Source of the DNA: Owenia fusiformis
Lineage: Eukaryota > Annelida > Polychaeta > Sabellida > Oweniidae
Length of the DNA stretch: 64,000 nt
Assembly: GCA_903813345.2 (NCBI GenBank)
Contig: CAIIXF020000004.1
Coordinates: 23,065,985 to 23,129,984, forward strand
Direction: 5' to 3'
Every line of letters starts with the position of its first letter. Position 1 is the first letter of the stretch. A program made the translations under genes and the position numbers. The notes under the pieces are model-generated. The model had not been told where the DNA came from. It made no database searches and was given only the letters and a program-made list of their open reading frames with translations. Positions 1 to 64,000 of this stretch are shown piece by piece.

Positions 1-191
1 ATGTAACAGCCTGTATTTTTATTTAGAAATACACGTTTACGTACAAGTTAACCAAATAACTTATATCGAAAGCTCTCTACTAGCAACGGCAGATCCGTTA
101 GGTAACGAAGCTCAAATATGTGTATTACACCCTGTCTCGACTCTCAGGTATATATGCTACGGAATTTCTCAAAAATATTTTATTATTTCAG
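1..191 (+). other. Intron of gene A (partial)
   Basis: This stretch precedes the acceptor 'ttatttcag' that opens the last exon of gene A. No coding signal is seen. By analogy with gene G, the earlier exons of gene A would lie upstream of the window. Confidence 0.6.
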
Positions 192-853
192 CGAAGTATG
201 GTGAGGCTTCAGTCTCAGCAGGAATTACTTGCTTGGATATTCAAAAGAAGCGTTTACCAGAAAAACTACCATCAGGTTTGTATTGGGTGACACTAGGTAA
301 CCGAAAGGCCCAACAACTCTATTGTGACATGGATACAGATGACGGTGGTTGGTCCTTAGTATGGACATACACATTTACGAATTATGCAAATTTTAACAGT
401 GACAGCAATGCAGTCACCCCTCGCCCATCGTGGGATGATACCGGATATACTAAAGCAAACACCCCTGCTTCTACAAGTCCTCCTCTGTCTGAGACGCAGC
501 TTGGAGCACTTGAGTTTGCGAAGTGGAAACAAATCGGGAGGGAATTCATGATTAAGTCGAACATCAACCAATGGATCGCGTGTACACCAAACATTGGGAG
601 CTTTGTTGATTGGGAAAATGGCTCATTGAATTGCAGAGTGGTGAAAGTCGTTGCAACTAAATGTACAGATGTAGTCCCTACAAGAATTTCCTTTTGGAGG
701 CCAAAGGGTCCCGTTCTTAGAGCGAGCGATGTTTTCTATTTCTTTGATACAAATAAAGGTTCAAATTGGCCAGCACACGATCCTTGTGGGGTATACGGTG
801 AAAATCACATTAATGATGTTGCTAACCCAAGGGGTAACGTGTTCATCCGCTGA
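192..853 (+). CDS. Gene A, terminal exon: secreted fibrinogen-like domain protein (partial)
   Basis: The exon starts after a ttatttcag acceptor in phase 1 and stays open to TGA at 853. It is 662 nt long, exactly the length of the terminal exon of gene G. It encodes about 220 residues with the fibrinogen-like signature 'LPSGLYW', then 'LYCDMDTDDGGWSLVW'. Six cysteines are conserved one for one with gene G. The fold resembles the first part of a fibrinogen-related/collagen C-terminal domain, but the classical calcium-binding fibrinogen P domain is not evident. An AATAAA lies at 882-887, about 30 nt after the stop. Upstream exons (signal peptide, coiled coil) are outside the window. The reading frame is intact, so the gene may be functional. 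Ligand unknown. Confidence 0.8.
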
Positions 854-1009
854 GTAAAAACGTTAACAATTTAATGAAACCAATAAAACATGCTATAATA
901 CATAAAAGAACTTCCGTTACTTATTATGTTTCACATTTGAGTGTTTAGTATAACCGTATGATCTCAAATGAGTACCATCTATTGCTCATCATTTATAATA
1001 AATTGATAT

Positions 1010-2069
1010 AATTTATATTATCATTATCAATCATTTTGAGTGATATAATTTGAATCAACGAGCTGACATCAAATATTAGGGAGTTTAAGCTTGCATGAAA
1101 AATCGAAGCGCCAACCTATACGTTTGACCAATCCCCCATACAAATACATCGCTTAAATAACTTACGTTCGCGTTTAAGTTGTGAAAAATAGTGCTAGCTT
1201 AAACTCTCTATTAACACGAGTGATTGAAAGGGAGTCGATAAAATGATATTAAGAGAAATGATCTGATATTTGGGTTTTCCCATGATTACAATCAAGAATT
1301 CAAAATATCAATTCTATATTAGCTATATATGGCGCCGATAAATGATATAAGACGTATTTGGGGCACGGATCTCCATATCTGTTATTGCACGGATAACAAA
1401 ATAATCGTTGGATAAATTTAATGACAAATTATTCAATTAATATAATTAAATAAACACACGATAAATGTTATAAACGGATCTAATGTTTTTCTTTAAACAA
1501 ATACTCAGTTTTATAACACAATTACGCAAATTGAAATTTACATATTTATTGTTTTCTATCGATTCTCGCGAATGAATACTATACTGCAATTGTTAATATC
1601 ATTTATACATTGTACGAGTCTAGCATTTTGTTTTGAAGGGATTGTACATTAAACAACAGCTGAGGGACGAGACGCGTTATATACGTAATAATTTGTAAGC
1701 AGAGGACATTTGATAGGTCTTCGATTTTATATTCTTGTGATCGATGTATAGCATTATCAATTTGTCATGAATGCACTGTTTTGTTGTGAAAATAGCTCAC
1801 ACACTGTTTGATCCATTTCTAAGCAGCTCGTAACATCATTTAGTAGTTGAGTGATGTGTCTGGTTCATTTTTTTCAAAAAGGAAATTTGGTAAAGTTTAA
1901 ATTTTACAGTTTTAATGGATCATTTTTCATTAATGTAATAAGATAGACAGAACATTTGAAGTCAATTAGTCATCCCGACAACTAAGGTTATTTATTCTAC
2001 AAAATCGTAAATTAACTTTTATTCTAATAAACAGCACTTTTCAAACGCAACATAGACATAAAAGGTGAT
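1010..2069. repeat. Segmental duplication copy 1 (upstream of gene B)
   Basis: The sequence matches the stretch upstream of gene G (about 21740-24966) in the same order: the 'tgatatcaaatatt' region, 'gaatgaatactata', 'cattgtacgagtcta', 'agacataaaaggtgat' before the ATG. The G copy is longer because two elements (22206-23479 and 23820-24695) sit in it. This copy instead has the MITE at 1079-1208. No gene is seen in it. It probably contains the old promoter and 5' UTR. Confidence 0.75.
1079..1208 (+). mobile_element. MITE copy 1, terminal inverted repeat GAGTTTAAGC
   Basis: About 130 bp bounded by GGGAGTTTAAGCTTGCA on the left and the inverted form on the right. A second copy in opposite orientation lies at 13155-13282, with the same internal 'cgccaacctatacg'. 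The duplicated region near gene G lacks it, so it inserted after the duplication. A three-base TTA/TA-type target duplication hints at PIF/Harbinger, but this is uncertain. Confidence 0.75.
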
Positions 2070-2571
2070 ATGGTGATCCAGTGGCTTATATTATGTCTTG
2101 GCTGTATCTTACTTGAGGCAGCGCAGAAGAAATCAGGTAGACAAGGCATCATCAACATCAAAGCCGATCTTCTGAATCTTAAGAACGCAGTCAATGCTCT
2201 GGTTGAGAGTCAAAAAGCGTTAAAAGACTACCTTAAAGGTGCAATACCGGAAATCGGGAATACTTCCTTACAAAAACTTCAAAATAAATCGTTGGTGCCC
2301 CAGACCTGCCCCTAAGAATGGCTACGACGTGAACTTACTTTTGTCAAAATACCGGAGCCTGAAAAAAATCACCCACCTAGATATCGACGAAAGAAGTTTC
2401 AGTTTCGTTCGACAGCGAGAGCAAAATTGAAGCTGAGCTAAACGGTTTTCGTTTGTCGTAAAATTGACCTCATTTAACTGCGCCATCTGGTGAATGAATC
2501 ATTGTTTCGTGTCATATGATTCGTTGTTTTGTGTCACGTGACCTACCTTTAGACCTTTTGCCACCTATCGT

Positions 2572-5500
2572 AAGTTAAGATAAGATAAGATAATATTTAT
2601 TTTACGTCGGTTATATTGTACAAAAACATTAGCGCAAGCGCTATTCTCCGACTAGTGTATAATAAAATCTATGGTAAAAAGTGTAACAAATAAAATACAT
2701 GCATACAATAATTTAACAGAGACATCTATAAGACATGAATAGAATAAAATTGATACATAGTATAGACTGGCTATATGACTGAGACATCTATTGACTAGTT
2801 TATAAAATTAAGGTGATAAGTTATTATTTGCACATTGCACATTTACAATCCTGACCCTCCCATTGGGAGATTAAACGTTTGAACTCTCCCAAGGAAATTG
2901 CCAATCTGCATTTATTGGGGAGGCTGTTCCAAATGAAAGCAGCATCCACTCTGAGAGAGTGTCTACCATAGCGAGAACTACGGTATGGAGGGACATTGAT
3001 TGTGTTGGTTGATCTTAAGGAGTATCTGTGAGTGTTAGTTTGAAATAAATCTGACAAATAAGATGGGCACGTGCCTTTAATGATTTTGTAGGTTTCAATT
3101 GCGATTTGTCGCATTCTACTGAGTGTCAGAGTAGGTACCTCAGATTTTACAAGTAGTTCTTCATAGCTAGACTTGTAATCATTATGAACAAATCTGAGAC
3201 ATCGCTTCTGTAACAATTCCATTTTGACTGAGTTAAGTTTACCACAGTGATGCCATATGGTTGGGCAATAATTGAAGCAGGACAGGATAAATGCCTTGAA
3301 GATTACCATACGGGTATTTAAATCCAGGTGTTTAGAGATTCTCTTAAAAGCGTTTATCTGTCTTGCTGCTTTGACACATATATCTTTAACATGTAAATTA
3401 AAATTAAGTTGATTATCAATGGTAATACCTAGAATGTTAACATTATCTTCAGTTTTGATAGTTTTACCACTAAAAATCAGTTCAGAGGGTGCATCGGCAC
3501 CAGTTTTACAAGGCTTTAAAAACATACATTGAAACTTTTCTGGGTTTGCTACCATTTTGTTCGCGTTAAACCAAGTGACAGCTTGTTCTGATGCATCGAT
3601 CAGTTTAGCCTTCACTTGGTCCATGGATTCACCCGCAAAACATATAGTATTATCGTCAGCATAGTTATAGAGACTAATATTGCAATCTTGCATAGATAAA
3701 AATATGTCATTCATAAATATGTTGAATATAAGGGGTCCTAGAATACTGCCCTGAGGTATTCCATGTAAGATACGTTTCCATTGACTTGTGTTTTGACCAA
3801 TTTTGACTCTTTGCCTTCTGTTTGAGAGGTAACTGAGTAGAAGACTAGATGATGACTCAGATAGCCCGTAGGCCTTAAGTTTACATATTAATAGCTCATG
3901 AGGCAAAGAATCAAACGCTTTACTCAGGTCCATTAGGACCGTACCAACATACTTGTTATTATCGAGAGCTATTTTCCAGTCCTCAACCATTCTGGTCAGC
4001 AGAGTTTGACAGCTATAACCTTTTCTAAAAGCACTAAGAAAAGGAGAGAAAATATTGTTGAAAAAAACATTAAGTTGATCTGACATAATACCTTCATAAA
4101 TCTTAGAGAAGCTGACCAGAATGCTTACTGGGCGATAGTTATCCTTGATTAAGTTGTCCTTTTTTTTGTACACAGGAGACACTTCGGCCTCCTTAAGGTT
4201 ATCTGGAAAAATTGAAGTTTTCAGACATTTATTTATTACAATTGTGAGAGATGGCGCTAATATGTCTGAAATAGATTTGATAATTTTTGGTGGAATATTG
4301 TCCACACCTGTAGCCTTCTTAACATTTAGACTGTTTAGTTTTGATAGCACTACTTCAGGTGTAGTAGGTTGGAAATTAAAAATTTGATCAGGTTGTGTGC
4401 TTGCAGCAATATGAAGAAGACTAGGATGATCTGGCAAAATACCAGATTGGTCAATATTCAAATTATCACAAATATTAATGTAAAGGTCATTAAAAATATC
4501 ACAAACTTTAGTTGGGTCAGATATAAGTTTGTCATTTTCCAGTAATGTGATGGTGTTCTGTCCCTTAGATTTATTAGACAGAAATGGTTTGATGGTGGGC
4601 CAAAAGTTTTTGTTTTTTGGCCCATTGACACACTTGTCCAGGAAATAATCGTTCATGGCTGAACGTCGTAGAGAGGTGCAGGTGTTTCGTTGTTTCCTAA
4701 AACGTTCCCAGTTTGCAGGAGTCCTGTGTTTGTAGTAGGCAGAGCGTAGTTTGGCCTTTAGCTTAATAGCTTTGCGGTAGGTAGAGTTCATGATAGGCAC
4801 TTGCTGTTTTTTGGGCCGTTTTGTTTTCAAAGGGGCATTATCATCTATTACAGTAGATAAAAGATGACTATAGGCCCACTGAGCGTCATTGGGGTCATCA
4901 AAAATCTCACAAACATGAAAGGGAATGTGTGAGACTTCATCCTTGAAAGCATCAGGATTAAAATCCTTGTATGATCGATAAAGTATTTTGGATGGGCGAG
5001 GTGAAGTAAAGTGCCCACGTTTCACGGTATAAATGCAGTGGTGAAAGTCACTAAGACCTGTTTCAAAAGAACCAGATTTCATAAAGTCATTCTGGTTTGT
5101 AGTGAGGATGACATCAACGAGTGATGGAGTCTCTTTAAAACAGGTAGGATTACTCACGAGATTGTGCAGATCAAAATTGTCGCAGAGATCTATGAGGGGG
5201 CGTCCCTTGGTTAAGGGAAACAAAGCATCTAAATTTAGATCACCCATTAAGATAATATTAGTCGTTTTAAGCATTGATCTATCTAAACTGGTTTGTAGAT
5301 TGTCAATAAAAGTGTCTACATTTGCCGAGGGGGGGGGGGGGTTGTAGCAGGCATATAGATGATATTTCTCCTTGGCAAGAGACAGCTCAATAGCTATCGT
5401 TTCAAGATTGTGTGGCTGGAGATCGGGTAGTTGTCGGCTGGGGATGTCGGCACGGATATAACACATGAGGCCACCACCATGACGATTCCTATCCTTCCTA

Positions 5501-6411
5501 AATAACTGAAATCCTTTTACATTAAATTGAGCATTGTGAAAGGATGGATCCAACTTAGTTTCGCCAATTATGAGAATGTCTGCTAGACCTTCGGTGAGAA
5601 GAAATTTTATTTCCTCAAATTTATTTTGAACACTGTTTATATTTATATGAGCAAATATTAGGTTTTTGCGACATTTACTCCTCACGTGTCGCAGCTCACT
5701 AAAAATATCACTGGCTTCACTTAACTCACTTGAATTGCAAGAAGAAGTTGATCCCGAAATATCCAACTCGGTGGGACCAGTGGAGTTGAAGAACGAGTCA
5801 GAGAAGTGAGGTAGTTGGCACTGCCAGCAGTACCAATCAATAGAAGATGCTCCGAGATTGCGATACTCCCGGAGAGGCATGTTGAGGCATTTACGATGGA
5901 ACCATATGTCGCAACTGTCACAAGCTAGAGCATTTTGATTATTCCGGACCTCGTTAGTACAAAGTCCACAAGGGAATTGGACCTGTGTTGGGCCTGGTTG
6001 AATGTTTATATCCCCTGATAGAAGAAGTAGTATAATGGCAGCGACCATGCAAAAGTTCAGGTTCCTCCGTGAAAGTTTTTTCTTCCCGCATTTTGTAAAT
6101 AATTCATTTCCGGTGTAGAAATTTGAGTAAAGAATCCATAGTTTGAGCCATTTGTTGATGCATATTACGTCAGATATGGCATCCGGAAGATAGATAGAGG
6201 TGCTATAGTCCATAAAAACACTGTTTAGTTGACTAAAATCCTTGGTTTCTAGTTTCAAAACCAATAAAACAGATAAAAATATAGCACAATGAAAAAACGC
6301 GCCCATTTTCCATGACACGCCACGAAAAATCGAATTAAAATGAAATTTTTCGATCCAAGAAGAAAATTTGCACAAAAATTATTAACTCCGCTTGACATAA
6401 TCTTTGTCACT
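2572..6411 (-). mobile_element. Full-length PHD-finger non-LTR retrotransposon (CR1/L2-like)
   Basis: This is a minus-strand LINE. Its 3' end lies at the left, with a short (TTATC)n-type tail at about 2575-2595, as in CR1/L2-group elements that end in microsatellites rather than polyA. A 7-bp repeat CTATCGT at 2565-2571 and 6412-6418 is the likely target duplication. One uninterrupted ORF spans 2824-6375. The intact frame suggests a recent insertion. Confidence 0.8.
2824..6375 (-). CDS. LINE polyprotein: PHD finger, endonuclease, reverse transcriptase
   Basis: An open frame of 1183 residues. In order: a hydrophobic stretch near residues 110-119; a 2A-like motif SGDINIQPGP (about 120-129); a C4HC3 PHD finger (about 136-187, Cys-x2-Cys ... 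His-x2-Cys ... Cys-x2-Cys); an EEP/AP-type endonuclease (from about 238, with GETKLD, GDLNLD near 379 and SDFHH near 441); and a reverse transcriptase with 'YRPVSIL', 'SKAFDSLPH', 'GIPQGSILGPL' and the catalytic YADD near residue 904. No separate ORF1 is seen. The G-run at 5328-5341 encodes a proline run without breaking the frame. All catalytic motifs are present, so it may still be active. It acts in cis on its own RNA by target-primed reverse transcription (family knowledge). Confidence 0.92.
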   Translation of the reverse strand: MCKFSSWIEKFHFNSIFRGVSWKMGAFFHCAIFLSVLLVLKLETKDFSQLNSVFMDYSTSIYLPDAISDVICINKWLKLWILYSNFYTGNELFTKCGKKKLSRRNLNFCMVAAIILLLLSGDINIQPGPTQVQFPCGLCTNEVRNNQNALACDSCDIWFHRKCLNMPLREYRNLGASSIDWYCWQCQLPHFSDSFFNSTGPTELDISGSTSSCNSSELSEASDIFSELRHVRSKCRKNLIFAHININSVQNKFEEIKFLLTEGLADILIIGETKLDPSFHNAQFNVKGFQLFRKDRNRHGGGLMCYIRADIPSRQLPDLQPHNLETIAIELSLAKEKYHLYACYNPPPPSANVDTFIDNLQTSLDRSMLKTTNIILMGDLNLDALFPLTKGRPLIDLCDNFDLHNLVSNPTCFKETPSLVDVILTTNQNDFMKSGSFETGLSDFHHCIYTVKRGHFTSPRPSKILYRSYKDFNPDAFKDEVSHIPFHVCEIFDDPNDAQWAYSHLLSTVIDDNAPLKTKRPKKQQVPIMNSTYRKAIKLKAKLRSAYYKHRTPANWERFRKQRNTCTSLRRSAMNDYFLDKCVNGPKNKNFWPTIKPFLSNKSKGQNTITLLENDKLISDPTKVCDIFNDLYINICDNLNIDQSGILPDHPSLLHIAASTQPDQIFNFQPTTPEVVLSKLNSLNVKKATGVDNIPPKIIKSISDILAPSLTIVINKCLKTSIFPDNLKEAEVSPVYKKKDNLIKDNYRPVSILVSFSKIYEGIMSDQLNVFFNNIFSPFLSAFRKGYSCQTLLTRMVEDWKIALDNNKYVGTVLMDLSKAFDSLPHELLICKLKAYGLSESSSSLLLSYLSNRRQRVKIGQNTSQWKRILHGIPQGSILGPLIFNIFMNDIFLSMQDCNISLYNYADDNTICFAGESMDQVKAKLIDASEQAVTWFNANKMVANPEKFQCMFLKPCKTGADAPSELIFSGKTIKTEDNVNILGITIDNQLNFNLHVKDICVKAARQINAFKRISKHLDLNTRMVIFKAFILSCFNYCPTIWHHCGKLNSVKMELLQKRCLRFVHNDYKSSYEELLVKSEVPTLTLSRMRQIAIETYKIIKGTCPSYLSDLFQTNTHRYSLRSTNTINVPPYRSSRYGRHSLRVDAAFIWNSLPNKCRLAISLGEFKRLISQWEGQDCKCAMCK

Positions 6412-6689
6412 CTATCGTCTTCTTGATGAGGCACATCGGAACTTGGGATAGCCATTCAACCAAGCCACAAAAAGTATGTATATTAGTTGTTCAACATGTT
6501 CAATTGTGTTAATATTTCCCGGAACCCGGCCTTTAAGGAAGAATTAGCCAGCATACGCGACGAGGTGTCAAATTTACGGGACGATGTGGCAAATTTAAGA
6601 GATGTTGAATCCAACGTTAGAGACAATGTTCTTGAGATCAAGGAAAATATGATTGACCTGAAAAAGCAGATAGATGATACTGCTGACAA

Positions 6690-7061
6690 GAAAGGGTCAA
6701 CAAAATTTTACAATTTGAATATGCTATTTGGTGATTTCTGGGCACTGAAAGTGTATGAGTCGATGGCTTTTGAAAACCCCGTTTTGAAACGAAAATGACG
6801 TCATTTATATTATGGACATCATGATCCGGTACTAACAGAGAATTCCAAGAACATAATTTGTGTCATCGTGTCCAATCATCCATAACGAACACTAACTGTT
6901 TTATCCAAGGAACTAAAAGAATAGCTTAATCGTATCATTGAAATGGAGGCATATTCATAGTATAAAATGATGGATAAACAAAACTAAATATTCCATGTAT
7001 GTATGAATAAATACATATTTATTTTGTATAGAAACTCGATGATATTTAAACAACGAATATA
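6690..7061. other. No gene seen
   Basis: AT-rich intergenic sequence downstream of the gene B relic. No exon, RNA gene or clear repeat was recognised. Confidence 0.5.
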
Positions 7062-7690
7062 CAGGGTGTCAGAAAACAACGGCACCCCCCTCTACAGCAA
7101 AATGTACTTAATGTTACATAGTGTGTCATATCCCATTTTAAAGACAATTTAATTCTGGAGTTACTTGAGAAATTTCAGCTTTGTATGATATTATTTTAAA
7201 GATTTACAGCCGATTGTTAGTAGGTGGTACGGCCACCACTTGCTGCTCGAAAAGCAGCTAATCTGGATGAATATGATATCAATGAAGATTTGAAGAAAGG
7301 TTCAGCATTGTGTAATCCTTTAAGGATTTTCCGCATTTTCTTCAGAAATACATCCTTACTGTGTCCATTTTCAAGAGGCCCCCTATCCATCAGTCCTCCT
7401 ACCCTGATTTTCACAATTGAACATATATGCTCAGGGTAGTTGAGATCTGGGCTATTTCCTACATATTAATCATTTCCAAGATTTGACCTTAAACCAGTAA
7501 CAAAGTAGCAAACAAAGTACTGAAGTAGCAAACTTTTAAACAATGTAGCTTTTCTAATTTCAAGTTTTATTAAATGAAATTTGATGAGTAACTCCAGAAT
7601 TAAATTATCTTTCAAATGAGATATGACACGCCATGTAACATAAAGGAGTTTTTGCTGTGGAGGGGGGTGCCGTTGTTTTTTGACACCCTG
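7062..7690. mobile_element. Mariner-like element with ~105-bp terminal inverted repeats
   Basis: Bounded by TA and starting CAGGGTGTCA. The left arm (7062-7168) and right arm (7582-7690) are inverted copies sharing 'aacggcacccccctc', 'gttacat' and 'aattctggagttact'. The TA target and CAGGGTG ends fit the Tc1/mariner superfamily. The centre has small open frames on both strands but no recognisable transposase motif, so it is probably non-autonomous. Confidence 0.8.
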
Positions 7691-7829
7691 TATATGTATA
7701 TAATATGTGATCCTGGTGGCTGACAGCGGCAAATGGGCAGGTGAATAAACATTTAGCTTAATTATGATGCATATCGTCCTTAACTTATTAGGTTATAGCT
7801 ATAGCATTGTTAACTTTTATTTTAACAAC

Positions 7830-10800
7830 ATGGATTTGCAGTACGGTGTGTATTTCTCCCTAATCACATTGGCACTGATATTAAGTAAGTAGATTTAAAT
7901 ATAATTGATTAGAATAATCAATGGTCAATATATATCAAGAGTTCATGATACAACAACTTTGTCGAACACATTCTAAAAAACATAATTCAAAACCAGCTTA
8001 TTCCAGGGAAATGCATCTGAACATTGTAATTTGTAAAGGACCATGTGAGGTATGGCAAGTGATTTTGGACGGTCATATCCTTCACCACGAGTACTTTCTG
8101 CCTATAAATACAGTTGTTTTTATTAAAACAATGCTTTCTTTCAAGTGAAGTCCAAAATATAGTAGATTATCAATCTAAATCTCTGAAAGATTATAGATTA
8201 GGACCCCACCTTGGCACTTTTTAAAAAATGTCATACAGACAACTCATGCTATCCATTGTTTTCAGGATAATTTTGGTCATCGAAAATTGATATTTTCAAA
8301 ACTAGACCTTCAAACAATTCTACTTTTAGAGACGTTTTAAAAATGTTGACATTGGGTCCCCATTCATAATTTTTCTAATTGTTTGATTGATATTTTTATC
8401 ATCATGGGGACTTCACTCAAAGGAAAACATATTGTTTTAATAAAAATACTGTATTTATGCCCAGAAAGTACTCGTTGTGAAAGATAATGGCTGTCTAAAA
8501 TCACTTGCCATACATCACATGGACCTTTCTATACCTAATCTACATAGATCCTTTATTTGATAAGATTTTATTTAGGAAATCAATGGAATGATGAAGAAAA
8601 ATAGAAAAATAGTTGATTGTGCATATTTCACTTTTCACATATGTCAAAATACATCGTCCATTTGTAGTATTTAGTCAATTTACAGATAAACTATATTATG
8701 ACTTATTTCCATTTTCTATTTACATATATAAATTATATTTTAGGTTTGATAGAATGTCAGACTTGTAGTAACGCCCTATGTAAAAGACGAGATATTACGA
8801 GATTGGAGGATGAAATAACTGAAGTTAAAGATGGAGTTCGTAAAATGTCGACTGAGATGAAAGAAAGAAATGACAAACTCTCTGGTGAACTATCCAAAAT
8901 GATGGATCATTTGGATGCAAGACTGAGTATCATTGCTGGTATATTATTTTGTTAGATCGCATGTGTCGCTGGTATATTATTTTGTTAAACTGCATTCATC
9001 GTTGGGGTGAATTATTATCTTTGATTGCATAGCCGGACTCCGTGCAATCATGGACTTCTAATAGCCGTCGAACGTGCAGCCCCGCAGCAAATGTTACAGT
9101 CTAAAACCGACAGTTATATCTAAATTAAGATATATTACCCACAACATGTTAATATGTACATTTTGAAATTCTTATTTTTTTAGGAGAAAGACCATCGGTT
9201 ACCAAGAAACCATCGCGTCGGAAAGAGTCATGCACTTGTGTAGGTAAGAATCAGGCCTATTGCATCTGGGAAAAAGTTGCATTTGTTAAATACGTACATG
9301 TACCCAAAAAGCAAGCATTCCATGGCAATCTTAATTTCATATTCTTATCTTATGATAATGATTTTGATAATTCTGTTCAAATATGTTGTCCTACGGATTG
9401 TAAAAATATCATTCTGCGTATTTAGATCTTTTGTAAAGATCATCCAAAATTGAATTGATCTAGAAAACGATTTGTTGAGTTAAATTATCAAAACGTTAAT
9501 CACTCTGTATAGTCTGAGCGAACAGAAACACTCGGTGCGGAGCCAATGCGGTCATTTTTGGATTTAAATTCGAGACTGATTTTTAACTAAGCCGTGTCAG
9601 GTGCTCACATATATCCATTATCATATTACGCCATTTGTTTAAATCGTATTACACTCCTATCTCGTATTAGAGAAATTAAAGATCAAACAATAATTAAACG
9701 TGTGCTACTCTCGAAGAATTTTAGTTACAAACATTAACGATTGTACACATTTTCCACTCCAGTTTTATTGTTTTTCATTATACATTTCATTTCAAAATGT
9801 CGCATGCTTTAGCCCCGTTTACACTGACCTGTCCGACCTGACTTATAATGACCGAAAGTCTATTTTCGCGATATCCCCACGTGTCCTTCTGAGACCTATA
9901 GAGTCTTGTGAATAACGGTCTTGACCGGTGGAGTCCTGTCGAGACCAATGTTCTTTTTGGAGCGGTCTCCATCGGACTTCACCGGACTCAACAGTTTACC
10001 ATCGGATTTTTTAAGTACCGATCAAGACCGGCAAAAGTCCTGTCAAAACTGGCGGTCTTTTCTCCATTGGAAATACACAAGGGATCAAAAAGACCGGTCA
10101 GTGTAAACGGGGCTAAAAAGGGGCGTTACTGGTGTATGCCAATAGCCGACGTAATTGATCAATTTTATATTTTATATAGATTTCATTTTTAATATTGATT
10201 AAATTCATAACATAGACTGTTTGCACTAATTAAATCATTCTCTGTCATATTAGATTTTTTTTTATTTATCATGTTTTATTTATACAATAATATATGTTAA
10301 AAGAAAATATCCAAAAAGGCGACTTTGTATAACATTATAAGTCGCGAGGTTAATTAACAAAAATTTTATTACAAAAACAATCCATTTGGTGAAGCAAATT
10401 GGTGAATAAATTAAGCATAGACGGTTTGATAATTGCTGCCAACACTCAGACACTTACACACTTCTGGAGAAAAGAGGCACTAGTTTCAAGAACAGTTATG
10501 TGTAGCGCAGTTAAATTTTGAGCTGCCAAAAAGGAAGAAATTCAATTTCTCTTGTTGGGTCTTAAAATTCTTTTTATATTGGATTTCAAGGTTATTTAGT
10601 TTAGTTTCGAAGTCAGTTAGAAGAGTCCTGCGGAGTCTGCAGTTAAATATGACATGCTTGGATGTTTCACTTTTGAATCCACACTTACATTTTGGTGTAT
10701 CAGCAAGAGTAAAGTTGTGGGCATGAAAATGAGATTGAAAAATCAAGTCAACTCTAGTCCTATTAAGGCTGATCTCCTCAGATCTAGGTAAATGCAATGA

Positions 10801-13800
10801 GGTAGATGATATGATAGGTTCTGGATAAATGAGAAGTGACAATTTGGATTTGAAAGTACTTAAGTTGTCTATCTCTTGGAGTTGTTGGGGTAGTTTGTTC
10901 CATTCTGAGATAGCTGTAAAAATGCATGTTTTCTTTAATATCACAGATCTTTTAGCGGGCAAGACAAATTCAGTTGGATTTCTCAAATAGAGAGGAGGTT
11001 GTTGTCTCTTATATTTATCAAATATGTTTTGAACGTATGAAGGAACTTTCCGATTTTGGATATTGAACATGAGGATCAGTCGATGAAACTTCCTCCTCGT
11101 CTCTAGTTTAGGCCAATTTAGAATATTGAGCACCTTTTCAGAAGATGACCCATGTATAGTTCCACTACAAATCAGAGCTGCCTTGTAGTAGAGCTGGTCA
11201 ATGCGTTTTAATTTGGAAATATCTGCACATCCATAGAGAATGTCGCAGAAATCAAAATGTGGTAAGATAAAAGATTTGAACATAAGATTTAGATGGTTTC
11301 CACTAAGTTCTTTACTTAACGCTTTAAGTGGATTTAAAAGCTTATAAATTTTCTTTGCAAGCTGGGTAATGTGGAGATTGAAAGATAATGTGGAGTCAAA
11401 GATAAAGCCAAGGTATTTATATGAAACACACCTTGGTATAGGTTCCGTTTCTCAATTTTAGGTCAGGGGTTATTATTTCATTCTTTTTTGGACTACTAAA
11501 CGTCAAATCATCACTTTTAGAGGGTTTGAATTTTAATTGCCATTCATCAGACCAATTGTTTATAGAATTTAGATCAGATTGGAGGGTGTTTATACAATCA
11601 GGCATATTATCATGGCTGAAGGGCTGATAAAGAGAAGTGTCATCTGCATACAGAAAACATTTGCTTAAAATATTATCAGGTAAATCGTTCATGTAAACTA
11701 AAAATAGCAAAGGTCCTAAGATGGACCCCTGGGGAACCCCTGAATTGATATAGTCGCTGGCTGACCATGAAGATTCATGTCCATCAATAAGCACTCTTAC
11801 TTTTCGATTGGTAAGATAAGATTCAATAAGTAGCATACTATTTGTACCAAAACCATGTGCACGTAACTTCTTAAGTAGTAGCTTATGGGGTAAAGTATCG
11901 AAGGCAGCCGATATATCAAGAAAAATTGCACGAACATCATTACCATTATCCATATTAGAAGATAGAAAAATCAAGAATACTAAAAAGTTGGTGTTGTGTG
12001 CTGTGACATGGGAGAAATCCACTTTGAAAATTAAATAAAAGGTTGTTTGATAGCAAGTGGTCAAACATCCTTTTAAAAATAACTCTCTCAGCTACCGTTG
12101 AAAGGCAGCTTAATGAAGTTATTGGACGGTAATTTGAGACAAGATTTTTGTCACTTTTCATGGCATGGGATAATATTCCCTAGTTAGTGTCATATTAGAT
12201 TAGACAGTCCATTTTGAATATGACCATTTTCAATTTTTGGAGTTTTCGTAACAAAATCTTGTCTACATAGTCTTGTTTACCCGTTCTCAGATTTTGAAAT
12301 CTTAGATAGGATAGGGAATGAATGAATTGAGACTCGAATTTTTACAGAGGATACAATTGACTGGCACGATTTAATTCGGCTTGGGATTGCTCTAATTAAC
12401 TTATATTTTTCATAAAGAAGTGCACATTACCATAATGTATATATCGAGCTTGTCCTGCTATAAGTAACCACAAAAATTGTTTCAATTAAACAATATATTT
12501 CACCACCCGCAAAATTGTTCTTAGTTGGTAATGTGCAAATCACCTAAAATCTTTTAAAACAATACATTAGAATAAAAATAACACATGTAATCATTATTAA
12601 TTATTTCTCTAGTTTCCATGGGTCAATGATCATTTTTCAACTAGCCGAGATAAAAACCGAGGGACTTAGATATATTGATATTTTTACATATATGTTGGTT
12701 TGCAATTAAACATTGTTTATATGGCACACGATGGGTTTGTTTAATATATTCCATAGAAATTATCATCCTTTCACCACTGGTGATGCCTAACACAGCTGAG
12801 TAAATGACAAAGGGCCTTTCATTGACATCATTTAGTATCATTCATTTATTCTATATTTATCAAAACCATTGTAAAATTGCATGATGAATAAACCGCATCT
12901 GCATGTTTTTTTTCACATGAACTATTTATCCTATGTTTTTGCATTTTACCTGGTTTGAACATTCTCTACTTATGAAAAAAATGGTTCTCACTGATAAAAA
13001 AGAGTGATTGTGAATGTCAAAAGATGTCAAAAATGACCACTTCTAGCGCACAAAAATAACATCACAGGTTTGAGCATTTGGTAGTTCACATCTAATATCA
13101 AGGAACTTAAGAAGCAGATGTTCAATGTATTATTTAGCAATGCAGTATACATTAGGGAGTTTAAGCTTGCAATGTTCTTGACAACTTAAACGTGAACGGA
13201 CAACATTTAAGCAATGCATTTGTATGGGCGATTGACCATACGTATAGGTTGGCGTTTCAATTTTATATGCAAGCTTAAACTCTTAAGCTAAATAGCATCT
13301 GTACAACGTATAAATTTTCACATACGATCACGTCCGGGGGTTTTACAAACAAATCCTAGCTCATAAATAAAGCAAATTACAAAATAACTGTCGGTTCCAC
13401 ACAAAGTGTTCCTGTTAGTCGCAAAGAAATTTTCTGCTGACTCATCAGCATAATCGGTATCAAAACCAGAACAGCAATTTCGCTTCTTTTGTTTAGATCC
13501 TCTACTAGGAAGTAGCGAAGCACACGCAGCCAAGTCTTGCTTGGAAATCATTCAACTAAGACGTCCTGTTCCTCCTTCCGGGTTGTACTGGATTGCACTA
13601 ACGCCTGACTTTGCTACCAGGCTCTACTGCGACATGGTAACTGATGGAGGGGGATTTACACTTGTGTGGACTTTCACCTTAACCGATTATAATAACTTTG
13701 CGAGTAAAGGCAATGATGTCACTCCTAGGCCAAACTGGGATATCAATATCTTTATGTCACCTATCTATACTCCTTTTGTCAAGGTCCCCGTCTCAACTAC

Positions 13801-14194
13801 CCCACCTGAATCAGAAGATGATTTGGGTGCCTTGAATTTCAAGTATTGGAAGCAAATAGGAAATGCGGATTTTGTTGTCAAATCAAACCTTGCCAATTGG
13901 ATAGCATGTACAGGCAAAGGGAGTATTTTGGAAGAAGATAAAGAGGGTCCTATCACGTGTAAAGTTGTAAAGTTTATTTCAACTGAACACCCAGAATGTA
14001 AAGATGACACCCCTACATACGTGAACTGGAGTCCAATATGTGGCTTAATTCTACAGAGAGATGGCAAAGATTATATTAACTTTGACATTGCCAGTTCTGC
14101 GTGTATTCCTAAATTTGACCCATGTGCAGAAGGCTCGGGTAAACGATATGTGAAAAATGTTGATATCCCACGTGGCAATGTCTACATACGTTGA
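7830..14194 (+). CDS. Gene C: secreted coiled-coil fibrinogen-like protein (4 exons)
   Basis: Predicted exons are 7830-7884, 8744-8938, 9184-9243 and 13497-14194. All junctions have GT/AG and all introns are phase 1. The joined length is 1008 nt, giving 335 residues. Exon 1 is a signal peptide (MDLQYGVYFSLITLALILS). Exon 2 is a charged coiled coil preceded by a Cys-rich start. Exon 3 is a short basic linker ending Cys-Thr-Cys. Exon 4 is the fibrinogen-like domain. The layout parallels gene G, but the sequence is more diverged and has two extra cysteines in the last domain. AATAAA at 14214-14219 follows the stop closely. Intron 1 holds a fold-back element; intron 3 holds a MITE, a LINE relic and another MITE. 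Extra exons in the 4.2-kb intron 3 cannot be excluded. Confidence 0.75.
8030..8536. repeat. Fold-back element with ~125-bp inverted arms (intron 1 of gene C)
   Basis: The left arm (about 8030-8155) and right arm (about 8400-8536) are inverted copies: 'ggtatggcaagtgatttt', 'gagtactttctg' and 'taaatacagt' recur in reverse. No ORF of note. The spacer (8200-8345) resembles 14540-14780 in inverse orientation, so this is a dispersed family. Confidence 0.8.
9808..10117. mobile_element. MITE with 22-bp inverted repeats TTTAGCCCCGTTTACACTG
   Basis: A 310-bp element in intron 3 of gene C. It starts TTTAGCCCCGTTTACACTG and ends with the exact inverse. The inside is rich in 'GACCGG/GGACTT' words on both arms. 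Superfamily not assigned: the ends recall PIF/Harbinger or hAT MITEs, but the target duplication is not clear. Confidence 0.75.
10486..12180 (-). mobile_element. Degenerate LINE fragment (jockey/CR1-like reverse transcriptase) in intron 3 of gene C
   Basis: A 5'-truncated minus-strand copy. Three pieces in shifted frames give the reverse transcriptase: 'NYRPITSLSCLSTVAE' (12161-11955), then 'AAFDTLPHKLL', 'SGVPQGSILGPLLF' and catalytic YADD (12064-11417), then the C-terminal part with a Cys-x-Cys...His...Cys-like motif (11283-10486). Frameshifts near 11950 and 11400 make it inactive. It is related to the relic at 32880-35960 but not to the PHD LINE. Confidence 0.85.
12181..13154. other. Intron 3 sequence, nothing recognised
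   Basis: AT-rich intronic DNA of gene C between the LINE relic and the second MITE. No exon with matching phase-1 signals was noticed. Confidence 0.45.
13155..13282 (-). mobile_element. MITE copy 2, terminal inverted repeat GAGTTTAAGC
   Basis: Reverse-complement copy of the element at 1079-1208 with about 17-bp terminal inverted repeats. It sits just before the last exon of gene C and is flanked by TTA on both sides (TTA|GGGAG...CTC|TTA). Confidence 0.8.
13497..14194 (+). CDS. Gene C exon 4: fibrinogen-like domain
   Basis: The exon opens after 'cttttgtttag' in phase 1 and ends at TGA 14194. It carries 'PPSGLYWIAL', 'LYCDMVTDGGGFTLVW' and eight cysteines. An in-frame ATG at 13541 exists, but the upstream open frame and the splice acceptor show it is internal. 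The C-terminal 'PRGNVYIR' equals the end of genes A and G. Confidence 0.85.
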
Positions 14195-14260
14195 TATCCT
14201 GTCACCAACATAAAATAAAAACAAGTCTTAAAAGACAAAAAAGAATATACTATATGTATA

Positions 14261-14800
14261 CAGGATGGGCCAAGAATAATCAATTTTTAAGAAGCTTTGA
14301 TACTAAGACTGACTCATATCCATTGATTAAAGAAGCAATGCCATATCAATCGAACATTTCGAAAAATTATGAATAGGGACCCATGTCAATCATTTTTTTC
14401 AAAATGTTCAACCTATTTACTAAAAAGAGGATCTCCCTTTTCTGATTTTTATTGCATGAAAAGATTATTCAAAAAGGGGTCTACAACTTCTTCAAAAGTA
14501 GAATGGTATTGAAAGTTTAGTTTCGAAGATATAAATTTTCGATGACCAACATTATGCTGAAAACAATGGATAGCACGAGTTTTCCCTATGGGAAAATAAC
14601 ATGGGATATGTGGTTTTTAACTTTAAAGCATTCCAATACCAATCCCCTTTTCAGAAGTTGTAAATATAGTGCAGAAGAAACTTTCTGTATGGTTAAATCG
14701 ATAAAAACAGAATCCTCTTTTTAGAAAATAGCCTAACATTTTCTAAAAAGTGCCCAGATGGGGTCCTAGACCATAATTTTGGACCCCAATTGATTGATAT
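14261..14800. repeat. Dispersed repeat related to the intron 1 fold-back spacer
   Basis: Positions 14500-14780 share 'tttcgatgaccaa', 'gaaaacaatggatagca' and 'aaaaagtgcc' with the 8200-8345 region in the opposite orientation. The start (TA|CAGGATGGGCC at 14261) resembles a mariner end. No gene is seen. Confidence 0.55.
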
Positions 14801-16559
14801 TTAAAGTTTTTAGTCACCCTTCCCTTTGGCTTTTGCGCTTATATATTCAGTGTTTGATATTTTAAATGAGCAATTGCACACTTGAAAACTAAACATCAGC
14901 TTCCAAAAAGATTGAAAATAAAAATGATCCCAACCTATACTTCCTTCAATTTACGTACCGTGATGTTGTATTATCAGTGCTAGCTGTATATAGCTATTTT
15001 ACGAGTATGCTTTTCACGATATGGTACCACGTACGAAAATTCATAAAAATGAGAGAAAATCTAGTTCTCAAGTTTTTCCCGCTTCAGAAATGAAATATCG
15101 ATGTAATGCGCATGCGGCAAATAACTTGCGGAATGCCGTACAGTTTGAATAAAAAAATAAGAAAGGCCGAACTGTTTGAATAGAAAAATGAAAAGTTCGA
15201 GATAAAAAACAATTCCCCACCAAGTTCAGCCAAGATCAGGCGAGAGGCTATACAGGAAATTATTGAAACCTAGCTGGAAGTAGGAGAAAAAGTGTGGAGA
15301 AGAATATCAAAAATCCTATGAATTATATGTAGGACCCCAGGAGGGGTCCCTTAAATGACAAAAATTCGTATCTGCAATTCTATTGATAAACAATTAGATG
15401 AGAAATAAATAGGTTTATGTACGATTGTGGTTTTACAGGAATGATGCACATGCATCTCATACGATGAAAAATGATATCTGTGTACAACGTTTTAAGGCGC
15501 TCGCTCAATAATTTCAGAAAATAATTGTATTTTGTATTGAATTCTTTTATCATTTTCACATGATGTAGAGGAATGTCTAAAACTTATGTTGGTACCATAT
15601 TTTTTTGTTAATTTTGAAATTTGCAGAAATTATAAGCCCTAACCAAATGTTACTGAAAATGGATAAAATGTTATTTTCAATATCCGCGATTCTTCGACCC
15701 TTCAACACCCTTCCCCTGAAAATGTTTAAGCTGCAGTCTTAAAGCACTGTGGCTAGTCGATCTATGTGGATGCAGTCATTTATATGTAATGTATCGTGGG
15801 TACTCGCGTACATTATAGGGAATGGGATCATTGCAAAAATATGACAGCAAATCGAGGTAAGTGATCTCAGAGTTTCTACTTAACATTGTGACTTGAAATC
15901 TTGCACACATATTCAATATACATAGTATGACAATGTGTGAAAGTTTCAGCTACCATATTCCTGTTATAGGGAAGATATTTGAAAAACATTTCGTAAACGT
16001 CAACATATATGTATAAAATGGATGCACCTATGTAACATTTGGATTCAGAACGGTAACAAATGGATGCTTTAATAAATTATACTTTTATCATGATGATTTA
16101 TTTACTGATGGACAACTGGCCAGGTTTTCTTTGTATCCATTGTTTGGATAAACATTCCTCATTCAGTAAAGTAATTAGCCACCCCATTACAAGTAGTCTA
16201 AAGGCACCCTCATGAAAAATTGAAAATACTATATATAAACCCATCAACTGGAAAATGCCATTACAGATGAAATAAAGGACCCACGGTCCTGTGCTCACAC
16301 AGTGTAGAACCTACAGAGGAATGTATATCCTGATTTACAAACAAAAGTATTGGTAAATATGAGATCAATTAAAGATGATTTGTTGTAGTCAAAAGAAAAA
16401 CTATGAATTTGACCTAGATTTTGGCCTAGGCCTTTTAGTGTTCAAATTTTGAAGGAAAGTAGATTTTGAGGGACGGCTTCTATTGTAGATTCTTATTAAG
16501 TTGGCTGCATCCAAGCTGTATCTAGTGTTGTGTTGTTACAATTGATAATTTTCTCAAGC
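14801..16559. other. Intergenic, repeat-derived; no gene seen
   Basis: AT-rich DNA. One arm of an inverted repeat (15745-15822) is recognisable. The rest shows no open frame or RNA gene I can support. Confidence 0.45.
15745..15822. repeat. Inverted repeat arm (partner 20210-20275)
   Basis: 'cactgtggctagtcgatcta' followed by 'tgtggatgcagtca' recurs in reverse complement at 20210-20275. The two arms enclose the GGAC element and the L1-like insertion. Confidence 0.7.
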
Positions 16560-16929
16560 CCCATTGACTTAACATGGGATACCAAAATAGCGATTTTTGA
16601 GATTTCAAAATGCCATAACTTCCGAACCGGAAGTCGGATCAAAATCTGGTTTGCAGATTCGGATTCCTTGGACAATTTTACACATATTTCATAACTTATA
16701 CATTGAATTACAAGAATTTTTTATTGTGACCTACTTTTCGGATGCCATATCTCAAAAACGGTAAGAGTGATCAAAAACAACTTGCCTGTCGGGATTGGCT
16801 TTTTTCCAAGGAATATGATTAAAAAACGAAGCAAAAATATTCAAGGACGACTGAGAAAATTGACAAAAATGACAAAGTACTGGATTTGACCTAGTTCTTG
16901 GCCTTTGACCTGGTTTAAACCGAATTACA

Positions 16930-17005
16930 CCTAGATCTGGACTTGGACCTGAACTGGACCTTGACTTGGACCTGGACCTGGACTTGGACCTGGAAATGGA
17001 CTGGA
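16930..17005 (+). repeat. Hexanucleotide-like repeat (GGACYT)n
   Basis: A run of GGACCT and GGACTT words with a few substitutions. It would encode no known product. Confidence 0.8.
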
Positions 17006-17221
17006 CTGGTATTTTTTCAATCTTTTCTTCACTTCTCTTGACTTTCTATAAGGCTATCGTCAGATCGATTTTTCTCGAAATTTAAAAATCAGCAATTTCT
17101 CGGAAACTGGGCGAACTTGGGAAATGGCGATGATAGGTCAAATAGACATTATGGATATGCATAAAATGAATGTGGAAATGACTCAATCCGAATAACAGTT
17201 GTAATTGGTGCAGCCAATGTT

Positions 17222-17272
17222 GACAGACGGACGGACCAACGGACGGACGGACCAACGGACGGACGGACGCCT
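17222..17272 (+). repeat. (GGAC)n microsatellite
   Basis: Tandem 'ggacggaccaac' units close to the terminal hairpin of the repeat element. The reverse complement array occurs at 23855-23908. Confidence 0.9.
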
Positions 17273-17454
17273 GGTCGATCCCATAGTCTCACTGTGTGAG
17301 CCAAAAACTATGGTTTTATCGCTGATATTGTTAATTTGAGAAACGGGTCCATAACATGTAAAGATGACAATGAAAATGTTGAAATTAGGTACGCTAATGA
17401 AGTGAATTCAGAGCAAAAGACCCATCGACTCACTGGAATACCCACAAATCAAGT

Positions 17455-19520
17455 TTCATAGCCTTGCCAAAGTCGGTCTATTTTTCTTATCTTGATTTCT
17501 ATTATGACCGCCTTGTACCTAAGAGAAAGCCATGTGCTTTACCGACCAAATGTTTTTGTCCGTAAAATTTGACAAATCAACGACGGCCCTACATTGCCTG
17601 ACTAGGTCTTCGTGCATTTCCATCGCGAATTCAGTTTCGATTTTGAATCAACATTGAATTGCATGATTTCATTTAGACGAGTATTAATGACTGCTTACAT
17701 TCCAATGTACATTTAATAACATAATATATTGTAACTCTCAAGAAACACTCGATCAGATCATTGAATTTCAAGTCCTAGACGGGTAGTTTGCTTTTTTATG
17801 CAGGTCAACCTGATAACGTTTTGATTAAAAATACAATAATCAAAGCTCTTGCAATATCGAAACTAACATATCTTGCGTCAACCATTCTCTTTCCAAACAA
17901 TATCATCGAACAAGTGCAAAACCTTATTAATTCCTTTATGTGGAACGGCAAACCACCCCTAATAAGCAATTATACGACAATAGGAGAAATAGAAAATGGA
18001 GGAATCAAATCAATCCATTTAGACTCGCAAATAAAAGCGTTACAAATACAATGGGTGAAGAGATTATATAATAACCACGGGGCCAAATGGAAACTTTTCT
18101 TTTATAAATTATTCCCTAATATTGACTCAAAAGAAATCTTTCAAGCAAAATTCAAAAATGATGCCCTTAATACTTTTCCACCTTTTTATCTCTCAATTAT
18201 GAAAACCTGGAGTAAAGTTCACAACGATGAACCCTATGATAAAACTACAATAATGAACGAAACTATTTGGAACAATAAATGGTTAACAATAAATAATAAA
18301 ACAGTAAATTACACAAATTGGAAAATCCGAGGAGTAAAACAAATCAAAGACCTTATGAAAGAAAATGGAGAATTACTAGGATACGAAGATTTCTTCCAAA
18401 AGTACAATATCACTACACCTTTTGTAACATATTATGGAATAATTCATGCTATCCCGAGAAATTGGAAAACGCTTTTGCGAAATGAACATGAAAATATTAA
18501 AATTCTAGGTGCAAACGACATTCAAGTAAAAAAATCTATCATAAATATTAAACACATCAACACCAAACAAATATACTGGTATATTATAAAAGATATTTTT
18601 AAAGAACCAACAGGGAAACGACTTCAATGAAAAATACAATCTCTCCGAATATGAATGGAAATCGACCTTTAGATTACCCTTTGAGGTTGCCCGTGAACCA
18701 ATAATACAAAGCTTTCAATATAAACTCTTATCAAACCTCACGCCATGCAATTCATTTCTGTTTAATAAAAAAATCTCAGCATCAAACTTATGCGACAAAT
18801 GTAACCTTGGCCAAATCGACGATACCCTTCATTTCTACATCAATTGCCCAACAGTAGTGAATTTCTGGAATGACATGTCAATTTTTCTCAATAACATCCA
18901 ATTAAACAATAGGGATATATTACTAGGAGTTACAAATAATCAAGAAAATGACAATAAATCCGTACTAAACTATTGCCTACTTTACGCAAAAATTACATTC
19001 ACTCTTCCAAATTGAGTAATTCGATAATCAACATCAACGGTTTTAAAAATATCTTAAGAAACAAAATAAAAAATGAATTAAGAATATCAACAGAAAACCA
19101 GACTAGGCCAATCTTTATTAAAAAATGGATTTCTATTCTTAACAAACTAGAGATACGTTTTTAACACAAACCTAACTGTATTTACTTGCGTCTTTATTAC
19201 CTAGTATTCTATTTTCACCATTCTATGTACCTGTATACTATGATTATGTTGTACAAACATGTCCCTTTTATTATGTTTTTATATTCGTTAACAACGAGGT
19301 AATATTGTAAACGATTAAAAGTATCCAAAACTGTGTTTATGTGTGTGAATTATGATGTATTGTAAATTGTAATTGTAAAAGTAAAAATGATAATAAATAT
19401 ATTATGATAAAAAAAAAAGATAACGTTTTGATTGGTCAATCAGCCTGAAGTCACACGTTGTGTCCATGTCCATATTGTCAATCAATATGGTTTTGCGATA
19501 CCCTTAGGCATTAACATTCC
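17455..19520. repeat. AGCCTTGCC-family repeat, split by an L1-like insertion
   Basis: It starts TAGCCTTGCCAAAGTCGGT, an end also seen at 44616 and inverted at 60098. Positions 17515-17811 and 19434-19510 match 59380-59970 continuously, with the L1-like element 17827-19418 in between. Confidence 0.7.
17827..19418 (+). mobile_element. 5'-truncated L1-like retrotransposon
   Basis: Flanked by the 15-bp target duplication GATAACGTTTTGATT (17812-17826 and 19419-19433). It ends in A10 after AATAAA at 19393-19398. These are hallmarks of L1 target-primed reverse transcription. It encodes the part of ORF2 downstream of the reverse transcriptase (about 17830-19164): 'YLASTILFPNN', 'WNGKPPLI', and a C-terminal Cys-x2-Cys...His-x4-Cys motif near 18790-18850. 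A one-base frameshift near 18612 breaks the frame. The empty site is at 59877-59905. Confidence 0.9.
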
Positions 19521-20970
19521 TTGAAGGTGACAATGAGCAGCCAACAGATGGACCATCCGTAAATCTTGATGATTTTGTCAGCTCAGCTGAACGAGCCTCC
19601 AGATTCCTTGAAACAAATTACCATCATTCAAGAATAGTATTATCTATTTACAATTTTTTGAAATCGTGGTAAGTGGAATTTTTCCAATTACCAATATAGC
19701 ATTATTATTGTTTTCAGACACTGTGGATTAAAATATTAAAAAACACACATTCAAAATGATTCAGTTGAAACCTAGCCAGTCTGTTCAATGAATCCAATCA
19801 GAACGTCTACTAATCCACATGATACATCATCTGATCATAATTAAATTGCTTTTTTAAAGCTGATATTTCATACCATAACTCCAAAAATATTATAGAACGC
19901 ATTGTATTTGTATTTTACTTCACACAGACATATTTGTGTATGTGAAATAATTATATTACTTGAATTTTTTATTCCCCATTACAAGGTAAACCTATGGCAA
20001 ATTATACATACCTTCTCACAGCTATGAGCGAGATGATAAAACTAGTCGAGTGAACTCGTTTGAGTTATCTATTCTCCGTAAAAATATCAGAGAATGTGTG
20101 TTTATAGCGTAGCTTTGGTTTTGTAAATCAATGAAGTATGATATACACGGATGAGTAAATATAGATTATTTAAACAGAAGTGCAAAATTCTTCCATTGAA
20201 AAGTACAGAGGCGGGTACTCACGAAACATTACATGTGCCTGACTGCATCCACATAGATCGACTAGCCACAGTGTAAAGAACTAATATTTTCTGACTTTGT
20301 TCAATTTTGAATCTCGCACATTATGGCTTTAACCTAGCATCCTACCTTTGTTAGTTTCAAAGTTATTGTGATCCAAGGAAATATTCTAAGCTTCCATAGC
20401 CGAAAACATTTTCCAGTGAAATCGCGAACATACCCCTATATGATCTTGAAATGTCAATATCTTCAAAAATCACGGACTAATTCTAATGAAATATGGCTCA
20501 AAACATTGAATATTGGATTTTCTTTTGATTTTTTAAAGATATTTGATGAAGGGCTTCTCAGATTTCTGGTCACAGGGGGCAACTTCCTTCCACGAGAGGC
20601 CCCCTCTAACTGTTGGTGTAGATAACATACCCCTGAACTGTTGAACGGTTAAAACTGCTTCAAAATGATCAATGAAAGTGTGAAATGTGTTTTTTGCTTA
20701 AATAGTGTCCCTTTTGTCATATGGTAGGGTTTTAAACTTGTATCTCTAACTGAAAGCTGTTTAAGATCATTCAATGTGTTTCAACAATTTCCATGAATCA
20801 CATAGGTAAAATTTTGTACAATATCTAATTTCTAGTCATGTTTGTTAAACGCTTGTAATTTCTTCAAAATTTAAGACTGAGCATAAATTATGGCATCAAC
20901 CAAACTTTAGACCTTTCTTGACAACATGTGATAATATGAGTCTATTCATGCAAGTATTAAGGACAATATA
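19521..20970. other. Intergenic, no gene seen
   Basis: AT-rich. It contains the inverted arm 20210-20275. No exon or RNA gene is recognised. Confidence 0.45.
20210..20275. repeat. Inverted repeat arm (partner 15745-15822)
   Basis: Reverse complement of 15745-15822: 'tgactgcatccacatagatc' then 'gactagccacagtg'. Similarity stops beyond about 75 bp on each side. Confidence 0.7.
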
Positions 20971-21007
20971 GCCCGTTGCAGGGGTTCACTTTTTTTGGAC
21001 CACCCTG
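20970..21007 (-). mobile_element. Mariner-type terminus
   Basis: 'ggaccaccctg' followed by TA reads inverted as TA|CAGGGTGGTCC, a typical Tc1/mariner end. The other end could be TA|CAGGATGGGCC at 14261, but similarity is limited to about 17 bp. Confidence 0.4.
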
Positions 21008-22205
21008 TATAAGACCAAATATACACACTAAACCAACTCAATCACATTGAATGTAGTTCTGATCCTTATATAGAAATATACTATGGAAATAAATAAATAA
21101 GTGAATAAATAAATAAATAACATAACGTAACGTAACTATGAAATGGCTTTATTATTTGATTATTGCATTGTAATGTTAATCCAATCGTCACCAGTATAGT
21201 TTGTTTAAACGAGTTCGGCGAGATACATATCATTGACAATTTGCATTTTGGTTCATCGAATCAGGAATAGATATGCTTTCTTAAAAATCATTTAATATCC
21301 TTTCCAATTTCTTGATTATAAACGCATACCATGTTCATTATATTTTCAAATTTTGTATCAAACCCATGGATGTAGGACGAAAAATAAGCTAGACAAACGT
21401 TAATAGGCGAGGCACAAATATACTTAATGAGGTATTAAGTCATTTTGTCTTTAAGTGTTACAGTACATGTATTTATTAAAAAAGTCTGAATAAATATAAA
21501 TATGTACGATTGATACAATCATATTAAATCTAAATAGTAGTTATCACTCATTCATCAATAAGAGTATGGACTGGGGAAAAAATATAATATCGGGAGCATG
21601 TAGTTTGCATGTTCTAATCCAGAATATATTATTTGTACAATGATGTCGTATTTTTATATGAATAAAAGTATAAAAAATACCCGTGTATTTCAAATACCCG
21701 TGTGGTATCTTAGGGGAACCATCTCATTATTCAAAGTACAATAAGACAATTTATTATCATTATCATGATATCATTTCTATCCACAAGCTGATATCAAATA
21801 TTTACAGTGTGTGCGAAGCGAACAAATCTTAATTCAATATCAACGATGAAATTGTATCACGAGAAATGATCTGATAATGGGCTTATCCCATGATTACAAT
21901 CAGGAAACGATATCAGCCGCATATATATGGGCTAATAAACACTTTTTCTTGAAAAGACCATACGGATCTCCATAATATCAGAAATATCACGAGCTGTTAT
22001 TGTACAGATAACAAAATAAAAGTTTGAATCAAATATGGTGAGAAATTATTTGATTAGCTAAATTAAATAAACACTCAATAAATGGTATTAACGGGTTTAT
22101 TGTTTTTCCTCAAACAAATACTAAGTTTCAAAACACAATTACGCGTATTGAAATGTATGTATTTATTATTATTTTCTATCGATTCTCGCGAATGAATACT
22201 ATACC

Positions 22206-23479
22206 CACGGTGTTATAGCATGACGGTTACGTCAAGGCGATTTGCAAAATTTTGCGGTAACGATAACAAAAAATGGCGGATGGGAAAGACAGCATGTCCT
22301 CTTTCTCACCTGTAGGCAAGATTCGCAGATAAGGTTTCCTTTTCAACTAGTTCCATTCGGTGACGTATATATTTATGGTTATAAAGACTGGGTCAAATCT
22401 GCCAGGTGCTTTACAAGAAGCAGAATATAAGCTGTAAACCTACCGACTGAATATCCAAGTTCATAATTTTTAGTCCATTCTCGTGTTTTCTCAGTATATG
22501 TGCCTCAAAGCCACTCAAAATATTAACTGTAAGTAAACTGTGTATAAACAAGCCATAAAATGACAAATCCAGAACAGGAACGTGGTGTATATTGTAAATA
22601 ATAAGGTTTCAAACGTAATGTCGTTAGAAGACTACGTATGAACTCTATGGACGGTAACGTATTGTATTAGTTGTGCATTAGATATTGAGCGGACGGTTAC
22701 GTGCATGTACACCTGTCAAGTCAAGGTTGCTAGATCTGATAGCCTCTTTCCATGATATTGTTATAATGGGTAAGAAATGGAATATTTAATTGCTTATATT
22801 TGTTTTCAGGGCTCGCAAGAGACGCTCTTGTTTGAGCCTCTATAGGGCAAGGAAAAACTGTGGCTTGCTTTATTTATGAAACCAATGAAAGTGAAAAATA
22901 TAGCAATGAAGAGGCAAAAGAAGATTTAGCATTGAGTACTGATGAATATGACAAAATTAATAACAATGAATCGGGGATAAATATTTGGACGAGGTTCGCG
23001 TAACCACCCAGCAATTTTTTGCGTTACCGCAAATTCAAAATACATTATTATAGCTTGAGTGGAACATATTAAGTGGTTTCGAACGCTCATTTGGCTTTGT
23101 ATAATCGTATGTAGGTTACATCTATATACCCCGAGGTTGTTAGGCAATGAGCCAATGTAGACCATGCCCTGACAAAACTAAACAAATTACTAAATTGGGT
23201 GTAGTTTTGAATTTCAAACTCAACAGTTTTTCGCTTATTTTATGTTATCCCCGGGCATCAATTTGCAAAGACTACGTTCAAAATATACATTACTGAATGC
23301 ATCACCGAATGCGATGCTTAAATAAATCGTTTATCCTTTCATTTATACACAGTAGTAGAAAATAATGCATCGACCTTAGTTTTCTGTTCCATCGCGGCCA
23401 TTTTATAGGATAAATCAGTGAACGTAGCCGTCCAACCTCGTTTTCAGAGGTGGCGTAACCGTCATGCTATAACAGGGTG
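22206..23479. mobile_element. 1.27-kb element with 20-bp inverted repeats TGTTATAGCATGACGGTTACG
   Basis: The left end reads CACGGTGTTATAGCATGACG and the right end is its inverse with two mismatches. The duplicate region near 1583 lacks it, giving an empty site ('actatac' joined to 'tgcaattgtt'). No transposase frame is visible, so it is non-autonomous or decayed. Confidence 0.8.
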
Positions 23480-23819
23480 ATGCCGCAATCGTTAATATCA
23501 TTCATACATTGTACGAGTCTAGTATTTTGTTTTGAAGAGATTGCGTATTAAAGAACAGCTGGGGGACGAGACGCGTTATATACGTACTAACTTGTAAGTA
23601 GAGGACATTTGATTGGCTCATGAATACACGATTTTGCTGTGAAAATAGCTCACATACAACTTGCCAAATAATCGAACTGTTTGATCTATTTCTAAGCAGC
23701 TCTTTTAAATTAGTAGTTGAGTAATGTGTCTGGTTTATTTTAAAAAAAAACTGAAATTTTGGTAACGTTTAGATTTTAGTTTTAAATATTGTTTTCTCCT
23801 GTTATAATGAATCGTTTTT

Positions 23820-24695
23820 GGCTCACACAGTGAGCCTATGGGATCAACCAGGCGTCCGTCCGTTGGTCCGTCCGTCCGTCCGTTGGTCCGTACGTCCGTC
23901 CGTCAACATTTGCCGCACAAATTAAAACTGCTATTCGGATTGAGTCATAGCCACATTCATTTTATGCATATCCATAATGCATATTTGACCTATCATCGCC
24001 ATTTCCCAAGTTCGCCCAGTTTCCGAGAAATTGCGGTTTTTGACGTCAAAAAGTCAAATTTTCTGTAAATACTAGACACTTTGTTGAAGTAGAACTTTCA
24101 AATAACTTTTAGTAGTTGCTGTATATGCAACTTATGTCCTCTGAAGATTTCAAAGCTCTTGGAATTACAGTTTTTGGTGTTTACTCAATAAAATTTGACA
24201 AAAAGTAGGACTTAACATTTTCAGGAAACTTTCTCATGTATAAAGTCAATGGCAGGTTTTGTGATTGACAGGTTTCTCAAAGTTTGCCTTATACTTGATC
24301 ATTTCTTGCAATGAATAACATCATTACTAGATTAAAGCATTCCCTACATATTGCTCAATATATGTCAGCATCAAATTTTACAATTTTTGAGATATTTGAC
24401 GTCAAAAAACAGTAAAAATAAGTTATTTTTCAACTTGCTTCAATTTGACCAATTTTTTTTGAAAATCATCTACAAGTTGTCAGGAGTTCAAATCTGACAT
24501 TAGTTCTAGAATCTGACCTTTAATTGACCTTCAGTGACCTTCGAAAGGTCAAAAAGTTGATTTTTTAAATTGATTTTTGGATGTAAATTTTGGTTAGCTT
24601 AATCACAAAAGACCTTACTGAGCTCTGACTAAGTAAAATTTTCAAGGTCATCAAACTAGGTCACACAACTGTGCTATCTAAGGTCCTTCATTCTT
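23820..24695 (+). mobile_element. Repeat with terminal hairpin GGCTCACACAGTGAGCC and (GTCC)n, copy 2
   Basis: It begins with the perfect hairpin GGCTCACACAGTGAGCC, then a GTCCGTCCGTTG array. It is an inverted relative of 16560-17302 over the first 250 bp. It is absent from the duplicate near 1930, showing insertion after duplication. A terminal hairpin is reminiscent of Helitrons, but the CTRR end and A/T insertion rule are not demonstrated. Confidence 0.7.
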
Positions 24696-24966
24696 TAGTA
24701 ATAAGACAGACAGAACTTTTGATGTCAATTAGTCATCCTGACAACTAAGGTTATTAATTCTACAAAATCGTAAATTACTTTCAGATTTTAGAATTTGAAC
24801 CCAAATTTTCATATTTTACATCCTGTTATGTTTAACGTACATCAGAACGAGCTCGGCAACATTGCAAATATGGTTGTGAGTGTTTTATTAGCTTGATGAT
24901 TTAGCAATCTCTCTTTTATTCTAGTAAACGGCTCTTTTCAAACCTTCCATAGACATAAAAGGTGAT

Positions 24967-26821
24967 ATGGTGATCCAGTGGCTTATATTTTGTCTTGGCT
25001 GTATCTTGGTTCAGGCAGCGCAGAAGAAATCAGGTGGACAAGGCATCATCAACATCAAAGCCGATCTTCTGAATCTTAAGAACGCAGTCAATACTCTGGT
25101 TAAAACCCAAACAGCGTTGAAAGACTACCTGCAAGAAGAATTAGCCAGCATACGAGACGAGGTATCAAATCTACGGGACGATGTGGCCAATTTAAGGGAT
25201 GGTGAATCCAACGTTAGAGACAATGTTCTTGAGATCAAAGAAGATATGATTGAACTTAAGAAACAGTTCGATGATACTGATGTCAGCAAAGGGTCTTCAC
25301 AAGGTACATTTGATTTATTTGATTTGATTATTTGTTCTCATAAAACATCACAACAATTTTAGAAGGTATGGCCATCGTTAGTTACCGATAATCTTAGTAT
25401 GAACCTAAGATGTCCTATACATTTCAAAACTGTATTGTCACATCCGTATTTGCACATTGTTTATTGTTCTCTATGAAACTTGCTTTAATTTCTGAAGTAG
25501 AAAAATATATTTTATATACGACATAACTATGAGTACTTGTTTAGCGCCATGGAAGAAAATAATATCTCGTAGAAAAATGAGAAAAATCATTTACAAAATT
25601 GTTAGTTAGAAGAACTTATTGAACGGCATGCTCGAATAATGACTAAATGGAGTGTTTATCATTGTGATTAGTTCATCTGCATATGTATGAGCGACATCAA
25701 ATTGTTTTATTTGAGGTTTGTGCAATGCGACATTGGTGGCAGCGGAACTGAAACAAGATTTCAATGGTATAAATGCACAAATGAACAACGTGTTGGATAA
25801 ATGTGAGGCAGTAGCACGAAGCAATTGCACAACAGGTAAAGTTGTAATCACCCGTCTTAAAAAGAAAATATATTAATCTTATATCCATACTGGGTCTTAT
25901 GAGAACTAACAGCCTCGCGCCATGGGCCTCTGCTATTATTCTTCCTAATGCCCAATACTCATGGCTTGATACAACATATACAGCTCTCATATCTTTTCAT
26001 GCATATATTCTTTTTAAAAAGACTCAGAAATATTCCATTTAGTGATACGCACGACACAAAAATGCAACATATACAAATTAATTAAAATAAACAAAGTAAA
26101 TCGGGTAAAATATCATACGATTGTTAGATTTAATAAAAATCATACCTAATCTCTTTCAGCGAAGTATGGAGAAGTTTCAGTTTCACCAGGAGTAACTTGC
26201 TTGGATATTCAGAAAAGGCGTTTACCAGAAATCTTGCCATCGGGGGTGTATTGGGTGACACTTGGTAATCCAGGCGTCCAACAGCTGTATTGTGACATGG
26301 TGACAGATGGTGGGGGTTGGACATTAGTATGGACATACACGTTTACAGATTATGCAAATTTTGATAGTTTTACCAATGCGGTTACTCCTCACCCATCCTG
26401 GATTGATATAGGATACACTACAGCAAATACTCCAGTTTCTACAAGCCCTCCTCTATCTGAGACGCAGCTTGGAGCACTGGAGTTTGCGAAGTGGGGCCGA
26501 ATCGGAAGTGAATTTATGATGAAATCAAATATCAACCAATGGGTTGCGTGTACTCCAGCCACTGGGAGCTTTGTTAATTTGAGAAGTGGATCATTGGATT
26601 GCAGAATGGTGAAAGTCGTCGCCAGTGAATGCACCACTGTAGTCCCTAACAGAATTCAGATCCATAATGCAAGAGGCCCAGCACTTTATGCGACGTCTGA
26701 TTACTTTTTCTTTGACACAAATAAACAATCAAACTGGCCAACACATGATCCTTGCGGAAGCGGCGCTTTAAATCATATTAATGATGTAGTTAACCCAAGT
26801 GGCAGCATATTTCTTCGCTGA
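24967..26821 (+). CDS. Gene G: secreted coiled-coil fibrinogen-like protein (3 exons)
   Basis: Predicted exons are 24967-25303, 25716-25835 and 26160-26821, with GT/AG borders and phase-1 introns. The joined length is 1119 nt, giving 372 residues. Exon 1 encodes a signal peptide (MVIQWLIFCLGCILVQAA) and a long coiled coil with heptad-like 'LRDDVANLRD' repeats. Exon 2 continues the helix (KQDFNGINAQMNNVLDKCE) and ends with two cysteines that could link chains. Exon 3 is the fibrinogen-like domain. Expected to be secreted as a coiled-coil oligomer with lectin-like or matrix heads (inference from architecture). This is the complete member of the family in this window. Confidence 0.85.
26160..26821 (+). 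CDS. Gene G exon 3: fibrinogen-like domain
   Basis: 662 nt after 'ctctttcag', phase 1. It carries 'LPSGVYWVTL', 'LYCDMVTDGGGWTLVW', six cysteines and 'NPSGSIFLR' at the end. It is highly similar to the gene A exon in protein and in exact length. Confidence 0.9.
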
Positions 26822-27715
26822 ATACAAAAAAGTCAATTTACTGATTCTGAATCGTTGTAATAAGAACTTATATTAGGAACGTGACATTTTGAAGCGCATC
26901 TAACACAATTGCGTAAACTAATGCAACACAATTTATCCATCAAGGGTCTAACGTCAGCAACTAGTAAAAGTTGTCACCAGACTTTTCGGACACTTTAACA
27001 TGCATGAATAGGATATCCTAGGATTGATTGATGATATGGTTTTTATCAACAAATGGAAATGATATCTACACCGGTGAACGTAGCCCGTTCACCATGTAAG
27101 CCTCTTTTAAAATCAAGTAGCAACAATAAGTGAATCATCCAATACCGAACTTCATGGTTCAGCGAAACTTTGCTTAAAATATGATATTCTACTACTTGGC
27201 ATAATATCAAATGAATATCGATCACAATTTTTGGCTTCTGACAAGCGGCGAATTAAAGAAAACAAACGGCGATTTTGGACTCTCGCCCCCTGCTATTGAA
27301 AGCCCAGCAGTAACTTTTGGAAGAAGCGCTAAAATACAATACACAAAGTTTATTCGTTTTTGATGTTATTCTTAAACAGGCCTCGGATAAAAATAATAAC
27401 AAAACTCCTTGATTCAGAACAATTTTAGAAGTTTTATAATCTGACTAAATGAAAAGATATGGCGGTGCGCGGCTAAAGATTTTACGTACGCGATGTGAAA
27501 ATCGTGTTTCGAGTGCAAGGAACGTAGTTTGCGAGGTCAGAGCTGATGTTCGCGTTGTTAATAGTCTAGGAGGCCTGCAACTGTAGCATGAGGATTTCAC
27601 TGGTTTTAAATATTCAAGTTTCAGATAATTAATTTCGACGAAAATAAATCAACCAGTCAGCACAATGGCAAAGTTAGTACATAAAGCAGCGGGTTTTGGG
27701 CTTTTCTGTTGGTAA
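26822..27715. other. Intergenic between convergent genes G and D; no gene seen
   Basis: Gene G (plus) and gene D (minus) converge here. No coding exon is recognised. Confidence 0.5.
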
Positions 27716-27859
27716 TGCCTTGGTCACATTTGCTCCGATTCCCACTACGGTGCCCGGCCGATTGAATATTTTGTTCAAAACTGAATACAATGTATTGAGC
27801 AAAACACTCAATCGGCCGGGCACCTGCCGATGGATCGGAGCAAATGTGACCCGGGCATA
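27716..27859. mobile_element. Palindromic MITE 'CCGGCCGAT' copy 1
   Basis: An inverted repeat with arms 'ggtcacatttgctccgat' and 'cggagcaaatgtgacc', with inner 'gtgcccggccgatt' and its inverse. Related copies lie at 28972-29105, about 30897-31015 and 31519-31612. Confidence 0.8.
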
Positions 27860-28125
27860 AGTAGATCGGTGAATATGTGGTACGGCTCAAGATGCAATTA
27901 GTCAAGGTGCTTTAATTGTGCTTTCCTATCACAACATCCCTTTTAAGTTCCAAAATGGCAAATTATGCATTAAGTGTAGATGATTTGATCGTAATCCATC
28001 AAGTAAAAATGGTATTAGTTTGAGTAATATCTTTTCCGTGTACATACAGAACGACATGAAGTCAAAACGTCAGGTCATAAAATGGTGTTCATGTAAAATA
28101 ATGCATTACTTAGATCTATTTTTTC

Positions 28126-28365
28126 TTATTCGACCAATAACTCAAAATTCACACTGCCCATTTTATCAGTTGTGTCGTGGTAGATGTTGTTCGCCCAGGC
28201 CATACATCTGACTTGGATAACCACGCCATATGCTGGCCGCAAAAACTGTGCCATAACTAGAGGAGATTTATATCCGGGCTGGTTTCTGTAGGGGAAAAAC
28301 TCGAATGGCATACCAGCAGCTGGCCAGAATTTTACGGGTCCCATGTTTTCGTCATCAGCTGGGCT
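28126..28365 (-). CDS. Gene D exon 7: Na+/K+-ATPase beta C-terminal part
   Basis: Phase 0 after 'ctattttcag'. It has the family hallmarks '[19 protein letters not shown]' and the final Ig-like strand segment '[12 protein letters not shown]', which holds the sixth cysteine. Ends TAA at 28126. This is the part of the beta subunit that packs over the alpha-subunit extracellular loops. Confidence 0.88.
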   Translation of the reverse strand, partial: SPADDENMGPVKFWPAAGMPFEFFPYRNQPGYKSPLVMAQFLRPAYGVVIQVRCMAWANNIYHDTTDKMGSVNFELLVE

Positions 28366-31300
28366 CTGAAAATAGTAGTGACCATTGAATTAAACATTAA
28401 ACTCCTCCCATCTCATCTCAACATATCACCGGAGTTGAATTTGATGAAAACAAAATAGGACATTATACAACTATTAATCCTTTTTAAGAATGCTGGTCAA
28501 AAGTTAATTAACTTTTAAACTTGGTTCTTTTAACTTGTGTACACATCTTAAGAAAATTATACAAGAGATTTTCGTCAACAAGATATCTTAACTCGTTGCA
28601 TAAAAGCAAGACGGCCACTCGCAGTAGAAATATGTTACTGGGCATATCTAAAATCAATCCCAAATAATTTTAATAGGGGTTTTAAAAAACAATCAATTTG
28701 AGCTTAAATCTTTCTGAAGATTTCGATTGCATCTAAAAACAATGAAAGAAATCATCTGTGTTTCTATACCTCTCCGTGGCATGTGATCATTACATCTGTA
28801 TTCCTATATTTACCCGGATCTCCAGTTACATTGGGGTTGATGAGGGGTTCTGGTACCCAGTCATAGATCTAAAAATAAAACAATCCCATAATCTTTAGTC
28901 ATATTTATTAGTACTTTTATGCAGATTGGTTTATGAAATTGTTTGTTGTGTTTTGTTTTACTCTTCTCTGATACCATGGTCGCATTTGTTCGGATCTTCA
29001 ACATCGACTCCCGACCGATGAATATTTTGTTCAAGACTGAATGCAATTTTGAACAAAATACTAATTGGCCGGGTGCCGTAACTGAAAATCGGAGCAAATA
29101 TAGCATTACTAGTGTTGCCCTTACTCGACATGATTTTCCTGTTTATTTATGATGATTTCCTATCATTGGATTAACGCACTACTAACTAATTTTTGGTCCA
29201 CAGCGAGGTTCTCTACGCAGTTAAAACATTTATAACTGATCTTACACCAGGATTACATATAAATTTAGTTTGATAATTTCAGTAAGTTTTTAAGAACATC
29301 TCCTCCTTAATGAAAATTTCTTAAATTACGATTTAAAACCAAATAGGATTTCTTAATAAAAAGCAACTCGAGAAAGGCATTACGAGGAAAAACATTTCTA
29401 GTGATTTACCTTGTTTAGCATAAGGAGTACACATGGTCTTGCCTCTTCATATCCAAAATCCCTTTGCCAAACGCATTCTGGACCAAGATTGCTCACATCA
29501 AATCTACAAACCTTCTCAGAATCAGTTCTTGCACCATAGGAACAATCAATGAAGTTTTCGCGAACCTGATTTTCATTCTCATATTCTAAAAGATTAATAT
29601 TATTTTATTTATGCATACATTTTTCACTGATTTTCCACGCATTTAAGCCAGATTACAAACGAATAAACGCAGGGAGCACACGCGTCTCGAACTCGCAACC
29701 TCGTGGTTACGGCCAATATTTTTAACAATAGATTTGAGAAATGAGTTTTGAAAGAGGTGGACAAATGGGAATTGTCTTTTTAGCAATGCTTCAAAATTGT
29801 TAAAATAGGTCGACAAGTTTGTACATCCAAATCATGCTTATTTTAAAGGGGCAATAAGGCTTGTAGAGAGAAAATAGGAAAATTTTAACTTTTTCTGAGC
29901 TATCAAGGCAACAGTTGGCTTAACATCTTCTTCGACATACCTATTTTCTTAAAACGTATGGATAAACTATCAATTTTGTCATTAAAGAGTGTAAATTCAC
30001 TTCAAAGCTTGAAAAAGTGGACGTCCACTTTTATATTTTTAAGATCCACCATGTTTCAAGAGGAATATAAGCTGAAATAATAATTATCTAGGGGGTTTCT
30101 TTGTAGAAAATAAAAATAGATGTTAGTCTTGATGAAATATCCAAACTTAAATATATTTTGACACTGGTCCATGATCGTTGAATGGCCCCCTCTGCACTAC
30201 TTGTTGCATCTTTAAGTTATTTACGCACTTCTGTAACCATTTTGATTTATTCATTCATCTGAATTAACATCTTAAATTTGTATTTTTTGGTGCAATATTT
30301 AAGTTTTCGAAATATTTAAAGCAAAATTTTAGGATTTGTTGATTTTTCCTGCGTCATTTTCAGGATGTTATGAGTTTATTGAGGAGTTTAGGGAACACAT
30401 AACTATATAAGCGGAGGATCTTTTGTTACTGAGGTGATGCGCCTCAGTGATTCATTAAATGTGGATGCCACGATGTTCTACACCATTTTCTTCAAGAATT
30501 TAAGCTACATGTAGAGGAGTGTTTAACTTACGTTCTAAGAATGAATTAATATGATCTGTGTAAGGCTTATAGCTGGATGGTCTCCCCTGCTCAAATTTGA
30601 TCAAAGTGGATTCAGGGTTAGGCATTGGTCTGAAGTTCATACCTAAAACGTAATAAAACTTCAATTTGTTTAAAAAATCGTCAGAATTTAAATTATAACC
30701 GCACCTAAATTTAAGTGAACAAAGCTAAATATGTAAATACAATTGTTAATATATTAGTAGTCAAGATTTAAAAAAAAATTAACATGAATGTATGGATTCT
30801 ATTAGTTCTTAAATCAATAGCACTGAATGCTTTTAACAGTAGTAATATATGTTTCGTTCATAAAATTAGTTAGGAATTTATCTGACTCGGTAACTATTGC
30901 CTAGGTCACATAGGCGCCGGGCGCCGGCCGATGAGTAGTCATCGGCCGATGTCTAAATCGCCCGGGCGCCGGTGAATTTTCACCGATGTCTTGATCTAAT
31001 CATGAGTATGGTCACATTAGTACAGGCACCGTACGGCGCCCGCAATCAATTGAATCTGAAAGATATCGCATGGGTATCGCAAGGCTATCTTCCGATTGCC
31101 ATACGGCACCCGCCAGGACATCGGTCAATCTACAGGCCTCTAGATTTACACTAAATCCCCGTATGACCCAGTAAGACTGTTCCACATGGCGTGAATGCAA
31201 CATTTGAAAACGAAATACTTTGACATTCAGAAGGTTTTTAAAATAAATGATTTGTAATGGTATATGCATGACTGAATATACGCATAAAAATGTATCACTC

Positions 31301-34300
31301 TATTCAATGTGTATGACAGACATACACGATTAATGTCAATATATGCTAAGAATGACTAGATCAACTCGCCCACCAAACCATTCAATTGCGTGTCATTGTT
31401 TTACAATTAGCTTAACCGTTCCATTTGTGGTTTATAAAAATGTCTGTTTAGTAATTATAATTCCTTACCTCATTATTTTTAAAACCTTTATATCACTTTA
31501 TAAGTAATCATTATTACGATGCCCGGGCTCGCCGGCCGACTTTGTACAAAATACTCATCGGCCGGGCGCCGTAGTGAAAATCGGAGCCTATGTGACCAAG
31601 GCATAAGATAGCTGCAAACTTTGTTACCGCTTGAACAACTTACTGCTTAGCAACGGCTCTGGTGTCGTCGAAGGAACTGCTGTTATCGGAATACCAAATC
31701 CATTTTAAAATAAAAATGAAACAAAATATTAGGCAATGAATTTCCAAGCTCACGTAATGTTATGATATGCTTTTGAGTAATTATATGCTTAAATATTTAT
31801 TTTCCGTATATACAGTTCAATGTATTGCTTTATTTCTCCAATAATTCTAGCGATTATTCTAAATGATTATATGGATGTACATTTATCTGCTTGTCATGTC
31901 GAGGATCCACAAACTAGTAAATCATTTTGGAACCGTTGAGCTGCATATATTGTTGTACCGATTTTTCACGAAATTTTATTTGGGAATTTCAGACACTCGC
32001 TGTTTGAAACATCCAATGAAATTTTTTATCTAATTTTTTTTATCTAATCGTCATGTTAAACCTGCATAGACTTTTTTGTCATGCTCCTGATCATACTATT
32101 ATTACTTAATTTTCAATATCAACCTGATACGTGATGGATTTCCAAAGTCCCTTGGAAGTATTCTTGATCTGTTTGAAATGCTGAGAATTGTTGAACTTCA
32201 ACTTGATCATTCGGATTTATTATAGAAATCATTATACAAATGTTTGACGAAGTTTGATTCGGCTAAGTCCATTGATATGCTCAAAATACAACTCATTCAT
32301 TTTATGTAACTGCACAAGAATAAATTTGTACTTACGACATGGTGACGTGTTACATGCTTCGCTCCTGGTTTCTGTCGATGTACCAGACACACAATGTGTA
32401 TATTTCCTAGTTCGTACATTGAGACGTGTCCCAGTTCCACACGACTTAGAACATTCGCCAATTTGCCACTCCGACCACTTCCTCCATTGACAAACTGAAA
32501 TAAAAAACGCTACATCTACAAGATCCACAAAAACGACCCAAGGAAGACTATTACTGACGTTAACATACTCAGTGGGTCAATGGGTATTTAAAAAAGGTAG
32601 ATAAAAAAGGTTATTCCAAGGTCAAATGTCAATATCAAAGTATTTGGCATTTTAAGACCCGTGACTCTTGACGACCCTTGATTACTAAAGCATGTTTTTT
32701 TTATACATACATTTATTCCTTTAGTAATCAATAGAAGACATGCAATTGATTGCCAAAGTTTTATAAAAAAAACATTAGCGGCAATTTTAGACAATATGAA
32801 TAGGAATACATTAAAATTAAAATTTTATCAAAGTAATGTTTTCACTCATATAAGAAACTATAACCCCATGGGCCAGGGATGTGTTAACACATGCATGCAA
32901 AAATTAGCCAAACCGATCAATTTGGCTCAGACTTTGATTAACAAAATGACTCATAAGTTCTATTAATTTTTCATTTAATGAATTATCTAAATCTTCATCA
33001 CCATACAAAAGAAACTGAATTTTGTCAACTGTGTTCAACTTCTGAACCAAAGGATGAAGATCTGAAGTTCGCAGTCCTGCAAATAAAGTTTCACGCTCGT
33101 TTACAAGCAGAGGACATTTTAAGATAAAATGAGAAGGTGTTTGTGGTAATCCACATTTACAAAAGGGATCACTAACACTGGTGAAATTATGAGCATATAG
33201 CTGTGATTTTAAAAGAAGACCCACTCTGAGTTTGTTAAAAGCAGATTCAACATATCTAGGCATTTCGTTTACCATTTTGGTAGTGGGTAGCATGGAGACA
33301 GGGCTCTTGTAATCTCTTACTAATCTTTAGAAGCGTGATATCGGTTGACCTCTTCTCGTGTCAAGGTGTAAATTGTTCCATATTCTTATTCCATTCAAAA
33401 TAGTCGACCTCCGGAATGAGTTGCTAGCTTTTGTAGGAATTAAGTAATGTCTTGTATCTCTCAGTTGCCTAGCCTGAGTATTTTCATAGGTTTGAAGTAA
33501 TTCACAAATGAAAGGTGGATAAGAATTGTACCTACATTTAAACATAAACATTTTATAATACTCATCTCTTCTAGTTGATAGGGATTTCCAGTTTAAGTAA
33601 CTTAGAACAGAAGCAGTGTTTGACCCATGTATAACACCAGAAACCAAACATGCTGCTCTGTAGTGCAATCTATCTAAACACTGAAGTTTGAAATTTAAAG
33701 CTTTACCGTAAATTAGATCACAGTTACCAAAATGTGGCATAATGAAAGCATTGTAAATTGTTTCCAAGTGTTTACTCTTAAGAAGTTTGCTAAGTTTCTT
33801 TAAAGGTCTCATTAGAGAAATTACTCTAGTGATAAGTTGATCAATATGGTCATTAAAGTTCAAATGTTGATCCAGAATTAGCCCCAAGTGCTTATGACTA
33901 TTGCATCTTGGTATCAGTTCATCTCCTAGATATAAAGAGGGAGGTTCAATAAGTAAGTTTCTAGTTCCCGTGAAAATCAAATCGGCGCTTTTTGTGCTTT
34001 AAAATTCACCTTCCAGGTATAAGCCCATAAAGCAAGATCATCTAAGGCATTTTGAATGGGTTGGTGTACATGCATGTTAATAAAATTCTCACTTTTTTAT
34101 AGGAGTTATAGACTGAAGTGTCATCTGCAAAAATAAAGGTTTTTGAATGCAAATTATCAGGAAGATCATTCACATATAATAGAAAAAGCAGGGGTCCTAA
34201 TACTGATCCTTGAGGAACTCCAGCATTTATGACTAAATTGTATGCAAATTATTCGGGTTGTTTGTATTGTCGTTAGAATTTTCATTGGACCAATTCGAAT

Positions 34301-36612
34301 AGCTATTATTCACTTTAACTTTAACAATTTTATTAAAAAGCTAAGTTAGCAGTTGGTATTGCTAGAGATTTAGCACAGACTTTTAACATTTTGTTAGATA
34401 TATTGTCAGGCCCATCTGCTTTAGAAATGTCAAGATCTTTTAAAATTTTAAATACTTCGTCAGGAGTAGTTTTGATTTCCTGAAGAGTATGATGAGTTCT
34501 GGGTCTAAATATTGGAGTGTAATTCTCTGGAATAGTGACAATGTTCTTGCTTACAAAGTATTTCATTAAAACATTTGCTTTATCAGAGCTGGTGGCTGCT
34601 GATAAGTTGGAATTGGGATCAAATAAAACCGGAATTGATGTAGCTTGATTTTTTCCAAGTAAGTCGCGAATCAAAGACCAGTAGTCAACAGAATGTTTGG
34701 AGGTGTTCTCAATTTTTTCCGAATTTTAAATTCATATTCAGATTTTGCTTCCAAAATCAATTTGTTCACTATCTTACTTTGAATTTTAAATTGCGTATGA
34801 TAGGTCAAAATGTTAGTAGATTTGTATTTATGGTGAAGTTTGTTTCTTTTATAAATCTCCTTTTTGATGTTATTGGAAAACCAAGGTTGATCATCATACC
34901 TGGTTGAAATAGTCTTATGAGATACATTTGTTTTAATTATATCTAGAAAAGTTCTAACAAAGAGCTCTGTTAACATTGTTGGTCAAAATAAAATCTCAGT
35001 TAGTTTCTGAAATTTTTTGATTCAGTAAGTCAGAGTCTTCTGTTTTGAAATGCCATAAGGTTTTCTTAATTGAGGGTTCTCTTGGAATTTTTACCCTAAC
35101 TTTGCTGACAATTGTACAGTGATCTGAGTTTCCAATTGGCGGGTCAACAGTAACAGATAGAAGATGATCAGAGTCAGTTATTAAAAGGTCAATGCATGAT
35201 TAAGAAACATTTGTAATCCGTGTAGGTTCATTTACCAACTGTTGTAGTCCTAGGTCAAATAGAATATTATTTAATTACAAGCCAGCTAAATTATCAATAT
35301 CGTTGTCGTACCAAAGTTTATTTCTGGCATTAAAGTCTCAATTTAATATTACACCATCTGTTGGTAGCAAAAGCACTTGAGAAATATTTAACTTTAAAGA
35401 ATCTAAGTAAAGTCTAGTTGCATCTGCTGACATTGATGGTGAGCGGTAGAAAAAAACAAACATAAAAACTTTATGTTGAGCCTTAACCTCTACCCAACAA
35501 TTTGCTAAATCGTGGGACATAAATGTATCACATACTTTAGCCTCAATACTATCATGTGACCATAACAAGAGACCTCTTCCCTCATTTGAAGCATACTTAG
35601 GTTCACCACATCCTCTTATGAAAAAATCTTTTGAGTTCAAATCTTCATCAGTGACATTGCCTGATTCACAAAGTGCTATCAGATGAAAGTCACCATTTAA
35701 TGCAAAATCTTACAAAAATGCTAACCTTGTCAGAGAATCTGCCTTCACACTATTTATATTTGTGAATAATATTTTGAAATCATCAACTGGGCAAGTATGT
35801 ATGTGACAGGTCATTATATAGTAAAAGGTCACGTGAATATCCAGGGCACTTTTTAAGGCACTCCGGGGCTGCGTTGACACTTGGCGGTATTTGGTCTTGG
35901 ACTTGTTAAAATGTTTATATCTAAGCATTTGGCGTGTTAAGGGCATTGGGGCTGCTTTGTGACCCTGGCCTCTGTAAGTCCAACCTTTTAAGCATAAAAC
36001 TATATATATACTGGGTGGTTACCACGATAGTATACCATTTATTTATTATTCGATAGTTAATTTAAACTTACTGTCTGTCCTTTTCCCTGGTCTACCCCTT
36101 TTTCCACGTCGTCCTGGTGGACCAGGTGGTCCTTGGACTGAAACGCCAGCTTCTCCTCTATCACCCTTTTCACCATCTGCACCAGGGAGACCATTCCGTC
36201 CAATGTCACCCTTATCTCCCTTCGGCCCCTTTGGACCATTTGCACCTGTCACACCGGGTTCCCCTTTAACCCCCCTCCTTCTATGAATACCACGCTGCCC
36301 ACGAACTCCCTTACATTTATCTTCACATTTCTCTTTCAACTGTGCAACTAGGGTTTTCAATTCGATGTCATTTTGTTTCAGCACAGCGATTTCCCTATCT
36401 TGGTCTCCTATGCGTTGTTGCTGTTCGTTAACCGTGACTGAAAGTGTTTCGACAGTTAATGTAAGTTGCGTGAAATCATCATCGGTTAGTGTCGCTCCAA
36501 CTTTAACTGTATAGAATTCTGTTGCGCTCAGTAGAGTTAGCCCAACTGCAATTAGAAAATATAGCATGATTCTTGTATTGCGATACGTTAATGAGCTAGT
36601 GTCGTCACTCAA
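28126..36612 (-). CDS. Gene D: collagen-TSP1-Na+/K+-ATPase beta ectodomain chimera (7 exons, predicted)
   Basis: Exons in transcript order are 36612-36072, 32494-32336, 31679-31644, 30642-30532, 29585-29410, 28868-28770 and 28365-28126. The total is 1362 nt, an exact multiple of three, giving 453 residues with no internal stop and GT/AG at every border. The first three exons are paralogous to gene E: hydrophobic N-terminus, coiled coil, Gly-X-Y repeat, TSP1 and a short linker. The last four encode the extracellular part of a Na+/K+-ATPase beta subunit with all six disulfide cysteines. The cytoplasmic/transmembrane exon of a normal beta gene is not seen between 30.66 and 36.6 kb. Alternative: two neighbouring genes, the beta gene having lost its 5' exons. 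Intron 1 carries a dead LINE. Confidence 0.6.
28770..28868 (-). CDS. Gene D exon 6: Na+/K+-ATPase beta segment
   Basis: 99 nt, phase 0 to 0. It encodes '[19 protein letters not shown]' and 'ITCHGE', with an N-glycosylation site (Asn-Val-Thr) and the fifth conserved cysteine. Beta subunits of other animals carry the same 'I..W.PEP' and 'C.GE' words. Confidence 0.88.
28972..29105. mobile_element. Palindromic MITE 'CCGGCCGAT' copy 2 (intron of gene D)
   Basis: The fold-back arms 'tggtcgcatttgttcggat' and 'tcggagcaaatat', with inner 'gaatattttgttcaa' as in copy 1. It is more diverged. Confidence 0.65.
29410..29585 (-). CDS. Gene D exon 5: Na+/K+-ATPase beta disulfide core
   Basis: 176 nt. It contains 'FIDCSYGAR', '[13 protein letters not shown]' and '[16 protein letters not shown]', the strongest beta-subunit signature in the locus. 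It carries cysteines 1 to 4 of the three conserved disulfides. Confidence 0.92.
30532..30642 (-). CDS. Gene D exon 4: first ectodomain exon of Na+/K+-ATPase beta
   Basis: 111 nt, phase 1 to 1. It encodes '[16 protein letters not shown]' and '[13 protein letters not shown]', matching the stretch right after the transmembrane helix in beta subunits. The split first codon becomes Ser when joined to the linker exon at 31644. A typical beta gene would have Gly there. Confidence 0.8.
30897..31015. mobile_element. Palindromic MITE 'CCGGCCGAT' copy 3
   Basis: The GC-rich fold-back 'gcgccggccgatga', 'tcatcggccgatg' and 'gggcgccgg', with flanking 'ggtcaca'. Borders approximate. Confidence 0.6.
31519..31612. 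mobile_element. Palindromic MITE 'CCGGCCGAT' copy 4
   Basis: A short copy between 'atgcccggg' and 'gtgaccaaggcat', with inner 'gccggccgac' and 'catcggccgggcgcc'. Confidence 0.65.
31644..31679 (-). CDS. Gene D exon 3: short Pro/Thr linker
   Basis: 36 nt, phase 1 to 1 ([12 protein letters not shown]). Its preceding intron ('ttatttt..aaat..atttggt.ttccga') is clearly homologous to the intron before the linker exon of gene E at 50285, so the exon belongs to the CILP-like gene plan. The acceptor is NAGNAG, allowing a one-residue alternative. Confidence 0.65.
32336..32494 (-). CDS. Gene D exon 2: thrombospondin type 1 domain
   Basis: 159 nt, phase 1 to 1. It encodes the canonical TSP1 pattern: 'WRKWSEW' for the Trp ladder, '[10 protein letters not shown]' and six cysteines ending 'CNTSPC'. 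TSP1 domains bind glycosaminoglycans or matrix partners and act outside the cell. Confidence 0.92.
32880..35960 (-). mobile_element. Degenerate LINE with endonuclease and reverse transcriptase, in intron 1 of gene D
   Basis: A minus-strand relic. Endonuclease pieces lie at 35946-35338 ('[10 protein letters not shown]', '[10 protein letters not shown]'), a pre-RT region at 34976-34333, an RT core at about 34230-34080 ('[17 protein letters not shown]', FADD), and the C-terminal part at 33980-32904, which ends with '[17 protein letters not shown]'. Several frameshifts are present. The segment with 'YRPIS...AFD' is deleted between 34333 and 34230. It is the same broad clade as 10486-12180, and inactive. 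Confidence 0.87.
36072..36612 (-). CDS. Gene D exon 1: signal/anchor, coiled coil, collagen-like repeat
   Basis: Residues 1-15 are polar and 16-33 are hydrophobic ([18 protein letters not shown]). It could be a type II anchor if the first Met is used, or a signal peptide if translation starts at Met16. Residues 45-98 form a coiled coil followed by a Cys-rich knot (KCEDKC). Residues 102-177 are Gly-X-Y triplets with a short interruption at 156-160. Donor 'gacagaca|gtaagt', phase 1. It is paralogous to gene E exon 1. Confidence 0.88.
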
Positions 36613-37750
36613 ACTGAAATGTGCCTAATCTTTTGGTCAGATGTATAACCTGTTTATGTTTACTAGTTCACTTTTTTTCTATTAATGATTAATGAACTGT
36701 TTAGTTAGTTTCCTTTGCTTATAAAGATGCACATCCCTTCTGTGTAGTTTCTAGAAACTCATCGTTGATAACTAAAATGCTAATCTCCTGCTCGAATAGA
36801 GCGTTTTGTTCCTTTCGATCTCTCTCTTACCAATTCACCATCGACGTGGACTTCCAGCGTGGTAACATAAACTACACACTTTGAAGCACACAGGCATCAA
36901 GGCGTAATAGTATGTACGTTCAGACTGAAATCACAAGCTAAATGAAAAACAGTTTTTGTCCCACATATGCTCAATAGTTCGTTATCTACATACATGTAGA
37001 TGCATTTTTAAGGAGAGCCGATAGTTCATGTTGTTATGTATATGTTGAAAAAACCAAAACGAAATACTGTTGGTTAATGGCTGACTACTTTGAATTTCAC
37101 TTGTCCATTCTTAAGTTTCTAAAGTTGATGATACAGTTATTAAAAGCTTATTAATGATGCTTTTAGTTTTAGTAATTTCAAATATTTATACACCGGTGTC
37201 ATGTAAAATTACCATGTAAAATAAGTTATTTTAAAGTTAAAATTATCCAATATAAACATTAACAAGTTATACGGTAGATACCAAACTGTTTTACTTTAGT
37301 AAAATTACCTATTATAAATAAGTAATTTTGCATGACACAGATTTAAAAATCTAGTCTAAAGTAAAGGGCTAGCTCCTTTCAGTTTAACTTTACGTATCGT
37401 ATCGCTTGTCAAAGTCAAATGTCTATCATGTCTATTGAATAAACGCACCGAACGGAACTTGATTATTTAAAGAATAGTGTCAAGGGTGATGGTCTCACTT
37501 GAAGTTCGGGTTTCAGTTAAGGCGAATGTCATAAATTGACCATCTTGAGTTCAATTTCCAAAATGGCTTTCATTTGGTAGACTCATATGGTGAGAAAGCT
37601 GATTTCTCAAAAATGAGTAATAAGTTAGTAATCAATTTTGCAAAGGGGAGGGACAATTTCTATAGTCTCAAAACCAAAACGCGCATGCGCAAATTGTACC
37701 TAGTTGGTAAATTACCTGTAAATGTCTGAAAATCTAGTAATAATATATTA
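36613..37750. other. Upstream region of gene D; no gene seen
   Basis: Probably contains the gene D promoter. No TATA box or other element can be named with confidence. Confidence 0.4.
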
Positions 37751-40700
37751 GACAGGTTCCAATTCAAATAATTCAAGTTTTTGAGGCATTTTTTAGAAAA
37801 AGCAACAGACCTATTTTTACTAGATCAGTTTTTCATGCTGATAATGATATTAAAAGATGACAGCTCAACGGGGTGGTCACGACACTAAATTTTGGCATTT
37901 TTACCCCCCTAGGAAAATATTCTAGGGGGTACTATGAAACTAGTTCATAACTCAAAGGATATATGAGCTATTGTTCTAAGTTGTACACCATACATTGCTA
38001 GTACAAAATGAATACTATCCTAAAGTTATGGGTTGATACCCTTATTGGTCTCAGAAAAATAAAAAAAAAACAGGAAAAAGATACCAATTTTTGTCTTGCC
38101 AATTTTATATTTGTAGCTTCAAGCACAATATGAGAGCTTAAACAGCTCATAGTAGTATTTTAAAAACATTTCCAAGCTATGTGTGGTATTGTAATACATC
38201 TATTTTAGTTATGAAGTACTATTTTGTAATTTTAATATGACTTTATAGTGCCCTACCCCTGGAAAATTGAAGAAAGTGGATGTGGTGAATTTTATCATTT
38301 TGCAGCATTAAGTTAGAAACATGTATTGATAGACACCAAATCAATAAATTCATACCATCATCAAATGTTAGGTGACATTCTAATTCATTTATTACTAGAA
38401 TATAGGACTTAAGATATTTTATATGTAAGTTTTTAATTAAGTACATGTATCATAATGAAATCTAGTGTAACCACATACTAGAGAGGTTGGCATACAGTCT
38501 GGACATTGACATAAAGTCTAAACATTATAATCATCAATTGATCTCATTTGAGCAACTAGACTATGGTGGTCATCATGCACAAGTAATGTACAGTAGAACC
38601 TGCTAAGTGGAACACCTCCGTAAGTGAAACACCTCCCAAGTGGAACGCCTTTTCAAAGTCCCGTTTTAAAAACCCATTGACTTAATGTTAATTGAACCTC
38701 TGTAAGTGGAACACCTCCAAACTTGAACAGTGAACACCCCATATTGAAAAAATTAACCTGCTAAGTGGAACAGTCAATTTCCATAGATTTCAATATTGAT
38801 ATATGTAAACAGAATTAATCTCCTTCAATGATATCTGGGTATGAAAACAGGTAATACTGTGATAATTGGCAAATTAGGATTTTAATGGATTAACCTCCTG
38901 TAGAGGTCAACATGTGATGCAACCAATAATTAATTTGATAATCAGCAAATTAGGATTTCATAAGATTTTCATTCAGAAAATTGGATTAACCTCCTGTAGA
39001 ACTGGACACGTGATGCTACCACTAATTAATATCCCTTGCTGTTTGTTTCAAACTTAATAAGTAAGATTAAAAATGTCATTTAAAAACAATTGAATTATTA
39101 GCAGTAGGAACAAGTCTTTCAAACTTAATTCCTTGTACCTGAGACTGGCACAATTAGGAGGATTAAGAATGTCAGAAAACATTTTTGGCAGAATGAGGAG
39201 GATTAAGAATGTCAGATACCTTTTTGAGTAAAATAAATGGATTATTAATGGTATATACCTGCCCTGTAATGAAGGGAGAATCATATTTCCAATGATACAT
39301 ATAAATCCTATATTTGATCTTGTATGTTCCCTGCGAACCCAATACCTCCGTAAGTGGGACACCTTCTAAGTGGAACACTTTGTGGCAGAATGGAGTGTTC
39401 CACTTACACAGGTTCTACTGTATTTACATAATAATGTTATAAAGGAGCATGTAGGTTATCGCAAACAACTTCAGACAATTCTAACTTGAATTATGAATAT
39501 TTTCTGACCATGAACATGGGTATATCTTTTAGATCTATTCATTATCTTCAAGAAAAGTAAATATAATGATTAATGAGACCTAAGTGATATTAAAGGGAAT
39601 GGCCCAATCAACATACTTTTTACTAAAAATGTTGACCTAATTTTCACCAAAGATGCAACCTTTAATTATATTGTTGAATGCATAATTAGAATATGCTTTG
39701 AGACATGTTCTATTTCCTAAGAGGAAAAGTGGATTGTTCCAGGGACTTTAAAGACACTGAATTTAAATGACCAAAATGAACTGAAACCAATGAGCACTCA
39801 TGAAGGATATCTACCCAAATATTGCTAATGCTAAAAGTGCCAAGAAACAAACAACAATGAAGGACTTTTTCAAGCTAAAGTAAAGCAGTGTTATGTAACC
39901 ATAAAATGAGATAAGTCATTTAATAAGCATAAGATTTTGTACAAGACTATCATATACTTATTCAGTGTATTACAAAGTTTTCGCCAAAATTAAAGAGTTA
40001 TTTTTCTAAAAATAATGAAATTGTTCAAAATGTAAATAAAACATAGCATATACATGTAGGCTATAGGCCTATTGTAGAATAAACTCATCAACAACATGTA
40101 TTGTTTTCTGACTAAGTATTAAGTGTTCAATATAGTGGACTGAACAATGAAAATCCCCCCCCCCCCCCCCGACCAACAATATCCTCTAAATTTGAACACC
40201 TGCCAATTTGAACGCTTTTGGCTGGTCCCATGGGTGTTAGGATTAGACAGGTTTTACTGTATTTAGAATTAAAAATATGAAGAGAATGACACCAACCCTA
40301 TATTCATGGGAATAGTTAACCATTGTAAAGCTACTCATGGTTAACTGACAGAATTGATTGTATCTTCAACTAAGAAGACAATAAAATGTTAAAACCAGAA
40401 GAAAACCACACCAACTTTCTTCTATTTACCAGGGGTAGGGCACTATAAAGTCATATTAAAATTACAAAATAGTACTTCATCACTATAATAGATGTATTAC
40501 AATATCACACATAGCTTGGGAATGTTGTTAGAATACTAGGTATTCTAATTCTATTGTATTAGAATACTAGGGTAGTATTCATCTCTGTACTAACAATGTA
40601 TGCTGTAGAATTCAGAACAATAGTTTATATATCCTTTGAGTTATGAACTAATATTATAGTACCCCCTAAAATAATTTCACAGGGGGGTAAAAACGCTAAA

Positions 40701-40850
40701 ATTCAGTGTCGTGACCACCCCGTTGAGCTGTCATCTTTTAATATCTTTATCAGCATGAAAAACTGATCCAGAAAAAATAGCTCTGTTGCTTTTTCTAAAA
40801 AATGCCTCAAAAACCCTTTCCCTTGAGATATTCTGAAATTGGAACCTGTC
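37751..40850. mobile_element. 3.1-kb element with long terminal inverted repeats (GACAGGTTCCAATT)
   Basis: The ends are TA|GACAGGTTCCAATT and its inverse, with TA on both sides. The arms are about 450-530 bp (37751-38280 and 40425-40850) and share 'aaagatgacagctcaacggg', 'gtggtcacgacact' and 'agtgccctacccctgg' in reverse. No protein-coding frame is seen. A Tigger-like element (38591-39420) is nested inside, and a poly-C run lies at about 40157-40172. Confidence 0.82.
38591..39420. mobile_element. Tigger/pogo-like non-autonomous element
   Basis: 830 bp, TA|CAGTAGAACCTG...CAGGTTCTACTG|TA. The ends and TA target match the pogo/Tigger group of Tc1/mariner. Internal 'taagtggaacacc' words repeat near both ends. 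A related right end (CAGGTTTTACTG|TA) lies at about 40258. Confidence 0.8.
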
Positions 40851-42022
40851 TATATAACAAACATTTGGGACATACGTACATGTATCATATTTATGACCAA
40901 CTAGTCTTGCTGAATTGTAATTGTAACCTGGTATTTCAAGAAACCGGAATCCATTTATTGTAACTAACTTTTGCTACCATTCCCTCAGTTCTCGAATTAC
41001 ATGAACACATGAAGTTAACATCCTGTAGTGTTAAAACCATTCCTTTTTATTTTGGTACCCTGCATACGTTAAGACAACCGTATCCTGTATATGGGACAAA
41101 ACTAACAGGTTTTTAAAAATACTTCATGCGTCTTACATTTTCTAGTGTACATTCCAAGCTGTTTATGTCGATCGTTCTTTTTACCTACATTGACTTCGCC
41201 CTTTAAATATGTTTTGAATAAAACCATAACTTTTAGTCAGATTCACATATGAAAAACAAAATCAAATCATTATTTTGAGATACATCCCTAGAAAGTCAGA
41301 GTATGTCAATATTGAACTTATTTAAGCATAAATTACACATTAATTAATCTTGAAGAAACACATCAACCTTGTACACTTGAACTAAATGTCATTTTTCACT
41401 TTTATTTGATATATCTACAAATTACACCTACGCTAAGAGGAGGGAAAGAGATTTAGCGATGACTGACATAATACATCTCTTGCGTACCACCTTCGTTTGC
41501 GCAAATTCTCACCATTCGAACAAAGCGCGTCGTCGTGATGTTTTAATCGATGTAAACATAATCCTTACATATTTCTTTATCTTAATTTGAAAAACCAAGC
41601 TATGCTATTGGTATAATACGCCAGGAATCAACATAATATTATTCGAAGCGTTATTAGAAAATTTTGAATCTGCCATTTTTGTTTATTGATTTGGACCAAT
41701 CAGAGGTGTATGTCATCTCAATACAGGTTTACATTATAAGCGTATGTCATCTTTGAACTCTGGTGTTAATCCCCCTCGGACCTACGCTCATTTTGGTGAT
41801 TTTACAAAGTTACGCGACACAACACACATGTTAGCGTTATCATGTTTATGTAAAGGATTCCTTAATTGGTTATGATTTTTTAAACATTTTTTCTAAAAAT
41901 GTTTTCAACCAAGCGCAAAGCTCCATCTAGGTGCAAACTAGGCGGAGTTAGAGTTCTGCTTGGTACAGCGCCTTTAGAAAATCCATTTGCAGTTTATTTA
42001 CGGTCTGATTGATGTTTATACG
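40851..42022. other. Intergenic, no gene seen
   Basis: AT-rich sequence between the long-TIR element and the LTR element. No exon or repeat structure is recognised. Confidence 0.45.
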
Positions 42023-42437
42023 TGTAATGTCCGGGGCTAAGGCCGTGGGTGGCAATAATATAAAGTCAACAGAAAAGTAATATAAAATATGATAAAAACA
42101 AATCTATTTCGATTCTTCAAAAAGCATGTTCTGTACAGTCTATGTATAAGCAATAACTGAGGCTGGGCCAACACCCAAACTCAAGTGAGTGAGTGTGTTT
42201 TCCATATATGGAAGTGACACAATACAAAACAACATTGAACATACAACATGAAAAGCTAAAAACTGGTTTGAAACATTAGAAAGTGAAAAGGCAAGGCATG
42301 GCAAACAAGAGGATTAAAACATTTGTCACTGATACAATAGTAAGCTAGGGACCTGTTAAACTGAGAATAAGTGAAATATAAAGGATTGATCAATATGAAA
42401 AGTGAGAAATATAAAATATGAAAATGGCCATGTTACA
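42023..42437 (-). repeat. 3' LTR
   Basis: 415 bp, TG...CA. It has an extra 10 bp ('aacattgaac') relative to the 5' LTR. No polypurine tract is evident next to its inner edge (42438-42480). Confidence 0.9.
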
Positions 42438-42689
42438 TCCACGCGGACAACGTCTAAATGCGTCCCGCATTTACCTTAAGTAGATAAATACAAAATACAT
42501 AAAGGAAAGATTTGTAGCAATTTAAAATTATGTAACACATCTGTATAAAAATGAGCATATTCCTCCCCTAATAACATCCACAATGGTCAACATTATAAAG
42601 CAAGGTATAACATAATTCTAAAGTATAAAATGTTGACAAGTTAAATGAAAAGCCATTGAAGTACCAAAAAACATGTTAAGTAAAATCAT

Positions 42690-42870
42690 TTTAGGCTTAA
42701 TTAACACCATGTAAGGCAAAATATAACACCATATAGGCAAATGCACACCATAAAAGGCTGAGTATATGCACCATAAAAGGCTTTAGTACCATAAAGGCTA
42801 GTTACTTTACACCATAAGGCTTGAACACCATAGGCAGTTAAATGAACACCATAACTGGCTAATAAATAAA
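42690..42870 (-). repeat. Cluster of short repeats (A)CACCATAAAAGGC
   Basis: At least eight spaced copies of CACCAT-A(n)-GGC (plus-strand reading) at roughly 20-30-bp intervals with variable A length, inside the LTR element. Function unknown. Confidence 0.75.
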
Positions 42871-43175
42871 CATCAATTTAAGACAAATACACCATGACGA
42901 TTGATTACTCAATAGGTTTGATTGGCACATTGTGGTAAAAGGCTAGTCACTAACGATATATGTATATCTGATGTCATGACAGTCAATTGAAGATAAGTAT
43001 CGCAGAATATAAACAAATATGTGAGAATGTCATGATTGCACCATGGTCACATCTATACAGTTCAACAATGCAGTTTAAGGTTGTGAAGATGATCATAAAA
43101 TAGTAAATATGCATAAGTTGCAGAAGTTATACACATCTCTTGTAGTTGTAGGTCACGACGAAACATATCCTCAAA

Positions 43176-44036
43176 TCAAACATCAAAGAGTATGGGTTTG
43201 TGTTGATTTGGTGTCTTTCCCTTCCAAAATAGATGTTCTCCTAATTGTTTCCATAAAGTTGAAGATTCAGTTGGTCCCACTCGAGTTATAATTTGATCCA
43301 ATTTTTCCTGCTGCGTTTTTATCACTGTTTTATATATTTCCATAGTTTCGGATTGTTCCTTGAGTTGATTCCTGATATCAATGATTGTATTTAGATGTTT
43401 ATCACTGGTAACGGTCAATATGTATAATCTCACCTCAGAATCCGTCAGATCAGATTTCAGTTTGGAGATGGTTTGATCATCCATAGTTGTGCGATCAGAA
43501 TATTCCTGTAAGTCCCTGCGTAATTCTTGGATCTCTTTGTCTCGAGCTTTCATGTCAGCCAAATTTTTAACCTTCAGTGATTCTAGTTCCATGATCCGTT
43601 CCTTGTATATTCTGTTTCCATTCTTCTGTCCATATAATTCACTCTCTATGCGTTTGTAGTTGTCCATGTTGTATTTATAAACATCCATATTTACAGTTTC
43701 TGTTTGACAATGTTTATTATGTTGCTTTGGTCGCTCATTTGATTTTAAAAGTTTTGTTTGTGTTGAAGCAGACTTGAATGCCTTCATAAAATTCTCCTGG
43801 AGTCTCGGATAATCCTGATGATCTTTATCACGATGTCCATAAATTTGGCATTTTGAACAGAAATACCTGGCATTTTTGAATAGTTCACATTGTCGCTTGG
43901 TGTGGTTTGTAGACTTACAGAACCAACATCGTTTTGTAAATTCCATTTTTGAAAAGTAATAATGTCCAATTATTCCTCTGTGTGTTACTGTCAAATATCC
44001 AAATTTATTACCCCACTTGTTGCTCACCAACACCAC
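43176..44036 (-). CDS. Gag-like zinc-knuckle and coiled-coil protein of the LTR element
   Basis: 286 residues. A CCHC knuckle (Cys-x2-Cys-x4-His-x4-Cys, 'CWFCKSTNHTKRQC') and a second variant knuckle ending in His ('CSKCQIYGHRDKDH') lie near the N-terminus. They are followed by a long charged coiled coil. A normal Gag has capsid first and knuckles last, so this order is unusual; a capsid domain is not seen. A second Met (MEFTKR) lies just before the first knuckle. It probably binds element RNA (inference). Confidence 0.75.
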   Translation of the reverse strand: MVLVSNKWGNKFGYLTVTHRGIIGHYYFSKMEFTKRCWFCKSTNHTKRQCELFKNARYFCSKCQIYGHRDKDHQDYPRLQENFMKAFKSASTQTKLLKSNERPKQHNKHCQTETVNMDVYKYNMDNYKRIESELYGQKNGNRIYKERIMELESLKVKNLADMKARDKEIQELRRDLQEYSDRTTMDDQTISKLKSDLTDSEVRLYILTVTSDKHLNTIIDIRNQLKEQSETMEIYKTVIKTQQEKLDQIITRVGPTESSTLWKQLGEHLFWKGKTPNQHKPILFDV

Positions 44037-44050
44037 TTTACATCCTTGCC

Positions 44051-44069
44051 AACCCCACTCCTGGTACCA
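44051..44069 (-). promoter_or_regulatory. Primer binding site, tRNA-Leu type
   Basis: Plus-strand AACCCCACTCCTGGTACCA equals the 3' end of a eukaryotic tRNA-Leu (UAA type) including CCA, recalled from tRNA knowledge. The complementary minus strand lies one base from the 5' LTR edge, as expected for a primer binding site. Confidence 0.8.
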
Positions 44070-44070
44070 A

Positions 44071-44475
44071 TGTAATGTCCGGGGCTAAGGCCGTGGGTGG
44101 CAATAATATAAAGTCAACAGAAAAGTAATATAAAATATGATAAAAACAAATCTATTTCGATTCTTCAAAAAGCATGTTCTGTACAGTCTATGTATAAGCA
44201 ATAACTGAGGCTGGGCCAACACCCAAACTCAAGTGAGTGAGTGTGTTTTCCATATATGGAAGTGACACAATACAAAACATACAACATAAAAAGCTAAAAA
44301 CTGGTTTGAAACATTAGAAAGTGAAAAGGCAAGGCATGGCAAACAAGAGGATTAAAACATTTGTCACTGATACAATAGTAAGCTAGGGACCTGTTAAACT
44401 GAGAATAAGTGAAATATAAAGGATTGATCAATATGAAAAGTGAGAAATATAAAATATGAAAATGGCCATGTTACA
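44071..44475 (-). repeat. 5' LTR
   Basis: 405 bp, nearly identical to 42023-42437. It should hold the promoter of the element on the minus strand. Confidence 0.9.
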
Positions 44476-44580
44476 TACGGACCGGACATGTTTTAAAAGT
44501 ACAGGTCCGTATGTCCGGCAAACCATGGTACGGACCAGACATATTCTGAAATTACAAGTCCGTATGTCCGGCAAACAATT
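44476..44580 (+). repeat. Two 53-bp tandem units with inverted motif (TACGGACC...GGTCCGTA)
   Basis: Units at 44476-44528 and 44529-44580 both hold 'tacggacc.gacat' and 'agtccgtatgtccggcaaac'. The LTR element inserted exactly at the TACG opening the first unit. Confidence 0.75.
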
Positions 44581-44615
44581 TTTCGTTAGGAAATACCCTG
44601 GTGACTATATTGTAT

Positions 44616-44720
44616 TAGCCTTGCCCAAGTCGGTGTCTTTTACTTATCTTGATTTCTATTATGACCGCGGAAATAATTCAAGATCAGATTAGTAAAAAAA
44701 TACCGACTTAGGCAAGGCTA
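44616..44720. mobile_element. Hairpin MITE, AGCCTTGCC family
   Basis: 105-bp near-perfect fold-back: TAGCCTTGCCCAAGTCGGT...ACCGACTTAGGCAAGGCTA. The same end is seen at 17455 and 60098. Confidence 0.85.
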
Positions 44721-45566
44721 GTAATATTGTATTTGTGTTACTGTATATCTGGCCATGCTCTACAACATCACGTATTACGAACAGACATTCTAGATTGTAT
44801 TATTCAAAAATATTCATTTTTATGATGAATACAAATAGTCATGAAGTATTTGAAACACACGCGGCGTTTCTTAAAATCAACCCCATATTAAAATAAAATG
44901 TACAACAGTATACTGATAATACATTTTTGTATTAATCGAAACTTAAATCTTTAATGATGTTCATACTAATATTCCCGTTTTTGTGTAGCGTAATGTATAA
45001 TGAAGCATAAACTTAAGCTTGTTGTTACAATCAGCAAACAAAAATAGTTGATAGTCCTCTAACGCCACCAATCTCAGAATGTTTCTTAATATAAAGGTCC
45101 ATGACTATTTTTCAATGTTTAACTTAGCATTATACCATTTCAATCTGTGCCATGTTCATAGAATTAGGTAATTTTTATAATTATGCACTATTCCCCGATC
45201 CAATCCGCCTCTGCATATATAAGTGTTGATTTTAACATGTCTCTCTCTTTGGAAGAGACATTCAAAGTCAAAGGAAGGATTTGCACATTTGTTCCCAGTC
45301 TATTTGATGCTATTACATTTAACTTGTTCTAATGTTCCAGTGTTTAATGCTTCAATGTTCTTGCAGTATTCTTGTACAGTAATCTGTAGTCTTGTCAAAC
45401 TCTTTCATGGATAGGATGAATTGATCCGCCTTCAAATTAATTACTAGGTGGTCCAGATAGCACTAATTTACTTTTCATATGGGGATCCGGACCAATAGGC
45501 TCAGCGAGTCTGCTTTTTGGAAATCGATCACCATTTTACCTTTTGCTCAAGGTAGACAATCTTGTA
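44721..45566. other. Intergenic, no gene seen
   Basis: AT-rich. No exon recognised. Confidence 0.45.
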
Positions 45567-45680
45567 CACTACTGTCTTTTCACCATCTAACCCATTATGT
45601 CCCAGTGTCACATTCAACACAAGGTTGAAACCTTTAATACACGGGTTTCCTTTACACCATCTCCTTCCTTATGCTGTTTA
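45567..45680 (-). pseudogene. Relic of a collagen exon (gene D/E type)
   Basis: 'cttttcaccatctaacccat' followed by 'gtttcctttacacca' and 'tctccttcctta' align in order with the collagen part of gene E exon 1 (about 51430-51540), but with gaps and no open frame. It is a remnant of another tandem copy downstream of gene E. Confidence 0.65.
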
Positions 45681-45903
45681 ATTGAATAAACAAGCATCTT
45701 GGTTTCACATGACTCGCCTCCTTCAAAATATTCTAAAGATTATTTTGTAAAACCGTTTCTTACATTTTATATACAAACCCATAAAGGACATAATGCTTCG
45801 ATATAATCAGTCTCTTTGAGATAAAAGCAATTGCTTTCACAAAATTGTTAAAATTTGACAATTTCAGAAACATAAAGAGTGTTCGTCATCTTCAAAATTA
45901 GAG

Positions 45904-46924
45904 CTAGCCGCGACTACGACGTGTCTTACATGCTATAGAAACTGCGTATCCGATTTTGGGTCGGGGGGAATTACACGTTTGACCTTCCTTGAAATCACTA
46001 CATTGACATCTTGCCTTAGCGGTAGCTTTGGCCGTTTTAACATCAGCATTAGAAGCTACGTATATGCCAAAACCTTCTCCACTAATGAGAGATGCAGAAG
46101 GTGGTTTGAACGAAACTATCGCTGCATCATTGAAAGATGTGTTTGTCTGGTATTGCTGTAAACTAGAGGCCACATTCTCTACTGTACATGCTGTGCCCTC
46201 TACAAGCACTTCTACGATAGTCTGGTCTGACGCGACACCAGCTTGTGTCAGTATATCTCCACTTCCTTTGAATTCAATACATGCTGTTTGATCAATGGTC
46301 GTGTCTTCACGGATACCGAACACCTTCCCCAAGGTTTCTGGGTGATTTCCTCCTCTGCTAACAACTCTTACAGCTGATTCCTCTGTTGTCCTATCAACAA
46401 GCACGCGAATTTTTATATACCCAACCCAATATAAGTCTTCGACTCTGGGAAACCAAGCTAAAGGCCAAAGCGTTTGCACTGAAGGGCAATCCTGTTGCAG
46501 ATTCTCGCATACAGAATACTCAAATAAGGAAACATTACTTTGATAAAAACTATAATGTGGGGCCGTTTCATTTGCTTTTAAACACATAGCATAAGACAGT
46601 GAACTTGGAAATGCACATCTCCAGCTATCACAAAATATACAGTCGGTGTGACGCAAAGTTTCAGAACAACTCACACAAAATTGTGAACTCTTATTGTAAC
46701 AAAGAGTGTTATTGCTGTGAAACACAGGACCATTTGACATGAGTGGGAACACTGATGTCTCAATGACTCTCCCTCGACTTTCACTTGGACTTAGTTGATC
46801 GACTGTTATATTCACACCAGACACAGTTGAACTTGATCCACCAAGTAATGATGAAGCGCTCAATGCACCAGATGGACTTTCCAAGAAAATGTATCCATGG
46901 AATCGGGAATCACCACAAACTGTT
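45904..46924 (-). CDS. Gene E: CILP C-terminal part after the frameshift
   Basis: The frame resumes with 'LTVCGD' and runs to TAG at 45904. It matches gene F ('PHYSFYQ', 'GIREDTTIDQTACIEFKG', 'GIYV..N.DV.TAK'). An extra Cys-rich segment of about 34 residues (46700-46600) is absent from F. Confidence 0.85.
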
Positions 46925-49900
46925 AGTATGCAGTCTTATTCGATGTTACACCTGTCAAAGAATCATAACTCATACTGCCTGTGACAGTTCGTCCTGCGCT
47001 CCCCATTGTTTGATCCAACGCAATTACGGTGGGGTCTAAAATACGGTCCCAGGGTAATGATGGTGTAGTCAAACTTGGTTCACTATATGCTTTTACTTTT
47101 ATGAAACAGTAATTTAAACTGTCGTCGTCAAAGTTGAACCAGTAACGATCTGTTATGACTGTGTCACCAACAAAAAAGTCTGTGGTGCCCCCTTGGGATC
47201 GCTTTTTTCTTGCTTTCGAAACTCGTCTCAAATTCCCTTCAAATTCCCATCTGGCCGAGGAGGGATTAAAAGACCATAATTTTACACTAGTTGCATTATT
47301 CAGTCCTGCACCTATGACATCAGCACTTATTGCCATCCCTACTTCTCCTTTGATGCTAAGATCATTTCCGGCCAAATCACTAAATGCTAGGTGGAACATT
47401 CCGAATGTTTGCAATGACCCAATATCCCCATTGTCATCAGTGAAAGTTAAATCCCCAACCATGGCGTCAAGGAGGTCAGTATCCCGAGGGTCTATAAAAT
47501 TTATAGCCGCTTGAACAGGACCACTGTATTTCGTACCATCAGCTTTGTAAAATGACTCACCGGGAATGATGACGTCAGCAAATGAACTCCCAGACGTTGA
47601 GTTAGCCAAGGAGAGAGTTGTTGTTTCTGATGAGGGAATTTCTACAACAGTAGATTTTCTCAAAAGAGGAATGTCTCTGTAAAAATTACCAGAATAATCT
47701 TTGGGTATGTTAAATACCTTAGATGTCTCAATGAAGTTATTTTTGATAAATCCTTCCTTGAAAGTGACTACGATCCTTGCCATGTCAAGAGCGACGGGAA
47801 AATTGAACTCACCATTATAACTAGTTGTTGCAACCTCTTCATCAAATAAATATACCTTCCCAAATCTAAGAGGAAAGTTTGCGTCAACTATATCATGAGC
47901 ATACCCGCTAAATGTAACCTTGCGATTGGTAGCAATGATATTACCCCCAACATTAGCTTGATTACAAATTATACAACCACACTCCAAAGTCACAACAATG
48001 TCCAGTGAGTAGTCTGCACATGCAAGTCGTCTGTCTATTTGGTGAGTCGACCCACAACAATACTCAGATTCGGCGTTTGCCTTTGGTCGCTCTATACACT
48101 TGTTTCTACGGCAACGGCCAACTTCGTACAGCAGTGGATTTTCTCCAGTCTGTGGACAGTCCTTCGGCAAGACTTTGAGATGTGATAGGGGCGACGAATC
48201 ACAGAAACTCCTACCGTCATCTAAAATGACTCATACATTTACACGATGCGATATATATTCAGTATTTATATGTTTTTCCGAAATCTCTAGACTAAAGAGA
48301 ATAGTTTGAAAATATAAAATTATTAATAGAGAGATAAATTATGGAACAAATAAATTAAATATCAATTACTTTTTACATCAAGGGAAGCAATGTTGGATAC
48401 TGCAGAACCATATTTGGAGCTAGCTTTACAATGATAAGACCCCTTGTCACCATCAATGACACCATTTAAAGATAACTGGTTATCATTTATTGATGGGTTG
48501 GTTGTGATAAGTTCCCCGTTCTTGAACCTGAAATTAATGGGATGTATTTTACAATTTAGACAAATTTGGATATTTATGCACCATCGATCCAAAATAATGT
48601 AAACTTAATCAGATTTCACACTTTTAAAAGTCTATCTTGCCTTTTTAAGTAACTTCATTATGGGTATGCACAGAATCCTTGAACAATTGTGTATACTAGC
48701 TTACCACTGATATACGTCAGGTGGTGGTTTTCCTATAGCTCGACACGTGAAGTTGACGAAATCACCAGTTAATGCTACTGCATCTTGAGGATGGCTCACT
48801 ACTTCTATTGATTCTAAAAAGGAGTTGACTATCTTTAAAATATATACAAACAAGGTTCTGGTCGCAGTTCATTTTCATATTCATATTATATGATATTGAA
48901 GCAGATCGACACAAATCTAAACAATAATGAAATATTTTTGTCTGTATCTAGATAAAGTTGAATTGTGTAAATTAACTGGTACTGCACATTAGCATTTCAC
49001 TTCTATAGGCTATAGGTGGCTTAACCTGTTGTTTCCATGGTGACAATAATAGGATCGGAAGAAACTCCCGCAACTGAAAATGTTGCATCCATATATTTTT
49101 TGACTTCTTGAATATCAACAAGTCTGATTCACAAAGATAATCAATTGTAGTCAGGGCTATATATGGTTTACCTGTTGTTTCCATTGTAACCACAATTGGA
49201 TCGGAAGAGACCCCACCAACAGATAATGTGACATCCACATACTTCGACTTCTTGAATATCAACAAGTCTGATTCACAAAGATAATCAATTGTAGTCCCAT
49301 TTGAATCAGCGGTTGTTCCCAATATTTCATACTGTGTCTCCAACTTAGCAACTGTCACGCCATCTATCGGGACCATTTTCGTATTGAAAACTTGTATGTG
49401 TCTCATATTAGATGGACAAATACAAGCCGTACAGTTTCCATTTAAACGTTTATTTGATGGACACGTTTTGTCACAATCTGTAAGGCAAATAGAGGTGTTG
49501 ATAATATACCCTAATAACATTTTAGCAGTTTAGTGTACATGTGTTGATCTATATATCTATCCCTGAGATACATGAACACATGGTGCTCTTATAATATGTC
49601 ACTTTATGAGACATTGTATTGGTTGAGAGGAGAGATTAGTTGATGGTTTTTTAAAGAGCAACACAATGTCCTTGCTTGTCACTCCAGGTAGTTAACATAT
49701 TAACCCCTAATTGTTTACCTGGACACAATCCATTGTCGCAAAATCTTGAGACGCTATCCTCTCCATCACAATCAATATCCCACGGTGACGTCTTCCGACA
49801 AAGCCTCGTTCTGGTCTGAGTTCCACTATCACACGTGACACTGCAACGTGACCAAGGACTCCATTTTGTCCACATCCCGTAAGTTACTGAAGATGTAAAT

Positions 49901-51830
49901 ATGGCTACAGTATATGTGGAAACTTTGTGGTTTTTACAATGTATATTCATTTGAATGTACAGTGTAATATCATTAATTTGAATCCCTCCTTCAATTAACT
50001 ATATTATCTTGATTATTTTTTTTACTGAAACTCACTTTAAATGCATCAACGACACACAGTTTTTGATAACAACGCCACCTATCTTATGAAGACCTATTCA
50101 AGGTCGCCAAAACCTTCACTGCTTGATTTCGACTTCGTTAAATAGACGTACTTGAGAAACGTATTAATTATTGTTCGAACTCAACTGATGAAATGATATT
50201 AAATTACCTATGAAAGCATCATCTCCATTTACTAAATCGTCATTAATCAAAGCCTCTTCAATTGTCATCTCCTCGTTTTGTTGCACTGCAGTTGTCGGAA
50301 CACCAAATTAATTTTGGAATAAAAATGATAAATGACAAAACATTACAAAAACATTACCATTGTTTTGATTTATTTACCATTCCCTAAATCAAAGAGTGAT
50401 ATTTTCGATATAAATATTTTTTCTGGAATAATGGATTGATCTAAAAACACCTGTTTTTCGATGTCAAAAAGACTCACAATACTATAACTATCTAAGTTTG
50501 CTTTAGCTTATTCCACATGGTTGCTACTCGATCGGTGTAGGCACGTTAGACTACACAACAAATAAAAAGGTATAGAATGTTATAAAATGGTGCAGGTTCT
50601 TATGGGTCGGCAAGCCTACAATTTATTGTACATTATATACAATCGCCGTTCTGCACTTCATACTCTTTTATCTAAATTTAAAACACTTTTTTATTTTCCT
50701 GAGAAAACACGGTTATCATCGATATAAAAGAATAACATTTGATAAAAAGGGTTTTCTCATGTCGGCCCAATACGTGACTATATAGCTATTTCGCCTAATG
50801 TGCTAGCATTTTGATTATTTCAAACTTCACGACGGGACAACCTGACAACAGCAAAGTCAGATTCCGCTGGGAAAAATAGCGGACGGTAGATCGTAATCAA
50901 ATTGATTTTCTTCCATTGCACATTTAATAGAGCACGGCACTAACGTAGATTGGGTTCCTTTGGTATAATCAATTATGTTTTTCGAAAACCGAGAGGAAGT
51001 CCTTAAATGTACCGATTTAAAATATGACACTCGACAACGACAAATCCATATACCATTTGCCATTATCCTCGTTGTTTTTTAATTCAGAATCCGTTGTCTC
51101 CTCATGGTTTTGAAGAAGAGTTGAAACGGCAGTTACGTCTCCCATTTTTGATAATGAATTTCATGTCACGGTGTTCTATTGCGAACTTTTAATGATCGTA
51201 TAACCATTTCATGAACTGATTACCATATATAGCCAGTACTGTACTGATCGATGTTTTTTTCTAAAAAGTAAATACATACTTACCGTCTTCTCTATTTCCT
51301 GGTTCACCCCTTTGTCCACGTGGTCCTGGTGGACCAGATGGTCCTTGAATAGAAACAGCATTTTCTCCTTTTGACCCCCGATCACCTTTTTCGCCTTTTG
51401 CACCTGGCAGGCCATTCGCACCTCTATCGCCCTTTTCACCATCTAACCCATTTTGTCCTATGTCACCTTCATCTCCCTTTGGGCCTTGTGGACCAGTTTC
51501 ACCTTTTACACCAGGATTCCCTTTAAGCCCTCTCCTTCCTGGAATACGCCTACACTTACATTTACAAGCTTCATCACATTTCCCGTCCAACTGTCCAACT
51601 AGGGTTTTCAGTTTGATATCATTATCTTTCAATGCAGCAATTTCCTTATTTTGGTCTCCTATGCGTTGTTGCTGTTTACCAACTATTATTGAAAGGCTAT
51701 TGACAGCTAATGTGAGTTGCGTGATTTCGGCATCGGTTGGTGTCGCTCCAACTTGAATTGTATAAAATTCTGAAGTGCTCAGTAGAGTTAGCCCAATTCC
51801 AATTAGGTACGTCATTAGGGAAGAGACCAT
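45904..51830 (-). CDS. Gene E: collagen-TSP1-Ig-CILP matrix protein (7 exons, one frameshift)
   Basis: Exons are 51830-51284, 50285-50208, 49886-49719, 49477-49172, 48813-48705, 48527-48370 and 48220-45904, with GT/AG borders. Junctions are phase 1 except the phase-2 split inside the Ig domain. Order: signal peptide, coiled coil, Gly-X-Y repeat, acidic linker, TSP1, Cys-rich module, I-set Ig, and a CILP-type C-terminal region. The total length is one base short of a multiple of three. A single-base deletion near 46930 relative to gene F shifts the frame and creates a stop; otherwise it would be about 1227 residues. Vertebrate CILP has TSP1 and Ig but no collagen stalk (family knowledge). It is either a recent pseudogene, an allele, or a sequencing error. 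Confidence 0.75.
46923..48220 (-). CDS. Gene E exon 7, first part: CILP-like region
   Basis: Acceptor 'gagtcattttag', phase 1. It includes a Cys-rich start ('CPQTGENP', 'VGRCRRNKC', 'SEYCC'), the carboxypeptidase-regulatory-like 'KVTFSGYAHDIVDA' stretch, and 'PGESFYKADGTKYSGPVQ'. It also includes the basic site 'KARKKRSQ' before 'FFVGDTVITDRYWFNFD'. In vertebrate CILP a furin-type cleavage occurs at the equivalent place (family knowledge). Confidence 0.88.
48370..48813 (-). CDS. Gene E exons 5-6: I-set immunoglobulin domain
   Basis: Exons 48813-48705 and 48527-48370, split in phase 2 at the conserved Trp codon (TG|G). Ig hallmarks: 'VNFTCRAIGKPPPDV', the Trp, and 'DKGSYHC' near the end. Confidence 0.9.
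48990..49171 (-). pseudogene. Partial tandem duplicate of gene E exon 4
   Basis: Repeats the last ~140 bp of exon 4 and the first intron bases ('ACAACAG|gt.aa.cca..tatagcc'). An extra base in the A-run shifts the frame, and the donor reads gttaag. It is unlikely to be used. Confidence 0.8.
49172..49477 (-). CDS. Gene E exon 4: Cys-rich/beta-sandwich-like module
   Basis: 306 nt, phase 1 to 1. A Cys-rich start ('DCDKTCPSNKRLNGNCTACIC') is followed by 'VFNTKMVPIDGVTVAKLET', a pattern of carboxypeptidase-regulatory-like folds, which also follow TSP1 in CILP (family knowledge, fold inferred). Confidence 0.75.
49719..49886 (-). CDS. Gene E exon 3: thrombospondin type 1 domain
   Basis: 168 nt, phase 1 to 1. 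'WTKWSPWSRCSVTCDSGTQT' with six cysteines to 'CDNGLCPG'. Confidence 0.93.
50208..50285 (-). CDS. Gene E exon 2: acidic linker
   Basis: 78 nt, phase 1 to 1, encoding QQNEEMTIEEALINDD and onward. The intron before it is homologous to that before gene D exon 3. In gene D the linker follows TSP1, here it precedes it. Confidence 0.65.
51284..51830 (-). CDS. Gene E exon 1: signal peptide, coiled coil, collagen-like repeat
   Basis: A signal peptide (MVSSLMTYLIGIGLTLLSTS), a coiled coil about residues 32-85, a Cys cluster (CDEACKCKC) and Gly-X-Y triplets about 97-179. Donor 'gaagacg|gtaagt', phase 1. Confidence 0.9.
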
Positions 51831-53300
51831 GCTTTTCTATTATAATACGCTTAAGCTAGTGTTGTTACGCACACTAACATGCGTCTAATCTTTTGAACAG
51901 AAGTATAGCCTGTTTATATTCACTAGTTTAGTTTAAAACCATTAATCACAACATAAATTATATTTTTCATCATCTTTAACTGTTCCTTAACGATGCAGAC
52001 CTCCTCAATAATTTTTACAGACTTATTTTGGACATATGAAAGGCGTACCTCATACTGCAATCAAGCGTTCGTTCAGGACGCATACTCCCTCCCCCCTTAT
52101 TAAACTAATTCTGGGGTATGGCGCATTTGTCTCTAAATAGTCATTTCTGATGCACTGTTCTCTGATAAAAACGTTTTGCTTAGGAAGAAATGTCCATAAG
52201 GATTAAAAATGTGTATGATGATCACGTATGAGTTATAAGTTATACGAGTTAAAGAAGTTATGAGAAGCGTTTGCATGGATAAATATTTCTTAGGATTGAC
52301 ACGTTGAAAGTTATCATTCTGTAGTACCCACTTTGTGTGGAGACTAGTTTAATCTCTCAAGAGGTATGTAACTTTAATGCAATATTATTTGTTAAAATCC
52401 TTACCTAAACCATAAAACATGAAAATGTTGGTGAGAAAAGTATTAATCAAAGTCACCCAAATTTGTATAGATAATGATGTCATAAATTATATCTTTTATA
52501 CACATACACTCTTTATTCGCCAACTCCAGGTAAATAGCTACCAGGCACCTACTTTACAAAAACTATAATTTTACTATTCATGTTTAGTCTTGCAATATAT
52601 TGTCAACGCAGACATTTTTTGTGCAAACCAGAAAGGGTTCAAAACTTGTGATTTCTAAATAACTTCGCTATAGATTAAATTTCAGATAGAATACTAATAA
52701 ATGAATAAGAGAACGAACATTAAGTATACGTATTACTAAAATTATAAGAGTCTATCTTTCAATAAGAAATTTATCTACACAAAAGAATACAAACGACATA
52801 ACACATTGACCTGTGATTAATAATCTTATAATTATTAAATACACATTTTCGAAGAGCGGAATGAAACAATGTGTTATTTTTGGAAGTTTTTTGCAACTTA
52901 AGGTAAGTCTCTCCCGGACACATAGTGTGTTGCACTTGGCCTGGCTACTAACTTTTGATAAGATATAGGGTAAACTGTTGTAATGGTCACCCATGGGAAA
53001 CTCTTTTGAAGTCTCCAACCTAACATCTATGGTATGAAAATCCCAGGATGCCGAATAAACGAGCTGGTAGCACAATATAGCGCAGGGATATTGGAACTGA
53101 TATTTACATACCCTATATACATGTCCAGTATTGTTTGTTTTTTGATATTCGATGGTTTCAGAAGTGATATTCGAAGGTTTAGAATTTTCAAATGTTTTCA
53201 ATTTCTTTGTCAATAATTTTATTGAAACTTATTTCAATTTATTCTTCTTTTTTTCAATTTTTTTTCAAGTATCTTTTTAATTTTTAATTTTTTTTCAATT
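51831..53300. other. Upstream region of gene E; no gene seen
   Basis: The likely promoter of gene E lies here. A 153-codon minus-strand open frame at 52752-53213 has no recognisable domain or splice context. A T-rich tract (53218-53310) with repeated 'tttttttcaa' is low-complexity. Confidence 0.4.
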
Positions 53301-53480
53301 TTTTTTGCTGGGTAATGATTTCAAATGAGATAAACGAACAATCCTATGGTTTTTCAAAAATATCAATCATATTCACTCATAGATATGACAGTAACTTCAC
53401 TCATTCGCTGCGCTCACTCATTAAGATATAAATATCTACTCATGGATATAAATGATATTTTTTCAAAACCATAGGATATT
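53300..53480. repeat. Palindromic repeat ATCCTATGGTTTT
   Basis: Arms 'atcctatggtttttcaaaaa' and 'tttttcaaaaccataggat' flank 'tcattcgctgcgctcactca'. A diverged relative lies at 53990-54125 with 'gtcctatgattttttcag' and 'tcaaaattataggatatcc'. Confidence 0.75.
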
Positions 53481-53984
53481 CCAATATTGTTTTTAGTCAC
53501 GTGTAGGACATGGACCAATCAGAGTGTGAGGAATACGATAGGAATACACCAAATCAAAATATCAATCAACCCTACATCACACAAGGTAAACAGCATGTAC
53601 GTATATAATGTTAAGCACATAATACACGCCTAATTGTCTTATTTAATTTCAAACAGTATTTATTTTCATAAAGGCAAAGTCATATTTATATTGGAAATAA
53701 TCGTATATAATTATTTATCCTACACTTAGTGACTTAAATGTATAATAACATTAAAAATAAATTTGATATATATTTGCAAAATGAATAACCGGAGGATATC
53801 GCCACGATGTACTCAGGAAAACCACTATGCAGTGAATATCGTGACGATATACTCCGGAAAACCCAATATGCGGAGGATATATTGTGCTTGTTGATTTCCC
53901 GCCAAATTGACTCTGTTTGGCATGAAATTCATTTACAATGATATTATACATTCAGTACACTCCTTGTAAGTGTAGAATAATAAG

Positions 53985-54125
53985 AACGTCCTATGATTTT
54001 TTCAGAATGTCATTTTAATCTACACGGTGATATTGATATATGCAATCGTTCGCATTGCTCTCTCGTGCAGACATCAAAATCACCTCGTAGATAAAAATGA
54101 TATTCCTCAAAATTATAGGATATCC
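53985..54125. repeat. Palindromic repeat, diverged copy
   Basis: The same layout as 53300-53480, including a centre 'gttcgcattgctctctcgtg'. Confidence 0.6.
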
Positions 54126-55833
54126 TATAAAAGCATAGGGCGATAAAAACTGCAACCTTCTAAATCTTAAATATAGAAATTTTTAAAGTATTCAACAACG
54201 TGAGATTCACTATACAGTAAGGATATGTTTAATAAAGCATACCATCGTTATTGTAATCAGCGAGCAAAAATAATTTCGAGTCCTCCCATAAGTAATAGCT
54301 TTTACTTAGCTTGTATTCGAGGAGGATTGACCCCCAGGATCGACAATCGATATTGTCCAACAATGAAAACGTCGAAATGTCATTATTTTCTGAAATTATT
54401 ACCAATCATAAATTCAAAATTAACAGTCCAAAAGATTCAAACCAATATCTCGATCATTTCTTGAGTTTGGGAATTTTTCGTTTAGGAATAAGACCAAAAT
54501 TCAAGATTAAAATCTTCAAGTGAACAAAATGGCGGCTGTTTGAATTCAAAGGAGGGCGAGTTGTTTGTAGAATGAATCGGGTTTTTTTTTTCATGAATTT
54601 CGCTTATGTTTTTCATCCAAAAAACATCAATACACTTTAAAACATTTTGTTTACTTTAAGATTACACCATGTAATCCAAAAATATATTTCTCGTTTTCAA
54701 AAATAATCCATGGATTAACACCCAGGTATTTTTATTTTTCAAACTTCAGAGGGCTGGGAATCATTGATGCTCAACGCTTTTGAATATGATAAATGCTGTT
54801 TTAAATAGGTTTTACGTAGGCCAATAATTTCTCAAATCATGTAAGCTGAATGCATTCCATAATCCCTAGAATATTCTCTTGGAGGAATCCAATGGTAGTT
54901 CCAAGCAGATTTTTAGATGGCAGGTAAGTAAATTCTTTAGTACTCGCCTTATTGGGTTGAGTTAGTTTATATTCAAAAATTATATATGATTCTGTAAAGA
55001 TGTCAGTGTGGATGCTATATAGATTGCACACGTATGGTAAGTTGTATAATCCTATATTATGTAACACGAGTACAGTTTTGGTTGACATGATTGTGACTGA
55101 GTGAGAGATTAAACTCTTTAAGGTAGTTCTGCATGTTGATAATTTTTACTAATTTTGGTGATGAATAAATTATCTGATAATTATAAATTGGGCAATATTT
55201 TTGACATTTTAAGTGGATATAAAGAATTATGGTAACATACACATGGACCATGCATACACATACAATTACAAATGTGAAAATATTGTCCCTTTCATTGATT
55301 ATCGGTATTTATAATCATGAAAATTATTGAAAAATATCGAGACATGTCTACCTTAAAATCAGATTGGCTTACAAGTACCCTAAGCTATTTTCACATTTTT
55401 ATTGCAAGAAAATCTTTTTGCAAGGGTTACAAAGGTTGAAATATTGTGGTGGCTCTATTTGGCTGGAGTTTAATATTCAGACCTAGCTATAGGTATTATT
55501 ATTATATGTACACTAGTATCTTGTTGACCTATATTCAGCACTGTATTGATGAATGGGCCACTTATGAGGGCCAATATTCAATCATAAAGTGTACAGGGGT
55601 AGATATGCTAAACCAAGAAGTCTTTTTGTGTCTGTCAAAATTCATTTGCATCCTACACATCCCAACATATTATCCAAATATGTTATTAATTAATGAAACA
55701 TAACAGTATAATCTTTGGATTTAGAAAGTTGTATGGGATTTCATTAGTATAAAAGTTGCTTTTGAAGCATTTTTCTATAGCCATTTTGTAGGAAAAAAAT
55801 GATGGAAAAATGTATAATCTTTTAATTTGAAGT

Positions 55834-55934
55834 ATGACCTGAATCGATTGCAAACTTTATATTTGCACATCTGATGTGATATACCATTTGTGTCATACTG
55901 TGAAATTATTTAATTTGCAATCGATTCAGGTCAT
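55834..55934. repeat. Perfect 21-bp inverted repeat with 59-bp spacer
   Basis: 'atgacctgaatcgattgcaa' begins at 55834 and its exact reverse complement ends at 55934. It would fold into a stem-loop. Confidence 0.9.
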
Positions 55935-57018
55935 AGTGTATTTTAGGTATTTTTGTGAAAATCAATAGAAACCAATGGCCTCTATTGGAATTGATGATAT
56001 CCACATGTTAAGTCAATGGAGCCCATTCAATGGCAAGTCAATTCACCCTTGCTGAACTAAATGACCTCAACCTCAGCCCATGTGGGTCCAAACGCTCAAA
56101 TATTTTCCACAGTATTATGTGACATTGTATTCTTTATGTTACACCTAAAAATGATTCATTTTGTTCATGGGGATATCACAATGGAAAGTGCACTAGACCC
56201 TTATTGTAATTGTATGATATCGTATTTGTGATTTGAATATACACTGTGATATTTGAGAAAAAGAATGTTTTGTTTTAGTTTCATTGCAATTTATAACCCT
56301 AATATTCTTCCCAGAATCCTTCCTTGTCTTCCAATTTTCTAATAACCTCAGAAGTTCCTACTTTTTTAAAAAAAATACAATTTTCCATGATCATTTTTAT
56401 GTCACCACCACAAGTGGTGACATATTGTTATGGTCTCAAACCTTTTTTGTAGACTGTGTTCAGTGGTTGGTGTTTATCATTTGGCAGTTGGTGTTTGGCA
56501 GTTGGTGTCTGTAACAAATGGCAGGTGTTGACATTTTGCATGTGAATGCCTTGTCTTATAATGTAGCCAACTGCAATGGATGTAAAACGGATACAGTTAA
56601 CTAATACATTTCTTGGCATCAATTCAAATCATATGCTAATTTTAAATGAAAATGCTTTTTTTCATGTTTTACCACTCATAAATGCCATAATATCTCGATA
56701 TCACATTCAGGAAAATATGGCTATCAACAAGTTTTGAATTCTTACAATCCTGGAAGTTGTACATGTAAGCGTACACATCTGTCAGTTCAGTTTATGTGTA
56801 AAAGTTAATCCCCTAAGCCTTAATACCTGATGCATGAAATATTATGCATGAGTTACATAATATGTACTCGTGCTATTTAGGTAAATGTTGTGCTGTTTCA
56901 CCAGATTTGACTGACATCTTTAAATAACAACAATTTGATTTGATGATCAGACAACAACAAAACATATTAAGTGGCCAAGACAAAAGAATGTTATTATGAT
57001 AGGCATTCTAGGGATTAA

Positions 57019-57335
57019 CCCTTTCACGACGTGAATATAAAAGGAAAATGTTGGCCCTGGTGACGGATAAGTAAGAGAGGTTTTTAGGGGAAACTGCAAA
57101 TAACCTATGCCCCAGGACCTATACCTAGAATTTTATCACTGAAATACAATTTTGTAGTAAGGATTATCACATTAGAACAACTTGTCAAGAATTGATGTAA
57201 AAATACTGCATAGAACTAGAGATATTGTAATTTCATTGATGTATATGAATAAAAATAATGGTGCCAAAAGGAGCCTATCGTCCTGAAAGGTATTACATAA
57301 TAGGGCTCCATATGGAGCCTATCGTCGTGAAAGGG
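57019..57335. mobile_element. piggyBac-like MITE
   Basis: 317 bp, TTAA|CCCTTTCACGACG...CGTCGTGAAAGGG|TTAA. The TTAA target duplication and CCC...GGG ends are the piggyBac signature. The matching position in the left arm of the host element (near 54865) is unoccupied ('agggattatggaatgcattc' in reverse), a natural empty site. Confidence 0.88.
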
Positions 57336-57655
57336 TTAAGGAATGCATTCAGCTTACATAATTTGAGAAATTATTGGCATACGTAATACCTATTTAAAAC
57401 AGCATTTATCGTATTCAAAAGCGTTGAGCATCATTGATTCCCAGCCCTCTGAAGATTGAAAAATAAAAATACCTGGGTGTTAATCCATGGATTATCTTTG
57501 AAAATGAGAAATATATTTTTGGATTACATGGTGTAATCTTAAAGTAAACAAAATGTTTTAAAGTGTATTGATGTTTTTTGGATGAAAAACATAAGCGAAA
57601 TTCATGAAAAAAATCCCCCGATTCATTCTACAAACAACTCGCCCTCCTTTTGAAT

Positions 57656-59379
57656 CACGACATTTCCATATATGGGACATAACATCGATGTTGCACACGG
57701 GGAGCCAATCCTCCTTGGCTTGTATTCGCGAAAGCAAATAACGGCTACCGACTATCGAGTTGCTTGTATTTTGCAGATTGTTCGTTGACTGACGGGTTGT
57801 TCGTAATTACAACTTCAAAATGACGGGTTTATTTATGAAAATTAATAGGCTAATCCGGAAACCGCCACGCCCGCCCGCCAGCCGCCGCTATTTGCACTTG
57901 CGGATACAAGCTTATTCTATAACACTTTTTTTGTTTGCATGAAAGCTTTTTTAGGAGTTCAAACTCGCATATGATGGTTCCCGCTCGCATAGGCTCTCAC
58001 AAACATCTTGCACCTCACATAGGGTTATAGATTTGAAGTCTTGTGGTATTTACATCTTGGTTTCTACAATTGAAAGTCAAAAGTCACACCAGATTTAAAA
58101 ACAAATTGCTAACAAAATCTCGAACATCTCTAGAAACCAATGTGAACGGAAAAAGTTTGTGCGAGCCATAAAGGCACTTGTTCCACCTGTGTTCTCTGTT
58201 CGATGTCATTTTTAAGCAATGCATTCACAAATACGCATGTACAGTGGGGATCATAAAGAATTGCAAAAGCTATGAAAATGACATGCTGTCGCACATGTAA
58301 TAAATTCTTACCTCAGTGTATTCAGTGCTCTATTTTCTCCGTCTGAGTAAGTCCAAATATAGTAGAATTTGTGTCCTTAATGACAAATAAGAACTTCAAA
58401 AGTTGAAGTGGATATTCACATGTTATGCCGACTCTTCAAATGTTGAGGTGATTTTGTCGCCCGATTGCGCCGGAACGGAGGATTGGCTCCCAGAATGCAA
58501 CATGACACATGCCAGCTTTCAAAATGCTGTTCCGCCATTTTGAAACCTGTCATGAGTAAATACGGTAACTGATGTTGCATTCTGGGAGTCAACCGTCCTT
58601 GGATAACAAACATGGCGATTCATGAAAACATTCATTCGATTTGGTAGGGATTTATCCATTATTTGCAGGTATGAAGCTTTGGATTCATTTATTGTGCTAC
58701 TTTAGTGAAAGGGAATTATTTTTCTACCGCTTGGGAGAGTTCGAGACACGAAACTTGGAAATTAGCTCATTGTGACAACTTGTGAACGTTGAGTTTTATT
58801 TTTGTCCCCCACTGTACATGTGTGAAAAATTAAATATAGTGCGTGTAAACTCAACAAACCGTTATGAAATTACACGGATGGCGAATGTATTCTGCTAGAC
58901 GCCATTCAATGTGCTAGAGATATCACATAAATATAAGATGTCCAATTTTGATACAAATTTAACACCATAATATATTTTTTAGTTATAGCACGTTAATCTG
59001 AGGAACAATATGCTATATGGCAGTCTGGCCAAAATAAAAAGCTGAATAAAAGATGGCAGCATTAGTTTTCATTTGTTTATTCAGCTGTAGGGAAATTATC
59101 TTATTGAATTATAAGCATCATCGCTTTCAAATGACTCGACTTTGTATAGAAAACCTCGAGGCTCGTACCCACGTAAGTGGACCATGATACCGTCTTTGAA
59201 GGGTTCAGTTTAGTCTTGCTTAAAAAACCTGGAACCCCCCCCCCCTTTATCCTTCTCTCTAGGGTCTTGTTACCACCAGTAAGTTGACACTGATATGAAT
59301 TATTCATGCTAGATGGTTATCTCTTAACACCTTTTGATCAGCCAATCAGATTATTTGTTGTTCTTAGAGCAGCACAACC
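57656..59379. other. Intergenic with scattered repeats; no gene seen
   Basis: Contains GGAGGATTGGCTCCC-type repeat ends (about 57695 and 58476-58601). No exon recognised. Confidence 0.45.
58476..58601. repeat. Inverted repeat GGAGGATTGGCTCCCAGAATGCAACAT
   Basis: The left arm 'ggaggattggctcccagaat' and right arm 'attctgggagtcaaccgtcc' are inverse copies around 60 bp. Single arms recur at about 54320 and 57700, so it is a dispersed family. Confidence 0.75.
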
Positions 59380-60098
59380 CAATGTTTATGTCGGTAAAAT
59401 ATGACCAATCAACGTTGGCCCTGCATCATTAGCTCATTATTATGCACGGTCATAAACAAGTACACTTTTCAGGGACTTTTCACGAACAAATCTTGCACGA
59501 ATTAATCATGAAAATACAAATATTTTATCAGATAAATATCAATGAGAGTTAATGTTTAGTGGATGCCAGAGCATCGATCGGATAACCAAACGTGAGAAGA
59601 TTTCAACAATAAACGTTGAAACGATTGCTGAACATGTAGGCTGAGATTCAATCACCGATCGACGACAACAATACCTGCTACATTGGACTAGGACTTCGTG
59701 CATTTTCATCGCGAAATCAGTTTTAAATCAACATTGAATCGCATGATTTAATTTATATTAATGACTTACCTTCCAATGTACATTTAATTATATGATATAT
59801 TGTAACTCTAAAGAAACACTTGATCAATTGAATTTCAAGTCGTAGATTGGAAGTTTGTTTTGTTTATGCAGCTCAACCTGATAACGTTTTGATTGGTCAA
59901 TCAGCCTGAAGTCACACGTCGTGTCCACGCGCGATCTGTCAATCAATAAGGTTTCGCGATACCCCTGATAGCGTAGGTATTATGGCACTCTCGAAACCGT
60001 TGAATATTTCATCATTATAACAGCTGAGATGTATTGGATTGTACAAGACGGTTATAATTCAAAATCAGATAAGTAAAAAATACCGACTTGGGCAAGGC
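59380..60098. repeat. AGCCTTGCC-family repeat with the empty L1 site
   Basis: Matches 17515-17811 plus 19434-19510 without the L1-like insert ('cctgataacgttttgattgg' unbroken at 59877). Ends 'accgacttgggcaaggcta' at 60098. Confidence 0.75.
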
Positions 60099-61069
60099 TA
60101 TTGCACTAAGTCTTATATTTCCATGATTTTATCTTGTTGTGTATAGAAATACTTTTCTAAACTAAAATCCTTCTCTTAACAAAGGTTTAAAAGCATAAAA
60201 TAAAAAGTATTACTAACTAAAACTCACTACAAGAAAGCATGTCTGGTGTATTGATATATCAAATAGTTCCAACATCATTAATAATTCATGATTTCCGGAT
60301 CCGTTTAGGAAGGTGGCAGCACCTGCTTAAAATCGGTGGTTACAAGACTATATATTTCCAGGTAAAGAGAGTGAAGGTGCTGGGGGGGGGGGGGGTAGGT
60401 ACAATCTTGTAGCAAGATTAGGTTCAATTTTAAAAAAATATTAAGATTATTCAATCGCCATCTACTACTGAATTGTAGATGCATGAACGCACTTGTAGGC
60501 CTGCATGCATGTCTAAAGATCTAACACTTGTCTAGTCATAAAAGAAGTCCAGAATTGCAAAATTGTTTATCTTTGCTGTTTTATCCTTCATCAAATTTGC
60601 GCAATTGAAATGCTTTTTCACTATATATTGTGTGCTAATACTGTGATTAAATAAAATGAAACACAGAATTGCATTTGGTAAATCCCCAACATATCTTAAA
60701 CTAATTCAGCGTAGATTTTCCCTATTCAACGGGCCTTTGAAGGGCGCTAATATGACAAAAAGTAAAAAACTCAAATTAACAATTCTGACTTCATTTTTTG
60801 ACTCTATATCAATCTTTCTTTGATTAAATGGTTACACATCTATAAATACTATACACTGTACTATTACATCGAAGTTACATCACTGCTTCCATCAATAAGA
60901 TGACGCCCATAACATAACATGCTACAAAACGATCAACCTCTTTTGTTCAATCAACAAGTTAACTAATTTCCACATCTAAGATTTCAACTATTTAGCTAAA
61001 AATGCGGCATAATTATGAGAAAACGGCAAAAAGTGATAAAAACGATGTTCAATATTTGTAGAATCTAAG
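60099..61069. other. Intergenic / 3' flank of gene F; no gene seen
   Basis: Contains a G-run (about 60382-60396). No polyadenylation signal is obvious close to the gene F stop. Confidence 0.45.
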
Positions 61070-63267
61070 TTAACCGTAACGTTTCTTACATCTTATAGTT
61101 AGCCCTACACCGATAACAGGTTTGGGTGAACTACACGTTTGGCCTTGTTGGAAATCAGCACATAGACACCTTGCTTTGGCAGTAGATTTAGCCGTTTGAA
61201 CATCGTCATTATCATCTACGTATATTCCAAAATCTGTTCCACCAATGATAGAGGCAGAAGGTGGTTTAAATGAAACTAGCGCTGCATCGTTATAAGGTGT
61301 GGTTGTCTGGTATTGTTGAAGACTGGAAGCAACAGACTCTACTGTACAGTCTGTGCCTTCTACAAGCACCTCGACGATAGTTTGGTCTAAAGCTTCAAGT
61401 ATGGTGCCACGTCCTTTGAATTCAATACATGCTGTTTGATCTATGGTTGTGTCTTCACGGATACCGAACATCTCCCCCAAGGTTGCAAGGTGAGTACCTC
61501 CTCTACTTACAACTCTTACAGATGATTCCTCCGATGTACTATCAACGACTACACGAACCTTAATATACCAGACCCAATACGTGGACGTGAGTCTTGGAAA
61601 CCATGCTAAAGGCCAAGAGTTTTGTACTGAAGGGCAATCCCATTGCACACGCTCACATACAGAATACTCAAATAGGGAAGCTGTATTTTGATAGAAACTA
61701 TAATGTGGGGCCGTTTCATCTGGGTTTACACAATTAGTACGAGACAAAAAACTGGAACTGCTATGATATATCGGGCCATTTGAAGTGAGTGGGGAAACTG
61801 TTGTCTCAATGACTCTCCCTCGACTTTCAGTTGGACTTAGTTGATCTACTATTATATTTACACCAGACACATTTGAACTTGATCCGCCTAGGCTTGATGC
61901 AGCACTCAATGCACCCGATGGACTGTCCATGAATAGGTATCCGTGAAACTGGGAATCACCACAAACTGTCAATATGCAATCTTCATGCGATCGTAAGCCG
62001 CGATTTCTACTCATACCTCCAGTGACAATACGTCCTGCGCTGCCACCTTGCCAAGATGTTTGATCCAATGAAATTACAGTAGGTTCTAGAGAGCTGTCCC
62101 AGGGTAATGGTGATGCTGAACTCGAGTCACTATATGTTTTTACTTTAATGAAACAGTAATTTAACTGATTGTCATCAAAGTTGAACCAGTAACGATCTGT
62201 TATGACTGCGTCACCAACAAAAAAGTCTGTGGTGTCCCGAGCCTGTGATCTCTTTTTTCTATTTGAAACTCGTCTCAAATTCCCTTCATATTCCCATCTC
62301 GCAGAGGAGGGATTAAAAGACCAAAGCTTTACATTCGTTGCGTTCTGCAGTCCTGCACCTATGACGTCAGCACTTATTGCCATGCCTACTTCCCCTTTGA
62401 TGCCAAGTTCATTTCCGGCCGTATCACTAAATGCCAAATGGAACATTCCGAATGTTTGCAATGACCCAATATCACCATCGTCATTGATGAATGTTAGATC
62501 TCCAACCATGGCATTAAGGTCTTCATTATTTCGAGGGTCTATAAAGTTTATAGCTGTTTGAACAGGACCGCTGTATTTCGTACCATCAGCTTTGTAAAAT
62601 GACTCACCAGGAATGATGACGTCAGCAAATGAACTCCCAGACGTTGAGTTAGCCAAGGAGAGAGTTGTCGTTTCTGATGATGGAATTTCAACAACAGTAG
62701 ATTTTCTCAAAAGCGGAATGTCTCTATAGAAATTACCGGAATAGTCTTTGGGTATGTTAAACACCTTAGATGTCTCAATGAAGTTATTTTTGATGAATTC
62801 TTCCTTAAAAGTGACCACGATTCTTGTCATATCAAGAGGGACGGGAAAACTAAACTCACCATTAAAACTTGTTGTTGCAATCTCTTCATCAAATAAGTAT
62901 ACCTTCCCAAATCTAAGAGGAGAACTTGTGTCAACTATATCATGAGCATATCCGCTAAAAGTGACCTTACGAACGCTAGTTATGATATTACCAGTAACAT
63001 TTGCCTGATTACACACAACACAACCACACTCCAATGTTACAACAATATCTAAAGAATAGTCAGCACATGAAATCGTTCTCATTGTTTGGCGTGTAGGGCC
63101 ACAGCAATATTCGGATTCAGTATTTGACTCTGGTCGCTGAATACACTCGTTTCTACGGCAACGGCCAACTTCATACTGCAGCGGATTGTCACCAGTCTGT
63201 GGACAGTCCTTTGGTAACGCTTTGGGATGTGATAGAGGGGATGTGTCACAGAAACTCCCTCCATCAT
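61070..63267 (-). CDS. Gene F: CILP-like C-terminal exon (partial gene)
   Basis: A large last exon, acceptor 'tgccattttag' and phase 1 as in gene E, open to TAA at 61070 (about 732 residues). It has the Cys-rich entry, the CILP core, the basic cleavage-like site 'VSNRKKRSQ' and the C-terminal region with 'ESRGRVIETTV', 'APHYSFYQ' and 'GIREDTTIDQTACIEFKG'. Intact where gene E is shifted. Upstream Ig, TSP1 and collagen exons would lie beyond 64000. The in-frame ATG at 63334 lies in the intron and is not the true start. Predicted secreted matrix protein. Confidence 0.9.
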
Positions 63268-64000
63268 CTAAAATGGCACAGACATTTACTTGATATGATG
63301 TATCATGTCCAAAACATAAACCGCCTTTTGACAAGTATTCTCTCAGAAATTGATTATCTAAATTTATTGTACATATAAAGTCAAATAAATTAGCAAGCTT
63401 TTAAAAAGTGAGATGAATCGCTTACATCGCTTATGTGAGAATTGACAAATTCAAAAATGCATTTCGAATTTAGAGCAACGAGACATTCAAGGCGTTTCTG
63501 CCTGCGATCAGGTGATAGCACCTTTCAATCAGTTTTCGTCTCAAAAACAATTTGTCTCTGTGTCAGGTTATTGATTTGTTATACTGTTTTTTGTTTCCAA
63601 AATACGTTTTGTCAAAAAGTTTGAGTTTTGAGGGATAGAGAATGCCTTTAAATGATAAACAATAAGGCTACTATTGACAAGTATTTCAAGGTGAAAGGTT
63701 TGGGTTGAAGATGAATTGTAAAGGAATTATGGACACGACTTACAGTTATGTTAGTGTAAATAGACCTATTAAAGGGCATGATAATCAATATTACCTTAAA
63801 AGGTCATTGTCGAAGGTCAAGGTCAAAATTTAGGTCATTTTCCTCATTTTCGCATTAACCACACTCCTGTTCAATATTTTGTTTTTAAAATTAGTATTAA
63901 AAGTTCATGTTATCATAATATCGCGAACATACTAGGGTCAACACGTGTCTGTTTCTCATTTCATTTTCAGAGCAGAAATTTTACGCCAGGGGGCATGATT
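63268..64000 (-). other. Intron of gene F; no exon seen
   Basis: In gene E the Ig exons lie 150 bp upstream of the equivalent acceptor, but nothing comparable occurs here to the end of the window. The intron is longer or the Ig exon is lost. Confidence 0.5.

Follow-up and report, generated by a model that had tools for sequence, protein, structure and literature searches.

A probable chimeric gene joining a Na,K-ATPase beta ectodomain to a coil-collagen-TSP1 stalk in the annelid Owenia fusiformis

Beta subunits are membrane-anchored partners of P-type pumps and are normally built as type II membrane proteins. In a stretch of 64,000 nt of the Owenia fusiformis genome (assembly GCA_903813345.2, contig CAIIXF020000004.1, here C4, positions 23,065,985 to 23,129,984 of the forward strand; the whole stretch is called the window), exons for a beta ectodomain follow, on the same strand, exons for a collagen/TSP1 stalk. 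The locus therefore raises the question whether both halves belong to one gene, and where each of them came from. A first-pass annotation had proposed that the beta ectodomain was moved onto the stalk, and this is largely supported by the analysis reported here: a parental beta gene has been found, a membrane exon has not, the phase-1 border is shared with the parent, and the copied exons bear the mark of purifying selection. The proposed origin holds for the beta ectodomain and has to be revised for exons 2 and 3.

Seven minus-strand exons (window 36567-28126, Table 1) have AG/GT borders and compatible phases, which read 0, 1, 1, 1, 1, 0, 0 at the exon starts, and their spliced frame is open. 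The coding length has been determined as 1317 nt including the stop, corresponding to 438 amino acids without interruption, in which a signal-like start, a coil, collagen, TSP1, a 12-residue linker and the Na,K-ATPase beta ectodomain follow one another. The set of seven exons, its borders and its phases thus stand as annotated, but the annotated length of 1362 nt (454 codons) does not, as 45 in-frame nt 5' of the ATG at 36567 had been counted in. By eye, the short hydrophobic N-terminus is signal-peptide-like, and a heptad-rich segment closes with a cysteine pair. The Gly-X-Y triplets are arranged in three runs of 3, 15 and 6, and the Pfam Collagen model matches the fusion protein at 1e-9. The TSP_1 model gives no match to the whole protein at E <= 0.01, whereas the exon scanned alone reaches 23.3 bits against a cut-off of 21.6. 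The linker residues are Pro/Thr; exon 3 comprises just 36 nt, its coding part is not conserved, and it is optional by phase, since a join of exon 2 to exon 4 would be equally in phase. The first intron of the fusion gene holds broken retroelement-like frames at window 32904-35709 (minus strand), and a longer frame of the same kind lies at 2824-6378; both have been named by eye.

Table 1. Features of the fusion gene and of its seam intron, in window positions and in the order of reading.
Feature	Position	Strand	Basis or remark
Exon 1: signal-peptide-like start, coiled coil with cysteine pair, 24 Gly-X-Y triplets; ends in phase 1	36072..36567	-	
Exon 2: TSP1 domain, phase 1-1	32336..32494	-	Pfam TSP_1 23.3 bits, exon alone
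Exon 3: 12-codon linker, phase 1-1	31644..31679	-	acceptor region homologous to a probable gene E exon
Young repeated DNA element in the seam intron	30896..31604	.	copies compared; borders set by hand
Copied piece of the parental transmembrane-b1 intron, 5' of exon 4	30643..30887	-	alignment to parental intron
Exon 4: beta ectodomain b1, entered in phase 1	30532..30642	-	in the parent directly after the transmembrane exon
Exon 5: beta ectodomain b2, four cysteines	29410..29585	-	
Exon 6: beta ectodomain b3, one cysteine, NVT sequon (parent: NIT)	28770..28868	-	
Exon 7: beta ectodomain b4, one cysteine, stop codon	28126..28365	-	3' flank parent-homologous to about 28045

The identity of the head is clear. 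The Pfam Na_K-ATPase model matches the fusion protein at 5.9e-44 and 150.7 bits (cut-off 23.3) over profile positions 76-284 of 284, and among solved structures the ectodomain is matched best by a beta2 subunit (8k1l chain B, 1.6e-40, residues 111-334 of 336 aligned). All six cysteines (6/6) align with those of the parental beta gene, which confirms the earlier reading of four beta exons carrying the complete set. Whole-genome searches have covered 498 Mb in 525 contigs, a scale at which weak matches can escape. The beta-family search (E <= 10) has returned 11 rows from 10 scored candidates, which fall at two places, the window and C4:22.160-22.178 Mb. A complete beta gene, the separate subunit for which the first-pass annotation had advised a search, is present at C4 22.160-22.171 Mb, about 0.92 Mb off and on the same contig as the window. 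This place carries a cytoplasmic exon, a transmembrane exon and then two successive ectodomain cassettes, p1 and p2. The window ectodomain is 75% identical in amino acids to p1 and 50% identical to p2, and exon by exon it has the lengths of p1 (111, 176, 99 and 240 nt, with the stop). Judged by identity and exon structure, it is a diverged copy of the parental exons b1-b4.

The border at which the copy was taken can be approximated from both sides. The parental transmembrane exon ends with CCA G before gt, and b1 begins with GT ATG after ag, in phase 1; b1 of the window is entered in the same phase and within the same codon, as the postulated phase-1 join would have it. Non-coding homology to the parent runs from the 3' flank (about 28045) through the introns, two of which align poorly (48-49%), to about 30887, some 245 nt 5' of b1. 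As the parental transmembrane-b1 intron is about 8.7 kb long and the homology starts inside it, the copied block has left the transmembrane exon behind. Within C4:22158001-22183000 (L001-L003), the second parental cassette also starts in phase 1, and a membrane exon of its own has not been found there; the two-cassette gene is possibly subject to mutually exclusive alternative splicing.

A transmembrane beta exon has not been found in the window, where the alignments are at chance level (best E 0.83). The parental first two exons, used as a genome query, have matched their own locus alone (2 rows, E <= 10, 3 candidates scored), and the sole beta cytoplasmic and transmembrane exons found genome-wide are those of the gene at C4:22.160 Mb. 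The earlier statement that this exon is missing from the locus thus extends to the genome outside the parental gene, and a copied beta transmembrane exon near the fusion gene is ruled out by the window and genome searches, with the reservation that weak genome matches can be missed. Had a membrane exon been copied along with the ectodomain, it should be about as similar to the parent and the searches should have picked it up, whereas a newly evolved one could escape. Since no membrane exon has been found, a promoter and a signal peptide would most simply be supplied by the stalk upstream.

The 5' half has relatives close by. Its coil exon, collagen triplets and TSP1 exon lie on one strand and in the order that characterizes the coil-collagen-TSP1 stalk family of this genome; by this likeness it is a member of the tandem CILP-like gene family, and the fusion gene is the lowest found member of a minus-strand array. 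Two other members of the family, gene E (about 51815-45904) and gene F (61070-63400 and beyond), contain CILP_5th, CILP and CILP_C domains (PF23708, PF23591, PF23599), none of which has been found in the fusion gene. Exon 1 is 65% identical to gene E in amino acids over the coil, and an 828-nt alignment at 68% takes in about 240 nt 5' of the ATG, so that promoter-proximal sequence was probably duplicated along. The TSP1 exon has two counterparts further upstream in the array, at C4:23157648 and C4:23181787, each behind a coil exon of its own; it is 81-83% identical to them in amino acids, versus 40% over 30 residues to the TSP1 of gene E. The exon at C4:23157648 is probably the start region of gene F, as no other coil exon has been found between it and the E-type TSP1 and CILP exons of F. 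The acceptor region of the linker exon matches a probable exon of gene E near 50285 (read by eye) at 77% over 61 nt; the coding letters differ, and the counterpart in gene E sits before the TSP1 exon, not after it. The derivation of all three 5' exons from gene E, as first annotated, is consequently retained for the stalk exon and for the acceptor region of the linker, and is given up for the TSP1 exon and the linker's coding part. In window 1-36 kb, queries with the CILP body have given chance-level matches at most, so that relics of such a body near the fusion gene have been discarded. We infer as the simplest ancestor a gene of the order stalk, TSP1, linker, TSP1, CILP, of which the fusion gene would keep the first three parts and in which the beta ectodomain would replace the rest.

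Both halves meet in a seam intron of about 1 kb that contains a repeat. The longest matches of this element elsewhere are 89-94% identical (114 match rows; 40 of 1758 candidates scored); both of its end sequences are present and recur in two other copies, and the ends are inverted. Homology to the parental intron, which stops at about 30887, ends about 8 nt from the element on the beta side, and homology ends about 39 nt from it on the linker side. With the element set aside, the junction is narrowed to these two short stretches. By appearance the element is far younger than the fusion, and we take it to have been inserted afterwards. That the repeat itself made the fusion is disfavoured, as its matches are 89-94% identical and both ends are present, while the halves stand at a dS of about 0.5 to their relatives; comparison with the two other copies has revealed no clear target-site duplication, and the rejection is accordingly partial.

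Whether the copied exons are functional has been approached through their divergence. Between the beta part and p1, three methods give a dN of 0.121-0.138 and a dS of 0.405-0.536, and thus a pairwise dN/dS of 0.25-0.31. Over 626 nt of beta exon the alignment has 0 indels, whereas 33 indel events occur in the 1374 aligned nt of intron, flank and UTR, a count that covers the flanking intron, three introns and the 3' flank and is rough for the two poorly aligned introns. Window copy and p1 differ at 52 of 208 amino acids, both branches together, without a stop. Neutral drift from p1 has been simulated with 2000 copies per branch length. At a branch of 0.10, 126 of the 2000 copies remain without a stop, with a mean of 41.8 amino-acid differences and a minimum of 20; the survivors fall to 25 at 0.20 (minimum 50 differences), 12 at 0.22 (minimum 56), and a single copy each at 0.27 (minimum 67) and 0.45 (minimum 103). 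Half of the measured dS amounts to 0.20-0.27, at which drift is improbable, whereas a branch of 0.10 would be compatible with drift by the amino-acid count. Taken on substitutions and indels, the copied beta exons show purifying selection, and together with the lack of indels this makes a dead fragment unlikely. Among 49 amino-acid differences in columns lettered in all three cassettes, 14 are assigned to the window copy and 6 to the parent, and 29 are unpolarised; the rate of change may thus be a little higher in the window copy than in its parent.

The stalk gives a more mixed picture. Aligned with gene E as protein, which places gaps in frame by construction, it has kept 21 of 22 aligned collagen glycines, whereas neutral copies simulated from E would keep 82% at a branch of 0.10, 68% at 0.20 and 66% at 0.22, and 358, 70 and 56 of 2000 copies, respectively, remain without a stop. 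Over the whole stalk, dN/dS lies at 0.43-0.51; the coil gives 0.66-1.08 and the TSP1 exon 0.46-0.59, and selection on these two parts is weak or not demonstrable. The dS to the nearest relatives is similar for the whole stalk exon (0.45-0.50) and the beta part (0.41-0.54), but lower for the coil alone (0.25-0.34) and the TSP1 exon (0.20-0.25), so that the two halves are not cleanly of one age.

On this sequence evidence, we consider it likely that the locus is a real chimeric gene, in which a beta ectodomain is joined to a coil-collagen-TSP1 stalk. In the proposed course of events, a block comprising the end of the transmembrane-b1 intron, exons b1-b4 and the start of the 3' UTR would have been duplicated from the Na,K-ATPase beta gene and would have landed in a tandem CILP-like (coil-collagen-TSP1) family member, where it was joined through a phase-1 intron and replaced or pre-empted the C-terminal TSP1 and the CILP body. 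The product would be secreted by its signal peptide and trimerised by coiled coil and collagen helix, followed by TSP1 and linker, and would present the Ig-like beta ectodomain as a head, three per molecule. Splicing across the seam is very probable; secretion, provided that splicing occurs, is expected with the same high confidence, and a collagen-type trimer is likely. As the most likely role, one in matrix or adhesion is tentatively suggested, in which the head would bind beta subunits at the cell surface, pump complexes or some other partner. Slightly less probable is that the secreted, collagen-trimerised ectodomain, with its three heads, acts in soluble form as a ligand or decoy in beta-beta adhesion or towards junctional pump complexes, in which case a part of a pump would have been recruited to the extracellular matrix.

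Three other readings have to be weighed against a chimeric gene. The beta exons could form a separate gene with an unrecognised new N-terminal exon, a signal anchor or signal peptide, placed between the TSP1 exon and b1 or nested upstream, while the stalk gene ends elsewhere. Introns long enough to conceal a short exon and the type II membrane form normal for beta subunits speak for such an arrangement; yet a co-duplicated transmembrane exon would be findable at this divergence and has not been found, and the copied block begins in the intron after the transmembrane exon, so that the N-terminal exon would have to be new. We regard this arrangement as unlikely. It is less probable again that the beta exons are an unexpressed duplicate beside a shortened CILP-like gene, the open frame being a leftover. 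The beta copy is a dispersed duplicate that came without a promoter or first exons, the polarised amino-acid changes are more numerous on the window branch than on the parental one (14 versus 6, with 29 of 49 unpolarised), and drift over a branch of 0.10 fits the amino-acid count; against this stand the dN/dS of 0.25-0.31, the absence of coding indels next to many in the introns, the absence of stops and the six retained cysteines.

Least probable of all is a misjoin of two loci in the linker-b1 intron, even though the multicopy repeat at the seam marks the kind of place prone to it. The window contains zero N, the homology on either side ends about 8 nt (beta) and about 39 nt (linker) from an element that has both of its end sequences, and a beta copy that is 25% diverged in protein from its parent would be a separate locus in any case. 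The chimeric gene thus remains the preferred reading.

The recipient family may have exchanged heads before. Ten other stalk loci have been taken, 10 kb each, and nine frames have been picked by eye from the eight scanned (L009 and L011 were left out). A PAN_1 domain in L010, where the TSP1 match is partial only, and a VWA domain in L013 exceed the Pfam cut-offs; each is encoded on the strand of the coil exon and downstream of it, and their exons are likely parts of the respective stalk genes. As PAN or vWA is thus found downstream in 2 of 10 related stalk loci, head swapping may be habitual in the family. A second TSP1-like frame is seen by eye in six loci (L004, L005, L006, L007, L008 and L012), with the TSP1 model above its cut-off in L012 only. 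In the stretch below L004 (L019), collagen-like pieces and one long frame are present, and queries for coil, TSP1, CILP and beta have matched nothing. The stalk family also has a group of coil and TSP1 exons on contig C10, at 34.73-34.79 Mb, which includes L013 with its vWA exon. Genome-wide, CILP_C has 28 matches (28 of 30 scored candidates), several of them grouped on C4 and C6, which amounts to a large CILP-like expansion. The window further holds three related plus-strand stretches (185-850, 13535-14191 and 26150-26818) with a GGGFTLVW/GGGWTLVW motif and 41-72% identity to the third; 26150-26818 is weakly fibrinogen-like (Pfam 17 bits, under the cut-off), and 13535-14191 has no Pfam match. 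Coil-type frames occur at window 2031 and 24928, and these stretches and frames perhaps represent another stalk-plus-head family.

If the chimera is true, a part of a pump would have become a free extracellular molecule, the beta fold apparently having been exported as a module via phase-1 intron recombination. The parent gene, the recipient family and the approximate breakpoints are all still readable on one contig. If transcribed, the gene would serve as a natural experiment on the function of a beta ectodomain separated from its pump, and as an example, open to dating, of exchanged heads in a family of matrix genes. That matrix genes swap heads is already known; the combination of beta, collagen and TSP1 has not been found described. 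In a literature search of partial coverage and few terms, no multi-domain extracellular protein with a beta ectodomain has come up, and the available part of PMC4224354 names no beta-ectodomain/collagen/TSP1 chimera.

Compared with the Na,K-ATPase beta subunit (Pfam PF00287), the fusion gene shares the complete ectodomain with its six cysteines and, relative to the subunit of this genome, the same ectodomain exon lengths and phases; the type II transmembrane segment and the cytoplasmic tail have no exons found in it, and collagen and TSP1 precede instead. With the CILP-like genes it has in common the stalk exon with its upstream flank and the linker acceptor region (gene E), and its TSP1 is of the type of the upstream array members; where genes E and F carry the CILP_5th, CILP and CILP_C body, it has a beta head. 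The product of a beta-subunit gene is likewise found outside the pump in placental BetaM (ATP1B4), a co-option termed a rare instance (PMC4778017). According to the accessible parts of these sources, the N-terminal domain of BetaM has been changed and the protein moved to the inner nuclear membrane, with no matrix-protein swap described, unlike in the fusion gene (PMC4778017, PMC9962273, PMC12300587). Closer in possible function are beta ectodomains engaged in adhesion, as in AMOG/beta2 (PMC12429690) and homotypic beta1 (PMC6770782), and Nervana 2, which is listed as a core septate-junction protein (PMC8006247). As far as the portions at hand of these reports go, the ectodomain can serve adhesion apart from ion transport; in all three it does so within membrane-anchored subunits, unlike in the fusion gene, where it would be carried by a collagen/TSP1 stalk.
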